From Odoribacter splanchnicus DSM 20712 (lineage in GTDB: Bacteria; Bacteroidota; Bacteroidia; Bacteroidales; Marinifilaceae): DNA of 64,000 bases. Below are positions 1-64,000 of this stretch, piece after piece. The DNA lies in contig NC_015160.1 of assembly GCF_000190535.1 (NCBI RefSeq), forward strand, positions 1,984,001 to 2,048,000, read 5' to 3'. The notes under the pieces are model-generated. The model ran no database searches. It saw only the letters and a program-made list of their open reading frames with translations, and had not been told where the DNA came from. A program made the position numbers and the translations under genes. The stretch's first letter is position 1, and the number at the start of each line of letters is the position of its first letter.

Positions 1-452
1 AAAGTCATATACATCACTTCCCTGGTTTCTTCTTTCGGAGAAAAAACGACTTTTTCCGGAGAAAACATAATAGACATTTTATCTCCGGCCTTTTGGACCA
101 CATCCAGGTACAAAGTTTTCATATTTTCCCCTTCCCCTGAAAAAATTTTCACCCGGGAAGAGCGCACTAATGTATCCAGATTCTGTAAAGGACTGATCAC
201 CAATTCTTTTTCAGAAACTTTCAATTTACACCATACACTGTCTTCCAATGGAGACATTTCCGCACCCCAGGGATAATTGGATTTCATTGCCAGTTTTTGT
301 TCTCCACCCATTGCCGGAAACTCAAAAGTTGTTTGATTTCCGCCAATTGTCAACTCAACAGGCATATCGAGCCCATCATCATCTTTACAGGCAACGATAC
401 CCCATACGATGAACACGAATAAAACACTAAAAAATAAATATTTTGTCTTCAT
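1..452 (-). CDS. BACON-like lipoprotein, C-terminus outside window
   Basis: The frame opens at an ATG ending at base 452 and runs off the left edge, so about 150 residues are seen. The N-terminus is a lipoprotein signal (MKTKYLFFSVLFVFIVWGIV followed by A-C), with the lipidated Cys followed by KDDD, an export signal common in surface lipoproteins of Bacteroidetes. The next part is beta-rich and contains NYPWGAEMS and a repeated SPEKVVFSPKE pattern, which recalls BACON domains (carbohydrate- or mucin-associated Ig-like folds). It is the third gene of a run after the Omp28 and DUF6029 genes, 27 bases behind the latter, so co-transcription is likely. The family call is moderate; the partial lipoprotein itself is clear. 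Confidence 0.7.
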   Translation of the reverse strand, partial: MKTKYLFFSVLFVFIVWGIVACKDDDGLDMPVELTIGGNQTTFEFPAMGGEQKLAMKSNYPWGAEMSPLEDSVWCKLKVSEKELVISPLQNLDTLVRSSRVKIFSGEGENMKTLYLDVVQKAGDKMSIMFSPEKVVFSPKEETREVMYMT

Positions 453-479
453 AAATTTATATTTAATGGTTAACCATTT

Positions 480-2090
480 TTAAATAGCAACGGATAACAT
501 GACAGTAACTCCTGTATGTTCCGGAAAATAGCGGCATACTCCCCCGGCACATTGTATTCCCTCCCGATTCCGGCCATAATCGACAGATGCCCGCAAGCTA
601 CGCCAGCTGTAACTCCCTCCGACACGATAATAATGAAGGCTGTCACCATAACTTTCATAATTACACATATCGCTTACATATACCATCCATGCCGGAGCCA
701 ATCCCAGCTCTAACAATCCCATGGCCCAACGCTGATTATCTTTTGAGTCGCTCCACACATGCTGCAACTCCATCCGTAAAGAAGTTTTCGGGGTAACTTT
801 GTAAAGCAGATCAGCAACCAATACCTCTGAGTCCATCCTCATATTCCCAAAACCATATTTACTGAATTCCAGTTTCCTCTGGTGGAAAAACAACAATGTA
901 CTTTTGAAACTCTTCGACCATTTTCTCTCCAATTCCAAGCCGATCTCTCCATAAAGTAATTTTCCTTTCTGCCTGAAAAGATACGTACTCTCATCGTCCT
1001 TTTTCACAGTAAGACTCCGATACATAGATCCGTTCACTGCAAAAGACAGGGGATTTCCTGTTTTCCCCCCCATAGGCAGCTCCCCAAACAAACTGAATTG
1101 TCCTCCTGTCTCTCCTGCCATTTTTATCTCATGCGGAAATAAAGTCAACAATGCATATTTATGTTGCATGGTCAATGCCGGCACATAATTCAAACTGACA
1201 CTTTCATCGTTTAAGCAATCGTCGACCCGCAAATCTCCGTTTTCAAAAGCACGAAATGTTGCGGAAAAACCTATTCCCGGAGCATCGATCCCTGCATACA
1301 ACAGTACATTACGACCTTTTCCATAGCGGATGTTATATGCGTCGTCCCAATACACAGAGCGACTTTTTGCAACATATTCCCCTCCCAGGGAAAATATCCC
1401 TTTGGACAAATCCAGCCTGCCGGCATAATTCCGTACTACCCGGTCGGCCTTCACATTATGTTCATCACTTCTGTCATCACGCAATACCCAGGAACCACCC
1501 ACCGAAAGCAGCATTCCGTTTTCCGGGAACAACAAACTTCCCAAATCTATTTCTCCATCTGTACCATAGATCCGTACCGGAGCATATTCCTGAAATTTCT
1601 GCGGTACTCCGGCCACGACTTTCAAAGTCACCCCATCCCACGGACGCCACCTGATATTCCCCCCCATCAAGGCATTATTAATCCCCAAGGCCCTTTCCTC
1701 ATAAGTACGAAAAATCAAACCACTTCCAAACTGTTCATATACCGTCCCTGCACGTAATTCCAAAGACTCACCGGCCCATTCAGCAAATCCTCTCATCAAC
1801 TTACATCCCTCCCATTCCGGAGAAAAACCGATCATTGGTGGTTCATAGATATCATATTCCAAACCAAAACGGAAAGCTTTAAATGAATATCCTAAAGTCA
1901 GATAAGTATTGGTAGCCACTTTATCTTCCACCTTCTTCACCCCCAACTTATCATCCTTCATGTAGAATCCCCAGTTCGTCTCCAGACTTCCGCTAAAATG
2001 TCCCTTGGAGCGCTGTATTTCCTGGGCTTGTACAAACCCGGAAAATACAGCAAATACAACCAATAAAACAGGAATTTTACACTTATACAT
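480..2090 (-). CDS. DUF6029 family outer-membrane protein
   Basis: A 536-residue protein with a cleavable signal peptide (MYKCKIPVLLVVFAVFSGFV, then QAQ). The mature part is built of alternating polar and aromatic beta strands (for example YLTLGYSFKAFRFGLEYDIY and LRAGTVYEQFGSGLIFRTYE) and ends in VMLSVAI, as expected for an outer-membrane beta barrel. I recognise it as the DUF6029 family of Bacteroidetes, whose function is not established. It starts 20 bases after the Omp28 gene and precedes a lipoprotein gene, so the three are probably one operon. The barrel prediction is from sequence pattern only. Confidence 0.75.
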   Translation of the reverse strand: MYKCKIPVLLVVFAVFSGFVQAQEIQRSKGHFSGSLETNWGFYMKDDKLGVKKVEDKVATNTYLTLGYSFKAFRFGLEYDIYEPPMIGFSPEWEGCKLMRGFAEWAGESLELRAGTVYEQFGSGLIFRTYEERALGINNALMGGNIRWRPWDGVTLKVVAGVPQKFQEYAPVRIYGTDGEIDLGSLLFPENGMLLSVGGSWVLRDDRSDEHNVKADRVVRNYAGRLDLSKGIFSLGGEYVAKSRSVYWDDAYNIRYGKGRNVLLYAGIDAPGIGFSATFRAFENGDLRVDDCLNDESVSLNYVPALTMQHKYALLTLFPHEIKMAGETGGQFSLFGELPMGGKTGNPLSFAVNGSMYRSLTVKKDDESTYLFRQKGKLLYGEIGLELERKWSKSFKSTLLFFHQRKLEFSKYGFGNMRMDSEVLVADLLYKVTPKTSLRMELQHVWSDSKDNQRWAMGLLELGLAPAWMVYVSDMCNYESYGDSLHYYRVGGSYSWRSLRASVDYGRNREGIQCAGGVCRYFPEHTGVTVMLSVAI

Positions 2091-2110
2091 TCCTACCTAT
2101 ATTCAAAGAT

Positions 2111-3379
2111 TTAATAACCGACATTCGTCCCAACAACTACCTGCTGAACATTCTCAACCAACCCCTGTTCGTTCGTTACAAAAACCACAAGCGTACTCTT
2201 TACCGGATCTGCTTTTCCCATATTGAGCTGGAATTTAATTTCTTTCGGAGCACCCGGTTCAAAAGCCACCGCTTCCTCTCCTTCAAATGAAGGCATATAA
2301 TCACGCATAGTATGGAACCACTCTATCATCCCCAAAGAAACATGATTCAAATACATACCATCTTCAACCAAAGCAGCGATCACTTTACCGTTGAAAGATT
2401 TTTTACTACCGATCACGGCAGTCAATTCAACTTGTTTTTTATCTTCCGACAAAGAATTTTTAATGGCGATAGCAACCTCAGCCTTGGATTTAATAGCTGA
2501 CAGTAACCCATCACGCCCCATGGCATCAACTGAAAATTTATCTTTATTACGATCTAAATATACCGAAGGAGTACCCGTAGAACCGAAATATGCAATAAAA
2601 GCTTTCTCCATCTCCCGGCTACGTTCATCGTATTTCTGCCACATTTCAGGAGATTGTCCCTCATAATGCGTCTCAATCAAAACGATTCTGGGATCTTTCC
2701 GGGCCAATGCATCTCCTTCAGTCAGTAATTTGATCGTATTGGTACAGTATCCGCAATTCGTTCCTGTCAGACTTTCTACCAACATACGCGCAGTAAATTC
2801 ACCTTCTTTAAATGCTCCCAAATTCAATGCCTCTTCAGCTTCTTTACCCTGCCATATTGCAGTAATTCGATGCATCCCGGCCTCTGTCGTTCCGAAATAG
2901 GGGCTATCTAACTTTTTCCCGTCGATATAAAACTCTCCTCCAGAAATACGGCTTCCCTGTTCATCAACTAAATAAAGACAGGCAAAATCTCCCCCGTCTG
3001 CCACAATACTCTTTTTATCAGAAGCCACCTTTAACTTTACATTCTCATTCATAGCAATCACATCCAAGGTATTAGATACTATTCCCTTGTAAGTTGCTAC
3101 AACTTTATAGGTACCCGGAGTGGCAGAAGACAAAGTGTTATCGACTAATTCCTGGTCATTGGCTTTATACACACACTGTGTACTTACATCTTTCCCGGTA
3201 TTGTCCTTCACGGTAAAAACTACAGCATCCACCCCATCTGCAGAAAAATAAGAACGGTCTGAAGTCAGGGTAAGACTGCTTAAAATGCCGTCACCAGTAT
3301 CGTCTCCATCATCCGAATCAGAACAAGAAAACGCTATCACACAGATAACAGACAAAAACAATAAAAACGATTTTCTCAT
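2111..3379 (-). CDS. Omp28-related lipoprotein with thioredoxin-like domain
   Basis: A 422-residue lipoprotein: the signal peptide ends at FSC with Cys19 followed by SDSDDGDD. Residues 30-195 contain two Ig-like repeats (SSLTLTSDRSYFSADGVDAV and the later VKLKVASDKKSIVADGGDFA are similar). From about residue 196 it matches the Omp28 family, a thioredoxin-like fold with a redox pair C209-G-Y-C212 inside SLTGTNCGYCTN and a cis-Pro stretch STGTPSVYLD. Omp28-type proteins are surface or periplasmic lipoproteins of Bacteroidetes, first described in Porphyromonas. The divergent neighbour encodes a TlpA thioredoxin, which could be a redox partner; that link is inference. Confidence 0.85.
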   Translation of the reverse strand: MRKSFLLFLSVICVIAFSCSDSDDGDDTGDGILSSLTLTSDRSYFSADGVDAVVFTVKDNTGKDVSTQCVYKANDQELVDNTLSSATPGTYKVVATYKGIVSNTLDVIAMNENVKLKVASDKKSIVADGGDFACLYLVDEQGSRISGGEFYIDGKKLDSPYFGTTEAGMHRITAIWQGKEAEEALNLGAFKEGEFTARMLVESLTGTNCGYCTNTIKLLTEGDALARKDPRIVLIETHYEGQSPEMWQKYDERSREMEKAFIAYFGSTGTPSVYLDRNKDKFSVDAMGRDGLLSAIKSKAEVAIAIKNSLSEDKKQVELTAVIGSKKSFNGKVIAALVEDGMYLNHVSLGMIEWFHTMRDYMPSFEGEEAVAFEPGAPKEIKFQLNMGKADPVKSTLVVFVTNEQGLVENVQQVVVGTNVGY

Positions 3380-3417
3380 AATTTTATAAGTTTAAAAGTT
3401 ATTTTTCAAATAAAGAA

Positions 3418-3580
3418 CGTACACCCCACCCGACAGGGTGACTGAAAAAAAACACATTTCAGGAAAAATATTTTTCCAGAGGCAAAGGGTAAGCTCCATT
3501 TCATTCGTTTCCCGGAAATATCCCTATGATTTTATTTAGAAAATCAAAAGAGTTGTCACCCGAATAACAGGGGTACACGT
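3418..3580. promoter_or_regulatory. Divergent control region with inverted ACCCC/GGGTGAC motifs
   Basis: The space between the divergent Omp28 and TlpA genes holds two related sites in inverted orientation. One starts at 3418 and reads CGTACACCCC with GGGTGAC about 8 bases later. The other, around 3554-3580, reads the same pattern on the opposite strand (GTCACCC, then GGGGTACACG). Their symmetry about the divergent promoters suggests a shared operator. No regulator can be named. Confidence 0.35.
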
Positions 3581-3623
3581 TTTTTTTAAAGAAATAACTT
3601 ATTCATCCTAATAAAAAGAAAAA

Positions 3624-4109
3624 ATGAAAACAAAAATTTTAATTTTACTCACTTCACTGATCTGTGACCTACAACTTTCCGGACAGACGATTCCGGAAAA
3701 TGTAACCTTAAAACAATTGGACGGAAAAGAAATTACTTTTAAAGAAGCTGTACAACAAGGACCGGTAATCGTATCGTTTTGGGCGACCTGGTGTAAGCCT
3801 TGCCAAAGCGAACTGGAAGCATTAAAAGATTTGGAAGACTCCTGGAAAAATAAAGTCCGGATTATAGCAGTATCAATTGATGATGCCAGAGCAATGGCTA
3901 AAGTCAAATCCCTTGTAAAAGGGAAAAAATGGCCTTTCGAAGTACTGCTCGACCCGAACAAAGAGCTATATAAAGCATTCAATATTTCAGCAATTCCCCA
4001 TGTTTTAGTTATAAACGATAAGAAAGTGGTATGGACCCATTCCGGATACATGCCAGGTAATGAAGTATTAGTTGTAGACAAAGCATTAGAAACAATCGGA
4101 AAAAAATGA
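3624..4109 (+). CDS. TlpA-like periplasmic thioredoxin
   Basis: A 161-residue thioredoxin-fold protein with a short signal sequence (MKTKILILLTSLICDLQLSG). The active site is WATWCKPC with C57 and C60, and the cis-proline loop is AIPH. The order of elements (QLDGKEITFKEA, then FWATW, then LLDPNKELYKAF) matches TlpA/ResA-type thiol reductases of the envelope, which act on disulfides in the periplasm. It is divergent from the Omp28-DUF6029 operon, so it may keep the Omp28 CGYC pair reduced or transfer disulfides to it. That partnership is inferred from position, not shown. Confidence 0.85.
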   Translation: MKTKILILLTSLICDLQLSGQTIPENVTLKQLDGKEITFKEAVQQGPVIVSFWATWCKPCQSELEALKDLEDSWKNKVRIIAVSIDDARAMAKVKSLVKGKKWPFEVLLDPNKELYKAFNISAIPHVLVINDKKVVWTHSGYMPGNEVLVVDKALETIGKK

Positions 4110-4193
4110 TATAGTAGAGAACATAAAATATTTTAATGGCTGAAAAAATATATAGGATTACTAATTAATTATAGGGGGAAATAAGTAATTTCA

Positions 4194-4201
4194 TATATTT
4201 G
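4194..4201 (+). promoter_or_regulatory. -7 box (TATATTTG) for ECF sigma gene
   Basis: TATATTTG fits the Bacteroidetes -7 consensus TAnnTTTG. It lies 30 bases before the ATG at 4232, which supports that start over an upstream TTG that overlaps the box. No good -33 TTTG is seen. Confidence 0.45.
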
Positions 4202-4231
4202 TCATTATTTTTGTGTGTTATTTATTATACT

Positions 4232-4846
4232 ATGCTGAAAAAAGCCCCAGACAACCAGGCTAAAACTGATTCACAGGAGTTCTCATATGACCAGCCAGAT
4301 GTATTCGACCGGTTATTCGACCGCCATTACACTTCACTTTGGTCATTCGCATTTCACTATGTTAAAGACAAAGACATAGCGGAAGATTTGGTACAAGAGG
4401 CTTTTATCCAGTTGTGGGATCATTTAAAAGGATTTGACAGCTTTGCAGCTATCCGTGTATATCTTTTCCGGAATGTCCGGAATGCAGCACTTGATTATCT
4501 CCGGCATGACAAAGTACGGAACAGGAATAGTACAGAACTCAATGTATGGCTACAAAATGAATTGAGGGAGCCATTGGAGCGTAAAATCATAGAAGAGGAG
4601 GTATTCGGATCTATGTACGATGCAATTTATAAATTACCGGAACAGACACGAAAAATTGTACTACTGACGCTGAAAGGAGTATCTAATCCCCAAATCGCCG
4701 AACAATTGAAAATTTCGGTTAATACACTGAAAACCTTAAAAAAAAGAGCTTATCAATACCTCCGTAATGAACTTGGACCATACAGGTTTACTCTTCTGAA
4801 TTGGATATTTTTGTTGCGGAAATTAATAAAAAGAAATAATAATTAA
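4232..4846 (+). CDS. ECF-type RNA polymerase sigma factor
   Basis: About 204 residues from the ATG at 4232 (MLKKAPDNQAK). Region 2 is clear: FDRLFDRHYTSLWSFAFHYV, then DIAEDLVQEAFIQLWDH and YLFRNVRNAALDYLRH. Region 4 follows with LPEQTRKIVLLTLKGVSN and PQIAEQLKISVNTLKTLKKR, the helix-turn-helix that reads the -35 element. The family is the FecI-like/sigma-70-like ECF group of Bacteroidetes. Unusually there is no FecR anti-sigma or SusC/D pair beside it; the next gene is lptB on the other strand. An upstream in-frame TTG start is possible but overlaps a promoter-like box. Confidence 0.88.
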   Translation: MLKKAPDNQAKTDSQEFSYDQPDVFDRLFDRHYTSLWSFAFHYVKDKDIAEDLVQEAFIQLWDHLKGFDSFAAIRVYLFRNVRNAALDYLRHDKVRNRNSTELNVWLQNELREPLERKIIEEEVFGSMYDAIYKLPEQTRKIVLLTLKGVSNPQIAEQLKISVNTLKTLKKRAYQYLRNELGPYRFTLLNWIFLLRKLIKRNNN

Positions 4847-4858
4847 AAATAAAAATCC

Positions 4859-4912
4859 AGGTTTATTTTTTCTTTCTATTCCGGTCCTTGTTCGTGTTCG
4901 GGGACCGGAATA
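4859..4912. repeat. Dispersed hairpin repeat, copy next to lptB
   Basis: Bases 4859-4883 (beginning AGGTTTATTTTTTC) are identical over 25 bases to the reverse complement of 55525-55549 in the large inverted repeat. An 11-bp perfect stem follows: TATTCCGGTCC (4877-4887) against GGACCGGAATA (4902-4912), with GTGTTCGG in the loop, a string also present near 54970. The T-rich tract lies before the hairpin on the plus strand, so this is not a standard intrinsic terminator for either convergent gene. Confidence 0.65.
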
Positions 4913-4933
4913 ATTCTACGTTTTAGCCGGAGA

Positions 4934-5668
4934 TTATTTTTTGCGGCGCAATTCAAAATTTTTCCCCAAATATACTCTTCGTACCTCCGGGTCGGCAGCC
5001 AGATGCTCTGCTGTTCCGGCTTGCAGAATACGGCCGTCGTAAAGCAGATAGGCCCGGTCGGTGATCGAAAGTGTTTCCTGTACATTGTGGTCGGTAATCA
5101 AAATACCGATGTTCTTATCCTTCAATTTCTGTACGATATTTTGAATATCTTCGACTGCGATAGGGTCTACACCGGCAAAAGGCTCGTCCAACAGAATAAA
5201 TTTAGGCCGAATCGAAAGTGCCCGGGCAATTTCCGTACGGCGTCGTTCTCCTCCCGACAACTGGATTCCAAGACTTTTACGGATATGCTGCAACCCGAAT
5301 TCGTCGAGCATTTCTTCGAGCCGGTCTTTCTGCTCTTCTTTGGTCATTTTGGTCATTTCCAATACAGCACGGATATTATCTTCGACACTCAGCCGCCGGA
5401 ACACCGAAGCCTCCTGTGCCAGATAACCTACCCCCAACTGTGCACGTTTATAAACCGGTTCTTTGGTTATTTCCTGATCATCCAGAAAGATCCGCCCGCC
5501 ATTCGGAGTGATCAGTCCGACAATCATATAAAAAGAAGTCGTTTTCCCAGCACCATTAGGCCCCAACAAACCCACAATCTCCCCTTGCTCCACTTGCACC
5601 GATACATCTTTGACAACGGTACGACTTTTATATTTTTTTATCAAATGTTCTGCTTTTAGTATCATCAC
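4934..5668 (-). CDS. lptB: LPS export ABC transporter ATPase LptB
   Basis: A 244-residue ABC ATPase. Walker A is GPNGAGKTT at 36-44, the Q-loop is YLAQE, the signature LSGGE is at 137-141, Walker B FILLDE is at 157-162 and the H-loop H194 is in TDHNVQ. The stretch [18 protein letters not shown] is typical of LptB, the cytoplasmic ATPase that powers extraction of lipopolysaccharide from the inner membrane with LptF/LptG. The length fits the family. The start may be the first or second Met (MMILK). The neighbouring kdsD gene, which acts in KDO synthesis, supports an LPS role. Confidence 0.95.
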
Positions 5669-5744
5669 GTGCTGTTTTAGAATACAAAGATAAGAAAAAG
5701 ACAGAGAGGAAGAAAAAAAAATACAATGCCTGCAGGAAAATGAT

Positions 5745-8240
5745 TTAAAAATTCAAATGAACAGAAAAATTAATAGCAAAATTCTGAACATGTTGTCCTG
5801 GCCGGTCTTCGCGGTGAGTCAGTCTCCATATCGCATCAATCCGGAACAGCCGGAAAATATTTTCTATGCCGACCCCTGTTTCAAAATAAGGCTTGGACAC
5901 CGAGGACATTCCCTCGGGGAATAACAGTACGGCCCGGGTATCGGGCAGGCTTCCGTTATTCTTATCGGAAAGTGTGCCGATCAATCCTTTGAAAATAAAC
6001 ACTTCCCGCCATTTCAATTTTTTCATCAAAGGGATCTTCCCCAAAAAGAAACCTTTAAAGTGATGTTCGTAGAAAAATGCCAGCCAGGTATCCGAAGCAA
6101 ACTCATAGTAATTCATACACGAAAAAGCATAAGGGTCGTAAAAATAGGTAGCGTTTCCTTCGTGAAGTTTCAGTAAAGGATAAGGCACTTTTCCGAAAAT
6201 CTTTCCTCCGGTCAGTACCACATGAGACTTACCGATCGGCGAAATCGGAAAATCATAGTTGATAGAAGCTACAGCCCGGTAAAATTCATAGTCATTTTTA
6301 AACAGCCCCTTCACTCCCATGGCCAAATCGACGCCGATAATCGGATAATCGGACCCTAAACTGTATTTATCGAATGCTTTACGAACGACTATTTCATCTT
6401 TAGACAAACGGGTATTCAAGCGTACTATCGTCGACTGTACAGAGGGCATCAATTCTCCGTCAGGTTTCACAAAAGGCACATAAGGATTAGAAAACAGGTC
6501 CCTGACCTGTACCCCCAAAGTATTGGAAACCCCTTGCCGCCATTCTTTTTCAAAGTTCACATCCAACTGGTTGACCATACTCAACCGATCGTTATCCCCT
6601 CTCGAAAAGATTGAACTCAGGATATTTCCTTCGGTAAACGCATTGATTCCCGCTCCCAGCTGCACGACATCGTGTTTGAAAGCAACCGATAACTTCGAAG
6701 TCGGTAAATCGTTGAAGGAATAATCGAATCCACCAGCTCCTTTCCAGCGACGATCCTTCGTTCCATAGGCTCCGTAACCGAAAAGACGGATTTTCTTACT
6801 GAAATCGGTTGTAGTCCGGGCGCCCAACTGAAAACGGCATCCTTCCTGTTTGTTGAAGCTAAGTAACTTATAATAAGGTCCCCACTCTACATATTCGGTA
6901 TCGTAATACCCACCCAGGACCATAGAGACAATCGTGTATATATTTTGATACAGGGGTACATTTTTAATCGAATCAACCATACCATAGATCTGTTTTTCCT
7001 TACCACTCAATGCATAGGGCCGGATCGTATCCCAAAAACGATCGTCATTTTTCAGGACATTATTATCGATAATCACATTATTATCCATTTTGAGCACCCT
7101 GTCGGGAATGTCCGGATTCAGCTGTATATGCGAATAATCTACTTGCCGGTGCCCCAAAAAGGACACCATCTTCGAAGAATCGGACATGACGATGGAAAAG
7201 TCGGCAAAGATTTTATCCTGCTTTGGAAACCAGACCGAATCGTCCAGGAACTGATTTTCATTATCCAACACCAGGTGTCTGATCCAGTTCACATTCAACC
7301 CCTTCATCATTTTGACGTGAGCCGATTGCAATGCCCAGGTCATCGAATCGATATTTACTTCCCCATCCAATACAGGTGTAGAGAAAGATTTAGGGTGGAA
7401 TCTGATTTTATAGGTCTTCCGGCCATCGATCTGCAAACTATCGACCAGGAAATATTTATAGAATAAAAGCCCGTGCTCCGAAAGCGGACTGGCAAAACGC
7501 ACTTCGAAAATATCGATATAGTTATCGTAAAAATTGACATTAGCATGTAAATGGCCGGTAAACTGCGCCACGGTATAATCTTCTTCAATACCGGAGATCC
7601 GGCTGGCATTCACAATCTCCCGGGATAAGGACGGTGACTTCCGGTAATAATAATCGGCAGAAGCTTCGGAAATCATCACAGGCAGATAAGCCTTTCCCGT
7701 AATGACCGAAGTATCCATGTGCTCGAAGATAAATCCGAAATTCTTTTGTAACTTCTTATTTTTAAACCCTGGCTTGATATTCGTCAGGTCGAGCTCCATC
7801 TTGGTATAAGTCTTACAATAATATTGTTCGAACCGGGCAGGATTATTTCTGTATTTATTTTTACTGACATTCCGGAGGATCGCATGTGCCGGATTTTCTC
7901 CAGGAATAACTTTCACCTCGTCCAGATCGAAAGTCTGAGGTTCCAGCTGAAAATCGACAGCATTGTACGCCCCCTTGTTTATCTTTACTGTTTTCGGAAG
8001 ATAACCGACAAAAGACGCTTGGAGCTCAGTCACTTCTTCGCGGGTTTCGAGGTAATATTCTCCATCGAAGTCGGTGGTCATTCCAATAGTCGTCCCGGTA
8101 AAAAAAACATTGACCAGAGGTAAAACTTCTCCCGTCTTAGCATCCGTCACTTTCCCTTTCACCCGGGTACTCTGAGCCCACATGCATTGTCCAAGTAACA
8201 GTAATACAACTAATAATACGATTCTTTTATTCATGATCAT
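5745..8240 (-). CDS. DUF5686 outer-membrane protein with carboxypeptidase-like domain
   Basis: An 831-residue protein with a signal peptide ([19 protein letters not shown], then AQS). Residues about 25-110 form a CarboxypepD_reg-like beta-sandwich ([20 protein letters not shown] ... [11 protein letters not shown]). The rest matches the DUF5686 family and ends in an aromatic strand, [11 protein letters not shown], typical of an outer-membrane barrel. Function is unknown. Its ATG overlaps the kdsD stop by one base (TAATG), so translation is probably coupled to kdsD. The start may be at 8240 or at the second Met, 8234. Confidence 0.85.
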
Positions 8241-9205
8241 TATACTACCCCTTCTCTCAATATATCGTGGATATGAACCATTCCCTTGTATTTTTTATCT
8301 TCGTCCACGACCACCAATTGAGTGATACTATTCTGTTCCATTTTCTGGAAAGCGTTGTAAGCGAGTTCTTCTTCCTGAATAGTTTTCGGAGAAACCGACA
8401 TAATATCCCGGGCTTTCAAGCCATCCACATCTTCATATTTCTCGAGCATACGTCTCAAATCCCCGTCGGTAATAATGCCTAACAATCCTCCTTCGGCATC
8501 GGTCACCGCCACTGCGCCCAATCTTCCGCCCGACATCTCCAATATCACTTTACGGATTCCGTCTTCCAAAGATACATAAGGCCGGTTATCCTGATCGAAT
8601 ACATCGGATACCCGGGTATATAAACGTTTCCCCAAGGATCCTCCGGGATGATATTTAGCAAAATCACGGCTTGAAAAACTCCTGCATTGGATCAGACAAA
8701 TAGCAAGGGCATCTCCCATCACAAGTTGTGCTGTCGTCGAGTTGGTCGGCGCCAGATTATTCGGGCAAGCTTCACGGTCGACCTGTGCTTTCAATACATA
8801 AGCCGCATTCTTTGCCAGGAAAGAATCGGTATTCGATACCATAGCCACGATCTGTTCGTTACCGACATTCCGGATCAACGGGACCAGCACCTTGATTTCG
8901 GGGGTGTTCCCGCTTTTGGAAATACAAATGACGACATCGTCGTGGCAAATCATCCCCAGATCACCGTGGATAGCGTCGGCCGCATGCATAAAAACAGCAG
9001 GAGTACCGGTCGAATTGAGAGTAGCCACTATTTTTTGGGCAATAATGGCACTTTTACCTATACCTGTAACGATCACCCGTCCTTTCGTATTATAGATCAA
9101 TCGGACCACTTTTTCGAAATCGTCGTCGATAAATCGAGCCAGATTCTGTATAGCTAAAGCTTCATCAGCAATTACTTTTTTTGCAACCTCCTTAATATCA
9201 ACCAT
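8240..9205 (-). CDS. kdsD: Arabinose-5-phosphate isomerase (KdsD/KpsF)
   Basis: A 321-residue enzyme that interconverts ribulose-5-phosphate and arabinose-5-phosphate, the first step toward KDO for lipopolysaccharide. The N-terminal SIS domain shows GRVIVTGIGKSAIIAQKIVA and the substrate loop S96-K-S-G-N-T101, followed by ACPNNLAPTNSTT. Two CBS motifs follow (from about residue 205: VSLEDGIRKVILEMSGGRLG and SVSPKTIQEEELAYNAFQKM). Length and order match the family. It is coupled to the DUF5686 gene and lies near lptB, making an LPS-related neighbourhood. Confidence 0.95.
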   Translation of the reverse strand: MVDIKEVAKKVIADEALAIQNLARFIDDDFEKVVRLIYNTKGRVIVTGIGKSAIIAQKIVATLNSTGTPAVFMHAADAIHGDLGMICHDDVVICISKSGNTPEIKVLVPLIRNVGNEQIVAMVSNTDSFLAKNAAYVLKAQVDREACPNNLAPTNSTTAQLVMGDALAICLIQCRSFSSRDFAKYHPGGSLGKRLYTRVSDVFDQDNRPYVSLEDGIRKVILEMSGGRLGAVAVTDAEGGLLGIITDGDLRRMLEKYEDVDGLKARDIMSVSPKTIQEEELAYNAFQKMEQNSITQLVVVDEDKKYKGMVHIHDILREGVV

Positions 9206-9376
9206 CTTAGATTATTCTTTAAAATATTTCTTAAACAATAGACAATATTTATGCCAAAAAAATCAGAAAAAATTATGGTAACCCGATTTTTTTCCTATAA
9301 CTTTACTAAACGACAAAAATACCAATTTTTGTCATTCATTTGCTTAGGTGATCATAACATTTATTGTGCCATTTTG

Positions 9377-9406
9377 TTTGTCCAAACAAATTAAGTTATA
9401 AATTTG
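9377..9406 (+). promoter_or_regulatory. Promoter of recQ (TTTG-N18-TAAATTTG)
   Basis: A -33 TTTG at 9377-9380 and a -7 TAAATTTG at 9399-9406 fit the Bacteroidetes housekeeping promoter. The predicted transcript starts roughly 25-30 bases before the recQ ATG. A second TTTG lies at 9373-9376. Confidence 0.6.
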
Positions 9407-9438
9407 CATTTCCTTGAGAAAAAGGGTGTGCAAAATAT

Positions 9439-11634
9439 ATGAATAATACAATGGGATTGCAGATTAATTTACACGCAAAATTAAAAGAGTATTTTGGCTT
9501 CGATCATTTCAAAGGAAATCAGGAAGCCATCATTAAGAACGTGCTGGCAGGAAATAACACTTTTGTATTGATGCCTACAGGAGGTGGTAAATCGTTGTGT
9601 TATCAATTACCGGCATTGCTTCTCGAGGGCACCGCGATTATTATTTCTCCGCTGATTGCTCTGATGAAAAATCAGGTGGATGCCATGCGTTCATTTTCAG
9701 CCGCTGAAGGAGTTGCGCATTTTCTCAACTCTTCGTTGACCAAAAATGAGATTTTAAATGTGAAAGAAGACATTTTGAGCGGTAAAACGAAAATGCTCTA
9801 TGTTGCTCCCGAATCCTTGACCAAGGAAAGTAATGTTGAATTTCTAAAGAAGATCAAGATTTCTTTCTTTGCTGTGGATGAGGCACATTGTATCTCGGAA
9901 TGGGGCCACGATTTCCGGACAGAATACCGGAAAATCCGTCCGATCGTCGAAGAAATCGGTAAAGCGCCGATCATTGCATTGACTGCGACAGCGACACCCA
10001 AAGTGCAGAACGACATCCAGAAGAACCTGGATATGATGGATGCCCAGGTTTTTAAATCTTCTTTCAACCGACCGAACCTATACTACGAAGTACGTCCTAA
10101 ACAAGGAGATGTCACGAAAGACATTATTAAGTTTATTAAAAACCATGAAGGGAAATCCGGTATCATCTACTGTCTGAGCCGGAAGAAAGTGGAAGAACTG
10201 GCGGAAGTGCTTAGTATCAACGGTATCAAAGCAGCTCCTTATCATGCGGGAATGGATGCCAGTACCCGAAGTACCAACCAGGACCGCTTCCTGATGGAAG
10301 AGGTGGACGTTATTGTAGCGACCATCGCTTTCGGTATGGGGATCGACAAACCAGACGTACGCTTTGTCATCCATTACGACATTCCTAAAAGTCTCGAAGG
10401 GTATTATCAGGAGACAGGACGGGCAGGACGGGATGGTGGCGAAGGAATCTGTCTGACTTATTATAGTTTTAAAGACATCCAAAAGCTCGAAAAGTTTATG
10501 CAGGGGAAACCCATTGCCGAACAGGAAATCGGTAAACAATTGCTGATGGAAACAGTCGCTTATGCCGAGACTTCTTTATGCCGGCGTAAAGTACTGCTCC
10601 ATTATTTCGGAGAAACCTATGAAGAAGACAACTGCGGCTGTTGTGACAACTGCCTCTATCCGAAGAAAGAGTTCGAAGGCGAAGATTATATGGTCGATGC
10701 CCTGCAACTGGTCAGCGATGTTAAAGAAAAATTCAAAATCGAACATTTGGTTAATATCCTCATCGGTGAAGCCGATTCTGCCATCAAATCGTATAAGCAT
10801 GATAAACTGGAATTATTCGGTGCCGGTTCGGAAAAAAGCCGGCAATTCTGGACGATGGTATACCGGAGGGCTTTAGTCAGTTCATTTATCGAAAAAGATA
10901 TAGAACAATACGGAGTAATCAAACTAACGGATGAAGGCCAAAAATTTTTGGATAACCCTAAAAGTTTTATGCTGATGGAAGATCACAATTTCGACGAGAA
11001 CGAAGAAGAAGAAAAGATACAGGAGAAAGGTGGTGTATCTGCGTTGGACAGCACTTTATTCGCTATCCTGAAAGATTTACGGAAGAAAATAGCCAAGACC
11101 AATAACTTGCCTCCTTACGTCATTTTCCAGGACCCGTCACTGGAAGATATGTGTACCAATTATCCGATCACACTCGAAGAATTGGCCAACATCCAGGGCG
11201 TAGGTGCCGGGAAAGCACAGAAATACGGCAAAGAATTCGTCGAAGTCATCAAACAATACGTTGAAGACAACGAGATCGAACGGGCACAGGATATGGTCGT
11301 GAAAACAGTAGCCAATAAATCCAAATTCAAAGTATACATCATCCAGAATATCGACCGCCAGATCGATCTGGAAGATATCGCTTCGGCTTTGGGGCTCAAC
11401 TTCGACGAACTGATCAAGGAGATGGAAGCGATCGTCTTTTCCGGAACGAAATTAAACATCGATTATTATATCAATAAGATCCTCGACGAAGAGCAACAGC
11501 AGGAAATCATGGATTATTTTATGGAGGCGAGTTCCGACAATATTTCCGAAGCTTTCGACGAATTCGAAGGGGATTATGCAGAAGAAGATCTTCGGCTGAT
11601 GCGGCTGAAGTTACATTCCAAACACGGAAACTGA
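9439..11634 (+). CDS. recQ: ATP-dependent DNA helicase RecQ
   Basis: A 731-residue 3'-5' helicase. Motif I is MPTGGGKS (45-52), the DEAH box is at 147-150, and motif VI is YQETGRAGRDG. The zinc-binding cysteines lie in CRRKVLLHYFGE ... CGCCDNC, followed by a winged RQC region and an HRDC segment (LAILKDLRKKIAKTNNLPPY ... VGAGKAQKYG). It is longer than E. coli RecQ (about 610) because of an extra C-terminal part after HRDC, which is common in Bacteroidetes RecQ. It works in recombination and fork repair. The first Met or the Met four residues later (MGLQIN) could be the start. Confidence 0.96.
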   Translation: MNNTMGLQINLHAKLKEYFGFDHFKGNQEAIIKNVLAGNNTFVLMPTGGGKSLCYQLPALLLEGTAIIISPLIALMKNQVDAMRSFSAAEGVAHFLNSSLTKNEILNVKEDILSGKTKMLYVAPESLTKESNVEFLKKIKISFFAVDEAHCISEWGHDFRTEYRKIRPIVEEIGKAPIIALTATATPKVQNDIQKNLDMMDAQVFKSSFNRPNLYYEVRPKQGDVTKDIIKFIKNHEGKSGIIYCLSRKKVEELAEVLSINGIKAAPYHAGMDASTRSTNQDRFLMEEVDVIVATIAFGMGIDKPDVRFVIHYDIPKSLEGYYQETGRAGRDGGEGICLTYYSFKDIQKLEKFMQGKPIAEQEIGKQLLMETVAYAETSLCRRKVLLHYFGETYEEDNCGCCDNCLYPKKEFEGEDYMVDALQLVSDVKEKFKIEHLVNILIGEADSAIKSYKHDKLELFGAGSEKSRQFWTMVYRRALVSSFIEKDIEQYGVIKLTDEGQKFLDNPKSFMLMEDHNFDENEEEEKIQEKGGVSALDSTLFAILKDLRKKIAKTNNLPPYVIFQDPSLEDMCTNYPITLEELANIQGVGAGKAQKYGKEFVEVIKQYVEDNEIERAQDMVVKTVANKSKFKVYIIQNIDRQIDLEDIASALGLNFDELIKEMEAIVFSGTKLNIDYYINKILDEEQQQEIMDYFMEASSDNISEAFDEFEGDYAEEDLRLMRLKLHSKHGN

Positions 11635-11796
11635 CAATGGAAAAAGTTGCGGGAAATATTGGGGGTAAGTCGAAATGATCGATACCCCCTCTTTTTTCGT
11701 CAACTATAAGGGGTATGTCACTGTGTCACAAACACTCTCCAACTGCCGTCCTTTTCACCTCGCTCAACGTATTTCTTCTGATCATTATATATTTCA

Positions 11797-11973
11797 ATGG
11801 CTTTGAATATCGATCTGTTCAAATATTATTCGGAAGCCTTAGAAAAAAACAATGAGATGATCCGGCTTCATAAAGCCAAAGATGAGCAGAAAATAGTAAG
11901 AAAAAGAAAAATTTTTTTAGAAGTAGAAGTCAGCGAAGATGAGTATCAGGCTTTTATGAAGCAAACGAAATAA
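11797..11973 (+). CDS. Small hypothetical protein, 58 residues
   Basis: An open frame of 58 codons starts at ATG 11797 and ends at TAA 11971-11973. The protein begins MALNIDLFKYYSEALEKNNE and is rich in Lys and Glu, with a long amphipathic helix and a C-terminal segment VEVSEDEYQAFMKQTK. Codon use looks like the neighbours and the frame occupies most of the 378-base gap after recQ. I do not recognise the family. A short DNA-binding or antitoxin-like role is possible, but nothing shows it. Confidence 0.5.
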   Translation: MALNIDLFKYYSEALEKNNEMIRLHKAKDEQKIVRKRKIFLEVEVSEDEYQAFMKQTK

Positions 11974-12012
11974 TCCGTCTTATTTACCTCATACTCATCT
12001 TCCTCTAGTTTT

Positions 12013-13191
12013 TCAATTCATTTTATCTACAGAACGGACAAATTCGATATCCTCCCGGAACAATTTCCGGTAAGTGATATGGGTGCGCCAGGCTTTCGCT
12101 CCGATGTAATCCATCAGATGTATCATTGGAGGATTAAAATCGCCCACCCAATTCAATTCCAGATATTTATATTCCCTGTTCGCTTCGATAATGCGCTCAG
12201 TAAAGCGTTTGATCATGGCCGCTTCCACTCCTTTCCCCTGAAACTCGGGTACCACTCCGAACAACTGTCCCAAAGCCACATCGATTTTCCGGAAATGACG
12301 GTAATACATCAGTTTCAAACCACCCCACAAATTCATTTTTCCATTTAAATGTCTCACTACCTGATTGATTTCCGGGAACATCAGGAAAAAACCGATCGGT
12401 TGCTCTTTATAAAAAGCAAAATAAATCAAATCCTTATCGATAATCGGTTGTAAACTTTTATAAATCGCTTCTACCTGCTCCCGGGTAATCCCGTCTACTC
12501 CGTGTACTTCCAGATTCCAGGCTTTATTATAGACCTCCAATAAGGCTTCTATGGCTTTCTGCTTCCCGATATCCCCATAGGTCTGGACCGTATAATCGGG
12601 ATTTTTCAATATCCGGTCGGCTTTCCAAACGACAATTTTAGAAAGGCTGTCCATAACAAGACGGGTGCGGAATGTAAACTGTTTGAAAAAATCCCGGAAA
12701 CCGTAGTTTTCAAAAAAAGAAACATAATAAGGCTGGGTATAAGGCATCGCATAAACAGGCGACTGATCGAATCCATCGACCAACAACCCCCACCACTCAA
12801 TCCGTTCCCCGAAATTTACCGGCCCTTCCATGGCCTCCATACCTTTTCCTTCGAGCCACTCCCTGCATTTATCGAACAAACAAAAAGCGGCCTGCCGGTC
12901 GTCGATACATTCAAAAAATCCCATTTGCCCGACACTATATTTGTCCAGATGACAGGTTTTCCGATTGATAAAAGCAGCTACTCTCCCTACACATTGCCCT
13001 GCCTCGTCCTTCAAAATCCAGCGGATACATTCGCCATTTTGGAAACAAGGATTTTTCGCAGGATCGAATACATTCCGGATATCATTATCCAAAGGACGTA
13101 TCCACCAGGGATTTCCTTTATATAGTCTTACCGGTAATTCCAGAAAGTCCGTTTCATGTTGTCGGGTAGTTACTTCAATTAAAGTATACAT
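12013..13191 (-). CDS. GNAT-family N-acetyltransferase-like protein
   Basis: A 392-residue cytoplasmic protein. The C-terminal half carries the acetyl-CoA loop V-P-E-F-Q-G-K-G-V-E (motif A of GNAT enzymes), followed by AAMIKRFTERIIEANREYKY and LELNWVGDFNPPMIHLMDYI, all typical of the fold. The N-terminal half (PVRLYKGNPWWIRPLDNDIR ... GRVAAFINRK) looks like a second, degenerate GNAT domain. The substrate is unknown. It is the gene after the nucleoside-recognition protein on the same strand, 10 bases away, so the two may be co-transcribed. Confidence 0.75.
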   Translation of the reverse strand: MYTLIEVTTRQHETDFLELPVRLYKGNPWWIRPLDNDIRNVFDPAKNPCFQNGECIRWILKDEAGQCVGRVAAFINRKTCHLDKYSVGQMGFFECIDDRQAAFCLFDKCREWLEGKGMEAMEGPVNFGERIEWWGLLVDGFDQSPVYAMPYTQPYYVSFFENYGFRDFFKQFTFRTRLVMDSLSKIVVWKADRILKNPDYTVQTYGDIGKQKAIEALLEVYNKAWNLEVHGVDGITREQVEAIYKSLQPIIDKDLIYFAFYKEQPIGFFLMFPEINQVVRHLNGKMNLWGGLKLMYYRHFRKIDVALGQLFGVVPEFQGKGVEAAMIKRFTERIIEANREYKYLELNWVGDFNPPMIHLMDYIGAKAWRTHITYRKLFREDIEFVRSVDKMN

Positions 13192-13201
13192 AACAAAAAA
13201 A

Positions 13202-14143
13202 TTAAATTTTTTGACTTAAGGCCATTGCTTGAGCCGGAAAGATAAAATCGGCCAATCGCTTGAGCCAAACGACAATAAAAGCCAATAATATTCGCGGGAC
13301 GATCAGCCATACGACAGGTAACCCCAATACGGCAAACAACAAAGGATCTTCCAACTGCGAATGCGATATCGCCAGATGATAATTCAACAAATCCGCTTCG
13401 GTCCCGGTTAGTTTACCTTGCCGGGCATAATCCATCAATACAGCGGAACCGTAAGCCAACCCCAGCGTATTGCCCACCACCCATAAAAAAGCCACCTGTC
13501 GGGGTAAACCCAACAATTGCATACCCGGACCTAAAAGCGAAGAGATCCATTTCAATACCCCGAATTCTTCCAACAGACGTTGCAGGATCATCAATCCGGT
13601 AATCAGGGCCACGACTTTCAGGGACAACCACAGACTGGTTTGCAGCCAATTGAACAAAGTATCGCGGAATCCCAAGTCGACAGAAGGCTGCGCTATCATC
13701 CGCCCTGCAAACTCCGGCAAGATCAGATTTAAAACGGCAGCAGCGATAAAACTACAGGTAAAACGGAGTAAGACCATCTTCCAACCCGCAGAACCGGTTT
13801 TCTTCTGTACCAAAGTTTCCACCGGATAATTATGGGAAATCAGGCACATCATAGCCAACAAAATCCCTTCTCTCACCGTGAAATCCATATTCGACAGCAA
13901 AGCGATCACCGTATAGATATTGGTAAAAATACCGGTCACAAAGACCAAAGCCGCATCACCGGGCAAACCGATCCTGGTGAACAAAGGAGCTACCACAGCA
14001 GAAACAGCCGGCAACACCTGAAAGTAGGTAAGCAACATCACCACGAAAGAAACCGGAAGCATAATCTTCAAAAACCAGCAAGAGGTTTTCAATGCCACCG
14101 GCCAGACTTTCCTGATACAACCGATTATCCTTTCTTTCACCAT
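13202..14143 (-). CDS. Nucleoside-recognition (Gate) domain membrane protein
   Basis: A 313-residue inner-membrane protein with about seven hydrophobic segments (for example WFLKIMLPVSFVVMLLTYFQ, LVFVTGIFTNIYTVIALLSN, VAFLWVVGNTLGLAYGSAVL). The repeated Gate pattern, as in spore maturation proteins A and B and concentrative transporters, is visible twice. The solute is unknown. It lies between gpsA and the GNAT gene on the same strand. Start MVKERIIGC is supported by a positively charged N-terminus before the first membrane segment. Confidence 0.75.
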   Translation of the reverse strand: MVKERIIGCIRKVWPVALKTSCWFLKIMLPVSFVVMLLTYFQVLPAVSAVVAPLFTRIGLPGDAALVFVTGIFTNIYTVIALLSNMDFTVREGILLAMMCLISHNYPVETLVQKKTGSAGWKMVLLRFTCSFIAAAVLNLILPEFAGRMIAQPSVDLGFRDTLFNWLQTSLWLSLKVVALITGLMILQRLLEEFGVLKWISSLLGPGMQLLGLPRQVAFLWVVGNTLGLAYGSAVLMDYARQGKLTGTEADLLNYHLAISHSQLEDPLLFAVLGLPVVWLIVPRILLAFIVVWLKRLADFIFPAQAMALSQKI

Positions 14144-14190
14144 ATCCTATTTTCTCTTTTTTCCTCTTCCCCCTTCTCTCTCTCAGCCTA

Positions 14191-14316
14191 TAGCTTTTAG
14201 CATTTAGCTTTTAGCTTTTAGCATTTAGCATTTAGCTTTTAGCATTTAGCTTTTAGCTTTTAGCATTTAGCTTTTAGCATTTAGCTTTTAGCTTTTAGCA
14301 TTTAGCTTTTAGCATT
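14191..14316. repeat. Heptamer tandem array (TAGCTTT/TAGCATT), 18 units
   Basis: Eighteen perfect 7-base units fill the gap between the nucleoside-recognition gene and the gpsA stop. Each unit is TAGCTTT (A) or TAGCATT (B), in the order ABAABB ABAABABAABAB, so a 35-base block ABAAB appears three times. It is not coding. The array may vary in copy number between strains. Confidence 0.9.
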
Positions 14317-14323
14317 TTACTTT

Positions 14324-15325
14324 TTACCTCAACTGCTCGGTCAGCAACCGGATCTCCAATGCCGGGCTAATCCGTTCGTACAGAATATTATAAACGGCAT
14401 TCGTTATCGGCATATGCACATTATACTGGTCGTTGATTTCTTTAATTCCTTTCACGCCGAAATATCCTTCGGCAATCATCAGCATTTCCATTTGTGCCGA
14501 TTTCACCGAATATCCTTTACCGATCATCGTCCCGAAAGTCCGGTTCCGGCTAAACTGTGAATAAGCGGTTACCAGCAAATCCCCCAGATAGGCCGAGCTC
14601 TTGATATCCCTTTCTATCGGATGAACGGCAGCCACAAAACGCTCCATCTCCTGAATGGCATTGGATACCAAAACGGCCTGAAAATTATCTCCATATCGCA
14701 ATCCATGACATATTCCCGCTGCAATAGCGATAATATTCTTCATAACAGCCGCATACTCCGTACCATAGATATCGTCCGAAATCGTCGTCTTCACATAATG
14801 GCAGTTGAACAATTGTGACACCAACCGGGCCACCCGGGTATCGTCACAGGCAAAGGTCAGGTAAGACAGGCGTTCCAAAGCAATCTCTTCTGCATGACAA
14901 GGCCCTGAAATCACCACGATCTGCTCCAAAGGTACTTCATACTGCTGGTGGAAGAACTCACCGATAATCAGATTATCATCCGGGATCATTCCTTTAATCG
15001 CCGACACCACAATCTTGTCTTTCAACGGACGGGTGGCTTTTGCCACCACATTTTTAAGAAAAGCACTCGGTATAGCAAAAATGATGATATCCGAACGGGC
15101 AATCAGTTTGTCCAGATTATCCGTAAAAGAAATCCGCGACAGATCGAAATCGACCGAACAAAGATAGCGAGGGTTATGGTTCAACTCTTTAAAAGCGTTG
15201 ATGGTCTCGATATTACGCATAAACCAATTGATATGCTCATTCGTTTCCAGCAGAATCTTAGCAATAGCCGTAGCCCAGCTTCCGCCGCCGACGATCGCAA
15301 TCCGTGGATTTTCAGGAATTTCCAT
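14324..15325 (-). CDS. gpsA: Glycerol-3-phosphate dehydrogenase, NAD(P)-dependent
   Basis: A 333-residue enzyme that reduces dihydroxyacetone phosphate to sn-glycerol-3-phosphate for phospholipid synthesis. The dinucleotide-binding loop is IAIVGGGSWATAIAKILLE at the N-terminus. The catalytic region includes VSAIKGMIPDD, the segment VVISGPCHAEEIA, and the Lys in YAAVMKNIIAIAAGICHGL. Length is normal for GpsA. It follows lysS by 16 bases on the same strand, so the lysS promoter probably serves both. Confidence 0.96.
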   Translation of the reverse strand: MEIPENPRIAIVGGGSWATAIAKILLETNEHINWFMRNIETINAFKELNHNPRYLCSVDFDLSRISFTDNLDKLIARSDIIIFAIPSAFLKNVVAKATRPLKDKIVVSAIKGMIPDDNLIIGEFFHQQYEVPLEQIVVISGPCHAEEIALERLSYLTFACDDTRVARLVSQLFNCHYVKTTISDDIYGTEYAAVMKNIIAIAAGICHGLRYGDNFQAVLVSNAIQEMERFVAAVHPIERDIKSSAYLGDLLVTAYSQFSRNRTFGTMIGKGYSVKSAQMEMLMIAEGYFGVKGIKEINDQYNVHMPITNAVYNILYERISPALEIRLLTEQLR

Positions 15326-15341
15326 GCCGATAAAATTTAGT

Positions 15342-17063
15342 TTAAGCCAACCATTTTTTCACTTCTTCGGGAGTCAACCCTGACAATCCCAACTTTTCTT
15401 TTTTGTTGATTCCGCAAAGCTCCTGATGCAATTTATTCGTATTCCCGACTGCTTTCAAAGCTTCCACCGTCTGATATCCGGCTTTCTTCACCACTGCGAT
15501 CCATTCTTTCGGAATCCCCAGCGCCTCGTATTTCTCATCGCCGTCTACGGTAACTTTCTTTTCGGGCTTCATCTGGGGAAAGAACAACACATCCTGAATC
15601 GACGCGCTATTGGTCAGGAACATACAAAGCCGGTCGATACCGATACCCATACCGGAAGTCGGCGGCATGCCGTATTCCAGTGCGCGTACAAAATCATAGT
15701 CGATATACATAGCTTCGTCATCTCCTCTTTCCTGCAATTTCAGCTGATCCTGAAAACGTTCCAGCTGATCGATCGGGTCGTTCAGCTCGGAATAGGCATT
15801 AGCCACTTCCTTACCGTTTACAAACAGCTCGAAACGTTCGGTCAGTTCCGGATTTTCGCGATGTTTCTTCGTCAACGGCGACATCTCTTTGGGATAATCG
15901 TAAATAAAAGTGGGCTGGATATAATGTCCTTCACACTTTTCACCGAAGATCTCATCGATCAGTTTACCCTTACCCATGGTCTTATCCACGGGGATCTCCA
16001 TTTTTACACAAGCCTCGTACAACTCTTCTTCCGACATTTTCTCGATGTCGTACCCGGTATATTCTTTAATGGCATCGGCCATACGTACCCGCCGGAAAGG
16101 ACGTTTAAAGTCGATTTCATTTTCGCCTATCACCGCTTTCGTAGTCCCGTTGATCGCCAGCGCAGCCGTTTCGATCATCTCTTCCGTGAAGTTCATCATC
16201 CACAGATAATCTTTATAAGCCACATAAATTTCCATACAGGTAAATTCCGGATTATGTGTCCGGTCCATTCCCTCATTCCGGAAATTCCGGGAAAATTCGT
16301 ACACCCCTTCAAAACCGCCGACAATCAGCCGTTTCAGGTATAATTCGTTGGCAATACGCAAATACAAAGGGATATCCAATGCATTATGATGAGTGATAAA
16401 CGGACGTGCAGACGCTCCTCCGGGAATGGCTTGCAACACAGGGGTTTCCACCTCCAGATACCCTTTGGAATTGAAGAAATTCCGGATAGCGTTGATCATC
16501 CTGGTACGTTTCACAAAGACTTCCTTGACCTGAGGATTCACGATCAGGTCGAGATAACGCTGGCGGTAACGCTGTTCGGGATCGGTAAAGGCATCGAACA
16601 CCTTGCCTTCCTTCTCTTTCACAATCGGCAGCGGCCGCAACGATTTCGACAACATGGTCAATTCTTTGGCGTGTACGGAAATCTCACCTGTCTGTGTGCG
16701 GAACACAAATCCCTTCACTCCGACAATGTCACCGATATCCATCAATTTCTTGAAAACCGTATTGTAAGCGGTCGATGCTTCATCTGTAGAAATATCGTCC
16801 CGGCTGACATACACCTGGATCCGGCCGGTAGCATCCTGTAATTCGAAAAATGAAGCTTTACCCATAATTCTCCGGCTCATCATCCGTCCGGCAATCACCA
16901 CATTCCGGGGCTCTGCTGTTTCGTCGAACCGCTCTTTTATTTCTGCCGCATGGGCATTCACTTGAAACTCCGGTGCCGGATAGGCTTCTATCCCCAGTTT
17001 AGCCAATTCATTCAATGAATTTCTTCGGATAATCTCTTGTTCACTTAATTCCGTAAAGCTCAT
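15342..17063 (-). CDS. lysS: Lysyl-tRNA synthetase, class II
   Basis: A 573-residue enzyme that charges tRNA-Lys. The N-terminal OB-fold anticodon domain ([20 protein letters not shown]) is followed by the class II catalytic core: motif 2 [20 protein letters not shown] and motif 3 [14 protein letters not shown]. After the core there is a C-terminal extension of about 65 residues ending in [14 protein letters not shown], longer than E. coli LysS; similar tails occur in Bacteroidetes enzymes. A well-formed promoter lies about 65 bases upstream. Confidence 0.97.
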
Positions 17064-17126
17064 CTTTTATATTTTTAATTGTTTTACTTCCAACAAACTA
17101 TCATTCCAGAATTTTAATTAATTTTG

Positions 17127-17158
17127 CAAAGTTACTATTTTCCCGAAGTAAAAACAAA
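17127..17158 (-). promoter_or_regulatory. Promoter of lysS-gpsA (TTTG-N20-TAACTTTG)
   Basis: Read on the minus strand, the -33 TTTG is at 17155-17158 and the -7 TAACTTTG at 17127-17134, separated by 20 bases. This is an almost ideal Bacteroidetes sigma-ABfr promoter and lies upstream of the lysS ATG at 17063. Confidence 0.7.
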
Positions 17159-17166
17159 TCAAAATA

Positions 17167-17202
17167 AAACAGCCATTGTCGGGTTTTCAACAATGGCTGT
17201 TT
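17167..17202 (-). terminator. Intrinsic terminator after SusCD-TlpA operon
   Basis: A 13-bp perfect stem, AAACAGCCATTGT (17167-17179) with ACAATGGCTGTTT (17190-17202), and a 10-base loop. On the minus strand it follows the TlpA-like gene stop at 17220 and is followed by a T-rich run (GTTTTATTTT). Confidence 0.85.
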
Positions 17203-17219
17203 TTACAATCCTGATCGAC

Positions 17220-18554
17220 TTATTTTTTCAATATTTTATCGAGTAATTCCACCGCTTCCGGCTGAGAAGGACGCGGAGCATAAGCATCTATGATCTTGAA
17301 ATTTTCGTCTATCAATAAAAAACGGGGAATATATTTGATCTGCCACCCTTCATTCAGATTTTTTGTATCTGTACAATTGTATTCCGGTATCCCGGCTTCT
17401 TTGCCTTCGATAAATGAAAGCCAGGACTTTTTCTCTGTATCGGTAGAAACAGCCAGGAAAACGATATTATCGTTCCGGTATTTTTTCGCCAGCTCATGGA
17501 ATTTCGGGGATTCCTGAATACAAGGTCCGCACCAGGTTGCCCATAAATCCACATAAATCACCTTGCCTTTATAATCACTCAGACGAGCCGTTTTCCCATC
17601 CGGAGCAAGCAATTCCAGATCCACAGCCGGACTTCCTTTCAGTAATGCCCCGGCAGAATGAAGTTTTACTTCCAATACTTCCCGGATATCCGTATTTTTC
17701 AACTTTCCGGCATATTCCCGTACTTCCCCGACAAGTTCCGTATTTATTTCACTATCCAGCTTATAAGCGTACTGTGCAGCGGTAAAAAGTTCTTGAGTAC
17801 GTTCGGGAAATTGCAATTTTTCTTTTAGACCGGGAGTTTCCATGGCAGTGCCGATCACATCTCTGACAACAGCCACATCCAGATATTCCTCTCTATTTAC
17901 CCGGGGAACGACTTTCAGCAAGTCGGGAATAATCTGCTGCATAAATTTCTCACGCTCTTCCCGGCTTCTCACCGGCTGTAAAGCACAGTAAGAGGGATAA
18001 GCAGTATAACTATTTGCCATGTCGGCGACAATACGGGCTTTCTCCAACTCTTTGAACGCAGGAGTAGCCTCTTTTACCCGCTCCAGTTCAGCCATCCTCA
18101 ATTGAGCCAAAGAATCGACGGCAACTTTGATTTCCTCAAAGCTTCCTTTCCGGTTTCTTAGTTCTCCCAAAAAAGAACCTCCCTTAGGAAACAGACGTCC
18201 CTTCATATAGGTATTCATCTCCGCTCCCTTTCCCTTAAAGACAGCCTCCCGGTTGTCAGTCGTGATATATACCTCCATATCGTCTCCCGGACTCAGATAA
18301 AGGGTGTTGCGGCTGATCCGGTAAAAAGCCGGTTTGGAAAGCGGTAAAATCGTATCGAAATGGCCTTCCCGATCCGTACGGATCATAAAGCTCCCCTCAT
18401 CCCCTATCACACTGGTAGCCCCATCGTAAGACAGTTTCACCAGATCGGTTCCCATACCGACCAATTTCCCCTTCAGACGGACAGAATTTTGTGCCTGAAC
18501 CGACACGACCGCCATGATAAATAAAATCGGAAATAAAAATTTCATATCGACCAT
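17220..18554 (-). CDS. TlpA-like thioredoxin with DUF4369-like N-terminus
   Basis: A 444-residue exported protein (signal MKFLFPILFIMAVVSVQA, then Q). The first part (VRLKGKLVGMGTDLVKLSYD ... LPLSKPAFYRI) resembles the DUF4369-type beta domain found before thioredoxins in SusC/D loci. A helical middle follows. The C-terminal thioredoxin fold has WATWCGPC and a cis-Pro at KYIPRFLLID. It is the last gene of the operon with SusD and SusC, 15 bases after SusD, and is closed by a terminator. Such thioredoxins probably handle disulfides in imported peptides or surface proteins; the specific target is unknown. Confidence 0.88.
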   Translation of the reverse strand: MVDMKFLFPILFIMAVVSVQAQNSVRLKGKLVGMGTDLVKLSYDGATSVIGDEGSFMIRTDREGHFDTILPLSKPAFYRISRNTLYLSPGDDMEVYITTDNREAVFKGKGAEMNTYMKGRLFPKGGSFLGELRNRKGSFEEIKVAVDSLAQLRMAELERVKEATPAFKELEKARIVADMANSYTAYPSYCALQPVRSREEREKFMQQIIPDLLKVVPRVNREEYLDVAVVRDVIGTAMETPGLKEKLQFPERTQELFTAAQYAYKLDSEINTELVGEVREYAGKLKNTDIREVLEVKLHSAGALLKGSPAVDLELLAPDGKTARLSDYKGKVIYVDLWATWCGPCIQESPKFHELAKKYRNDNIVFLAVSTDTEKKSWLSFIEGKEAGIPEYNCTDTKNLNEGWQIKYIPRFLLIDENFKIIDAYAPRPSQPEAVELLDKILKK

Positions 18555-18569
18555 ATTAAATATTCGTAT

Positions 18570-20012
18570 TTATCTTTCATAATCCGGAAGATCAGGCCGG
18601 AAACCTTTGACTACCGGCGGTATCGGAATAATATAGCGGTTGTCGTTGGGCGGTAACGTCCAGATTTGTCCATCCGCCGAATGGGTGATCGTTTTTTGGA
18701 AACGACTTTCTTTGTTCAAACGTTTCAGATCTACAAAGCGGTAGATTCCGAGGAAAGCGAATTCCCGGCGGCGTTCTTCCAGTACTTTCACCAGAGCCTC
18801 GTCCGCATTGGCAAAAGTCACATGTACATTGTTTTCTATGCGATGATCCCGTAACAGATTATACAGACGCGCAGCTTCCGCCAGGTTTTCCGTACCTCCT
18901 TCGCGTGCATAACACTCGGCAGCCGTCAGAATCACCTCCATATTGTTCAAAGCCAGATTCGCCCGGATATAAGGCATAAAAATTGTATACCCACGGAATT
19001 CCACACCGCTGTATTCATCGTCTACAAACCACAGTTCCCGGCGTTTATCCACAGCTCCCGGAGCCAGGTCCTTGTCATAAATATCCAGTAACTCCTGACT
19101 GGCATATACAGCCATTTGTAACCCGAAGACGGAGGGCGGATAACGTACGTAAATATTTTCCGGATTATCCATTCCTTCAGGATAAGGACTGCTGGGATCG
19201 TCTTTCCGTACAATCCTTCCGATATAAGCATTCGGTTTGGCGGTATATTCTGTCAGGTCTACCAATTCTTCACTGACTTCCAATGCTTTCTTCGCATTTT
19301 CCAAAGCTTTATCATATTCTCCGTGCATCAGATACATACGGGCCAGAAAACCATAGGCTACATTCTTCGCCGGACGGAATGTGTTCGGAGTTTTATCCAA
19401 CAAAGCAGGCAGGGCATCGTCCAGGTCTTGCTTGATCGCCGTATACACTTGTTCTACAGTGCTACGGGAATAATTCAGGTCGGCCACATCTTCGCTGGAG
19501 ATCAGAGGCAAGCCGTAATCGGTCGAAGCCGTTGCAGCGTCATAGGCCGGAGCATAAACCCCGATCATACAAAGATACTCGAAAGCCCGGGCAACCATCG
19601 CTTCCGATTTTAAGTTCAGCTTATCGGATTCCGAAGCATCCGTCACACTCATGATATTATTGATTACCGTATTACACACATAGATACGGTTGTAAGCATA
19701 GTTCCAGATCGGATCAGAAACTCCGTCATTGAAAACAGCCCCGTGTTCGAAAGCATAGAGATTTTTAATTTCATCATCCATAGAGGTAAAATTATTCTCT
19801 TCATCTCCGCTTCCCAGCTGAGCATCATCGGTAATATACACCGGATAATGATCCAGCGCTTTAGCCATCTGTGCGTAATTCATCAACTGACGGTAGTCGT
19901 CGTATTTCGAAGGAATGGTATATCCTTTCGGCTGTATGTCCAGAAAACGGTCACACCCCTGACAAAGGAACATGCCCCAAACAATCCATAAAAATATTTT
20001 TTTCATAATCAT
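18570..20012 (-). CDS. RagB/SusD family surface lipoprotein
   Basis: A 480-residue nutrient-binding lipoprotein that sits over a TonB-dependent SusC channel. The signal peptide ends with Q-G-C (Cys20), followed by DRFLDIQPKGYTIPSKYDDY, the usual SusD N-terminus. TPR-like helices follow (RAFEYLCMIGVYAPAYDAAT, ARMYLMHGEYDKALENAKKA) and the C-terminus has EERRREFAFLGIYRFVDLKR and PIPPV, both SusD hallmarks. It begins 6 bases after the SusC reading frame. The substrate cannot be told; the associated TlpA hints at a peptide or glycoprotein rather than a glycan. Confidence 0.92.
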   Translation of the reverse strand: MIMKKIFLWIVWGMFLCQGCDRFLDIQPKGYTIPSKYDDYRQLMNYAQMAKALDHYPVYITDDAQLGSGDEENNFTSMDDEIKNLYAFEHGAVFNDGVSDPIWNYAYNRIYVCNTVINNIMSVTDASESDKLNLKSEAMVARAFEYLCMIGVYAPAYDAATASTDYGLPLISSEDVADLNYSRSTVEQVYTAIKQDLDDALPALLDKTPNTFRPAKNVAYGFLARMYLMHGEYDKALENAKKALEVSEELVDLTEYTAKPNAYIGRIVRKDDPSSPYPEGMDNPENIYVRYPPSVFGLQMAVYASQELLDIYDKDLAPGAVDKRRELWFVDDEYSGVEFRGYTIFMPYIRANLALNNMEVILTAAECYAREGGTENLAEAARLYNLLRDHRIENNVHVTFANADEALVKVLEERRREFAFLGIYRFVDLKRLNKESRFQKTITHSADGQIWTLPPNDNRYIIPIPPVVKGFRPDLPDYER

Positions 20013-20018
20013 CTCCTT

Positions 20019-21686
20019 TTAGAATTTTAAAGATAAACCTAGCGTATATATGGTCGGGTCGAGCGCGCTTCTCGAAATAGATGTCAGAGAAGTCCCGTTC
20101 CAGGATTCCGGATTCAAACGTCTTTTCTGAGAACCCCACCACCAGATATTCTGAATCTGTGCATTGATACTCATTCCTGAAATAAAAGCTTTTTTTAGCC
20201 AACGTTCCGGCAAATTATAGGACAGGGTTACCTCCTTCAGCTTTATGTAATTCGCTTTTTTGATGTGTTTATCGGCAGCATACCACAAATAGGTATAGTT
20301 GGTACTGGCATTTCTCATAAAGGCCGGAGCTTTATCGGGATCGTCGGAATCTTCCGGAGATTTCCAGTAATTCCGGATACTCCTGTCCACATTCGTAGTT
20401 CCGGTTGTCGACGTGAAGTATTTAGGCATGACATCCCTCATCACATGTCCGCCGTAATACAGAAACATAAAAGAAAGATCGAAACCTTTATAAGTCAGCA
20501 TATTCGACATAGATGCAGAATAGGGAGGTATACTTGTTCCGGAGCGTACCAGATCCTCGACCGTCAGGTCTGCGAGCGATTTCACGATCGTTCCGTCCTT
20601 TTTATAAGCCTGAGGATTTCCACTCTCGTCCAATCCGGCCCAACGTACACTGAATAAAGTTCCCATTGCCATCCCTTCTCTCGTATTCGTACCGCTGATA
20701 TAACTGGAAACGGAGTTAGAACTGTTTTCCAGTTTTGTGATCCGGTTTTTATTGTAACTGAAATTAATATTCGTTGCCCAGCGGAAGTCTCTTGTCTGTA
20801 TATTCACACTGTTCAATACAATCTCATAACCGTGGTTGTACATCTCGGCATAGTTCATCGTCAGAGAACCCCAACCGGAAGTCGGGTCTGTAGCGATCGA
20901 CCCCAGCAAATCCGAAGTATTTTTCGCATAATAGTCGAACGATCCTCCCAAACGGTTGTTAAAGAAGCTGAAGTCGATACCCAGATTGGTCTGGTTGGTT
21001 CTTTCCCAGCGTAAGCCGGAGTTTGGAGGACTGGATACGGAACTGGAATATTCACCGGTCCAGGAATTGATTCCGGCAGAATATACGATCATATAAGGTC
21101 CGCTTTGTTTTGCAATGTTACCGTTGATTCCTTTGGTAAAACGGATGGAAAGCTGATCCAGCCAGTCCATGTTTCCCATAAATTTCTCCTGTGCCATATG
21201 CCAGCTGACACCGACCGACCACAAAGGTTTGTACTGATACTTGGGATTCGTACCGAACAAATTGGACTGGTCCATACGGATACTCCCCGTAATGGCATAC
21301 CGGCGGTCATAAGTATAGGAAGCATTTCCATAAAACGAAACGTAACGGTCCTCTTTATCGCCGAAAGTATCGGGATAACCGTTCGGAACGTGGGTATAAG
21401 AATTATTGATTGCCTCCGTACCCTGTTGGGTCTGGTTCAGTGTTGCTTCATCCAGGTATTTATGTGCCAGGCTGACCTTGTCATAACCGTATTTCTCTAC
21501 ATAGGTACTGGTACTGTGTACAGCACGGCGTTCACCACCGGCGATCGCACTGACCTCGTGTTTTTCATCGAACGTGCGGTTGAAATTGATCTGAGCACGC
21601 AAAGTATAGGAATTTTTATCGCTTCTGGTCTCGTCGATATAACCCCCTTCCGGTATCAGATGTTTAATACTTCCATCGGCATTCAC
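20019..21686 (-). pseudogene. SusC/RagA TonB-dependent receptor, C-terminal half (after frameshift)
   Basis: This reading frame gives 555 residues of a SusC beta barrel (YVSFYGNASYTYDRRYAITG, WERTNQTNLGIDFSFFNNRL, ending YTLGLSLKF). It is open up to about 21765, where it would join the upstream half if one base were added to a run of six A on the coding strand (T at 21760-21765). With seven A the protein would read EKNNSLVQNYYDPQSYTLRN across the junction, which is normal SusC sequence. The ATG at 21686 is therefore an internal codon, not a true start. Either the gene is broken or the base is a sequencing slip. Confidence 0.85.
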
Positions 21687-23542
21687 GATGGATGAATTGT
21701 TGATCTGATTACGGAGCGTATAGGATTGGGGGTCATAATAATTCTGTACCAGCGAATTGTTTTTTCCAGCTGATACCGCAAATCCACATCCAGCCCTTCG
21801 ATAATCTTTACATTCAGGGCCACATTCACATTGGAATAGTTGCTCTTGCTGAAATAACTTTTCCGGTGCATTTCTTCCAATGGATAAAAAGACTCGTCGT
21901 TGAGCCCCAAGCCGACCAGGCGGTCTATCTCCGACTGGGATTTTGTCTGATACCAGTTCAATGGATTGCCGTCTTCATCGAATAAAGTCTGATAGGAAGC
22001 ACGTCCGCCGGTCAGATAAGTCGAAGGGGTAAAACCATTGTCATAATCCGCCTTTGTATAACTACCGACAACTCCCAGGTCAGCCCTCAGCCATTCAAAA
22101 AAGTTATAGGAGCTTCTCAGGTTAAAACCTACCCGGTCATTATCCTGCCCCTTCGTTTGCAAAATATTCTGCATATAATTGACGCTGGCGGAATATTGAT
22201 ATCTATCCGAACTTCCGCGTAAAGCCAGATTATGTTGATGAGTGATCGCAGTCCGGAGAAAATTATCTTTCAGTTCATTGTAATTGTTCCGGTTCCGGTA
22301 AATATTCAACTGCCGGTTCATTTCATCATCGCTGATATTCCCGGCTTCATTCTCGTACAACAAATTGAGCACTTCATTCTGATAATATCTTTTGTCAGAG
22401 CTACTGTAAGGAGAATGATAAGTATTGAACATTTCAACCTGCCAATCTACCAGTTCCTCACTATTCATGAGATTCAGATAATCCCTGTCATCCCGTAAAG
22501 GAGTGATAACAACAGAACCGTTGTATTCGATCGTACTCTTTCCGGCACCTTTCTTGGTCATAATCACAATCACCCCGTTTGCCGAACGTGATCCGTAGAT
22601 GGAAGCGGCCGTCGCATCTTTCAGAATAGTAATATTGGCAATTTCAGACGGATTGATCGCATCCAGGGAACCTTCATAGGGCACTCCGTCGACCACATAT
22701 AAAGGAGTGGAAACTCCGGAAATCGTAGCCTTACCACGAATTCTCAGATCTCCTTTGTAATTCGTCAGACCGGCAGCCATACCTTCTATACGTGAAATAA
22801 TACCAGGCTGCAATTTATGTTCGAAGTCTTTATTCGTTAAAACGGCAAACGAACCGGTAGCACGCTCCTTGGAAAGAGTCTGATAACCTGTTACCACCAC
22901 ATCGTTCAATTGGGTGGCCTCCGCCTCCATGGTGATGCGATAAGGTTCTTTTTTCAAAGGCATTTCCTTCGTTTTCAATCCCACAAACGATACGACCAGA
23001 GTTTCTTTTCCGATCAAATCCGGAGATACGCTCAACTGGAAATTCCCGTCTACATCCGAAACGGTCCCGATAACCTTATTGCCTTTTAAATAAACGGCAG
23101 CCCCGGGTAACGGACGTCCGTCCGCTTCCAGTATCAAACCTTTGATCACAATCTTTGTCTGCTGAGGAGCTGCTTCAAGCCGCTTTTGTTCGTAGATCAC
23201 CACCGTATTATCTACAATTTCATAAGACAGGACGGTCCCTTTCAGGCATTGTTTCAAAATCTCTTCCACATTCGCATTCTCTACCTTCACAGAAAGATTC
23301 TTAATATTACTGATTTGTTCGCTGTTGCAGATGATATCGAAAGAACTTTTTTTCTGAATTTCCAGTAGCACTTCTTCCAAAGTAACATTCTTCATTTTCA
23401 AATTAAAAGCCTGTGAAAATACATTTGCAGCCGCGGTAATGTTAAACGCCAGTATACATAGCAAACCGATACGCGTTACCAGCAACATTTTCTGCAATTT
23501 ACCCCGCCCGAAAAGCGGTTTAGTTCGCATTTTTTCATACAT
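21683..23542 (-). pseudogene. SusC/RagA TonB-dependent receptor, N-terminal half (frameshifted)
   Basis: This frame encodes 619 residues: signal segment (RIGLLCILAFNITAAANVFS), an STN signalling domain at about 45-120 (NLKMKNVTLEEVLLEIQKKS ... VLSYEIVDNTVVIYEQK), a CarboxypepD_reg-like domain (IKGLILEADGRPLPGAAVYL), the TonB-dependent plug (GDLRIRGKATISGVSTPLYV ... VVDGVPYEG) and the first barrel strands. It goes out of frame after YQLEK at 21760-21765 and ends in 22 foreign residues. The STN domain means the receptor should signal to a FecR/ECF pair, which fits the gene upstream. Confidence 0.88.
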
Positions 23543-23607
23543 TTGAGAGTTTTAAGTAATTAAACAATTCATGTCCCGCACGGACATTGGATTTATTATC
23601 TTGAACA

Positions 23608-23640
23608 GGCAGGAAATGGTCCAGATTTCCTGCCTTTTTT
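23608..23640. other. Hairpin between sigma/anti-sigma fusion and SusC
   Basis: A 10-bp perfect stem, GGCAGGAAAT (23608-23617) with ATTTCCTGCC (23625-23634), followed by six T on the plus strand. The flanking genes are both on the minus strand, where the run reads as A before the hairpin. It is thus either a plus-strand terminator or a leader structure in front of SusC. A second small dyad, TGTCC-GTGCG-GGACA, lies near 23572-23587. Confidence 0.55.
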
Positions 23641-24434
23641 CAGAATCTTTGATAAGGTACCACCATTATTTTATGATTCACATACCGGAAACTGACGAGT
23701 CTTGTAGCGCTCAATAGCTTCAGTACCTTTGTAATATCCTCATACCGGCTGAATACTGCCTTAGAAGAACCATGTGCTATAGCCGGAACCTGTGCAACAG
23801 CAACGGCTTCTACCGTTTCCGGTGTTTTATTTCCGGATATATAGAAAACCGAAACAGCAATTCCCAATACAGCACAAGCCACCGCTGCATACTTCAATAT
23901 ATTCGATCCGGCCCGGTGTTTCCGTTTTCCCGATACTTTTTCCGACAACATTTTCCAGGCAGTCTCCGGCACAAATAGAGCAACCTCCTTTTGTTGCAAT
24001 TCCATTCCCCCCATTGTAAGCAGTTCCTGATACAAACGTTCATTCTCCTCACTACTTTCCCTCCAAAGACGAAGTTCCACAACTTCCTCCCCGCTCAAAG
24101 AACCGGCAATCGCTTTCACGATCAGATCAGCAATATACAATTTTTCCGCCTTCATTTTCATATACCGCAAATAATTGATGCCGGAATTACGAACGATTGT
24201 ATATAGATAGGAACGTATCGTCAAAAGCGAACTAAAATTCTGTCTGTTTTCCCACAATTTTACAAAAGCTTCCTGCACCAGGTCGGCTGCAACCCATTCC
24301 TCCCGAATCAAACGCAGACAATACACACACAACGAAGAATAAAATTTTTCAAAAACATACCGGAAAACCTTCTCCTCTCCGGCTTGAAATGCAGAAATAA
24401 AAGTTTTCTCGTGGTCTAAATCGTATTCTTTCAT
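23640..24434 (-). CDS. ECF sigma region 2 fused to shortened FecR anti-sigma
   Basis: One frame of 264 residues joins parts of two proteins. Residues 1-100 are sigma region 2 (FYSSLCVYCLRLIREEWVAA, ADLVQEAFVKLWEN, RSYLYTIVRNSGINYLRYMK). Region 4, the -35 reader, is missing. At about 101 the sequence switches to a FecR N-terminus (IADLIVKAIAGSLSGEEVVE, WRESSEENERLYQELL), with a membrane segment at 179-200 (ILKYAAVACAVLGIAVSVFY). The FecR domain is reduced to its start (IAHGSSKAV) and runs into the DUF4974 tail (RYEDITKVLKLLSATRLVSF). This suggests two in-frame internal deletions in a fecI-fecR pair. Each piece is convincing; whether the fusion works is unknown. Confidence 0.8.
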   Translation of the reverse strand: MKEYDLDHEKTFISAFQAGEEKVFRYVFEKFYSSLCVYCLRLIREEWVAADLVQEAFVKLWENRQNFSSLLTIRSYLYTIVRNSGINYLRYMKMKAEKLYIADLIVKAIAGSLSGEEVVELRLWRESSEENERLYQELLTMGGMELQQKEVALFVPETAWKMLSEKVSGKRKHRAGSNILKYAAVACAVLGIAVSVFYISGNKTPETVEAVAVAQVPAIAHGSSKAVFSRYEDITKVLKLLSATRLVSFRYVNHKIMVVPYQRF

Positions 24435-24440
24435 AAAAAA

Positions 24441-24671
24441 ACGTTCGTTTACCGTTGGGTTTACGGTGCTTTAAGCTATCCGAGCGACAACACCCCGGTA
24501 AGGGCACTCGACAAGATCCTGGAAAGCGGACGGCTGAAAGACGTATACGACCGTTGCGCCTATTACGACGAGAAGGTTTGCAAAAGTTCCTTCCTCAAGC
24601 AGTTTCTCGTACATCACCAGACCTCCCGTTTCTGCGTGCAGAAGCTTTATACGGTTTTTTCAGCCTGTTGA
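24441..24671 (+). pseudogene. Unrecognised gene fragment at accessory-region border
   Basis: An open plus-strand frame without a start ends at TGA 24669-24671. It reads TFVYRWVYGALSYPSDNTPV, then DKILESGRLKDVYDRCAYYD and ends FLKQFLVHHQTSRFCVQKLY plus TVFSAC. The composition and the abrupt start, seven bases before the fusion gene's ATG on the opposite strand, look like the 3' tail of a mobile-element gene cut by insertion. I do not know the family. It marks the left border of the accessory region. Confidence 0.4.
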
Positions 24672-24938
24672 TAAAAATGTTTGAACACTGTCCGGCTCAT
24701 CGTCATTATTTTTCTTGCCTCTGTGAAAAAGTCCCATGTTTTTAATTTAATTACTTGATTTGTTGTCTTTAATGAGCACCAATCTTGACAATGTCCGGCT
24801 TACAGCTTCCATATTTACACTGGAGACTATATTATTATTGACAATGCCTTGATGCCAAAACCAATATGGTGGATTCTCCGTGTGTTCCATCACGTCCTCC
24901 TTTCTTTATTGGGGTTATACTTCGGTTCTTTCCGTTGC
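24672..24938. other. Non-coding gap downstream of fimbrillin array
   Basis: I see no supported gene here. The string TTGACAATG occurs twice in a loose pattern (near 24790 and 24838), and composition is AT-rich compared with the fimbrial genes. The stretch ends in the GC hairpin that follows the last fimbrillin gene. Confidence 0.4.
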
Positions 24939-24957
24939 GGGCGGAACTTTTCCGCCC
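24939..24957. repeat. 3'-flank hairpin of fimbrillin array, copy 1
   Basis: GGGCGGAA (24939-24946) pairs with TTCCGCCC (24950-24957), extended by CCGT/ACGG outside. The hairpin lies directly after the stop of the first GLUG-type fimbrillin. The same sequence recurs at 29891-29910 and 31635-31654, always after a gene ending in TLRKQ. Confidence 0.7.
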
Positions 24958-24963
24958 TACGGT

Positions 24964-26673
24964 TTACTGCTTTCTCAAGGTAGGCAATGCTCCGTTAAGT
25001 TCGTAACGCCACTCTGAACCTGCGTTCTGCAAGGCGGTGTTCATGGCATCGACGGCTTTCTGCCAGGTAACGCTGGTGCCGTCCACCTTCGTAGCTTCGG
25101 GGGCGGTGCCTACCTTTTTGTAGCCGATGCCTTGTTCCTGATTGTTCTTCCAATAGCAGGCGGTCACGGTGGTGGAGTTATATCCACAAAAGCCGCCGAT
25201 ATACACATTGACGGTGCTACTACCTGTACTGGTTACGTTGCCCGTGGCATAGCAGGCAAGGATGCGGCTTCCTCCGTTGAATCCCACCGCACCGCCGACA
25301 TCGATATTATTTTGGGAGGCTATTTCTAAGGTCACGTTGCCCGTGGCATAGCAAGCGGTCATGGTGGCATTCGAATTCGTCTGACCTGCCACGCCGCCGA
25401 CATCGACCATTCCCTTCACTGTGGCAGATGAACTGCATCCGGTGATGGAACCGCCCCATTGAGCACCCACCACACCGCCGACGTACACCGTGCCGCTGAC
25501 GCTGCCCGACACCGAGCAGTTTTCAATAGTGCCCCGGCTAAATCCTGCCACGCCGCCAGCCTGGCTCGACCCGTTATTGCTTGTTATCAGTACGCCCTCC
25601 ATCACCACGTTCTTCACCGTACCGGCATTACCGATATAGCCGAACAGACCCGCATATTTGTCATTTGTCGTAACGGTCAGCCCCGTGATGGTATGGCCGC
25701 CGCCGTCAAAGGTGCCCGTGTATGAGTTTTTGAAGCTTGTGCCTATCGGCGTCCAGCCTTTGCCCGTGAGGTCAATGTTTTTGTCGAGGGTAATGTTAAT
25801 GTCGGTCTTACCTCCGTTCACTAATTCGGCTACATTCATCAGGCCATCGGCGGAGGTCACGGTGTAGCTGCCGTTGCTCTCTATGGTATATCCCGGGTCT
25901 TTTGCCGCAGCGAGGGAGACGGTGTAGGTATATTCACCGCCCGCCTGCCAGTCGGTAGCATTCTTCATCTTATAAACGAAGGTCTTGCCGTTAGTGAAGG
26001 TGCAGGTAATGAAGGTCGTGCCAGCTGCCACACTTTGCGGGGCTACGAGGGCGGTGTAGGTGTTGCTGCCCTTGTCATACGGGGTGATTTCGGCTGGGTT
26101 GTCGCCTTCGGTGGAGAGCCCCGTCAGCTGCACGGATGCCAGCCCCTCGGTGTAGTCCGTCAGAACGATGGTCACTCGCGCCGTGCGGTGGGTGAAGCGG
26201 AGCGTGGGGCTACCGTAGGTCACCGTCTGTCCGTCGGCTACGATGAGGTCGCTGCCCTCAAAGTCTTTCTGGGCACTTTGGTTGGCTTTTACCTTTACCG
26301 CAGGTGGGGTTGTCTCGCCAGCGGTGTAGGGCCACCACGCTGTGACGGTGATGTCGTTGTGGTTGGTCCAGTAGTACGGGTCGGTGGAGGTCAGCGTGGC
26401 GCTGGTGGGGTCGGCGGTGGAGGGCGTCACGTTGTACGTCTTCACCGTGCCGTCCATCAGGACTGCCACGCTCTGCACACCCTCCCAGTCGCCGTCCACG
26501 GTGGAACGGGTATTGGCGATGGCTGTCGCAGCGGGGTTCAGCCCCGTGGCGGTAAAGACGATGGGTGTGCCTTCCGCCCCTTCCGGCAGGAAGCCCGCTT
26601 CGTCCTGCGTGCAGGCGGCAATGCCGAGCAGCAGGGCTATGGCTGCAGATGTATGGATGATTGTTCGTTTCAT
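24964..26673 (-). CDS. Fimbrillin-like lipoprotein with GLUG repeats (mosaic gene A)
   Basis: A 569-residue lipoprotein: signal MKRTIIHTSAAIALLLGIAA with Cys21. A conserved TR motif (R56 in IANTRS) marks a possible Arg-specific processing site, as in type V fimbrillins. Residues about 60-250 are a Mfa_like_1/fimbrillin domain (WEGVQSVAVLMDGTVKTYNV, RFTHRTARVTIVLTDY). After a linker (YTIESNGSYTVTSADGLMN) a beta-helical part carries several GLUG motifs (GGVAGFSRGTIENCSVSGSV, GGVVGAQWGGSITGCSSSAT, ACYATGNVT) and ends in WRYELNGALPTLRKQ. It is the last gene of the operon. It shares its signal peptide type with gene B and its body with gene D. An adhesin role is inferred. Confidence 0.85.
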   Translation of the reverse strand: MKRTIIHTSAAIALLLGIAACTQDEAGFLPEGAEGTPIVFTATGLNPAATAIANTRSTVDGDWEGVQSVAVLMDGTVKTYNVTPSTADPTSATLTSTDPYYWTNHNDITVTAWWPYTAGETTPPAVKVKANQSAQKDFEGSDLIVADGQTVTYGSPTLRFTHRTARVTIVLTDYTEGLASVQLTGLSTEGDNPAEITPYDKGSNTYTALVAPQSVAAGTTFITCTFTNGKTFVYKMKNATDWQAGGEYTYTVSLAAAKDPGYTIESNGSYTVTSADGLMNVAELVNGGKTDINITLDKNIDLTGKGWTPIGTSFKNSYTGTFDGGGHTITGLTVTTNDKYAGLFGYIGNAGTVKNVVMEGVLITSNNGSSQAGGVAGFSRGTIENCSVSGSVSGTVYVGGVVGAQWGGSITGCSSSATVKGMVDVGGVAGQTNSNATMTACYATGNVTLEIASQNNIDVGGAVGFNGGSRILACYATGNVTSTGSSTVNVYIGGFCGYNSTTVTACYWKNNQEQGIGYKKVGTAPEATKVDGTSVTWQKAVDAMNTALQNAGSEWRYELNGALPTLRKQ

Positions 26674-26695
26674 GATGCGTGTTGTTTAGGGTTCG

Positions 26696-28261
26696 TTATT
26701 GTTTCTTTTGCAATACGGGCAGACCGTCGGTGCCGAGTACCCACTGGTAGTCGCCAGCGGTGAGGGCGGTGTTCATGCCGTCGACGGCTGTCTGCCATTT
26801 CACTGTCGCGCCGTCCACCTTCGTGGCATCTACCTTTTCTCCATGATCACGGAATACTCCTTTCCCGACATTGCCTCCCCAATAACAGGAAGTTATAATT
26901 TTGTAGTTATAACGCACTATAGCTCCGGATTCATACTCTTTCAATGTGCCGTCGAACCAGCAAGCGGTGATTCTGCCATAATTTAAATCGGCTATACCAC
27001 AAGTTCTACCATATGCAGAAATTTTTCCCGTCACAGAGCAGGCAATGATTTGGCCATTATTTTGCTCCACTATTCCAGCTGCTGATCCACTATTGCCATA
27101 CAGATTCACATCTATGAGTTGTAAGTTCTTTATCACTCCACGTTCATTTAATAACCCAAAAAGTTCAGTAGTCGCTGCTGAAAAGTTTAATCCCGTAATG
27201 CGGTGTCCCTGCCCATTAAAGATGCCGGAGTAACCTGGCCATGTGCCTATCCGTGTCCATTCCCTACCCGTCAGGTCGATGTCGGCGGTGAGGGTGCAAT
27301 TTATCGATTCATCTTTTTGTACGGCTTTGTTCCATGCCAGCAAGCCGTCGGCGTTATAGACCGTGTAACTGCCGTCGTTCTGTATAGAATAACCCAAATC
27401 CTCAGCCTCACCGCTCTCGCTGCCACCGTCAGCCCAGTCACCGATAGTGCAGCCATCTAATGTCAGGCCAGTGGCGTTCACCTTAACGGTATATTTATAG
27501 CGACTGCCTGCTGCCAACACGACGTTGTTCTGCGGACGGAAGTAGAAGGTGCCGCTGCCGAGTTCCACCCGGATGAACTGCTTGCCTGCCGCAACGGTCT
27601 GCGGGGCGGTCAGTGCCTCGTAGGTGTTGCCGCTTGCATTGTAAGTCTTGATGGCGGTCGGGTTGCCGTTATCGGCAGACAGGCTTACGAGGCTCACCGT
27701 GGCACCGGCGACGCTCGTGAATCCCGTGCCGGGCTTCAGATCGATTGCCACGCGTGCCGTGCGGTGGGTAAATTCAAGTGTCGGGTCGTCAAATTTCACC
27801 GTCTGGTTTTCGGCAGAGATGAAGTCGCTGTTCTGGAAGTCAGCCAATTGGCTCTGGTCTTCAGCCACCTTCACGGCAGGCATCTGGGTGATGTCGGCAT
27901 TATCGAAGGGCCACCATGCCGATACGGTAATCGGGTCGCGGCTGGTCCAGTAGTGCGGGTCGTTCTCGCGTGAGAGTGTGGCACTCTTGAAATCGGTAGA
28001 AGCCGTTACGGTGTATTCCTTTACCGCATCGCCCGTCTTGAGTGCCACGGAAGTGACGCCCTGCCAGTCGCCGTCCACGGTGGCACGGGTTGATGGGGCT
28101 GCCTGCGGCGTTGCCTCTACGGACAGTCCGGTGGCACGGATGACTACGGGGTATTCTCCTTCGGGCAGACGGTTATCGTCGGCAAGTTCGTCCTGCGTGC
28201 AGGCGGCAAGGCCGAGCAGCAGGGCGATGGCTGCGGATGTATGGATGGTTGCTCGTTTCAT
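26696..28261 (-). CDS. Fimbrillin-like lipoprotein (mosaic gene B)
   Basis: A 521-residue lipoprotein with signal MKRATIHTSAAIALLLGLAA and Cys21, almost the same as gene A. After CTQDE the sequence changes to the second fimbrillin type (LADDNRLPEGEYPVVIRATG, WQGVTSVALKTGDAVKEYTV). The TR site is R59. The C-terminal part has a different GLUG-like set (AGIVEQNNGQIIACSVTGKI, CGIADLNYGRITACWFDGTL) and ends in GTDGLPVLQKKQ. The body is nearly identical to gene C. It starts 22 bases from gene A. Known: fimbrillin lipoproteins are processed and assembled on the cell surface. Inferred: this is a tip or variant subunit. Confidence 0.85.
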   Translation of the reverse strand: MKRATIHTSAAIALLLGLAACTQDELADDNRLPEGEYPVVIRATGLSVEATPQAAPSTRATVDGDWQGVTSVALKTGDAVKEYTVTASTDFKSATLSRENDPHYWTSRDPITVSAWWPFDNADITQMPAVKVAEDQSQLADFQNSDFISAENQTVKFDDPTLEFTHRTARVAIDLKPGTGFTSVAGATVSLVSLSADNGNPTAIKTYNASGNTYEALTAPQTVAAGKQFIRVELGSGTFYFRPQNNVVLAAGSRYKYTVKVNATGLTLDGCTIGDWADGGSESGEAEDLGYSIQNDGSYTVYNADGLLAWNKAVQKDESINCTLTADIDLTGREWTRIGTWPGYSGIFNGQGHRITGLNFSAATTELFGLLNERGVIKNLQLIDVNLYGNSGSAAGIVEQNNGQIIACSVTGKISAYGRTCGIADLNYGRITACWFDGTLKEYESGAIVRYNYKIITSCYWGGNVGKGVFRDHGEKVDATKVDGATVKWQTAVDGMNTALTAGDYQWVLGTDGLPVLQKKQ

Positions 28262-28283
28262 GATGCGTGTCGTTTAGGGTTCG

Positions 28284-29852
28284 TTATTGTCTCTTTTGTA
28301 ATACGGGCAGACCGTCGGTGCCGAGTATCCACTGGTAGTCGCCAGCGGTGAGGGCGGTGTTCATGCCGTCGACGGCTGTCTGCCATTTCACGGTCGCGCC
28401 GTCCACCTTCGTGGCATCTACCGTTCCTCCTTCAATACGGAATACTCCTTGCCCGGCATTGCCTCCCCAATAACAGGAAGTTATATCAGCGTAGTTATAA
28501 CGCACTATAGCTCCATTGTTAGACTCTTTCAATGTGCCGTCGAACCAGCAAGCGATGATATCGCCATAATTTGATTCGGCTATACCACAAGTTCCACCAT
28601 ATGATGCAGAAATTTTTCCCGTCACAGAGCAGGCAATGATTTGGCCATGATTTCGGCCCACTATTCCAGCAGTATTTCCACTACTGCCATACAGATTCAC
28701 ATCTATGAGTTGTAGGTTCTTTATCACTCCACGTTCACTTAAGAGTGAACCCAAAAATCCAGTATTATTCATTGCTGAAGAGTTAAATCCTGTAATGCGG
28801 TGTCCCTGCCCATTAAAGACGCCGGAGTAGAATGTAAATATGCCTGACCGTGTCCATTCCTTACCCGTCAGGTCGATGTCAGCGGCGAGGGTGCAATTTA
28901 TCGATTCATCTTTTTGTGAGGCTTCGTTCCATGCCAGCAGGCCGTCGGCGTTATAGACCGTGTAGGTCTTGGTGTTGCTGTCGTAGATGTAGCCCAAATC
29001 CTCGGCTGTGCCGCTCTCGCCGCCGCCGTCAGCCCATTCACCGATAGTGCAACCCTCTAACGTCAAGCCGGTGGCGTTCACCTTGACGGTGTAGATATAG
29101 CGGCTACCCGCTTCTAATACGACGTTGTTCTGCGGGCAGAAGTAGAAGGTGCCGCCGCCGAGTTCCACCCGGATGAACTGCTTGCCTGCCGCAACGGTCT
29201 GCGGGGCGGTCAGTGCCTCATAGGTGTTGCCGCTTGCGTTGTAAGTCTTGATGGCGGTCGGGTTGCCGTTATCGGCGGACAGGCTCACGAGGCTCACCGT
29301 GGCACCGGCGACGCTCGTGAATCCCGTGCCGGGCTTCAGCTCGATTGTCACGCGTGCCGTGCGGTGGGTAAATCCAAGTGTCGGGTCGTCAAATTTCACC
29401 GTCTTGTTTTCAGCGGAGATGAAGTCGCTGTTCTGAAAGTCAGCCAATTGGCTCTGGTCTTCAGCCACCTTCACTGCAGGCATCTGGGTGATGTCGGCAT
29501 TATCGAAGGGCCACCATGCCGATACGGTAATCGGGTCGCGGCTTGTCCAGTAGTGCGGGTCGTTCTCGCGTGAGAGTGTGGCACTTTTGAAATCGGTAGA
29601 AGCCGTTACGGTGTATTCCTTTACCGCATCACCCAACTTGAGTGCCACGGAAGTGACACCCTGCCAGTCGCCGTCCACGGTGGCCCGGGTGGAAGGGGCT
29701 GCCTGCGGCGTTGCCTCTACGGACAATCCGGTGGCACGGATGAGTACGGGGTATTCACCTTCGGGCAGACGGTTATTGTCTGCCAGTTCGTCCTGCGTAC
29801 AGGCTGCCAGTGAGAGGACGAGCGCTGCAAGTGCTAAAATTTTTGTCTTCAC
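28284..29852 (-). CDS. Fimbrillin-like lipoprotein (mosaic gene C)
   Basis: A 522-residue lipoprotein. It begins at a GTG (MKTKILALAALVLSLAAC, Cys18), preceded by ACAGATAT, a leader string also found before genes D and F, which supports this start. The body is type II like gene B (LADNNRLPEGEYPVLIRATG; GCTIGEWADGGGESG) and ends GTDGLPVLQKRQ, while the signal peptide is the type of gene D. So it combines modules differently from gene B. The strong identity to gene B at the DNA level implies recent duplication or gene conversion. Confidence 0.85.
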   Translation of the reverse strand: MKTKILALAALVLSLAACTQDELADNNRLPEGEYPVLIRATGLSVEATPQAAPSTRATVDGDWQGVTSVALKLGDAVKEYTVTASTDFKSATLSRENDPHYWTSRDPITVSAWWPFDNADITQMPAVKVAEDQSQLADFQNSDFISAENKTVKFDDPTLGFTHRTARVTIELKPGTGFTSVAGATVSLVSLSADNGNPTAIKTYNASGNTYEALTAPQTVAAGKQFIRVELGGGTFYFCPQNNVVLEAGSRYIYTVKVNATGLTLEGCTIGEWADGGGESGTAEDLGYIYDSNTKTYTVYNADGLLAWNEASQKDESINCTLAADIDLTGKEWTRSGIFTFYSGVFNGQGHRITGFNSSAMNNTGFLGSLLSERGVIKNLQLIDVNLYGSSGNTAGIVGRNHGQIIACSVTGKISASYGGTCGIAESNYGDIIACWFDGTLKESNNGAIVRYNYADITSCYWGGNAGQGVFRIEGGTVDATKVDGATVKWQTAVDGMNTALTAGDYQWILGTDGLPVLQKRQ

Positions 29853-29890
29853 TATATCTGTTATTTTATTACTTCGGTTCTTTCCGTTGC

Positions 29891-29910
29891 GGGCGGAACT
29901 TTTTCCGCCC
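29891..29910. repeat. 3'-flank hairpin of fimbrillin array, copy 2
   Basis: GGGCGGAA (29891-29898) with TTCCGCCC (29903-29910), extended by CCGT/ACGG outside, follows the stop of gene D. The surrounding bases (TTCGGTTCTTTCCGTTGC) match copy 1, so the duplicated unit extends past the stop codon. Confidence 0.7.
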
Positions 29911-29916
29911 GACGGT

Positions 29917-31596
29917 TTACTGCTTCCTCAAGGTAGGCAATGCTCCATTAAGTTCGTAACGCCACTCTGAGCCTGCGTTCTGCAAGGCGGTGTTCATGGC
30001 ATCGACGGCTTTCTGCCAGGTAACGTAAGTGCCGTCCACCTTCGTGGATTCGGGGGCGGTCTTATAGCCTCGTTCCTGATTGTTCTTCCAATAGCAGGCG
30101 GTCACGGTGGTGTAGCTATCTCCAAACAAGCCGCCGATATGCACATTGCCGGTGCTGCTACCCGTACTGGTTACGTTGCCCGTGGCATAGCAGGCAAGGA
30201 CGCGGCTTCCTCCGTTTAATCCCACTACACCGCCGCCAAAGTTATTCTTTTGGGAAGCTATTTCTAAGGTCACGTTGCCTGTGGCATAGCAAGCTGTCAT
30301 GGTGCCCCATTTTTCTCCTGCCACACCGCCGACATAGTGCTTTCCCTTCACAGTGGCAGAGGAGCTGCATCCGATGATGGAACCGGCCTTTTGTGAACCC
30401 ACCACACCGCCGACACAATCTGTGCCGCTGACGCTACCCGACACCGAGCAGTTTTCAATGGTGCCCCAGCTATATCCTACCACGCCGCCAGTACAGCCAA
30501 ACATGTGATTGCTTGTTATCTGTATGCCTTCCATCACCACGTTCTTCACCATACCAGCTCTATTGAGATAGCCGAACAGACCCACAAATTGGTCATTTGT
30601 CGTAACGGTCAACCCCGTGATGGTATGGCCGCCGCCGTCGAAAGTGCCTTTGTATGAGTTATCGAAGCTTGTGCCTATCGGCGTCCAGCCTTTGCCCGTC
30701 AGATCAATGTTTTTGTCGAGGGTAATGTTAATGTCGGTCTTACCTCCGTTCACTAATTCGGCTACATTCATCAGGCCATCGGCGGAGGTCACGGTGTAGC
30801 TGCCGTCGCTCTCTATGGTATAGCCCAGGTCTTTTGCCGCAGCGAGGGAGACGGTGTAGGTATATTCACCGCCCGCCTGCCAGTCGGTAGCATTCTTCAT
30901 CTTATAAACGAAGGTTTTGCCGTTAGTGAAGGTGCACGTAATGAAGGTCCTGCCAGCTGCCACACTTTGCGGGGCTACGAGGGCGATGTAGGTGTTGCTG
31001 CCCTTGTCATACGGGGTGATTTTATCTGGATTGTCATTCTCGGTGGAGAGACCCGTCAGCTGCACGGATGCCAGCCCCTCGGTGTAGTCCGTCAGAACGA
31101 CGGTCACCCGCGCCGTGCGGTGGGTGAAGCGGAGCGTGGGGCTACCATAGGTCACCGTCTGTCCGTCGGCTACGATGAGGTCGCTGCCCTCGAAGTCTTT
31201 CCGGGCACTTTGGTTGGCTTTTACCTTCACAGCAGAAGGGGTTGTCTCGCCCTCGGTGTAGGGCCACCACGCTGTGACGGTGATGTCGTTGTGGTTGGTC
31301 CAGTAGTACGGGTCGGTGGAGGTCAGCGTGGCGCTGGTGGGGTCGGCGGTGGAGGGCGTCACGTCGTACGTCTTCACCATGCCGTCCATCAGCACTGCCA
31401 CGCTCTGCACACCCTCCCAATTGCCATCCGCGGGGGCACGGGTGCCGGCGATGGCTTTCGCGGCGGGATTCAGCCCCGTGGCGGTGAAGACGATGGGTGT
31501 GCCTTCCGCCCCTTCCGGCAGAAAGCCCGCTTCGTCCTGCGTGCAGGCGGCGAGTGAGAGGGCGAGCGCTGCAAGTGCAAAAAATCTTATCCTCAT
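29917..31596 (-). CDS. Fimbrillin-like lipoprotein with GLUG repeats (mosaic gene D)
   Basis: A 559-residue lipoprotein with signal MRIRFFALAALALSLAAC (Cys18), the type seen in genes C and F. The body is type I like gene A (AGFLPEGAEGTPIVFTATGL, WEGVQSVAVLMDGMVKTYDV), with a TR site in IAGTRAPADG. The C-terminal domain has repeated GLUG motifs (GGVVGYSWGTIENCSVSGSV, GGVVGSQKAGSIIGCSSSAT, GGVAGEKWGTMTACYATGNV) and ends in WRYELNGALPTLRKQ. Compared with gene A, the GLUG loops differ in several places (NHMFGCTGG against NNGSSQAGG), so variation is concentrated in presumed exposed loops. Confidence 0.85.
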   Translation of the reverse strand: MRIRFFALAALALSLAACTQDEAGFLPEGAEGTPIVFTATGLNPAAKAIAGTRAPADGNWEGVQSVAVLMDGMVKTYDVTPSTADPTSATLTSTDPYYWTNHNDITVTAWWPYTEGETTPSAVKVKANQSARKDFEGSDLIVADGQTVTYGSPTLRFTHRTARVTVVLTDYTEGLASVQLTGLSTENDNPDKITPYDKGSNTYIALVAPQSVAAGRTFITCTFTNGKTFVYKMKNATDWQAGGEYTYTVSLAAAKDLGYTIESDGSYTVTSADGLMNVAELVNGGKTDINITLDKNIDLTGKGWTPIGTSFDNSYKGTFDGGGHTITGLTVTTNDQFVGLFGYLNRAGMVKNVVMEGIQITSNHMFGCTGGVVGYSWGTIENCSVSGSVSGTDCVGGVVGSQKAGSIIGCSSSATVKGKHYVGGVAGEKWGTMTACYATGNVTLEIASQKNNFGGGVVGLNGGSRVLACYATGNVTSTGSSTGNVHIGGLFGDSYTTVTACYWKNNQERGYKTAPESTKVDGTYVTWQKAVDAMNTALQNAGSEWRYELNGALPTLRKQ

Positions 31597-31634
31597 AATA
31601 TCTGTTGTTTTATTACTCTGGTTCTTTCCGTTGC

Positions 31635-31654
31635 GGGCAGAACTTTTTCCGCCC
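31635..31654. repeat. 3'-flank hairpin of fimbrillin array, copy 3
   Basis: GGGCAGAA (31635-31642) with TTCCGCCC (31647-31654) follows the stop of gene E. One stem position is mismatched compared with copies 1 and 2. Confidence 0.65.
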
Positions 31655-31660
31655 GACGGT

Positions 31661-33454
31661 TTACTGCTTCCTCAAGGTGGGCAATGCTCCGTTAAGTTCG
31701 TAACGCCACTCTGAGCCTGCGTTCTGCAAGGCGGTGTTCATGGCATCAACGGCGTTCTGCCAGGTAACGCCAGTGCCGTCCACCTTCGTGGCTTCGGGGA
31801 CGATGCCTTCCTTATTATAGCCGATGCCTTGTTCATGATTGTTCTTCCAATAGCCGGCGGTCACGGTGGTGTAGTTATCTCCCAAAAAGCCGCCGATATG
31901 CACATTGCCAGTGCCACTACCCGTACTGGTTACGTTGCCCGTGGCATAGCAGGCAAGGACGCTGCTTCCTGCGTTGAATCCCACCAGACCGCCGCCAAGG
32001 ATATTATTTATGGGGTCTATTTCTATGGTCACGTTGCCTGTGGCATAGCAAGCGGCCATGGTGGCACCCGAATTCGTCTCACCTGCCACGCCGCCGACCT
32101 GGACCATTCCCTTCACTGTGGCGGAGGAGCTGCATCCGGTGATGGAAGCCTCCCATTGAATACCCACCACACCGCCGGCGCATATCGTGCCGCTGACGCT
32201 GCCCGACACCGAGCAGTTTTCAATGGTGCCTCCCCAGCTAAATCCTGCCACGCCGCCGGCATAGCCCAACCTGTGATTGCATGTTATCTGTATGCCATCC
32301 ATCACCACGTTCTTCACCGTGCCAGCTTTACCGAGCCTGCCGAACAGACCCACATATTGGTCATTTGTCGTAACGGTCAGCCCCATGATGGTATGGCCCC
32401 CGCCGTCGAAGGTGCCGGTGTATGAGTTATAAAAGTTTGTGCCTATCGGTGACCAGTCTTTGCCCGTGAGGTCGATGTCGGCGGTGAGGGTGCAATTTAT
32501 CGATCTGTCTTTTTGTGCGGCTTCGTTCCATGCCAGCAGGCCGTCGGCGTTATAGACCGTGTAGGTATTGGTGTTGCTATCGTAGATGTAGCCCAACTCG
32601 GCTGCACCACTCTCGCCGCCGCCGTCAGCCCAATCACCGATGGTGCAACCCTCTAATGTCAAGCCAGTGGCGTTCACCTTAACGGTATATTTATAGCGGC
32701 TGCCCGCTTCTAATACGACGTTGTTCTGCGGACGGAAGTAGAAGGTGCCGCCGCCGAGTTCCACCTTAACGAACGGCTTGCCTGCCGCAACGGTCTGCGG
32801 GGCGGTCAGTGCCTCATAGGTGTTGCCGCTTGCGTTGTAAGTCTTGATGGCGGTCGGGTTGCCGTTATCGGCGGACAGGCTCACGAGGCTCACCGTGGCA
32901 CCGTCCACGCTTGTGAATCCCGTACCGGGCTTCAGTTCGATTGCCACGCGTGCCGTGCGGTGGGTAAATTCAAGAGTCGGGTTGTTAAATTCCACCTTCC
33001 GGTTCTCAGCAGAGATGAAGTCGCTGTTTTGGAAGTCAGCCAGTTTGCTTTGGTCTTCTGCCACCTTCACGGCAGGCATCTGTGTGATGTCGGCATTGTC
33101 GAAGGGCCACCATGCCGATATGGTAATCGGGTCGCGGCTGGTCCAGTAGTACGGGTCGTTCTCGCGTGAAAGCGTGGCACTCTTGAAATCGGTAGAAGCC
33201 GTTACGGTGTATTCCTTTACCGCATCGCCCATCTTGAGTGCCACGGAAGTGACGCCCTGCCAGTCGCCGTCCACAGCGGCACGGGTGGAAGGGACTGCCA
33301 GCGGCGTTGCTTCTACGGACAGTCCGGTGGCACGGATGAATACGGGGTATTCACCTTCGGGCAGACGGTTATCGTCAGCCAGTTCGTCCTGTGTGCAGGC
33401 GGCAAGGCCGAGCAGCAGGGCGGTGGCTGCGGGGATAAATAATCTATGTCTCAT
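31661..33454 (-). CDS. Chimeric fimbrillin/GLUG lipoprotein (mosaic gene E)
   Basis: A 597-residue lipoprotein with a third signal type (MRHRLFIPAATALLLGLAAC, Cys20). Residues 21 to about 326 are the type II fimbrillin part seen in genes B and C (LADDNRLPEGEYPVFIRATG ... ADGLLAWNEAAQKDRSINCT). At the shared string DIDLTGK, near base 32475, it switches to the GLUG C-terminus of genes A and D (YNSYTGTFDGGGHTIMGLTV ... ALPTLRKQ). It is thus a clear recombinant of the two families and the longest member. It is the first of the five tandem genes in transcription order, 34 bases after the short fimbrillin. Confidence 0.87.
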   Translation of the reverse strand: MRHRLFIPAATALLLGLAACTQDELADDNRLPEGEYPVFIRATGLSVEATPLAVPSTRAAVDGDWQGVTSVALKMGDAVKEYTVTASTDFKSATLSRENDPYYWTSRDPITISAWWPFDNADITQMPAVKVAEDQSKLADFQNSDFISAENRKVEFNNPTLEFTHRTARVAIELKPGTGFTSVDGATVSLVSLSADNGNPTAIKTYNASGNTYEALTAPQTVAAGKPFVKVELGGGTFYFRPQNNVVLEAGSRYKYTVKVNATGLTLEGCTIGDWADGGGESGAAELGYIYDSNTNTYTVYNADGLLAWNEAAQKDRSINCTLTADIDLTGKDWSPIGTNFYNSYTGTFDGGGHTIMGLTVTTNDQYVGLFGRLGKAGTVKNVVMDGIQITCNHRLGYAGGVAGFSWGGTIENCSVSGSVSGTICAGGVVGIQWEASITGCSSSATVKGMVQVGGVAGETNSGATMAACYATGNVTIEIDPINNILGGGLVGFNAGSSVLACYATGNVTSTGSGTGNVHIGGFLGDNYTTVTAGYWKNNHEQGIGYNKEGIVPEATKVDGTGVTWQNAVDAMNTALQNAGSEWRYELNGALPTLRKQ

Positions 33455-33488
33455 AATTCTTCATTCTAATCGATTAATTATTAAAATC

Positions 33489-34376
33489 CTACAGGTCAGC
33501 GCCCACTTCTCCGCCGTCTATATCGTTCCACTTTGCAATGGTGGCTTCGCTGACTTCAAGGACTTTGTTGCGTACCTTGACGGTATAGGTATAGTTGTTG
33601 CCCGCCTGCAGTGCGCCTTCGGGCACGGTGAGTGTGGCATGATATTCCTGACCTTTGTAATTCACAACCAACGGCAGGGATGCAACTGTCTGCGGGAAGA
33701 GGATGATCGATGACGTGAGAACGCCGTCTGCCAAATTCATGGCCAGTTCTCCGGTCTGTGCCCCGTTGTCTGCGGTGGCAATACCGTCGGCCGTGTTGAA
33801 CGTACCGGTGAGTAACAATCCGTCCAGCGTGTAACGTTCAGGCTTGACCACGCTGAAATTCACGCCGTCGCCCGCCTCGAAGGTAAGGGTTATCCGGCTC
33901 ATGCGGTGGTGGAAGGAGTTGTCTTCACCGCCTTTGGCGGTTTTGTCGGTGAAGCTTACTACCGGGTTGTTTTTGTCTCCCGTGGCTCCTGTGGCAAAGA
34001 GGAAGTCGATGGCAGGCTGGTTCTGCTGCGCCGTGGCATCGGTCGTGGCTGTGAGGATGCCTCCCGCCGCGTTGTACGGATAGTAGGCGCGGAAAGTATG
34101 GGTCTTTGTATCTTCGATATAGATAACCTTTCCTTCTGCCTCAAATTTCCCGTTTTTCAGGATGAAAGGCACGTTGCCGTACTGGGAATCGTTGCCGATG
34201 TCGGTGATGCCGATACGGTCGCCGCCAGTCCAGGTGGTTCCGCTGGCGCGGGTGGCGGGGGCGATGTCGGCGGTAAACTGGGCGGCCACTGGGTCACCGT
34301 TCAGGTTCTCGTTGTCGTTGTTGCAGGCTGCCAGTGCGAGGACGAGCGTCGCAAGTGCAAAAAATCTTGTCTTCAT
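33489..34376 (-). CDS. Fimbrillin family lipoprotein (short)
   Basis: A 295-residue lipoprotein from the ATG at 34376 (MKTRFFALATLVLALAAC, Cys18). This start is chosen because ACAGATAT lies just upstream as in genes C and D; an ATG 12 bases earlier is possible. It has the TR site (APATRASGTTW) and a compact fimbrillin fold (GGDRIGITDIGNDSQYGNVP, FHHRMSRITLTFEAGDGVNF) without GLUG repeats, ending ATIAKWNDIDGGEVGADL. Its small size and position before the mosaic genes suggest the main structural pilin; this is inference. Confidence 0.85.
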   Translation of the reverse strand: MKTRFFALATLVLALAACNNDNENLNGDPVAAQFTADIAPATRASGTTWTGGDRIGITDIGNDSQYGNVPFILKNGKFEAEGKVIYIEDTKTHTFRAYYPYNAAGGILTATTDATAQQNQPAIDFLFATGATGDKNNPVVSFTDKTAKGGEDNSFHHRMSRITLTFEAGDGVNFSVVKPERYTLDGLLLTGTFNTADGIATADNGAQTGELAMNLADGVLTSSIILFPQTVASLPLVVNYKGQEYHATLTVPEGALQAGNNYTYTVKVRNKVLEVSEATIAKWNDIDGGEVGADL

Positions 34377-34396
34377 TATATCTGTCATTATATTAG

Positions 34397-35284
34397 TTAC
34401 AAATCGGCATTTACATCATCACCTTTCACTTCTTCCCAGCCGTTGATTTCGGCTCCGTCCACTTCCATGCCTTCGGGAGTCTCAACCAGCGTTCCGCCGA
34501 GGGTCAGCGATGCGCCCTTTCCGGTGTTGAACTCCTTGAGGGCTTCCGTGAGGTCGCTTTTCAGCATCGTGGGGGTCGGGTTGCCGTCCGCATAGCGGAT
34601 TTCACCCGTCAGCAGTTGTTCCGTGCCGGTCACACCCAACAGCCGCACCGTGGCTTTCCACTTGCCGGCATCGTCACCTTCGGTAATCTTGGTGAAGGGC
34701 AGCACGACGTTCGAAGCGGCTCCGTAGGTATCGGTAGCGAAGTCGAGTGTTCGGGCTGCACCCGTCAGATGGGCAACAATCTCCGTGATGCGTCCGGCGG
34801 CATCACCAGTAGGTTCGACGACAAGCGTCAGTTCGCGTACCTGCTGCTTCATTGCGGCGGTCAGCGGATAGTCCTTGTCTTTCCCGATGGTCACCTGTTC
34901 CGTATAGGTGAAGAACCATCCCGGGGCATTGTTCACAAAGGTATCCGTGCCTGCCCGGGTTCCCGTGGCTGCGGCAATGGTGGCTGTGGTGCCGTTCACC
35001 GTGATTCCTTCAGCCGGGTTCCACACCGCAAGGGTGTAGCTGCCCGGAGCAAACAGATGGTCGGGGGCATGGGTGGCGGAAGTCTCCGTACCCGTATAGT
35101 CGCCCATGGTGACCGTCCATGTGGCAGGTATGTCGATACCCTCACCGCGGGCCGACCAGTCGGCTGTTACCGCAATCTTCCCGTAGTCGGGGTGCGGCGT
35201 GTCATAAAGCGTGTCCTTCACGCAGGAAGAGAGCAGCACGGCGGCTGCCATTCCCATCATATTTATATATTGTTTTGCTTTCAT
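34397..35284 (-). CDS. FimB/Mfa2-like fimbrial anchor lipoprotein
   Basis: A 295-residue lipoprotein: MKAKQYINMMGMAAAVLLSS with Cys21, then VKDTLYDTPHPDYGKIAVTA, the typical FimB/Mfa2 (DUF1812-type) N-terminus. Two transthyretin-like halves follow (APGSYTLAVWNPAEGITVNG; QQVRELTLVVEPTGDAAGRI). In Porphyromonas, Mfa2 and FimB anchor the pilus and limit its length. It lies between the DUF3575 gene and the fimbrillins, as in other Bacteroidales pilus operons. It ends in a very similar way to the short fimbrillin (DVNADL against EVGADL). Confidence 0.8.
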   Translation of the reverse strand: MKAKQYINMMGMAAAVLLSSCVKDTLYDTPHPDYGKIAVTADWSARGEGIDIPATWTVTMGDYTGTETSATHAPDHLFAPGSYTLAVWNPAEGITVNGTTATIAAATGTRAGTDTFVNNAPGWFFTYTEQVTIGKDKDYPLTAAMKQQVRELTLVVEPTGDAAGRITEIVAHLTGAARTLDFATDTYGAASNVVLPFTKITEGDDAGKWKATVRLLGVTGTEQLLTGEIRYADGNPTPTMLKSDLTEALKEFNTGKGASLTLGGTLVETPEGMEVDGAEINGWEEVKGDDVNADL

Positions 35285-35300
35285 ATTCTATTCCTCCGTG

Positions 35301-36401
35301 TTAGAATAACTTCCATACCAATGTCACACCGGCATTGATGGGGCCCCACCAATCTTTTGTCTCGTTGCCGTGGCGTACACGCACGCCGTCGATGACCTCA
35401 TATTTCTCATAGTCGGCATTCAGGTAGCCCAGACCGAGGTTGAAATCAAGAGCCAGTGCCTTGTTCAGCCGCAGCTGGTGGCCGGCGGTGATGCCGCCAC
35501 CCATCAGGTCGCCCTGTTTGCCTGTTTCGGAGAGCTTGTAGTTGAACTGTCCGGCCTTGAACAGCGCGCCCAGATACCAGGCTTTCTTCTCACCCATATA
35601 GTAACGCACTTCCGGAGCCACTTCCCAGAGTGCATAGCGGCGGTCCTTGTCGCTCCACGTCCATGAAGTCCACGAGCCGTTTACGGCAATGCCCCACGAT
35701 GGGCAGATGCGCCATTCCACGCCAAGGTCGGGTGTCAGGGTAGCCCAGCGCAGCAGGTTGGCACGCAGGGAGAGATGATAATCAGTTGTGATTTTGGTTT
35801 CCGACGGCGTGTCGGCAAGTGTATTTTGTTGAGCGGCTTTCTCGGCTTCTGCCTTTTCAGCGGCAAGTCGGGCTTCTTCCGCCTTGCGCTGCTCTTCGGC
35901 AAGCCGTTCCTGTTCGGCACGCTTCTCGGCTTCCAGTCGTTCGGCTTCCGCCTTGCGTCGTGCTTCCGCTTCCGCATCCGTCACGGCTGTTTCCTTGACC
36001 GGTACCGTCAGGCGCACGGTGACAAAATCACCCTCAGTCGCATGGTTGCGGGTAATGAAATTCTCCTCTTTTATTTCCGCACGGATAATCAGTTCGGATT
36101 TCACACGGTTGGCACGGATCTTCGCCGTGGCAAGGTTCTCGGCTTCACTGCCCAGTGAATTACAGTATCCGTCAACCAGTAGCGGCAGCTTGCCGTCAAG
36201 AATTGTGGTTTTGTTGTTTTCGATACATTCCAACAGGCGGGCAAGTTCCGTGTCATTGCCATTCCAAGGCACGTAGAACATGTCCTTCTGCGGAACGAAG
36301 CGGAAGGTGTAAACTGTGTCTGTTTTCTGCTGCGCAAAAGCCGGAAAAGCTGCCGATGCCAGCCACGAAAACAAAATGAAGAATAGGATTCTTTTGCTCA
36401 T
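35301..36401 (-). CDS. DUF3575 outer-membrane protein with OmpA-like and coiled-coil parts
   Basis: A 366-residue protein with signal peptide (MSKRILFFILFSWLASAAFP, then AFAQ). Residues about 25-135 resemble an OmpA-like domain (LLVDGYCNSLGSEAENLATA, KIRANRVKSELI). Residues about 140-195 form a highly charged Ala/Glu/Arg coiled coil (AEARRKAEAERLEAEKRAEQ). The C-terminal DUF3575 barrel follows (LRANLLRWATLTPDLGVEWR ... INAGVTLVWKLF). Such proteins head fimbrillin operons and probably anchor or secrete the fimbrial lipoproteins. It is the first gene after the regulator on the same strand. Confidence 0.85.
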   Translation of the reverse strand: MSKRILFFILFSWLASAAFPAFAQQKTDTVYTFRFVPQKDMFYVPWNGNDTELARLLECIENNKTTILDGKLPLLVDGYCNSLGSEAENLATAKIRANRVKSELIIRAEIKEENFITRNHATEGDFVTVRLTVPVKETAVTDAEAEARRKAEAERLEAEKRAEQERLAEEQRKAEEARLAAEKAEAEKAAQQNTLADTPSETKITTDYHLSLRANLLRWATLTPDLGVEWRICPSWGIAVNGSWTSWTWSDKDRRYALWEVAPEVRYYMGEKKAWYLGALFKAGQFNYKLSETGKQGDLMGGGITAGHQLRLNKALALDFNLGLGYLNADYEKYEVIDGVRVRHGNETKDWWGPINAGVTLVWKLF

Positions 36402-36600
36402 TTTTTATATGCTTTTTAAATTTCCAATCCAGACTTAACATACAAAATAAGCGAAAAGATTTAAATTCAGCCCGATTCTTGCCTATAAAAAATGTCTCAA
36501 TTGTCAGAATCGCACATCTTTGTGGTTTAGAACATTTTAGTTTTGTAGTTTAGGCTATTTTTTGTCGTTTGGGCTATTCCTCCATCCATAACACACCGTA

Positions 36601-37728
36601 TTATTCCGCCTCTGTTTTCCTCCATTTGACAGGGGTACAGCCCGCATTTTCCTTGAACAGCCTTATAAAATGGCTTGGTGACAAAAAACCGGATTTCTCG
36701 GAGATGTCGGCTATCGTCAACCTCGGATATCGCGCAAGCAGACGTTTCGCATATTCTATACGAAGTCCGGTAATCCAATCGCGGAACGACATGTCATACG
36801 TAGTTTTGATGTACCCGGACAGGTAGGTGCGGTTGGTATGAAGCACATCTGAAAGCTCCTTTATGGTAAGGCCGGGCCGGATATAACCGTCCGCATCGAT
36901 CCAACCTTTGATTTTTTTCGCCATTTCGGCATGGAAAAAAGGAGTATCCTGCCTCTGTGCCTGTTCCCGGTTTGTGGTGTCACACAGGTCTTCCTCTTCA
37001 GAAGTCATGCCATCTTCCATCGCGTTTTCCACCTGTTCGTAAAACAGCAGATAGTTCAGATAGCAAAGGAAGAGATAAATGTAGAACGGTACCGATGACA
37101 GAATCCAGATATAGACGTATTCATCAGGCAGGAATGTCAGCAGTCCGCATCCCACCCCGAATGTGACAGCCCAGTAGGTGAAAATGGAAAGCCATTTGAT
37201 ATAGGCACCGATGTCGTCCGCACGGGTGTCATCGAAAATGCGGATGACCCTGTGATAGGCCCGGAGAAGCCTACGGGTCAGGAACAGCCCATAGATAACC
37301 AACCATGCGGCCAAGGCAAACATCACCGTTGTCTGTAAACCACCTTTTGGTAACAACAGCAGAACGATGCCGGAAAGGATGGAAAACAGTATCCATAGAC
37401 AGATATGCGTCCGTAACCGACATTTGGTGATATAAAAGCGGTCAAGCAGAGTGGTGAGGGCCGAACTGAACAACCAGTAGCACAAAAAATAGGTGGACAG
37501 GTTCATCAGGATGGCGGCATCGGTATTCTTGAACCTGATTCCCAAAAAGAAATGTACCGAATAGTTGGCGGCAAGTAACAGTATGGCTACCCCCATAATT
37601 CGCCGGGAACGCAGATAATTATTGAAAATGGCTTTTTCCGGGGTTGGAGCCAACAAAAAATAAAAGCCGAAGAACAACATCAACGGTAGCGCAATACAAA
37701 GTGAATAACTGTATATAGATGGTTCCAT
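36601..37728 (-). CDS. Membrane AraC-family regulator (7TM-type sensor)
   Basis: A 375-residue protein. The first about 230 residues contain seven hydrophobic segments (SLCIALPLMLFFGFYFLLAP, THICLWILFSILSGIVLLLL, YVYIWILSSVPFYIYLFLCY). The C-terminal about 100 residues are an AraC DNA-binding domain with two helix-turn-helix units (LTIKELSDVLHTNRTYLSGY; ADISEKSGFLSPSHFIRLFK). Such regulators sit next to fimbrial operons in Bacteroidales and probably control the genes at 24.9-36.4 kb, which begin about 200 bases downstream. The signal sensed is unknown. Confidence 0.88.
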   Translation of the reverse strand: MEPSIYSYSLCIALPLMLFFGFYFLLAPTPEKAIFNNYLRSRRIMGVAILLLAANYSVHFFLGIRFKNTDAAILMNLSTYFLCYWLFSSALTTLLDRFYITKCRLRTHICLWILFSILSGIVLLLLPKGGLQTTVMFALAAWLVIYGLFLTRRLLRAYHRVIRIFDDTRADDIGAYIKWLSIFTYWAVTFGVGCGLLTFLPDEYVYIWILSSVPFYIYLFLCYLNYLLFYEQVENAMEDGMTSEEEDLCDTTNREQAQRQDTPFFHAEMAKKIKGWIDADGYIRPGLTIKELSDVLHTNRTYLSGYIKTTYDMSFRDWITGLRIEYAKRLLARYPRLTIADISEKSGFLSPSHFIRLFKENAGCTPVKWRKTEAE

Positions 37729-37754
37729 TTTATTATGCCTAACTATTTTGAATG

Positions 37755-37762
37755 CAAAATTA
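37755..37762 (-). promoter_or_regulatory. -7 box (TAATTTTG) for AraC regulator
   Basis: The reverse complement of CAAAATTA at 37755-37762 matches TAnnTTTG and lies 27 bases before the regulator start. No clear -33 element is seen. Confidence 0.4.
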
Positions 37763-37936
37763 GCGAAAATACTGAATATATGGCGGATTTGCCATGACGA
37801 TTTACTTTCAACACCCTATTTTGATATAATCGAGGGCTTGTTGTATGGTATCCTTGCCATTATGTCATATTGATGGAAAAAGGCAGGAAAAGGAATGGTA
37901 TGTTCCCAATCCTGCCATATATATCCGCACACTCGT

Positions 37937-38380
37937 TCACATTTTTATACCTTTCGGTTTGCACTCGTCACGGACGTTGAATCCCGGCCGCCCGATGATG
38001 ATATGGTCGGCAATAAAATTGCCAGACGGACTGCGTTCATTCACCGGGCTGCGTATCTGCGGCACATCTTCGGTGTGTTGTGGAGATACGTTTCGTACAC
38101 CTTCCGCATCCGGTTTGACCTCCTGTCCGTCATTCTCCTTTTCGGCGACTTCGGGCGTAGGCGGCTCAAGCTCCAACTGTATCTTTCGGTCGAGTGCTGC
38201 AAGTTCGGACTTCAACTGTTTCAGTTCGTCCTCCTTCTTCCATACCTTCCCGGCTATCTCCTACAACTGTGGGACCTCCTTTTCCTGCACCTCGTTCTTC
38301 GCCTTGTACTGGTCAATGATGGACGGAATCCTCTCCTATGCGTTCAGGAAATTGCGTGCGGCGGCTACCGGGTCAGCCAT
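37937..38380 (-). pseudogene. Broken gene with two TAG stops at Gln positions
   Basis: From ATG 38380 the minus-strand frame reads MADPVAAARNFLNA, stop, ERIPSIIDQYKAKNEVQEKE, VPQL, stop, EIAGKVWKKEDELKQLKSEL and continues to GRPGFNVRDECKPKGIKM at 37937. The frame is otherwise coding-like over 148 codons, helical and Lys/Glu-rich at first. Both stops are TAG where CAG (Gln) would fit, so two C-to-T changes explain the damage. It resembles the tail of a large mobile-element protein, but I cannot name it. Confidence 0.55.
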
Positions 38381-38396
38381 CGCCAACATGCAGCCT

Positions 38397-38558
38397 ATGT
38401 CATACAAGGATACTGATACTACGGGAGAACCTGTCGAGCATGTGACAGAACCGGACAAGCAAATTGCGCATTCGGCTCTCGGTGACTACGGACCATTCAG
38501 TGTGAAATACGCCACGAAGGACTTTCTCAGCTACGGGAACAAAAAGTTCCGCATATAG
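38397..38558 (+). pseudogene. Coding-like fragment on opposite strand
   Basis: The plus-strand frame MSYKDTDTTGEPVEHVTEPD, then SALGDYGPFSVKYATKDFLS and ending YGNKKFRI at 38558, looks like the C-terminus of a real protein. It faces the broken gene at 37937-38380 and overlaps the end of the truncated 7TM gene. It is probably one of several fragments joined by rearrangement. The family is unknown. Confidence 0.3.
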
Positions 38559-39301
38559 ATTCTGATTTTGCTTGTTACAGATGGAAGCAACGGCAATATG
38601 CCAGAGGAGGCCGGGCTATACAAAAAAATAAGGGGCTGTACACTGAAAGTGTGGACGAAAAAGATGACAGAGAGTAATATCAAGGGACCTATTATATATA
38701 ATAAGGTATTGAAGAGGATTGCTACAGGAAGGAGTCCAGCAGCAAAGTATAGCTGAATGATGCTGGCTTGCGAATAGCGCACGTATGGAATCAAGTCGAT
38801 TCCGAAATTCTCCATGAGCTTCTGCTTTCGGGCTTTTGTTTCTTTGCGAATGATAAGAATAAAATATGCCATGCTAGCCACAAAAAGACCGAGCATCACA
38901 TAGAGCATATTGCCAATGTGTAAACTGTTATTTTTGAACATGCCAATGACGAAAACTATGGCGATGAGTATGTATGCCATCATACTACGTAAACAATAAC
39001 GGCGCACTTTGCTGCCTGTGCTCTCTATGTTGATTATGGAGAGAGTGATGGCAAATGCCACTGGGGTATAGAACAATATGTTGAATGCTGCGCCCACATC
39101 GGTACCTTGTGCACGGAGTCCATGAAGCATCTGTAAGAGGTAGTGGACGGAGAAGAATAGCATGGATGCAACGAGAATCCATCTTGATATTTCGTAGCGC
39201 CACACCTTCCATCTCACCTGCAAACTTGCCATGGCTAATTGCAATGCCAGCATGGCTGTAATGACGCAACATACAAGTTGTAATATGAATAACGATTTCA
39301 T
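38531..39301 (-). pseudogene. Truncated 7TM regulator lacking DNA-binding domain
   Basis: A 256-residue frame with about seven hydrophobic segments (LQLVCCVITAMLALQLAMAS, RWILVASMLFFSVHYLLQML, IQLYFAAGLLPVAILFNTLL, IIGPLILLSVIFFVHTF). It has the same layout as the sensor part of the AraC regulator at 36601-37728 (FSVHYLLQMLHGLRAQGTDV against YSVHFFLGIRFKNTDAAILM). The frame then runs into unrelated sequence (LYSPASSGILPLLPSVTSKI) and stops where the neighbouring fragments begin. The helix-turn-helix domain is missing, so this is most likely a remnant; a genuine membrane protein without the domain cannot be excluded. Confidence 0.6.
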
Positions 39302-39590
39302 AGTATTGTTATTACCTTAATTCCACAACACTATTGTAAATTAAACCTTTTAAGTACCTGAGCAACAAAAAGTTCTTGGACAAGCCAAGCGGCAGAGCCG
39401 AGCGGCTCAGGATTTTGCCATGTCGAAGAATTCACTTATCTTAGTGTTGTAAAAATAAACAAGAGAATCCGACGATAGACATGGTGAAAATACAAATTAA
39501 ACGAGATATACTCCCTATATTCGCGTAGTAATCCCCTATTGTCCCTGTCGCAAGACAAACTCCAGGGTTTTGTTTTTATATACTCCCCCC
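39302..39590. other. Non-coding gap with gene-tail remnant
   Basis: No complete gene is seen. On the plus strand around 39352-39441 an open stretch reads KYLSNKKFLDKPSGRAERLR and ends at a TAG, which looks like another orphan C-terminus. The gap separates the truncated regulator from the plasmid-like block. Confidence 0.3.
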
Positions 39591-39989
39591 CTATACGGTA
39601 GCGTATGGATCTTTTTCCTGAATCACCTTTTTAATCTTGAACAGCCGTTCTTTGGTTAGCGGCTTTATAGTTTCCGGATCCTCACCGTCGAATGTTTCCC
39701 CGAAGATCAGATCGTCCACCTCCAGGCCATGATTAAAATTCTCCCTGATACAGTCCCTTAGCAACCAAAGGTTTCTGAGGTTCACCCAATCGGCCGTTAT
39801 GTTCCTGATCCTTCTAAACATGATTATCGCAGTACGAAAATAATGCCCCACATGATCGTAATCATGGCAAACCCGTTTATCCAGATAATAAACATCTATT
39901 TCCTGGTTTTCTTCATCCTCCGCGATCCGGCAAAGGCAGAACGGGATCTGCTCCAGTTTATCCCATTCGATATATTCCGTTGATTTCAT
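39591..39989 (-). CDS. Hypothetical protein downstream of Fic
   Basis: A 132-residue soluble protein that starts MKSTEYIEWDKLEQIPFCLC and is rich in acidic residues (EDEENQEIDVYYLDKRVCHD), with a helical middle (FRTAIIMFRRIRNITADWVN). It begins 22 bases after the Fic gene on the same strand and is likely co-transcribed. I do not recognise the family. A role as Fic partner or antidote is a guess from position; the usual FicA-like motif is not seen in it. Confidence 0.6.
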   Translation of the reverse strand: MKSTEYIEWDKLEQIPFCLCRIAEDEENQEIDVYYLDKRVCHDYDHVGHYFRTAIIMFRRIRNITADWVNLRNLWLLRDCIRENFNHGLEVDDLIFGETFDGEDPETIKPLTKERLFKIKKVIQEKDPYATV

Positions 39990-40011
39990 ATTGTCATTAT
40001 TATAAATATCA

Positions 40012-41607
40012 TTACTTGACCAGCGAGGCTATCACTTTGGCAAATTCGGAAATATCCCCCTCCACGCTGGCCTTTTCCAACGCTTTCATATATTCTTTTC
40101 TACGCTCCACCGGAACAACCGTCCAGTTATAGCCTCCAGACGCAAGCATGGCGTTCAAGACGAACCGTCCCATTCTCCCGTTCCCGTCCATATAGGGGTG
40201 AATATACACGAAAAAGAAGTGTCCCAGGACAGCCCTTACCGCCGGGTGCGGCTCATTCTTCAAGAGATCGAAAAGGACGGGCATAGCGTCCCTGACCGCT
40301 TTCGGGTTCAACGGGATATGTTGCGATCCCCGTATATAGACCTGCCCGGTACGATAACCCACAAGATCCTCCCTTTGCAAGATCCCCACCGTAACGAACG
40401 GCATCCACATCTGCATATACCAGAGGGGATGATCCGCCCTTACCGCTTCCCCTGCGTTCTTTCCTTTCAGTATATCGGAGATCGTCCCCCTGACAGCCTG
40501 GAACGCCTGGTAATACCCACGTGCCACCAGTGCGTTTTTATGCTCCTTATCTTCTTCCTCCGGCTTCCAGTTCCCGACACGCACTTTCTCGATCAGTTCC
40601 GGGGAAACCCTATATCCCTCGATCGAGAGAGAATGATAAGCGTCCTCCGAATACTTTTCATCGACGGATCTCAAATACCCCTCCACGTCATCAATCTTTC
40701 CAGGGGCTTCGGGAAACAGTTCTACAACCTTATCCCTCATGTTCTCCCACATCAGGCGCAAGCGTGTGACGTAAGGCGACACTTCATAAACAAGGGGCGT
40801 TCGTGGCTGATCCTCGAACGGATCTTCTTCTCTCACGTCATACCCGAACCCCCGCATCGTGGAAACGATGCTGTCGGCGATTTCGCTGTTCCCGATGTTC
40901 CGGAACGCCCCGGCTATTCTTCCGGCACGAAGCGAAGCCCCGTTTTTCGTCAGTACCTTTAATATATCGGCAGCGTCCCGTATCATGGCCAGGCAGGTGC
41001 GGGCTGCGATCTTCTCCACCTGGAAATATCTCGGCGTGGCATATACCAGGGCTTCGGCAAGCGGATAGAGATTAAGGCCGTATTCCGGCTCTTTATATAC
41101 CTGATCCGGAATCTCGCTTTGAAACACCAAAAGCGAGGTATCATACATCAGCTTTTGCGTGTTGTTATGGCCTTTCGGCGACTTGATAACCACCTGCACG
41201 GGCACGGTCGTTTTCCCCGAATACAGATCCAGCGACTGGTCGGCCGTCAAACACCACCGTTCCCCCAGCCGGACGGCCGCATATTTCGCAATAAAATACC
41301 AGAATGAGGTGTACCAGATCGTCGTATCCCCCTCTGTTCCCGGCCTGGCCGCAATATACCAGCCTTTCATTACTTCCTGCAACCAGCCGTTATCCAACAG
41401 CCGGGTTAAATGTGTCCTCCCTATCTCGGCCGTCCCTTGTAGAACGACACAGCGGTCTTTCTCCTGGAGCTTTCTTAATTCCTCCAGTGAAGCCGCCATT
41501 TTCTCCGCCATTGTTGCCATACTACCGTTTTTATTTAGATTCTGATTATTTTCGTGCAAATACTCGTTTTTAGACATGTGCAAATACTCGTTTTTAATTT
41601 CGCGCAT
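40012..41607 (-). CDS. Fic-domain AMP-transferase with AbiEi-like N-terminus
   Basis: A protein of up to 531 residues. The catalytic motif HPYMDGNGRMGR at 470-481 matches the Fic consensus HxFxDGNGRxxR, so it should transfer AMP or a related group to a protein. An inhibitory-helix motif S326-x-x-x-E330-G331 (YHSLSIEGY) precedes the Fic core, so it is probably self-inhibited (class II). Residues about 40-170 look like the winged-helix of AbiEi-type antitoxins (GTAEIGRTHLTRLLDNGWLQ, GWYIAARPG). The first 30 residues contain NEYLH twice because they overlap DNA repeats; the Met at 41520 (MATMAEKMAAS) may be the true start. Confidence 0.88.
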   Translation of the reverse strand: MREIKNEYLHMSKNEYLHENNQNLNKNGSMATMAEKMAASLEELRKLQEKDRCVVLQGTAEIGRTHLTRLLDNGWLQEVMKGWYIAARPGTEGDTTIWYTSFWYFIAKYAAVRLGERWCLTADQSLDLYSGKTTVPVQVVIKSPKGHNNTQKLMYDTSLLVFQSEIPDQVYKEPEYGLNLYPLAEALVYATPRYFQVEKIAARTCLAMIRDAADILKVLTKNGASLRAGRIAGAFRNIGNSEIADSIVSTMRGFGYDVREEDPFEDQPRTPLVYEVSPYVTRLRLMWENMRDKVVELFPEAPGKIDDVEGYLRSVDEKYSEDAYHSLSIEGYRVSPELIEKVRVGNWKPEEEDKEHKNALVARGYYQAFQAVRGTISDILKGKNAGEAVRADHPLWYMQMWMPFVTVGILQREDLVGYRTGQVYIRGSQHIPLNPKAVRDAMPVLFDLLKNEPHPAVRAVLGHFFFVYIHPYMDGNGRMGRFVLNAMLASGGYNWTVVPVERRKEYMKALEKASVEGDISEFAKVIASLVK

Positions 41608-41620
41608 TTACTCGTATTTG
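41554..41620. repeat. Three 24-bp-spaced direct repeats at Fic start
   Basis: Three copies of a 19-base unit lie at 41554-41572, 41578-41596 and 41602-41620. The first two read GTGCAAATACTCGTTTTTA exactly; the third is GCGCATTTACTCGTATTTG. The constant 24-base spacing places them on similar faces of the helix. They overlap the first codons of the longest Fic frame and lie just downstream of its -7 box. The core ACTCGTTTTTA also occurs at the iteron region (52609). They could be Fic/AbiEi-like operators or iterons. Confidence 0.75.
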
Positions 41621-41623
41621 TTG

Positions 41624-41631
41624 CAAAAATA
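41624..41631 (-). promoter_or_regulatory. -7 box (TATTTTTG) for fic gene
   Basis: The reverse complement of CAAAAATA matches TAnnTTTG. A transcript starting some 7-10 bases downstream would begin inside the third direct repeat. That favours one of the later Met codons as the start. Confidence 0.4.
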
Positions 41632-41649
41632 CAATATTTGTTCCGATAA

Positions 41650-42288
41650 TCAGCTATTAATGAAGTCTTTTTTTACTTGTTGTATCGTCGAAACGGCTTT
41701 TCCCGTGAGCTTCGCCACGTTCCGGATCGAGTAGCCTTTCTTCAACAAGGCGATCGCCTCCCGGTATTCCTCTTTCCTCTGTTCGGCCGTTTTCCGGCTT
41801 CCCGGCTTCCGTCCCAGCCTGCCCCCTTTCTGGATGTACAACTCCCGTCCGCTATTAAGGCGGTCAATGATCCCCTGGCGTTCGATCGCGGCCAGTTCCC
41901 CCAATAGGGTAGTAATCAGAGAGGACAAGGGGTTTACCGTCTTGTCCGGCCGTAATGTTTCCAGGTTCAAGTTTTGGATATACACGCATATTTTATGCGT
42001 GTGCAGCGTATCGAGTGCCTTTAGTATCTCCAGGGTGGAACGCCCCAGGCGTGAGATCTCGGTCAGCAACAGCATATCCACCCGGTTCTGCGGATCTGTG
42101 CAGTATTCCAGGCAACGGCTTAAAACCGGGCGTTCAATATTGGCCTTTCGTCCGCTTATCTTTTCCTCAAAGACCGCCGTCACCTCGTACCCCCGTCCGG
42201 CTGCGAACCTCTCCAGATCGACAACCTGCCGTTCGGTCGATTGCCTGGCCGACTGCGAGCTTACACGTGAATAGATAACCACATTCAT
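41650..42288 (-). CDS. Serine recombinase (resolvase/invertase family)
   Basis: A 212-residue recombinase. The catalytic Ser10 is in VIYSRVSSQSARQSTERQ, and conserved residues follow in VDMLLLTEISRLGRSTLEIL and LLGELAAIERQGIIDRLNSG. A short C-terminal helix-turn-helix (GYSIRNVAKLTGKAVSTIQQ) binds the crossover site. The length fits small resolvases or invertases that resolve plasmid multimers or invert DNA. It lies between the Fic and RhuM genes on the minus strand; no matching recombination site was identified with confidence. Confidence 0.9.
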   Translation of the reverse strand: MNVVIYSRVSSQSARQSTERQVVDLERFAAGRGYEVTAVFEEKISGRKANIERPVLSRCLEYCTDPQNRVDMLLLTEISRLGRSTLEILKALDTLHTHKICVYIQNLNLETLRPDKTVNPLSSLITTLLGELAAIERQGIIDRLNSGRELYIQKGGRLGRKPGSRKTAEQRKEEYREAIALLKKGYSIRNVAKLTGKAVSTIQQVKKDFINS

Positions 42289-42301
42289 AAGACAAGGGAT
42301 A

Positions 42302-43132
42302 TTATAACAGGTCAGTTATCACAACCGCCGGAATATCCAGCTTTGAGAAAGCGAACATCTTTTTCCCCAGATCCTTTAACGAGGCTCCGATATGGTACAC
42401 GTCCGTTTCATCAACGATCAGGAAACGGTCGTGACTGTCCCGGTACGTCCTGATGTCGATAGGTGGGTACTGGCTGTTATGCCTGTCAAGATCAAGTTGG
42501 AGTTGCTGCGTGATACGCTGTGTGTAAATGGTGGCCGAGACACCGACGCTGCGTTTACTCAACATGAGCAAGACCGTTTCGTCCACATAGTTGTCGATAA
42601 GCACGATCGAACGCCTGGCCGACTTTACCAGATCGGTGGCGAACTTGTACGCATCGAAAATCTGGCCGTTATAAAAAATGCCTTCGACCGGGGGCAAGGC
42701 AGTACGCACGAAAAAATCTATCTTCTCGGTATGTTGAGCGACAGTCCTTTCAAGTTCTGACAAACGTTTATTAATGGAATACCCCTTTAAAAGATAATCC
42801 TTTAATACACTATTCGCCCATTTCCTAAAAAGGGTTGCGTTCTTGCTATTAACCCGATATCCTATTGACAGAATCGCATCAAGATTATAATATTTAGTAG
42901 TATATCTCTGTTTGCCGTCATTACCCATATGTTCCAAAATGGAACATGTGCTATCTATATCAAGTTCGCCGCTTTTGTAAATGTTGTTCAAATGTTTGGT
43001 AATAGCTGGCCTTTTAGTCCCGAACAAGTCGGCTATTTGTTCTTGTGTCAGCCAAACGGTTTCATCTTCCAGCCTCACTTCCAACCTGACCGCTTCATCC
43101 GGCTGGTATAATATGATTTCTCCCTGTTCCAT
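42302..43132 (-). CDS. RhuM-family protein with PLD-like C-terminus
   Basis: A 276-residue protein. Residues 1-130 match the RhuM family (LEDETVWLTQEQIADLFGTK, AITKHLNNIYKSGELD, YNLDAILSIGYRVNSKNATL, FRKWANSVLKDYLLKGYSIN), which includes a DNA-binding helix-turn-helix. After a linker, residues 150-276 resemble a phospholipase-D-like fold (KSARRSIVLIDNYVDETVLL, SHDRFLIVDETDVYHIGASL, KDLGKKMFAFSKLD). The single HxxxxxxD pattern suggests a degenerate PLD nuclease. The role is unknown; such genes are frequent on mobile elements and in defence islands. It starts 4 bases before the stop of its upstream partner gene. Confidence 0.82.
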   Translation of the reverse strand: MEQGEIILYQPDEAVRLEVRLEDETVWLTQEQIADLFGTKRPAITKHLNNIYKSGELDIDSTCSILEHMGNDGKQRYTTKYYNLDAILSIGYRVNSKNATLFRKWANSVLKDYLLKGYSINKRLSELERTVAQHTEKIDFFVRTALPPVEGIFYNGQIFDAYKFATDLVKSARRSIVLIDNYVDETVLLMLSKRSVGVSATIYTQRITQQLQLDLDRHNSQYPPIDIRTYRDSHDRFLIVDETDVYHIGASLKDLGKKMFAFSKLDIPAVVITDLL

Positions 43133-43135
43133 TAC

Positions 43136-43465
43136 TTATTTACCTTTTCTTAATTCATCAAGCCTCTGCATCGCACCGCTGAACTTCTCACTAAACATCA
43201 TATCATCGGGCAAAACAAACCAGGTGGGAATACCTCTCGACTGTGGATTACCTATACATTCATCTTGCCCGTTCTGTTTGCGGTAATCGTCCCATTCACT
43301 ATAAGCGATGTTCCAACGGATACCTAATTTATAGGTATTTTCCCATTTAATAATAGCCAGTGAATAGGCCGGATCATCTTTGCCGTCATAAATCACTTCT
43401 ACAACTTCAACCACCCCTTTAGGGGAATTTATAAACTTCGGATTTTTATACGAATAAGTGCTCAT
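43136..43465 (-). CDS. Hypothetical protein in operon with RhuM gene
   Basis: A 109-residue soluble protein starting MSTYSYKNPKFINSPKGVVE. It contains an aromatic segment (YKLGIRWNIAYSEWDDYRKQ) and GNPQSRGIPTWFVLPDDMMF. Only three bases separate its stop from the RhuM ATG, so the two are almost certainly co-translated. I do not recognise the family. Confidence 0.65.
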   Translation of the reverse strand: MSTYSYKNPKFINSPKGVVEVVEVIYDGKDDPAYSLAIIKWENTYKLGIRWNIAYSEWDDYRKQNGQDECIGNPQSRGIPTWFVLPDDMMFSEKFSGAMQRLDELRKGK

Positions 43466-43582
43466 GTCTTTTATTTTTTATTTATAGCACACAAAGATAC
43501 TCAAAAACAAATATATACATATATACATACGTATGATTAGCGTATAAAAACATTTATGGTTATTCTAATCTTTGATTAATTC

Positions 43583-43651
43583 CGGTACAGAAACAAAACG
43601 TACCGAAAGACGGAAACAGGATTTATTTCGGTACGCTTCCCCGATCGGTAC
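43583..43651. repeat. Four CGGTAC sites upstream of parA
   Basis: CGGTAC occurs at 43583, 43629 and 43646, and its reverse GTACCG at 43600, all within 69 bases. The cluster lies about 60-130 bases before the parA promoter. It could be part of a centromere (parS) or an operator set. Confidence 0.5.
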
Positions 43652-43684
43652 AAAAAACACGCAAAAAACGAGAAATACTACTTT

Positions 43685-43720
43685 TAGTATTTTAGTATAT
43701 TAGTATTTTAACTATATTTG
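43685..43720 (+). promoter_or_regulatory. parA promoter with 8-bp-period operator repeats
   Basis: TAGTATTT, TAGTATAT and TAGTATTT follow each other with an exact 8-base period (43685-43710). They sit over the -33 region of a promoter whose -7 box is TATATTTG (43713-43720). Short tandem repeats of this kind are typical binding sites of ribbon-helix-helix regulators, and the second gene of the operon encodes one. Autoregulation is therefore likely. Confidence 0.65.
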
Positions 43721-43752
43721 CGGACATGACAACCATTTAAAAAACTGAATTT

Positions 43753-44511
43753 ATGAGCAAAGCAAAAGTAATCTCCGTATTGAATCACAAGGGGGGAGTA
43801 GGAAAGACCACAACCACGATCAACCTGGGCGGCGCGTTACGTCAAAAAGGGTACAAGGTTCTTTTGATCGACCTTGACGGGCAGGCCAACCTGACCGAAT
43901 CGCTGGGCTTCTCCGCGGAGCTTCCCCAAACGATCTACGGCGCGATGAAAGGCGAATACGACCTGCCGATCTACGAGCATAAGGACGGTCTTAGCGTCGT
44001 TCCCTCCTGCCTGGATCTCTCGGCCGTTGAAACGGAGTTAATCAACGAGGCCGGACGGGAGCTTATCTTAGCCCACCTTATCAAGGGCCAAAAGGAGAAA
44101 TTCGATTATATCCTGATCGACTGTCCCCCCTCGCTGTCGCTGCTCACGCTTAACGCACTGACGGCCTCGGATCGGTTGATTATCCCGGTTCAGGCTCAAT
44201 TCCTGGCAATGCGTGGAATGGCCAAACTTATGCAGGTCGTCCACAAGGTGCAGCAACGTTTGAACTCGGATCTTTCGATAGCCGGGGTTCTGATAACCCA
44301 GTACGACGGAAGAAAGAACCTGAACAAGAGCGTTTCGGAACTGGTACAGGAAACATTCCAGGGCAAAGTGTTCAGCACCCATATACGCAACGCCATTACG
44401 CTGGCCGAAGCCCCGACACAAGGGCAGGATATTTTTCACTATGCCCCCAAATCTGCCGGGGCAGAGGACTACGAAAAGGTATGTAACGAACTGCTAACAG
44501 AAATAAAGTAA
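43753..44511 (+). CDS. parA: ParA-type partition ATPase
   Basis: A 252-residue ATPase of the MinD/ParA class. The deviant Walker A is KGGVGKTT with the signature Lys13 and catalytic Lys18. Walker A' is LLIDLDGQANLTES and Walker B is YILIDCPPSLSLLT. It has no N-terminal DNA-binding extension, so it is the short (type Ib-like) form that works with a small ribbon-helix-helix partner. It moves low-copy plasmids or elements to daughter cells. It and the next gene are four bases apart. Confidence 0.92.
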   Translation: MSKAKVISVLNHKGGVGKTTTTINLGGALRQKGYKVLLIDLDGQANLTESLGFSAELPQTIYGAMKGEYDLPIYEHKDGLSVVPSCLDLSAVETELINEAGRELILAHLIKGQKEKFDYILIDCPPSLSLLTLNALTASDRLIIPVQAQFLAMRGMAKLMQVVHKVQQRLNSDLSIAGVLITQYDGRKNLNKSVSELVQETFQGKVFSTHIRNAITLAEAPTQGQDIFHYAPKSAGAEDYEKVCNELLTEIK

Positions 44512-44515
44512 CCAT

Positions 44516-44773
44516 ATGGCAAAGAAGAACGATTTAAAAAACAGTATGTCGGCCGGGCTGACCGGGGGATTAGACAGCCTGATCCAATCCACGGCCGGGC
44601 AAAAAGAGGCTCAAAAGCCGAAGAAAGCGAAAACCGTGCATTGTAATTTTGTCATGGACGAAACCTATCACCAGAACTTAAAGCTGATCGCGATCCGCAA
44701 AGGCGATTCGCTAAAATCGGTATTGCAAGAGGCTATATCTGACTACTTGGATAAAAACAGTTCCCTGCTATAA
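44516..44773 (+). CDS. Small partition partner, ribbon-helix-helix type
   Basis: An 85-residue protein. The first 45 residues are polar and probably flexible (MSAGLTGGLDSLIQSTAGQK). The C-terminal 40 residues (KTVHCNFVMDETYHQNLKLI, AIRKGDSLKSVLQEAISDYL) have the strand-helix-helix pattern of ribbon-helix-helix DNA binders such as ParG or omega. It should bind the 8-bp repeats upstream of parA and link the DNA to ParA. The flexible N-terminus may stimulate the ATPase, as in ParG; that is inference. Confidence 0.8.
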   Translation: MAKKNDLKNSMSAGLTGGLDSLIQSTAGQKEAQKPKKAKTVHCNFVMDETYHQNLKLIAIRKGDSLKSVLQEAISDYLDKNSSLL

Positions 44774-44884
44774 CAGCGTATCGGGAATATACAGGGCAAA
44801 CACTCCACAAAAGAAATTCTCCAGGAAAAAGGTACGCAAAAAGCAACCCTACACATAAATTACAGATGATAAAAGCAATAAAAA

Positions 44885-44931
44885 ACCCGTTGGCAGGGTT
44901 AATCTTGCGTATGTTTAACCTGCCAACGGGT
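44885..44931 (-). terminator. Terminator after second fimbrial operon
   Basis: ACCCGTTGGCAGG-G-TTAA (44885-44902) pairs with TTAACCTGCCAACGGGT (44915-44931), a 17-bp stem with one bulged G. On the minus strand it follows the fimbrillin stop at 44954 and is followed by TTTTTATTGCTTTT. Confidence 0.8.
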
Positions 44932-44953
44932 ACGATATTAATAAACGTTTGGA

Positions 44954-46072
44954 TTAAGGTTTGACGTTTACGTCTTTATTATCTGCATCAACCCAGCCTG
45001 TTGTCTCTGCATCAAACTGGATCGGATTCAACACAGCCTTTCCCTGATCAGTATAACCACCACCGAAAATCAACGTGTAGATATGACGCTTGCCCGGTTC
45101 CCATATAACTCCGAACGGAACATAAATTATTTTGTATTCACTTGCTGAACCCAACAGATAAACTCCGGACTGCTGGATTTTGCAGGAGATCTCCAGATAA
45201 CATTGCTTCGCATCGTCGGCACCCTTCTTGGTTTTGCTGGCTCCGGAAACAGTCCAAGCAGTCAGCTCCTGTGGTATATTCAGCATAGGAGAACTTGTGG
45301 AAATATCGGTAGCTGTGGTATTACCTTCGACCGTGATGGATTTGTCTTTCACTACGGTAAATGCGTGTGGAAATGTTAAATCAGGCGAACTCCAACTTCC
45401 CGTTCCATCGGCTGCCGCAGGCAATGTGAAGACGCCGGAAAATCTGATATTATGAATCTTGATGTCACGGATGTCCACCCGCATGTTAGCGTATTGGGTC
45501 TTTGCTTTGAATACGACCTGAGACAGAATATGTTTGAATTTAAATTTCACTTTTCCGTTGTTTGAGTCTTTTGTCTGGCCTTTGGCTATGGCATACATCA
45601 CGTCGTAGTTTGCATGAGTACCGGCTCCATACTCATCGATGCAGGTATAACTTATCTTTTGAGAAGTCCCGGAGGCTTCCCACCTATAAAACGCCAACAT
45701 GTCTTCACTAACCGTTCCGGGATTGAACGCGTAAAAGTCCAAAGCCTCGGAAGGCCAATAACGAAGGTCGTTCGCATTTTTATAATCCCACTTATTATCT
45801 TTGTACACGATATTCACTCCGTCATGTCCATATTCCGTGTCGACCTTTCCCATGAAGGCAGTACCATCCGCCGTAAAAGCGAACACGTCGAAATCGGTGC
45901 TCGTCAAGTTGGAGGGGGTAGTAGGGGTAGCCCTCGTTTCCGCCGCATTACTTAACACGTTAAAACCAATCGCATTCCGCGAGGAGGTTTCCACATTCGC
46001 AATCTCCTCGTCTGAGCAACCCATGAGTAGCGCTCCAAAGATTGCCCAAAGCATTACTGTACTTTTTTTCAT
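44954..46072 (-). CDS. Fimbrillin family lipoprotein (second fimbrial operon)
   Basis: About 372 residues from the Met at 46072 (MKKSTVMLWAIFGALLMGC, lipid Cys19, followed by SDEE). A start 27 bases earlier is possible but gives an unusual signal peptide. It has the TR processing site (AAETRATPTTP) and a fimbrillin fold (DLRYWPSEALDFYAFNPGTV, VKFKFKHILSQVVFKAKTQY, KRHIYTLIFGGGYTDQGKAV), ending QFDAETTGWVDADNKDVNVK plus P. It is the last gene of the operon and precedes a strong terminator. It shares little sequence with the mosaic genes of the first locus. Confidence 0.87.
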   Translation of the reverse strand: MKKSTVMLWAIFGALLMGCSDEEIANVETSSRNAIGFNVLSNAAETRATPTTPSNLTSTDFDVFAFTADGTAFMGKVDTEYGHDGVNIVYKDNKWDYKNANDLRYWPSEALDFYAFNPGTVSEDMLAFYRWEASGTSQKISYTCIDEYGAGTHANYDVMYAIAKGQTKDSNNGKVKFKFKHILSQVVFKAKTQYANMRVDIRDIKIHNIRFSGVFTLPAAADGTGSWSSPDLTFPHAFTVVKDKSITVEGNTTATDISTSSPMLNIPQELTAWTVSGASKTKKGADDAKQCYLEISCKIQQSGVYLLGSASEYKIIYVPFGVIWEPGKRHIYTLIFGGGYTDQGKAVLNPIQFDAETTGWVDADNKDVNVKP

Positions 46073-46180
46073 AAATAAAAACAAATCAAATTGATACATA
46101 TAATTAATAAACTCAATTACTTAATAGTTGACATAGCGTTTACCCGGCATCCAATCCGCACTGAAAACTCAAATATCCGT

Positions 46181-47101
46181 TTACAACACTATATCCACAT
46201 TCACATCATCCCAATCATCAACGTCCACATCAAATCCCGGACCGCCATTTCCCGGCTCGGATGGTACCTCATAATCAAAATTCAACACCAGATGCACATC
46301 ACCGATATGCCCCGCTACCGGGACATCATGCACTTGGTCGCTCACGTCCTGTTCCAATACAGACATGCTGCCTGAACGGTTCTTGAGATACAGCCGGAAA
46401 ACATTGGGCTCTCCTTCAAGTGCGGAATGTCCAAACGTATAGAATCCGCCTATAATCTGATTCCGTGAAACCATTCCATCAAAGAGCAGGCTCTCCGAAA
46501 GACCGGCGGGCAAACTGTCGCCGGACATGTTAAGCGAGCCGGACATGCCGGAAAGAGCGGCCCGCAAATCCGCCACCCTGTCCAGTCCCCGAATTCCGTT
46601 CACCTCATACGTGTAGTGACATACCATGTTTACGGGAGTTAGCCGTATTATCTTCGTGCTTCCTTCCGGAATGTCCTTGAGGATAACTCTGTCTATATGG
46701 TCGCCACACAGCCAGGGTGGGGTGACGGCCATTGTCCGGTTATCCGGCGACCGAACATCACGCGTATCGGCAGTAAAAAGCGTGTAACTGCCGTTTTCTT
46801 TCCAAACCATCCCGTCGGTATCGTAGTTGAAGCAAATTACCCGGTAATCATTCTCGGGGAGCTCCACTTCCCCATCCTCTCCTCCGGGGAAATCAAATAT
46901 CCACGTGTTGCTTTCATCATCGGTCGGATAAAATACGACCCTCATGCCTTCAGGCTTGTCATGATTGGAAATCTTGGTCCAGTCGAATACTACCCGCACC
47001 GTGGCAAAGTGCGGATGATCGTAACATAAATCCTTATGCTCACAAGCCGTCAGTCCCATCCATAAAAATATGAACACCAGACTAAAGCGTATCAGTATCA
47101 C
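46181..47101 (-). CDS. DUF5119 fimbrial accessory lipoprotein
   Basis: A 306-residue lipoprotein: signal MILIRFSLVFIFLWMGLTAC with Cys20, then EHKDLCYDHPHFATVRVVFD, the hallmark start of DUF5119 proteins found in fimbrial operons. It contains NMVCHYTYEVNGIRGLDRVA and an acidic tail (FDVDVDDWDDVNVDIVL). It corresponds by position to the FimB/Mfa2-like gene of the first locus, so an anchor or accessory role is likely. Its ATG overlaps the end of the DUF3575 gene by four bases, indicating translational coupling. Confidence 0.85.
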   Translation of the reverse strand: MILIRFSLVFIFLWMGLTACEHKDLCYDHPHFATVRVVFDWTKISNHDKPEGMRVVFYPTDDESNTWIFDFPGGEDGEVELPENDYRVICFNYDTDGMVWKENGSYTLFTADTRDVRSPDNRTMAVTPPWLCGDHIDRVILKDIPEGSTKIIRLTPVNMVCHYTYEVNGIRGLDRVADLRAALSGMSGSLNMSGDSLPAGLSESLLFDGMVSRNQIIGGFYTFGHSALEGEPNVFRLYLKNRSGSMSVLEQDVSDQVHDVPVAGHIGDVHLVLNFDYEVPSEPGNGGPGFDVDVDDWDDVNVDIVL

Positions 47102-48318
47102 TGCCTGCCTCCTTTCTTCCGGCTATAATTCCCCCGCCCGATCAACCACACCAAAGAGATACCCGCCTTGGTCGGGCCGAACCAGCGGCGTTTTTTAGTG
47201 GTCTGCCATACATAGTGACCGTCCAAAGGGATGTACTCCTTGTACAATCCTCCAAGGTAGCCGATTCCCAACGTGAAATCCACATTGAACCGATGTCCCA
47301 CAGGTAACGAGTAGCCGTAAGCCACGCCTCCCCCGTAACTCCATTTATCCCCCAAGTAACCTTTCCCACCCAATTCGAAATCATAGGTGACGATCTGCCC
47401 GTACAATCCGACATGATGCCCGGAAAACGGTTTTTCCACCGCTCTCCGACCGAACCAGCGGCGCAACTCCACATCTCCCCCATAGATACGCCAGTAGTTA
47501 TGCTTCCGATCACTTTTCCACCAGGCATACATCCAATTCCCGGCCACAGACCAGTTCTTCCCCAAACAGAACTCAACCCCGATGTCAGGTATCAAAACAG
47601 CGTCATAAAGCAAGTTTGTTTTCACCGCCATGCAAAACGGCCGTTTCTTTACCGGAGCTATGACGGTAACGGTATCACGGATGCACAACGTATCACGTGT
47701 ATGTATATATACCGTATCTCTGACGGGATTTATCGGATCACTATCATAGCATATTTTCACCATCGACGAACGAAGTTTCGGAAAATGGAATTTATACAAA
47801 TATGAGTATGGCCTCCCCCCTTTCAGTCTTTTCAGTTCTCCCCCCAAATAAGGGCTGTCCTGGTTTTCCAAACGGACGATCTTCTCCAACAAACGAAGGA
47901 CATCCTCCCTCTCCGGAACATTCACATCCGCTCTCACCATCGTTATAAGTCCGTTCCAGTCACTTCCCGAAAAATGAAAATCCTTCTCCAATACCGGAAT
48001 CTTTATATAAGGTGATATATACCGCCACAAAACCTCTGCTCGTTTTTCAGACAGCCTTCCATTCAACAGCCCCCCTCCTTCCGGGGAAGCTCCTCCTATT
48101 ATTTGAATTTTCCTGATAAGACGGACGGAGTCGTTCAATGCGGAACAGATTTTAGCAAACCGCTCCATCTCGTTCCCATTGTCAAGTAAACATGTATCTA
48201 TATTTACCTTTCCTTGATGAAAATAGATCCTTACCGAATCACGCTTCTCCTGAGCGGATATTTCTCCGCTTATACTCAACACGAGCACGAACAATACACA
48301 TTTAATATAAAAAAACAT
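47098..48318 (-). CDS. DUF3575/OmpA-like protein of second fimbrial operon
   Basis: A 406-residue protein with signal peptide (MFFYIKCVLFVLVLSISGEI, then SAQE). An OmpA-like region follows (IQIIGGASPEGGGLLNGRLS, KRAEVLWRYI), where the ASPEG motif is usual for this group. The C-terminal DUF3575 barrel starts at CMAVKTNLLYDAVLIPDIGV and ends KAGISLVWLIGRGNYSRKKG. It is the head gene of the operon and has the same role as the DUF3575 gene of the first locus, but lacks the coiled-coil insert. Confidence 0.85.
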   Translation of the reverse strand: MFFYIKCVLFVLVLSISGEISAQEKRDSVRIYFHQGKVNIDTCLLDNGNEMERFAKICSALNDSVRLIRKIQIIGGASPEGGGLLNGRLSEKRAEVLWRYISPYIKIPVLEKDFHFSGSDWNGLITMVRADVNVPEREDVLRLLEKIVRLENQDSPYLGGELKRLKGGRPYSYLYKFHFPKLRSSMVKICYDSDPINPVRDTVYIHTRDTLCIRDTVTVIAPVKKRPFCMAVKTNLLYDAVLIPDIGVEFCLGKNWSVAGNWMYAWWKSDRKHNYWRIYGGDVELRRWFGRRAVEKPFSGHHVGLYGQIVTYDFELGGKGYLGDKWSYGGGVAYGYSLPVGHRFNVDFTLGIGYLGGLYKEYIPLDGHYVWQTTKKRRWFGPTKAGISLVWLIGRGNYSRKKGGRQ

Positions 48319-48439
48319 CTTTTCGTCATTTAATCATTTGTTAATATGACAATCCAAACCCAGGCTTTTACACCCCCTGAATTTCAACCGCTAAAGATAT
48401 GCACCTATAAACCAACCTCCAAAGCAAAAAACAAGTATT

Positions 48440-48620
48440 TTAAACTTATAAATACTTAAAAAGACAACCACACAACAGCTACAACACTTACCACAGCAGC
48501 CAATCACGCTTACACAACAATTAAAAACACTTAACATCATAAAGAAAAGTACTTAAACATACAAAAAAAAAAACAGTTATTTTTGCAGGAAACATTATAC
48601 TTAATAACACTTAAAACAAT
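48440..48620. promoter_or_regulatory. Cluster of ACTTA motifs before LuxR regulator
   Basis: The divergent intergenic region holds seven ACTTA pentamers in the same orientation, most within (a/t)ACTTAa, plus one GCTTA variant, over about 180 bases. They flank the LuxR-gene -7 box. They may be regulator binding sites for the divergent operons, although AT-rich sequence makes some copies expected by chance. Confidence 0.4.
48578..48585 (+). promoter_or_regulatory. -7 box (TATTTTTG) for LuxR-type regulator
   Basis: TATTTTTG fits TAnnTTTG. It overlaps an in-frame TTG, which argues that the real start is the ATG at 48628, 43 bases downstream. Confidence 0.45.
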
Positions 48621-48627
48621 AAAACAC

Positions 48628-49689
48628 ATGAAATTCAGCACAAAAGCCGCTACTTTTCTAAGTTCAATAAAAACTCAAACTTACGACAAAAAAGAAAGCG
48701 AAATGATAATAACGTATCAACAAAAACGTGTCTTTCATCTATCCCTGCTCATGCTGGCCTTATGCGCACCCATATACATATATTCAGTTCCATTTCCCAA
48801 TGAACAGTTTTATTATATTAACAGCGTATTATTCCTGTTTATCATTATGTGCACTCTCGCTTATTTTAAAAAGAGAGTAAATCTGACCACGACCTTTTCC
48901 ATTATACTGATAGCCATACATATCGAGATTTTTATCGAAATAATTTATTGCTCAATATGTAGCGGATATGAATATAGTTATCAAAGAGCATTGATAATGA
49001 GTAACATTACTATCTCTCTCTTATTTACCATGCTTTCCATCTGTGCCTATATGAGTAATATCTCCATCCTATTGTCCTCCCTTACCATAGCTTCCTATAC
49101 AATCTGCACACTTATCACCGACGAACCGTTCCTATACAGTTATCTGCCTTTGATCATCATCATATACACCATGATCCCCTTATTAGGAAGATCCTTACAC
49201 AGTAATATCAGCAGCTTGCTAAAAAGTAGCAACTTGCTAAAAGAGGAAGAGGAAATGCTTTTGAAACGTCTCCAAATGAAAAAGGAAGAACTATTCGCGT
49301 TCGCCGAGTTGTTAAGCGAGAATAACCCGGAAGAAAAGACAAGCTCCCTGTTAAACATAATAGGGGAACAATCCAAAGAAAATCTTTTTACAGCCCTTGC
49401 CGCATACCAGAAAAAGGAAAAAAGTAAACTTGATACAATCAGGAGAATATATCCCAATTTATCCCCGTCCGAATTAAACATCTGCCGTTTAATACTGCAA
49501 GACAAGACCGTCAGCCAAATATGCGAATTATTACATCGGAGTAGCGGAAACATAACCAGCCAACGAGCGAACATACGTGCCAAACTCGGACTGAAAAAAA
49601 GCGACAATTTAAAAGAAGCATTACAAGAACGCATGAGGCTGTATGAAGAAGAACACCACCGGCAAGAGGAGTTTTCAGCCATGCGTTAG
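48628..49689 (+). CDS. Membrane-bound LuxR-type regulator
   Basis: About 353 residues from ATG 48628. Five to six hydrophobic segments (VFHLSLLMLALCAPIYIYSV, INSVLFLFIIMCTLAYFKKR, ITISLLFTMLSICAYMSNIS) are followed by a coiled coil (LLKEEEEMLLKRLQMKKEEL). The C-terminal LuxR-like helix-turn-helix reads LSPSELNICRLILQDKTVSQ and ICELLHRSSGNITSQRANIR. Regulators of this shape precede DUF3575/fimbrillin operons in Bacteroidales. It is divergent from the second fimbrial operon and probably controls it. Confidence 0.87.
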   Translation: MKFSTKAATFLSSIKTQTYDKKESEMIITYQQKRVFHLSLLMLALCAPIYIYSVPFPNEQFYYINSVLFLFIIMCTLAYFKKRVNLTTTFSIILIAIHIEIFIEIIYCSICSGYEYSYQRALIMSNITISLLFTMLSICAYMSNISILLSSLTIASYTICTLITDEPFLYSYLPLIIIIYTMIPLLGRSLHSNISSLLKSSNLLKEEEEMLLKRLQMKKEELFAFAELLSENNPEEKTSSLLNIIGEQSKENLFTALAAYQKKEKSKLDTIRRIYPNLSPSELNICRLILQDKTVSQICELLHRSSGNITSQRANIRAKLGLKKSDNLKEALQERMRLYEEEHHRQEEFSAMR

Positions 49690-49768
49690 GGATTGCAGAG
49701 TAAAGCCCACAGCCTTTAGGCGAGGACTTGAAACGTAAAGCCCGACCGTCCCACGGGAACGCCCAAAA

Positions 49769-49801
49769 GAAAAAAAATCCCCCGAACATTCATCCGGGGG
49801 A
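49769..49801 (-). terminator. Terminator after AAA-ATPase operon
   Basis: TCCCCCG (49778-49784) pairs with CGGGGGA (49795-49801) over a 10-base loop. On the minus strand the stem is followed by a run of T (A at 49769-49777), giving a standard intrinsic terminator after the small gene at 49818. Confidence 0.8.
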
Positions 49802-49817
49802 CATTCAGGCCGTCACG

Positions 49818-49979
49818 TCAATTATAATACAGATTCAGATCATCCGTGCCAATCTCCTTTCCGTCCCGGAAAACAAGGCGTAAATCAATCCTCTCTCTGT
49901 TTTCATTGCCACAAAGATAGACATACCGGCCAACATACGCATCATACTTATCAATCAGTTCTAACGGTATGACCGGCAT
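49818..49979 (-). CDS. Small hypothetical protein, 53 residues
   Basis: A frame of 53 codons starts at ATG 49979 and stops at TGA 49818. It reads MPVIPLELIDKYDAYVGRYV, YLCGNENRERIDLRLVFRDG, KEIGTDDLNLYYN. It starts 15 bases after the stop of the ATPase gene and ends shortly before a good terminator, so it is placed as the last gene of that operon. It looks like a compact beta-rich domain. No family is recognised. Confidence 0.6.
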   Translation of the reverse strand: MPVIPLELIDKYDAYVGRYVYLCGNENRERIDLRLVFRDGKEIGTDDLNLYYN

Positions 49980-49994
49980 GGGAAAAGGATACAC

Positions 49995-51275
49995 CTATAT
50001 TGCATATAGCGGAAAATTTGTAAGATTACCCTGTACTTTATAAGGCAACATAGAAAATCTCTCCGCATGCAATTCCGGTCTTTTTCCCAGTAATGCTGTC
50101 AACGAATTGGCCCGGACATTCCCTTCGGCCTTCACTTCTATCGGCACCATTTGGGCATTACGTTGAATAACAAAATCCAACTCAAGACGCGAATTGTCTG
50201 TGTTATGGTAATAAATCGGTGACACGCCCTTACTTTTCATCTGCTGCAATACATACTGTTCAGTCATTCCTCCCTTGTATTCCTTAAATATGTCGTTTTT
50301 AATCAAGACTTGGGCCGGATCTGTCTTGACCATAGCACCCATAAGCCCCAAATCAACCATATAGAGTTTGAAAGCCGACAGGTCTTCATAAATATCAAGC
50401 GGAAGCTCCGGTTTGGTACATCGAGGCACTTTATACAACAACCCGGCATTTACAAGCCATTGAATGGCCATCTCAAAATCATTGGCTCTGGCACCTTTTC
50501 GCAAAGCTCCGTAAATGAATTTCTTGTTTTCTTTAAATAATTGGGAAGGAATGCTGTTCCATACCATTCGGACACGCGGAACCTGTTCTTTGGGCGCATG
50601 TTTTGAGAAGTCAAGATCATAGCCTTGCAAAATCTCCGACTGTATTCTTCTGACTTCCAGCAAGGAATCCGTTTCTACATATTTGAGTACAACTTCCGGC
50701 ATACCACCTACATAATAATATTGCCGAAGGAGATCCGTATATTTGTCATGCAGGAGGCTTATCGTTTCAAAATCCCCACTCATAAGCAATTTACAAGCTT
50801 CTTCTTCTCCCTTGGCGACAAGAAACTCTTCAAAGTTCATAGGAAATATATTGATGACATTTACCTTCCCTACGGGATAAGACACATCCTGATGAAGGGA
50901 TATCCCCAAAAGTGAACCTGCCACAGCTATATGATACTCCGGAACCTCCTCTTTAAAATACTTCAAAGATTCCAGTGCTTCCGGGATATCTTGTATCTCA
51001 TCAAGGATAATAAGCGTATCACCCGGAGTAATGTCAACGGAAGTCATCGCACGCAGCCCCCGTAAAATTCTGTCAACATTGAAATCCTGAGAAAAAAGCT
51101 GGCGTGCAAGGTTATTCTTACGGCATACCACATAAGCCTCTTTTTTGTATTCAAGTTTGGCAAACTCATGGAGCAGCCATGTTTTCCCAACTTGTCGGGC
51201 ACCATTTAAAATCAGAGGTTTTCTATCCTCACGGTTTTTCCATTCTATAAGTTGTTGCAAAATAAATCTTTTCAT
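49995..51275 (-). CDS. AAA-family ATPase with DUF4143 domain
   Basis: A 426-residue protein. The P-loop is NGARQVGKT at 24-32 (K31) and Walker B is LIILDEIQD. After the AAA_14 domain comes a DUF4143 domain (FIYGALRKGARANDFEMAIQ, WLVNAGLLYKVPRCTKPELP, RLELDFVIQRNAQMVPIEVK), the last part being a PD-(D/E)xK-like nuclease core (LDFVI ... EVKA). Such ATPases are abundant in gut Bacteroidetes, often in mobile regions; their function is not settled. Confidence 0.9.
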   Translation of the reverse strand: MKRFILQQLIEWKNREDRKPLILNGARQVGKTWLLHEFAKLEYKKEAYVVCRKNNLARQLFSQDFNVDRILRGLRAMTSVDITPGDTLIILDEIQDIPEALESLKYFKEEVPEYHIAVAGSLLGISLHQDVSYPVGKVNVINIFPMNFEEFLVAKGEEEACKLLMSGDFETISLLHDKYTDLLRQYYYVGGMPEVVLKYVETDSLLEVRRIQSEILQGYDLDFSKHAPKEQVPRVRMVWNSIPSQLFKENKKFIYGALRKGARANDFEMAIQWLVNAGLLYKVPRCTKPELPLDIYEDLSAFKLYMVDLGLMGAMVKTDPAQVLIKNDIFKEYKGGMTEQYVLQQMKSKGVSPIYYHNTDNSRLELDFVIQRNAQMVPIEVKAEGNVRANSLTALLGKRPELHAERFSMLPYKVQGNLTNFPLYAI

Positions 51276-51736
51276 CTACAAACAGCATTTTTATACATGT
51301 AAAAACAGCGTATAATACATTTATCCGCACTTATTTAAAGCACAAATATACTAAAATAAGCAGATAATAGAAGCAATCTTATACATTTTTCCGCACTTTA
51401 ATCAACTCCAATGGATTAGTTTTTATATCAATTAGTAAATCATTGGCTAATCTATTATTAAACGACTGATTTTCAGCCATAACCCCGTAGGGCAAGAGGA
51501 AAAAACGGTACGTAGTGCCGTTTCCTCTTGCTGTTCTTTCGGCTGCTTTGCATCCGGCGAACACCCTCCCCTGCGGTACGGCAAAAGGGTACTTTTGCAT
51601 CGTACAAGGGGGACGGGGAGAGCCGGGCAAAGCACTAAGAAAGAACCTATTCCACAAACAAAAAACACACGCCAAAACGACACAACAGGCTGTATAAAAT
51701 AAATAGAAATTGTTTCGCTATATGGAAACAAAAGAT
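51276..51736. other. Non-coding gap with long imperfect hairpin
   Basis: No supported gene. At 51492-51531 GCAAGAGGAAA (plus three extra A) and ACGG pair with CCGTTTCCTCTTGC, a long imperfect hairpin of unknown role. A minus-strand -7 box for the ATPase lies at 51343-51350. The GC-rich middle (51535-51640) resembles intergenic sequence of mobile elements rather than the flanks. Confidence 0.4.
51343..51350 (-). promoter_or_regulatory. -7 box (TATATTTG) for AAA-ATPase gene
   Basis: The reverse complement of CAAATATA matches the TAnnTTTG consensus, 68 bases before the ATPase start. No convincing -33 was found. Confidence 0.4.
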
Positions 51737-51744
51737 TATCTTTG
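51737..51744 (+). promoter_or_regulatory. -7 box (TATCTTTG) for higBA
   Basis: TATCTTTG matches TAnnTTTG and lies 20 bases before the toxin ATG, giving a short leader. Confidence 0.5.
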
Positions 51745-51764
51745 CACCATAAAAACAACAACTT

Positions 51765-52117
51765 ATGGAAGAAAAGGCTAAATTCAAAATCATCTACTCT
51801 ACTCAAAAGATGCAGATGATTTTCTGAACAACTTACCAACAAAGATTAAAGACAAAATTATCTATAATATTGCCAAAGCCAAGTTTGTGATAGATCCGGA
51901 ACTCTTTAAAAAGTTAGACGATACGGATATATGGGAGTTCAGAACATTCTATAACAAAGTAAAATACAGGCTGCTGGCTTTTTGGGATAAAGATAACGGA
52001 ACAAATACCCTTGTTATTGCAACACATGGATTTATAAAGAAAACCTAAAAAACACCACCCAAGGAAATAGCGAAAGCCGAAGATATTAGAAAAGCATATT
52101 TTAATTCAAAAAAATAA
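51765..52117 (+). pseudogene. HigB/RelE-type toxin, broken by frameshift and nonsense codon
   Basis: From ATG 51765 the frame reads MEEKAKFKIIYSTQK, then goes out of phase at an A run (51805-51808) and stops after five more codons. One extra A restores DADDFLNNLPTKIKDKIIYN, AKFVIDPELFKKLDDTDIWE, FRTFYNKVKYRLLAFWDKDN and ATHGFIKKT, a normal RelE/HigB fold. A second lesion is a TAA at 52046, where CAA (Gln) would continue into KTPPKEIAKAEDIRKAYFNS. The toxin is therefore doubly inactivated, while the downstream antitoxin is intact. Confidence 0.8.
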
Positions 52118-52122
52118 AGCGT

Positions 52123-52437
52123 ATGGAAACAATGAAATTTTATACAGAAGAAGAAATATTAGATAAGCACATAGGGAAAAAAGGCACTCCCAAAAGAGAC
52201 CAGTTTGAAGCTGATCTAAACTCTTCCTTAATTGGTGAAGCCATTAAACAGGCTCGCCAGTCGAAGAACCTAACCCAAGAGGAATTAGGCAATCTGATAG
52301 GAGTGCAGCGTGCTCAAATCTCCCGAATTGAAAACGGTAAGAATTTAACCTTTTCCACCATTGCAAGAGTTTTTAAGGCTATGGGAATAAGTGCTAAACT
52401 TGAAATCGGAAGCATGGGTAAAGTTGCGTTATGGTAA
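52123..52437 (+). CDS. HigA-type antitoxin (XRE helix-turn-helix)
   Basis: A 104-residue protein. The XRE helix-turn-helix is clear: IKQARQSKNLTQEELGNLIG, VQRAQISRIENGKNLTFSTI, ARVFKAMGISAKLEI. It follows the toxin frame by five bases, the usual toxin-first order of higBA. It should bind the shared promoter and the toxin. With the toxin broken, it may persist as a repressor or as a neutralising immunity factor for related toxins. A hairpin terminator follows the stop. Confidence 0.88.
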   Translation: METMKFYTEEEILDKHIGKKGTPKRDQFEADLNSSLIGEAIKQARQSKNLTQEELGNLIGVQRAQISRIENGKNLTFSTIARVFKAMGISAKLEIGSMGKVALW

Positions 52438-52466
52438 CTAACTATACAACAAAATGTTATATCAAA

Positions 52467-52505
52467 TCCGGGAGCGAAAACGCATCCCGGAAGCCTCTCT
52501 TTTTA
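52467..52505 (+). terminator. Terminator after higA
   Basis: TCCGGGA-GCG (52467-52476) pairs with CGC-A-TCCCGGA (52481-52491), a ten-pair stem with one bulged A and an AAAA loop, then the pyrimidine tract TCTCTTTTTAT. Confidence 0.75.
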
Positions 52506-52596
52506 TACACAAAAAGTCACAATTAAACATATTTTAACACGCAGGGAAATTCGCTCAATTCACCCCGCTGCGCTTGGCTTTTGCTTTGCTTTCACA

Positions 52597-52822
52597 AGTA
52601 TTCAAAAACTCGTTTTTAGGCTATTTTCGTTTTTCTTGATCTCTTAAAATTTCTTTGACTTGTTTTAAAGCATAACCTGTTATATGCTTATCAATCTTTA
52701 AAAATATCGAACGAAATTATTAATACACAGATGATTATAAGAACAAATCAAAACTTAACTACGAGTTTTTGAATACTAACTGCGAGTTTTTGAATACTAT
52801 TTTATAATATCAGCGAGTTTTA
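52597..52822. repeat. Iteron-like repeats of a plasmid origin
   Basis: The 17-mer ACGAGTTTTTGAATACT occurs at 52761-52777, again with one change (GCGAG...) at 52782-52798, 21 bases apart, and exactly but inverted at 52597-52613. A further partial copy starts at 52813. The direct copies lie in AT-rich DNA immediately before a Rep-like start codon, which is the arrangement of iteron-controlled theta plasmids. This is the best candidate for a former replication origin. Confidence 0.7.
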
Positions 52823-52854
52823 TTTGTATAACTCGTTTTTGATATTTATATTTG
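52823..52854 (+). promoter_or_regulatory. rep promoter overlapped by CGAGTT/AACTCG dyad
   Basis: The -33 TTTG (52823-52826) and -7 TATATTTG (52847-52854) are 20 bases apart, an ideal match. The -33 lies between the arms CGAGTT and AACTCG (about 52814-52835), which are half-iterons in inverted orientation. In Rep_3 plasmids, Rep dimers bind such a dyad to repress rep. Confidence 0.7.
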
Positions 52855-52872
52855 CGCAAAACATTGATAAAT

Positions 52873-52977
52873 ATGGCAATAGTAAAAAAAGATCTTATTC
52901 AAAGTTATATTATGACTACTGCAAAATATGACTTTAACGTGTACGAAAATTGGTATTTCATAAACACTGAATTTTAA
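52873..52977 (+). pseudogene. Truncated Rep_3-type replication initiator, N-terminus only
   Basis: A 34-codon frame starts at ATG 52873. It contains DLIQSYIMTTAKYDFNVYE, which resembles the conserved start of Rep_3 initiators from Bacteroides plasmids (usually continuing with a KRI-type helix). After NVYE the sequence changes to NWYFINTEF and stops at 52975-52977. The initiator is therefore lost apart from its first about 25 residues. The assignment rests on memory of the family and on the iterons upstream. Confidence 0.6.
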
Positions 52978-53066
52978 GATAATAAGGCAAAAAAATAAAA
53001 GGTTCATAAACCCTTTTAGCCAACAAATTGTTATCTTTATGCGGTCGTAAACAAAAAAATAAGCTT

Positions 53067-53510
53067 ATGAAAACTGCTATGGAAAAAAAAGAAACCGGCT
53101 TAATGAGACAGATCGGTTATCTCTCTTTTGTCGTTGTTTTGTTGTATGGGCTTACGCTATTTGCGGTTTCTTGTGACAATGATGAAGATCCTCCTCTTCC
53201 TCCCGCAGTGGAAAAAGTAGTGCTGGCATTTGGTGTGGATCAGGGTGAAGGTCAGCTTTCGGCTAAACCGGAGTTGGAAAATACGGCTGCGGAAAAGATA
53301 GGAGAATTGATCTCTCCGGCTGAAATAGCGAAAGGCACAACGGTGCATTTTCGTGCTACCCATTCCAAATCATGGACAATCATGTATTGGAAAGTCAATG
53401 GCGTCATTATTCGTTCTGTGAAGCCGGAGCAGACTTTCGTCATCGATGAGCATAAGGAGGTTCGGGTTGCTTTCAAGCCTTACAAGTCACCGGAACCGGA
53501 GGGGCTGTAA
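53067..53510 (+). CDS. Hypothetical lipoprotein
   Basis: About 147 residues from ATG 53067 (MKTAMEKKETGLMRQIGYLS). A hydrophobic segment (FVVVLLYGLTLFAVS) leads to a Cys followed by DNDED, which is a plausible lipobox with surface-export residues. The remainder (VVLAFGVDQGEGQLSAKPEL, IAKGTTVHFRATHSKSWTIM, YWKVNGVIIRSVKPEQTFVI) looks like a single beta-sandwich of the Big/divergent-repeat type (InlB B-repeat-like). An upstream in-frame start exists but adds a non-hydrophobic tail. The function is unknown. Confidence 0.65.
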   Translation: MKTAMEKKETGLMRQIGYLSFVVVLLYGLTLFAVSCDNDEDPPLPPAVEKVVLAFGVDQGEGQLSAKPELENTAAEKIGELISPAEIAKGTTVHFRATHSKSWTIMYWKVNGVIIRSVKPEQTFVIDEHKEVRVAFKPYKSPEPEGL

Positions 53511-53592
53511 AACAAACTGTATCAGCAAAGCAATAAAATATTAATTTTGCTGACACAGTTTAATTGAATTCTCTTTTTGCTGTTCATTTGCT

Positions 53593-53898
53593 TTATTTCA
53601 GGACTTCGCCCTTCTCGTTGAAGAACACTTCGCTGTCCGTGCCTTCTGCATCGGTAAATGTCACCTTGTAGGTCTTTGTGCCTTCCTCGCTTTCCTCAAC
53701 TGCGGCTTCCTTGATTGTCAGGTCTGCGAAATCCTTCTTGATCGTGTCCTGAACCGCCTGCGGCAGATCCTTTACCTCGATTGGCTTATAATCGTTCACC
53801 ATTACCACAATCTCAACATCCGATACCATGTTGCCGGCGAATGCCACTGAACTACCCAATCCCATAACAAGTGCTACTGCAAATAATACCTTTTTCAT
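53593..53898 (-). CDS. PepSY-like periplasmic protein
   Basis: A 101-residue exported protein with a clear signal peptide (MKKVLFAVALVMGLGSSVAF, then AG). The mature part reads IEVKDLPQAVQDTIKKDFAD, LTIKEAAVEESEEGTKTYKV, TFTDAEGTDSEVFFNEKGEV. The L-P-x-A-V-x-x-x-I pattern and the final FFNEKGEVL strand fit the PepSY-like (DUF2874) group, small periplasmic proteins of unknown role. It is convergent with the lipoprotein gene at 53067. Confidence 0.82.
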   Translation of the reverse strand: MKKVLFAVALVMGLGSSVAFAGNMVSDVEIVVMVNDYKPIEVKDLPQAVQDTIKKDFADLTIKEAAVEESEEGTKTYKVTFTDAEGTDSEVFFNEKGEVLK

Positions 53899-54039
53899 AA
53901 TCCAATCTATTTAAATATTTAACATATGGTTTCTGAAAGACAAAGAACAAACATTGTGCCAAACAAATAAACAAGTCATATATACCTGATAATCAAAAGC
54001 ATACAAAAAAAACACATATATTTATTGAAGAACTGTTAT

Positions 54040-54078
54040 CTGTGTATCATTTCCACAAAATGTGGAAATGATACACAG
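54040..54078. other. Perfect 18-bp stem-loop
   Basis: CTGTGTATCATTTCCACA (54040-54057) pairs perfectly with 54061-54078 across a three-base AAA loop. There is no T run on either side, so it is not a typical terminator. Such long perfect hairpins occur at single-strand origins, transfer origins or recombination sites. It lies upstream of the PepSY-like gene. Confidence 0.75.
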
Positions 54079-54091
54079 ACTTTCTATAATT

Positions 54092-54426
54092 GCCTCCGGC
54101 GGGGTTTTCGCCGGGGGGCTTCTTGCATTTGCATATCTATCAAAAAGAAAGCAATATCGGAGCGTTACACCATAAAAACAGCTAGCCGGTTATTACAAAA
54201 TGATATTGCGTGTCCGGCTGATCGGGGCGGGTCTCCCACCATGCGGACAAATCCCGGTAACAAAATGACAAAGCGGACATCCCGCCAAAGAACAACATTT
54301 TTTTTCTTTTTTCCTAAACACCTGCCAGCGAAGCACAGAGTATTTGTCAAGGGCGAAGGGTAAAAAATACCGCACGAGCGAAGCGAGCACAGGAGATTTT
54401 TTACCCGGAGAGTGAAACGCCCCTTT
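54092..54426. other. Hairpin-rich region, possible transfer origin
   Basis: Two further hairpins are seen. CCGGCG (54096-54101) pairs with CGCCGG (54109-54114) around GGGTTTT. GGGTAAAAAAT (54358-54368) pairs with ATTTTTTACCC (54396-54406), with an outer AAGGGCG/CGCCCCTT pairing. No gene is convincing here. The composition recalls intergenic DNA beside mobilisation genes of Bacteroides elements, but no relaxase gene is present in the window. The transfer-origin idea is therefore weak. Confidence 0.4.
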
Positions 54427-54580
54427 ACAAATGCGGCGTGCGTAGCTACCTTCGTGCCGGAAAATAGAAAAAACGCACAACAAAGTATGGGGAGCCTAAT
54501 ACCCCGGCATACAGGAACCGGCAAGCCGGATAGATGCAAGACCTCCGACAAATAGACACTGATATAAATGTTTCCCTAAC

Positions 54581-54600
54581 GTTTTTGTACGTACAAAAAC
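54581..54600. other. Perfect 20-bp palindrome
   Basis: GTTTTTGTACGTACAAAAAC is exactly self-complementary. The next bases outside do not pair. A site this symmetric is a good candidate for a dimeric regulator or a recombinase. Confidence 0.75.
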
Positions 54601-54929
54601 ATACCTTGCATATCATTAGAAAAAGAAGTGCATAGGTCTTTGCATACCGAAAAAACAACCATAATAAACAATAATACAGTCACTTACAAAAAATCAGTAT
54701 ACCAAAAGTATACTTTTTGCATACATACATGATTCTAATCTATTAAAAATCAACCATATAAAAATTCAGCATTGGACTTAGTCCAATGACTGCTTATTCA
54801 CTTTGGTAAACCGTCGTTTCTCTCTCCTTGCTTCGCTCGTCGCTCCTGGAACGCTACGCACGGCTTCGCACCAATACATCAGACACCCAGCCCCTAAAAT
54901 GCACATTACAAATGTACACCGCCCGAAAA

Positions 54930-55555
54930 AAATGTAGGTTTATTTTGTTACTTGTTCGTCTTCGGTATTCGTGTTCGGGGCCCCGGTCGCTTCTGTCGGT
55001 CGTCTACCTTTTTCTATCACTGACCGGCGGAACTCCTCGCAGGCTCGTCAGACACCACCGGTCGGGCGTTCAGAAAAAGCAAGACGACACTCGACAGAGC
55101 TCCAATGGTCCCCGAACACGAACACCTCCGACTTACGTTATCACTACATAGGAAACGAACTGTGACCTGAAAAGTATAAATTTCTATCAAACAGCTGTTT
55201 TTCTGAACCCTTACATGAGGGATTAATTCAGCCATCGGTATTTTATAGAAATAATCCGGTCAGGTAACCCAGGTATCCGTACTCCGGTCAGGGTGGCCTG
55301 CCCTTTCATTCAATAAAACTTTCCTTCTTTGTCCTGTAGTGCTGACGGAAGATGCAGGGTTTTGTGGCGGAAGACCATTGGAGCAGGAACGAGGGTCCGG
55401 TTAGGTTTTCCGAACGCCCGACCGGTGGTGTCTGACGAGCTTGCGAGGAGTTCCGCCGGTCAGTGAAGGAAAGCCTTACCGGACCGTTCCAGGCGAACCG
55501 GTCTGACGGCACAAAACCCGGAATCGGAATAGAAAGAAAAAATAAACCTACATTT
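54930..55555. repeat. Large inverted-repeat element (about 630 bp)
   Basis: The outer ends match over 17 bases (54930-54946 with 55539-55555, AATGTAGGTTTATTTT core). An inner pair of 61 bases (55017-55077 with 55406-55466, around CTGACCGGCGGAACTCCTCG) differs at two positions. A third inverted pair lies within the left half (54964-54980 with 55109-55125, one mismatch). No protein is encoded: frames seen on both strands are products of the symmetry. The right end is identical over 25 bases to the repeat at 4859-4883, in opposite orientation. Confidence 0.75.
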
Positions 55556-56571
55556 GTAAAATGGCGCAATCGTCCCGATTTTCTTTGGTCTTTATAGTAT
55601 GAAAACGAAAATTTACATATTTTAACGCGCGGAAAAATCACCCTAAAAAACGCTTCGCTCGTTTTTCTCCGTTTCTCTTTTTTCGCTTCCAAAATGCGCA
55701 TTTTCCGCCCATTCCAAAGCCTGCAATTCCCTAAAATTTTTCTTCTTTGTGAGAACAACAATACTCGTTCGATTCTTTTTGCGGGAATCTGCAACAAGAA
55801 TAATCGACAGATGACAATTGATCATGGAGAATTACCGGAAGCTTCGCTTCCATGAAAAAACAGATTAATAAAGAAAAGCAGAAAGGAAAATTAAATGTAT
55901 ATCCATTGATTTATAATTCGATAGAATAAACTTAAGACTGTGATTCATCCTTGTCGATTGTCAATTATTCCTTGTCAATAGACCAAGCACCCGCAGAGAC
56001 CAAGGACTTTATAAACTTTATAAACTTTCGACTAAATTAAACGAACCTTTATTTGGGCAAATTTGTAAAATTGTAATTTCTTAAGTAAAAAAAAATAATA
56101 CATTCACTACTCGTTAACGGAATAAAAAAGTTAAAATATCTATGTTTAAAAAATTGCACATATTCTTGATATCCAACAAATTAATAACACATAATTCTCT
56201 GATTCACAAGTATCGTATGCACAACTTCTATGCAATATAAGTGAAATTTCCCGACATCTGCAAACAAATGGGAGGAAACTTAGCCGATGCATCTGGAAAT
56301 GTCCCATCTCTTGAGACTGCCTCCCGGATACTCCGATGTGAGAGTTATCGCACTGAATAGGACAGGGGGAGACAAAGCAAATATACATGGCATTCATAAT
56401 CCGGAGAATGCAATTCTGAATAAAAAAAACGAATCGTGCAAATTTTTGTAACAGAGCTTCTTAATTTTATATTTTCAATTTTCAGATTTTGTTATATGAA
56501 ATTAATCTAGATTACACTTTGAAATAACAAGGAATTTCCGCTACTTTGTAGCAGAATTGGAAAAAAGTATA
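55556..56571. other. About 1 kb without a supported gene before recJ
   Basis: The stretch is AT-rich with short open frames that have no family character. A small dyad CCGGAAGCTTCGCTTCC lies near 55837, and the repeated string CTTTATAAACTTTATAAACTTT lies near 56009. A frame on the minus strand at 56146-56397 has an unlikely composition and is not called. This is probably the right border zone of the accessory region. Confidence 0.4.
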
Positions 56572-58296
56572 ATGAAAAAAAGATGGGTCATCAATACTCC
56601 GCCGGAGGCTACTAAGATAGAGGAACTTTCAAAAAAACTAAATTGTCACCCCGTTATAGCGAACTTACTGCTGCAACGGGGTATTACTAGTTCGGAACAG
56701 GCACAATCTTTTTTTTATCCATCCCTGAATATGCTGCACGATCCTTTCTTAATGAAAGATATGGACAAGGCAGTAGAACGTTTAGACCGGGCGATCGCCC
56801 AAGATGAAAAAATACTGATATACGGAGATTACGATGTCGATGGGACGACGGCAGTATCCCTGCTATACAAGTATTTGAAACACCACTGTAACAGCGATAA
56901 TCTGGAATACTACATCCCCGACCGCTATACGGAAGGATATGGGGTATCGATCAAAGGAATCGACTATGCCGCAGAAAACGGTTTTTCATTGATGCTGATC
57001 ACCGATTGTGGAATCAAAGCAGTCGAAAAAGTCAAATATGCCAATTCCAGACAGGTGGATATCATCATTTGTGACCACCATACTCCGGGAGATACGTTGC
57101 CGGAAGCCATTGCGGTGCTCGATCCCCAACGTCCGGATTGTCCCTACCCTTACAAATGGCTGAGCGGATGCGGGGTCAGTTTCAAGCTGGTACAAGCACA
57201 TAGTCTGAAGCACAATCTTCCGATGTCGGAGCTTTACAAGCTTTTGGACCTGTTATGCGTCAGCATAGCCAGCGATATCGTCCCGATCACGGGAGAAAAC
57301 CGGATTCTGGCCTATTTCGGGTTACAGCAGTTGAACTCCAATCCCAGTCTGGGATTAAAAACGATTATAAAAATTTCCGGGATCGATAAAGAAATTACGA
57401 TCAACGACATCGTTTTCAGAATCGGTCCCCGGATCAATGCAGCCGGACGGGTCGAATCAGGCCGGAAATCGGTGGAGTTACTGACAGCCGACGAGAAATG
57501 CTCTGCTGCCGGTATCGCTTCGGATATCAATACTTTCAACGACCAACGTAAAAAACTGGATCACGATATCACTGAGGAAGCCATTCGTCACATCAACCAA
57601 TCGGAACTCGAACCGTCGAAAAAAACGACCGTATTGTTCAATGCCAACTGGCATAAAGGAGTGATCGGGATCGTAGCTTCACGCCTGACCGAATCTTTCT
57701 ATCGTCCGACGATCATTCTTACCGAATCGAACGGCTTGGCGACAGGCTCAGCCCGGTCGGTCGAAGGTTTCGATCTGTATTACGCTATCTCGCAATGCAG
57801 TGAATTTCTGGAGAATTATGGCGGGCATAAATATGCTGCCGGATTGACCTTGAAAATCGAAAATATAGAACCGTTCAAACAAAAATTCGAACGTATTGTC
57901 CGGGAAACGATCGACGATGAAATGTTGACCCCTCAGATCAATATCGACGCTAAAATCAAGCTGACCGATATCACTCCCGATCTGTATCATATGCTGCAAA
58001 AATTCGCCCCGTTCGGTCCCAACAATACCATCCCGGTCTTCATGACCGAGAAAGTAACAAACTTCATCGGCACCAAACGGGTGGGACGTAACAACGAACA
58101 CCTGAAACTGGTCATTGTCGACGATACCAGGGCCTGTAACGACCGGAGCGGCATCGGTTTCGGCATGGGGCATCTCTATGATAAAGTGAACTCCGGCGGA
58201 TTTTTCGATATCTGTTATACGCTCCAGGAAAATGAATTTATGGGGAAAAACGATATTCAGATGATAGTGAAAGATATTCGTTTGAGGGAGGAGTGA
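56572..58296 (+). CDS. recJ: Single-stranded-DNA exonuclease RecJ
   Basis: About 574 residues from ATG 56572 (MKKRWVINTPPEAT); an upstream TTG in frame would add five residues and is less likely. The DHH-family motifs are clear: YGDYDVDGTTA, ITDCG, ICDHHTPGD (the DHH), and the DHHA1 motif in ENYGGHKYAAGLTLK. The C-terminal OB-like domain contains FAPFGPNNTIPVFMTEK. RecJ degrades 5' ended single strands in RecF-pathway recombination and repair. recR follows 34 bases later on the same strand, so the two repair genes may be co-transcribed. Confidence 0.95.
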   Translation: MKKRWVINTPPEATKIEELSKKLNCHPVIANLLLQRGITSSEQAQSFFYPSLNMLHDPFLMKDMDKAVERLDRAIAQDEKILIYGDYDVDGTTAVSLLYKYLKHHCNSDNLEYYIPDRYTEGYGVSIKGIDYAAENGFSLMLITDCGIKAVEKVKYANSRQVDIIICDHHTPGDTLPEAIAVLDPQRPDCPYPYKWLSGCGVSFKLVQAHSLKHNLPMSELYKLLDLLCVSIASDIVPITGENRILAYFGLQQLNSNPSLGLKTIIKISGIDKEITINDIVFRIGPRINAAGRVESGRKSVELLTADEKCSAAGIASDINTFNDQRKKLDHDITEEAIRHINQSELEPSKKTTVLFNANWHKGVIGIVASRLTESFYRPTIILTESNGLATGSARSVEGFDLYYAISQCSEFLENYGGHKYAAGLTLKIENIEPFKQKFERIVRETIDDEMLTPQINIDAKIKLTDITPDLYHMLQKFAPFGPNNTIPVFMTEKVTNFIGTKRVGRNNEHLKLVIVDDTRACNDRSGIGFGMGHLYDKVNSGGFFDICYTLQENEFMGKNDIQMIVKDIRLREE

Positions 58297-58330
58297 GGGG
58301 GAGAAAGAAAAAAGGAGAAAGGAAAAAAGG

Positions 58331-58942
58331 GTGAATTCTTCAAGGTTATTAGATAAAGCGGTCGATCAGTTTGCTTCCCTGCCGGGAGTAGGGCGTAAAA
58401 CAGCTCTGAAATTCGTATTACATCTTCTGAAGAAAGATGTGCAGGAAGTCGACGACTTTTTGAAAAGTATCGGTGACCTGAAGAAAAACATCAAGGAATG
58501 CCGTCGATGTCATAATATTTCCGACGGTGAAATCTGCGAGATCTGTTCAGACCCGAAACGAGATAACACGACGCTCTGCGTCGTAGAAAACATCAAAGAC
58601 ATCTTATCGATCGAGGCCACCTCACAATACAACGGTTTATACCATGTGCTCGGAGGAATCATCTCTCCAATGGACGGTATCGGTCCTGCCGATCTGCACA
58701 TTACTTCTTTAGTTGAAAGGGTAGAGCAGGAACCGATCCGGGAAATCATCTTTGCCCTCAGTGCCACCATCGAAGGAGATACTACCGGCTATTATATCTT
58801 CAAAAAAATGAAGAATAAAGAAGATCTCGTCATCAGCACCATTGCCAAAGGCATCTCTATCGGCAATGATCTGGAATATACCGACGAGCTGACTTTGGGA
58901 CGTTCCATTGTCAATCGTGTCAAATTCAGCTTCAACGATTAG
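58331..58942 (+). CDS. recR: Recombination mediator RecR
   Basis: A 203-residue protein starting at GTG 58331, preceded by a purine-rich AGGAGAAAGGA. The N-terminal helix-hairpin-helix is LPGVGRKTALKFVLHLL. A C4 zinc finger follows (C57, C60, C69, C72 in CRRCHNISDGEICEIC), then a Toprim domain (LCVVENIKDILSIEATSQYN, LYHVLGGIISPMDGIGPADL). It works with RecO/RecF to load RecA. Length and order are standard. Confidence 0.96.
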   Translation: MNSSRLLDKAVDQFASLPGVGRKTALKFVLHLLKKDVQEVDDFLKSIGDLKKNIKECRRCHNISDGEICEICSDPKRDNTTLCVVENIKDILSIEATSQYNGLYHVLGGIISPMDGIGPADLHITSLVERVEQEPIREIIFALSATIEGDTTGYYIFKKMKNKEDLVISTIAKGISIGNDLEYTDELTLGRSIVNRVKFSFND

Positions 58943-58955
58943 AACACAAACGCAA

Positions 58956-60746
58956 TTACTTTTTTCCCACCAGGTCGTCCGCCAGTTTTTCGAAAAAGCC
59001 TTTATATGAACTCATGCTTACTTTTCCGGTGACCCGTTCTTTTCGTTCCATTTCCTGAGCTGCTTGTACAAACCAGTGTGCCGCTTTGTAGCGAATAGCT
59101 TCGTCAGGACAATTTTCATTGATTTTCACTCCCCAGCTGTACAATTCGGCATCGGGAATTTTTTCTTCGTACCATTTTTCCTCTGCCAAATCGACGAATG
59201 TACGCCAGTCCCCGGTGCGTTCGGCAGCATGCATCCGGGCATTCCGGACAATTTGCCGCCACTCTTCGACTTTTTCTTTTTTCAGTCGTTTGGTATAAGC
59301 TTTGAAACCGACCTCATCAAAAACGCCGTCCTGAACAAAATTTTCAGCCCCGGCAATCCAGACCGCCGCTATCTTTTTCCGAACCTTATCTTCTCCGTAA
59401 AGGTCGTACAATTCTTTGCGGTGAGTCAATACATATTGAAAAAGGTCTGTATCGGCAAGCATATAATAGCGGTCGAAAATATCCCAATATTCAGCATCCC
59501 GGAGACAATCCGAAGGTAAAGCCGAAAAATAAACCGCCGCAATCTCTCCGGCTTCCCTGTATCTATCAGCCCGCCCCAACATCGCCATATAACTCTTCAG
59601 AAATTCGGGCCGGCGACTTCCCTGACGGAATTCCTTCTCCATTCCGGCCAATCCTTTTCCTTCCAACACCATCCGGGCCTCCTGCAGCAAATCTTCGGGA
59701 CTCATGATATTTCTCACCCGGTGCAATTCGTTTCCCCCCGCATCCGTAAAAACCAACACCGCCTGACCCGATTCGCGGGCTACATTGACAAACTGCTGCT
59801 CGAAAAGGGCAGCCACTTCCGGGTCGGCAAATACGGTACGCAACATCTCTTTATGTGCACCACCCGGAATATAATAATCGATAAACACCGGTTTATTCTC
59901 CTGTTGCGCTTTAGCCCGAGCCTCCTCATCCGATAATTCCTGAAACGAAATTCCTCCGGCTTTTTTCAAAGCAAGAGCAGCATTGTCCAGCAATTGCTCC
60001 TTTGTTTCCGCCCCTTCATCCTGGTAAATCACTTTCCCTTTGGCATTCAAAAACAGAAAAGCAGGACACTGTTTTATCCCATATCGCCGGGCCAACTCTT
60101 GTGTCCGCGAGGTATTCACCCGCAGATTGACAAAATGGTCATTGTAATAATCGGCCACCTCGTCCAGGTTCAACACGTTTTTCTCCAATAACAAACAAGC
60201 CTGACACCGGTCGGCGGTAAAATAAATACATACCGGCTGCTCCGCTTCCTCCGCTTTTGCCAAAGCTTCTTCGAACGGCAAATCCTCGAAACGAACAGAG
60301 CGGCTATTTCTTTTTTTCACTGCAGCCCGTTCCTTCGCCTTTTCGAGTGTTTCTCTTAAAGCAGAAGGATCTTGAAGTACCTCCCCCGGTTTTATCATTT
60401 CCAGCAAATCTCCATAAGGCATAAAAAAAGCAAACAGGGGAGGCTCGTACATCAATAAGCGCGTTTGAAATCCACTGTTTTTCGTATCGTTCGCATTCAG
60501 CCGGATTGCGATCACATTCCGCTGCAAATAATTCACCAGATCGGGTTTCGTCTGTATTCCTCTCTCCACTTTCAGGTCGATCGGTCCCACTTCGACCAGA
60601 ACCAGCTTATTTTCCCGGGCTGCCTGCAAACTAGCCTGTTCCCAACTATAAGCCTGAAACAAGTCGACAGCTCTCTGGGCTAATGTCCGGTTTACCGGCA
60701 TCAGTCCTCCCAGCCCTAATATAATCATGAATAAAATCCTCTTCAT
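58956..60746 (-). CDS. Exported protein with three thioredoxin-like domains
   Basis: About 596 residues from the Met at 60746 (MKRILFMIILGLGGLMPVNR, then TLAQ), which is a better signal peptide than the earlier Met. Three thioredoxin-like domains follow in tandem. The first lacks cysteines at the active site (LVLVEVGPIDLKV). The second has C192-Q-A-C195 (numbered from the upstream Met) in IYFTADRCQACLLLE. The third is also without the pair (PVFIDYYIPGGAHKEM). A helical tail of about 200 residues completes it. Only one domain can be redox-active; the others may be substrate-binding. Confidence 0.8.
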   Translation of the reverse strand: MKRILFMIILGLGGLMPVNRTLAQRAVDLFQAYSWEQASLQAARENKLVLVEVGPIDLKVERGIQTKPDLVNYLQRNVIAIRLNANDTKNSGFQTRLLMYEPPLFAFFMPYGDLLEMIKPGEVLQDPSALRETLEKAKERAAVKKRNSRSVRFEDLPFEEALAKAEEAEQPVCIYFTADRCQACLLLEKNVLNLDEVADYYNDHFVNLRVNTSRTQELARRYGIKQCPAFLFLNAKGKVIYQDEGAETKEQLLDNAALALKKAGGISFQELSDEEARAKAQQENKPVFIDYYIPGGAHKEMLRTVFADPEVAALFEQQFVNVARESGQAVLVFTDAGGNELHRVRNIMSPEDLLQEARMVLEGKGLAGMEKEFRQGSRRPEFLKSYMAMLGRADRYREAGEIAAVYFSALPSDCLRDAEYWDIFDRYYMLADTDLFQYVLTHRKELYDLYGEDKVRKKIAAVWIAGAENFVQDGVFDEVGFKAYTKRLKKEKVEEWRQIVRNARMHAAERTGDWRTFVDLAEEKWYEEKIPDAELYSWGVKINENCPDEAIRYKAAHWFVQAAQEMERKERVTGKVSMSSYKGFFEKLADDLVGKK

Positions 60747-60951
60747 CACCGATTTATGTTTATACAAAAGTAAACGCATAATCGCTCATTTCCTTTTCTA
60801 TTCGACAAGATTTAACATTTTTAACTTTGAAGTGATACAGAATTTTTTCCGGTATGACCAATTTTTATTAGTTATTGGCCAATATTTCACGGAAGTTGAG
60901 ACAAATATTTCATTCTTTTGCGACGTTAAATAATCAGACGAATAACAAATA

Positions 60952-62109
60952 ATGAATAACATGAATCACGATTTACCCTCTCCTTCACGCATCGTATGGC
61001 TGGATATCGTCCGGCTTACAGCAATGCTTATGGTGATCGGCGTACATTGTATCGATCCCTTTTACATCTCCCCGACCCTGGGAACCCTACCCGAATATAA
61101 ATTCCGGGCTTCTGTATACGGCTCATTATTTCGTCCGTCGGTTCCCCTGTTTGCCATGATGACCGGATTACTCTTACTTCCGGTTAGTCAACAACCGTTA
61201 GGCGTTTTCTACAAGAAAAGAATTTTCCGGGTATTATTTCCTTTTTTGATATGGTCGGTGCTTTACAACTTATTCCCATGGTTTACAGGAGTAGTCGGAC
61301 TTCCGAAATCCATTATAGGCGATTTTTTCTGTTATGTACAAGGAAATGAATCCCAGTCTTTCAGCGATTCGCTGAAAGACATCGCCATGATTCCTTTCAA
61401 TTTCTCCTTTAAAGAGAATCATATGTGGTACATTTACCTTTTGATCGGACTTTATTTGTATATGCCCTTTTTCTCAGCCTGGATCGATAAGGCCGATCGT
61501 AAAATGAAACAAACTTACTTGTGGATTTGGGTGATCAGCTTATTTCTCCCGTATATGGGCGAATATATTTCGCATTATCTCTATGGCACCGCCACCTGGA
61601 ACGAATTCGGGACACGATATTATTTTGCAGGCTTCAACGGTTATCTCCTGCTCGGGCATTATGTCAAACAAGGAAATTCCTGGTCCGTCGGAAAAACACT
61701 GCTTCTATCCGCTCTCTTATTTGCAGCCGGCTATTCCGTCACTTTTACCGGTTTTAGTGCAGCAGCCCATAATCCGGCAGCTACCGAATCGGATATGGAA
61801 TTATTTTTCACTTTTTGCAGCCCTAACGTGTTATGTATGACTCTGGCGGTTTTTCTGGCTTTGCAAAAAGTAGTCGTCTCTACGCCCGCCCTCATCCGTT
61901 CGCTCGCCAATATCACGAAATGTGGTTTCGGCATTTACATGGTACATTACTTTCCAGTCGACCCGGCCTTTTTACTGATCGGTAATTTCAATCTGCCGAT
62001 TCCGCTACAGGTGCCGGTAATGGCAATTCTTATTTTCCTGTGTGCGTGGGGATTCACAGCCCTGATGTACCGGTTATTGGGTAGAAAGGCTCGTTGGATT
62101 ATGGGATAA
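60952..62109 (+). CDS. Acyltransferase family membrane protein (Acyl_transf_3)
   Basis: A 385-residue inner-membrane protein with about ten membrane segments. It opens with the family motif WLDIVRLTAMLMVIGVHCID (catalytic His in the first segment) and continues with FRPSVPLFAMMTGLLLLPVS, YKKRIFRVLFPFLIWSVLYN and HMWYIYLLIGLYLYMPFFSA, all typical of OafA/WecH-like O-acetyltransferases. It probably acetylates a surface glycan; the target is not evident from neighbours. The start may be the first or fourth codon. Confidence 0.88.
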   Translation: MNNMNHDLPSPSRIVWLDIVRLTAMLMVIGVHCIDPFYISPTLGTLPEYKFRASVYGSLFRPSVPLFAMMTGLLLLPVSQQPLGVFYKKRIFRVLFPFLIWSVLYNLFPWFTGVVGLPKSIIGDFFCYVQGNESQSFSDSLKDIAMIPFNFSFKENHMWYIYLLIGLYLYMPFFSAWIDKADRKMKQTYLWIWVISLFLPYMGEYISHYLYGTATWNEFGTRYYFAGFNGYLLLGHYVKQGNSWSVGKTLLLSALLFAAGYSVTFTGFSAAAHNPAATESDMELFFTFCSPNVLCMTLAVFLALQKVVVSTPALIRSLANITKCGFGIYMVHYFPVDPAFLLIGNFNLPIPLQVPVMAILIFLCAWGFTALMYRLLGRKARWIMG

Positions 62110-62114
62110 AATTT

Positions 62115-62165
62115 ATGTGCTGATGTGCTCATTATGGAGTAACTCCCGGGAGCACATCAGCACAT
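62115..62165. terminator. Bidirectional hairpin between convergent genes
   Basis: ATGTGCTGATGTGCTC (62115-62130) pairs perfectly with GAGCACATCAGCACAT (62150-62165), 16 bp, over a 19-base loop. It lies between the convergent acyltransferase and metzincin-like genes and probably ends both transcripts. Confidence 0.7.
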
Positions 62166-62175
62166 GGTTATTATA

Positions 62176-63435
62176 TTAATCGAACATCCGTCCCGGACAA
62201 TTAGCAATCACTTTCCTCATACGCAAAACCTGCTCATAGGTCAGGGAAGTCGATGCCGAACTTCCATCCATGATATTACAGGAATTATAATAAATCACCG
62301 GAGCCTGTTTATCATCCGAATAAGTATTCTTTTCCAAAGCAATAGGCCCTAATTCATAAGTATAAGTATCCGAACAAAAATCTACATCTCCGTTAACAAA
62401 GGGAATTCCCGAATAAGTACTGAACACCGTAGGCATTAATCCGAAATGTGTACCCAGATAATATTCATAGCCCCCTTTATTGATCGAGAATATCGAACTC
62501 ACAGTAAGAGTAATGCCTACTTCCCTATACGAAGTAAAACTTACTTCATCAGCTGTAGCAACCGAATTCATTTTCAAACCGGGTACAGCGGTTCCGTTAT
62601 CCAAAATATAAGCCGGAGCATAAGCATTGGTCCCATAAATTTCATCGTTTACCCAGATATTCAATATCCGGTTCGGGTCCCATAGTAAATTCTTGTTAAT
62701 ATAACCGGCAACTTCGCCATAAGCAGGAGTTCCCATTTCCACTCTGTTTATTCCCGGGGTAGCGAGTTTATTCCCTTGTACATCCACCGTAGCCAATTCA
62801 AAGCGAATTTTACTGTCGACGGCTACCGGATCGTCGGCATAAGTTCCCGAAAACACCTTGTTGGCCCGATCGATAAATCCCTGTAACAACCCGGTCGTTA
62901 TGCCATCATACCTATTGATATTTTTATCTGTAACCAACAGATGGAAAACAACCGGAACAGTAATAGTCGGAAAATCCATTACCGGATCGGCGATCAAATG
63001 CACTTTACAAGGTTCACTTTCTATCCCATGAATAGTACATACAAATTCAACATCCGTTCCAGCCCCTTCGGTGGCCGAGAATTTCTGTCCCTCGATCAAC
63101 TTGCCATCCCTGGTCTTAATCTGTATTTCAGATGCTTCGAAACGATCCATTTTCATTGCAGAAATCTTCGTAAACACAGAGTCTTTGACAATATGTTCCC
63201 CATCGATCACCTGTTCGATCGTCCGTTTATCTTTCACAAACGAATAAGCTTTTACAAGAAAACTCAACTGAGCTTTACCATTCGCGATCAAAACGGGACT
63301 ATTGGGATAAATAGCCACTGAATCGACGGCTTCGATTCCGGGTTCGTACAGCCAGGTTTCATATTCACTCTTTTCGCACGAAAAAAGCAAAACAATCAGC
63401 AAAATATAACCTATTATTTTCATCTCATTCATCAT
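62176..63435 (-). CDS. Metzincin-like lipoprotein with lost zinc motif
   Basis: A 419-residue lipoprotein (MKIIGYILLIVLLFSC, Cys20, then EKSE). The second half resembles the zinc-dependent metalloproteinase lipoprotein family of Bacteroidetes: VPVVFHLLVTDKNINRYDGI, RILNIWVNDEIYGTNAYAPA and a Met-turn NIMD at 387-390. The metzincin zinc site HExxHxxGxxH should fall at 325-335, but the sequence there is Y-Y-L-G-T-H-F-G-L-M-P. All three zinc His and the catalytic Glu are replaced. It is thus probably a binding protein, not a protease. It follows a SusD gene by 7 bases. Confidence 0.75.
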   Translation of the reverse strand: MMNEMKIIGYILLIVLLFSCEKSEYETWLYEPGIEAVDSVAIYPNSPVLIANGKAQLSFLVKAYSFVKDKRTIEQVIDGEHIVKDSVFTKISAMKMDRFEASEIQIKTRDGKLIEGQKFSATEGAGTDVEFVCTIHGIESEPCKVHLIADPVMDFPTITVPVVFHLLVTDKNINRYDGITTGLLQGFIDRANKVFSGTYADDPVAVDSKIRFELATVDVQGNKLATPGINRVEMGTPAYGEVAGYINKNLLWDPNRILNIWVNDEIYGTNAYAPAYILDNGTAVPGLKMNSVATADEVSFTSYREVGITLTVSSIFSINKGGYEYYLGTHFGLMPTVFSTYSGIPFVNGDVDFCSDTYTYELGPIALEKNTYSDDKQAPVIYYNSCNIMDGSSASTSLTYEQVLRMRKVIANCPGRMFD

Positions 63436-63442
63436 TTTAAAA

Positions 63443-64000
63443 TTATAACATACTCCACCCGGGATTTTGTTCTATTTGATTATTTTCCTGCATTTCTTCC
63501 AGCAAAGGAATAGGGAAACAGAAGCGGAAATCGTTATCTTCCAGTGTATAGACGGCTTCTTCCGGATTCTGGTAAGAATTTCTGGACCATCCCTTCTGAA
63601 TCCGGATCAGATCACACCACCGCATATCGTATTCGAGGCAAAACTCTCTCCGCCGTTCATTCATAATCTCTTGTAACAAATCCGCTCCTTTGTATCCCTG
63701 ATAATTTCTGATCCGATGGCGTTGGAACTCTTCCAAGGCTTGCCGGGCTTCTCCTTCCTGTCCGTTACGGGCATAACTTTCAGCCTCGATCAGATACATT
63801 TCGGAAACCGGGAAAAAGTGCAACACCCCATAGAAACTCGGCAGATCCTTGAATTTACGGATAGCCTTGTTTTCGGGATTAAAGTAAAGGGAACGGCGAA
63901 CATCGTTTTCATCGAACAATTCGAACAGTTCATCCCGGACAAATTCGAGTAAACCATAAGCCTCCATCGTCCCGTACATGCCCGCATCTCCGGTATACCA
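63443..64000 (-). CDS. RagB/SusD family lipoprotein, N-terminus outside window
   Basis: The frame is open to the right edge (WYTGDAGMYGTMEAYGLLEF at the border), so about 186 C-terminal residues are seen. SusD hallmarks are FFPVSEMYLIEAESYARNGQ, IMNERRREFCLEYDMRWCDL and a C-terminus FRFCFPIPLLEEMQENNQIE, ending GWSML. A SusC gene is expected upstream, beyond the window. It is followed directly by the metzincin-like lipoprotein, which probably belongs to the same uptake locus. Confidence 0.9.
   Translation of the reverse strand, partial: WYTGDAGMYGTMEAYGLLEFVRDELFELFDENDVRRSLYFNPENKAIRKFKDLPSFYGVLHFFPVSEMYLIEAESYARNGQEGEARQALEEFQRHRIRNYQGYKGADLLQEIMNERRREFCLEYDMRWCDLIRIQKGWSRNSYQNPEEAVYTLEDNDFRFCFPIPLLEEMQENNQIEQNPGWSML

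What the first reader, a model, noticed from the sequence alone, without database searches (positions are those of the whole stretch)
24964..33454. Five tandem fimbrillin genes built from interchangeable modules
Three signal-peptide types, two fimbrillin-domain types and two C-terminal types are combined differently in each gene. A = MKRTIIHT signal + type I + GLUG/TLRKQ. B = same signal + type II + LQKKQ. C = ALAAL signal + type II + LQKKQ. D = ALAAL signal + type I + TLRKQ. E = third signal + type II + TLRKQ. This looks like a locus that makes new surface adhesins by recombination between neighbours, possibly for antigenic variation or changing ligand choice.
Basis: partly seen in the sequence, partly recalled or inferred. 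Interest (0 to 1): 0.8.

Follow-up and report, generated by a model that had tools for sequence, protein, structure and literature searches.

The report
Mix-and-match tip genes of mobile pilus
A gut bacterium carries five pilus-tip genes that are patchworks of parts shared, almost letter for letter, with distantly related gut bacteria, which suggests that these bacteria trade and recombine the sticky ends of their surface hairs.

Summary
The genes follow anchor and stalk genes of a type V pilus and look like tip pilins. Relatives usually hold one pair, type II then type I: first type II and last type I in 24 of 24 loci with two or more complete tip genes. The window joins two cassettes, E-D and C-B-A. 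Blocks are identical over 947-1737 nt to Bacteroides or Parabacteroides loci, while lysS-gpsA is 66-70% identical. Swaps at the leader seam and the N/C seam occur at near-identity elsewhere, including one 765-nt C-domain tract on both pilin types. C-domains are predicted beta-helices and change fast. So recombination making new tips is supported, but the nearest donors seen are copies in other genera. Recent exchange between neighbours is not seen (longest shared exact tract 128 nt), and no programmed shuffling or antigenic switching was found.

The parts
31661..33454 (-). E: RHRLFIP leader, type II pilin domain, long GLUG C-domain; slot 1 of cassette 1
   Evidence: 1422-nt exact match 32815-31394 to L014
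29917..31596 (-). D: ALAAL leader, type I pilin domain, long GLUG C-domain; slot 2 of cassette 1
   Evidence: 1737-nt exact match 31606-29870 to L097; identical protein on 831 contigs
28284..29852 (-). C: stalk-like (ALAAL) leader, type II pilin domain, short C-domain; first gene of cassette 2
26696..28261 (-). B: KRATIHT leader, type II pilin domain, short C-domain; second gene of cassette 2
   Evidence: 947-nt exact match 28834-27888 (end of C into B) to L009
24964..26673 (-). A: KRTIIHT leader, type I pilin domain, long GLUG C-domain; last gene of cassette 2
33489..34388 (-). F: single-domain fimbrillin, probable stalk pilin
   Evidence: PF13149 E 4.4e-51; sequence match to solved BACOVA_04980, 3ufi; stalk role inferred
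34397..35284 (-). Mfa2-like anchor
   Evidence: PF08842 23.5 bits, cut-off 21.2
35301..36401 (-). DUF3575 protein, first gene of the presumed operon
   Evidence: PF12099 E 3.3e-36
36601..37728 (-). AraC-type regulator upstream of the pilus genes
   Evidence: PF12833 E 6.7e-20; regulator or its homologue upstream in most complete loci
33383..33430 (-). leader/lipobox seam of E (other copies: A 26599-26646, B 28187-28234, C 29787-29834, D 31531-31578)
   Evidence: repeat family D13
32438..32491 (-). N/C linker seam of E (other copies: A 25738-25791, B 27242-27295, C 28839-28892, D 30670-30723)
   Evidence: repeat family D11
29853..29916 (-). D-C spacer with hairpin: the join of the two cassettes (E-D spacer 31597-31660 is alike; C-B and B-A spacers are 22 nt)
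   Evidence: hairpins -19.1 to -21.8 kcal/mol, z -3.9 to -4.9

Best explanation
This is the tip-gene part of a horizontally spreading type V pilus locus. Anchor (Mfa2-like) and stalk (F) genes are constant. The genes behind them encode lipoprotein pilins whose N-terminal half would plug into the pilus and whose C-terminal beta-helix would show at the tip. A normal locus has one pair, a type II pilin then a type I pilin, so pilin type seems tied to a fixed place in the tip. Copies of the locus move between gut Bacteroidales and recombine with resident copies, most simply by ordinary homologous recombination. Crossovers fall at two short conserved seams (lipobox and linker), so leaders and C-domains are exchanged while pilin type stays tied to position. 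In this Odoribacter an E-D cassette and a C-B-A cassette have been joined, giving five genes that may offer several binding specificities on one stalk. Shown: the mosaic, the position rule in the loci examined, near-identity with other genera, the swaps, faster C-domain change. Inferred: tip location, ligand binding, RecA-type recombination, expression of all five.
For: Module switches. Position rule 24 of 24 loci with two or more complete tip genes. Exact tracts of 947-1737 nt with other genera against 66-70% for lysS-gpsA in seven carrier genomes. Of 1596 gene pairs, 21 have pilin domains at least 97% identical and 4 of these have C-domains under 75%; 3 pairs show the reverse. C type changes 5 times (3 forced) on the type II tree; pilin type changes 3 times (3 forced) on the GLUG tree. 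C-domain dN/dS above pilin dN/dS. Beta-helix models and fold match. The locus is on circular plasmid records of P. dorei and B. fragilis.
Against: No expression, tip location or ligand is shown. N-domain models are poor, so the pilin fold rests on Pfam. Only 2 of 72,556 plasmid records encode the anchor, so the vehicle for most copies is not known. The leader label is only weakly incongruent on the type I tree (6 changes, 1 forced). dN/dS contrast for D/E is not significant (p 0.21). Some loci are not independent (L031/L085 overlap; L024 and L053 have near-identical tip genes).
Confidence: 0.72

Rival explanations
1. The array is a working within-strain shuffling system: neighbouring genes recombine often to change the exposed adhesin (antigenic variation).
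For: Tandem paralogues with two shared seams; metagenomic proteins with in-frame internal repeats of the pilin end, as unequal crossover would give (P0241, P0242, P0243, could be assembly errors).
Against: Longest exact tract between any two of A-E is 128 nt (C/E), next 111 (A/D), while matches to other genera reach 1737 nt. E-D-like pairs keep their make-up in several genera.
Confidence: 0.12
2. Plain tandem duplication and divergence in one lineage, with little recombination; the modules only look swapped.
For: B and C are close relatives (N 94%, C 79% aa identity), and B could be a duplicate of C or the reverse.
Against: Identity jumps within genes; near-identical N on unlike C and the reverse; forced label changes on trees.
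Confidence: 0.06
3. A dedicated device does the diversification: the nearby resolvase-family recombinase, an invertible segment, or a diversity-generating retroelement.
For: A resolvase-family recombinase lies about 8 kb upstream of E at 41650-42288. Tip pilins of Bacteroides are reported as targets of such retroelements (cited in PMC12632263, passages).
Against: The recombinase lies in a segment shared with many plasmids, of which almost none encode this pilus (2 of 72,556 records). Inverted repeats in the three regions searched are short or weak, and the pair upstream of DUF3575 has the same orientation in L010 and L051. No reverse transcriptase among 29 window proteins scanned with Pfam (9, 10, 10); the rest of the window was not scanned and no search for template repeats was made beyond.
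Confidence: 0.05

Closest known systems
Type V pili of Bacteroidales (Mfa1/FimA class; anchor, stalk and tip pilins)
   Same: Fimbrillin-family lipoproteins with an Mfa2-like anchor; tip pilins often have an extra C-terminal binding domain (PMC12632263, passages)
   Different: Two fixed pilin types in order, exchangeable beta-helix C-domains, and here two cassettes in series
fimCDE allele exchange in Porphyromonas gingivalis
   Same: Tip-complex genes exchanged between strains with a breakpoint inside a gene, the 3' end of fimC (PMC5266723, passages)
   Different: There within one species and two types; here across genera and families, domain by domain, and between two slots
pMMCAT megaplasmid and p5482-type plasmids
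   Same: Mobile elements of gut Bacteroidales with fimbrial genes (PMC8102008 and PMC12056005, passages); the window at about 41.4-51.4 kb is about 97% identical to 98-kb records of that size and to the 33-kb B. thetaiotaomicron VPI-5482 plasmid (both plasmid names assigned by size or recall)
   Different: Their fimbrial locus is a different one (F2/DUF5119); the tip array studied here is not in them
GLUG beta-helix of 3n6z (BACOVA_03286) and IgA1 proteases
   Different: Here fused to a pilin domain; a shared fold shows no function

Membership tests
Type V pilus locus | Fimbrillin-family (Mfa_like) pilins | tested here: met
   A-F all above the PF13149 cut-off
Type V pilus locus | Anchor subunit gene beside the pilins | tested here: met
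   Mfa2 family, 23.5 bits against cut-off 21.2
Type V pilus locus | Lipobox leader and conserved Arg for protease maturation | tested here: inconclusive
   Cys and a following Arg invariant in both alignments (C18, R53; C21, R59); export and cleavage not shown
Type V pilus locus | Tip pilin with extra C-terminal domain | tested here: inconclusive
   A-E have an extra C-domain; tip position not testable here
Site-specific shufflon or invertible locus | Recombination sites as inverted repeats at the variable genes | tested here: not met
   Only short or weak pairs in three regions searched around the locus; direct seams are coding sequence
Diversity-generating retroelement | Reverse transcriptase nearby | tested here: inconclusive
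   None among 29 window proteins scanned; not every window ORF was scanned
Diversity-generating retroelement | Template and variable repeats with adenine-specific changes | not tested
   -
Antigenic variation by silent cassettes | One expressed gene and silent, start-less copies | tested here: not met
   All five are intact ORFs with leaders; expression not tested

The most novel reading that the evidence does not exclude
Gut Bacteroidales share one order-wide pool of beta-helix binding domains that are recombined onto two fixed tip positions of a mobile pilus. A strain can stack whole tip cassettes in series, so that one stalk is served by several interchangeable tips, and adhesion specificity becomes a tradable trait across families.
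Probability: 0.4. Interest if true: 0.75.

Novelty: new variant of a known kind. Interest (0 to 1): 0.58.

Why it matters
If right, what a gut Bacteroidales cell sticks to would not be a species trait but a mosaic assembled from a shared pool. Near-identical natural pairs exist: L025/L100 (same pilin domain, different C-domain), L025/L027 and L097/L051 (same C-domain, different pilin domain). They would let one test directly which part sets ligand choice and which part sets position in the pilus. Little is known about what these pili bind (PMC12632263, passages).

Tried and rejected
Strain comparison proper was not possible. The genome collections hold one genome per species (tool descriptions), metagenome scans had a cap of zero, and two viral-contig scans gave no confirmed relative. 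A sample of 393 genomes of the order held the anchor gene (E up to 1e-60) only in the window's own genome. Three genus searches (E up to 1e-100) found it in 11 of 158, 4 of 61 and 3 of 38 genomes; several of these hits are only 59-69% identical.

Rejected: an invertible promoter upstream of DUF3575 (14-nt pair at 36399 and 36481); L010 and L051 have the same orientation. A scan for a Bacteroides promoter pattern (recalled) gave 5 hits against 1.7 expected, none within 24.9-38.6 kb, so operon structure rests on gene spacing only.

Rejected: treating the short C-domain as unrelated to GLUG. A sequence search of solved structures with an alignment of A/D relatives found nothing at E up to 0.01; the match came by fold. 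NCBIfam had no family at E up to 0.001 for seven proteins scanned.

Weak results kept: the leader label on the type I tree needs 6 changes but well-supported branches force only 1. A regex labelled L099's second gene 'short' and three leaders 'other'; relabel them. A consistency-check line in the script was inert and tested nothing. L010's second gene (no readable leader) was left out of the type I tree and of the pair counts.

Papers. Passages only: PMC3111987, PMC8102008, PMC12056005, PMC12632263, PMC5266723, PMC10465488. Search listing only: PMC5789003, PMC5954841. The retroelement paper cited as PMC12787319 is not held. I saw no paper on exchange of beta-helix domains in mobile type V pili in the listings; I claim nothing beyond those searches.

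Full report
What is there. The window is bases 1,984,001-2,048,000 of a one-contig genome of 4,392,288 bases, the size published for the Odoribacter splanchnicus type strain (PMC3111987, passages). On the minus strand, from 36401 down to 24964, run DUF3575, an Mfa2-like anchor, a single-domain fimbrillin F, and then E, D, C, B, A. A-E each have a lipobox leader, an Mfa_like_1 pilin domain and a C-terminal domain.

How relatives are built. One protein scan of genome contigs gave 28 loci; plasmid records and searches of genomes and genera added more. Of 39 loci outside the window, 24 have at least two complete tip genes. In all 24 the first has pilin type II and the last has type I with a GLUG-type C-domain. 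The first gene's C-domain is long in 12 and short in 12. The last gene's leader is ALAAL in 9 (always after a long-C gene), KRxTIHT in 14 (11 after a short-C gene, 3 after a long-C gene) and unreadable in 1. The other 15 are fragments, split or single genes, or masked, and say little; L031 and L085 overlap, and L024 and L053 have near-identical tip genes, so the loci are not all independent. Among the loci with complete genes only the window holds two cassettes: II-I (E-D), then II-II-I (C-B-A). The second part resembles Parabacteroides massiliensis (L009: C', B, A behind F). At the join, C has a stalk-like leader behind the D spacer, like the leaders of type II genes in L023 and L034.

Where the pieces come from. 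The best match changes along the locus and within genes. The lysS-gpsA region of the same window is 66-70% identical in its main piece (short pieces up to 77%) in seven carrier genomes. The D protein is found identical on 831 contigs, the longest 6.7 Mb, larger than this genome. No identical copy of C is among the 120 best hits. So the locus is horizontally shared and mosaic, and this array looks uncommon. In contrast, the longest exact tract between any two of A-E is 128 nt (C/E), then 111 (A/D): recent gene conversion between neighbours is not seen.

Swaps elsewhere. Among 57 tip genes (1596 pairs), 21 pairs have pilin domains at least 97% identical in DNA; 4 of these have C-domains under 75%. 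Three pairs have C-domains at least 97% identical with pilin domains under 80%. Clearest: L097's first gene (type II) and the second gene (type I) of the P. dorei plasmid share a 765-nt exact tract in the C-domain while their pilin domains are 59.5% identical. L025 and L100 share a type II domain (98.5%) with unlike C-domains (53%). Seven pairs have pilin domains at least 96% identical but leaders under 68%. In the protein database, of the 120 best hits to E's pilin domain 113 carry the long C-domain and 7 do not; 5 of the 7 are clean exchanges (98-99% to E's pilin domain, 84-89% to B's C-domain), the other 2 have internal repeats. Of the 120 best hits to C, 92 have the RHRLFIP leader, 16 KRxTIHT and 12 ALAAL-like, three of these called by eye. 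On trees, C type changes 5 times on the type II pilin tree of 30 genes (3 forced by strong branches), and pilin type changes 3 times (3 forced) on the GLUG tree of 41 genes.

Selection. Pairwise dN/dS (counting method) for B/C is 0.15 in the pilin and 1.73 in the C-domain (difference p 4e-8; C-domain above 1: one-sided p 0.047, uncorrected). A/D: 0.30 and 0.75 (p 0.022). A/E: 0.44 and 1.31 (p 0.011, but their pilin types differ). D/E: 0.45 and 0.84 (p 0.21). Medians over pairs with dS 0.03-0.5: short C 1.44 (32 pairs) against pilin 0.28; GLUG in type II genes 1.01 (51) against 0.25; GLUG in type I genes 0.72 (263) against 0.44. Recombination and indels can bias this, so I read it as fast C-domain change, not as proof of positive selection.

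Mechanism. The simplest account is homologous recombination between incoming and resident copies, with short conserved coding patches as crossover points and selection keeping pilin type tied to position. No invertible segment was seen in the regions searched. The nearest recombinase lies in a segment shared with many plasmids, while only 2 of 72,556 plasmid records encode this pilus anchor. The pair rule suggests that types II and I occupy successive places in a tip complex, as Mfa3-5 form a tip complex in P. gingivalis (abstract in listing); this is inference.

Verdict. Closest precedent: exchange of fimCDE types in P. gingivalis (PMC5266723, passages). Exchange across families, domain-sized exchange between two tip slots, and stacked cassettes make this a new variant of a known kind.

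Noticed in passing
41400-51400: Segment with resolvase, RhuM, ParA, a second pilus locus (fimbrillin, DUF5119, DUF3575) and an AAA ATPase is about 97% identical to 98-kb and 33-kb Bacteroidales plasmids, although it lies in a chromosome.
   Followed up: partly
24679: Homology to 12 other loci (L009, L010, L011, L013, L014, L016, L018, L019, L021, L028, L030, L097) stops here, about 19 codons into what is a DUF2589 gene in L014; L035 departs 4 nt later. The acquired block seems truncated at this point.
   Followed up: partly
20019-23542: A TonB-receptor-like gene appears as two ORFs that overlap at 21683-21686, as after a frameshift.
   Followed up: no
L023, L034: Stalk-type leader (MTDIMKTRFF) is fused to a type II tip body; in L023 no stalk gene F was found between anchor and tip gene.
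   Followed up: partly
L010, L021, L030, L032, L081: Tip genes that are split, truncated or lack a readable leader: decaying copies or sequencing errors.
   Followed up: no
proteins P0241, P0242, P0243: Metagenomic tip proteins with an in-frame repeat of the end of the type II pilin domain: unequal crossover products or assembly errors.
   Followed up: partly
genome positions about 619-623 kb and 4250-4253 kb: Two further fimbrillin loci in the same genome with similar scores and sizes, in opposite orientation.
   Followed up: no
spacers after E, D and A: Each long-C gene is followed by a strong hairpin without a run of T; role unknown.
   Followed up: partly
gene A, 24964-26673: A 569-aa fimbrillin flanked by integrases was reported specific to early-colonising Bacteroides vulgatus after faecal transplant (PMC10465488, passages). 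A is also 569 aa; a length match only, so a lead.
   Followed up: no
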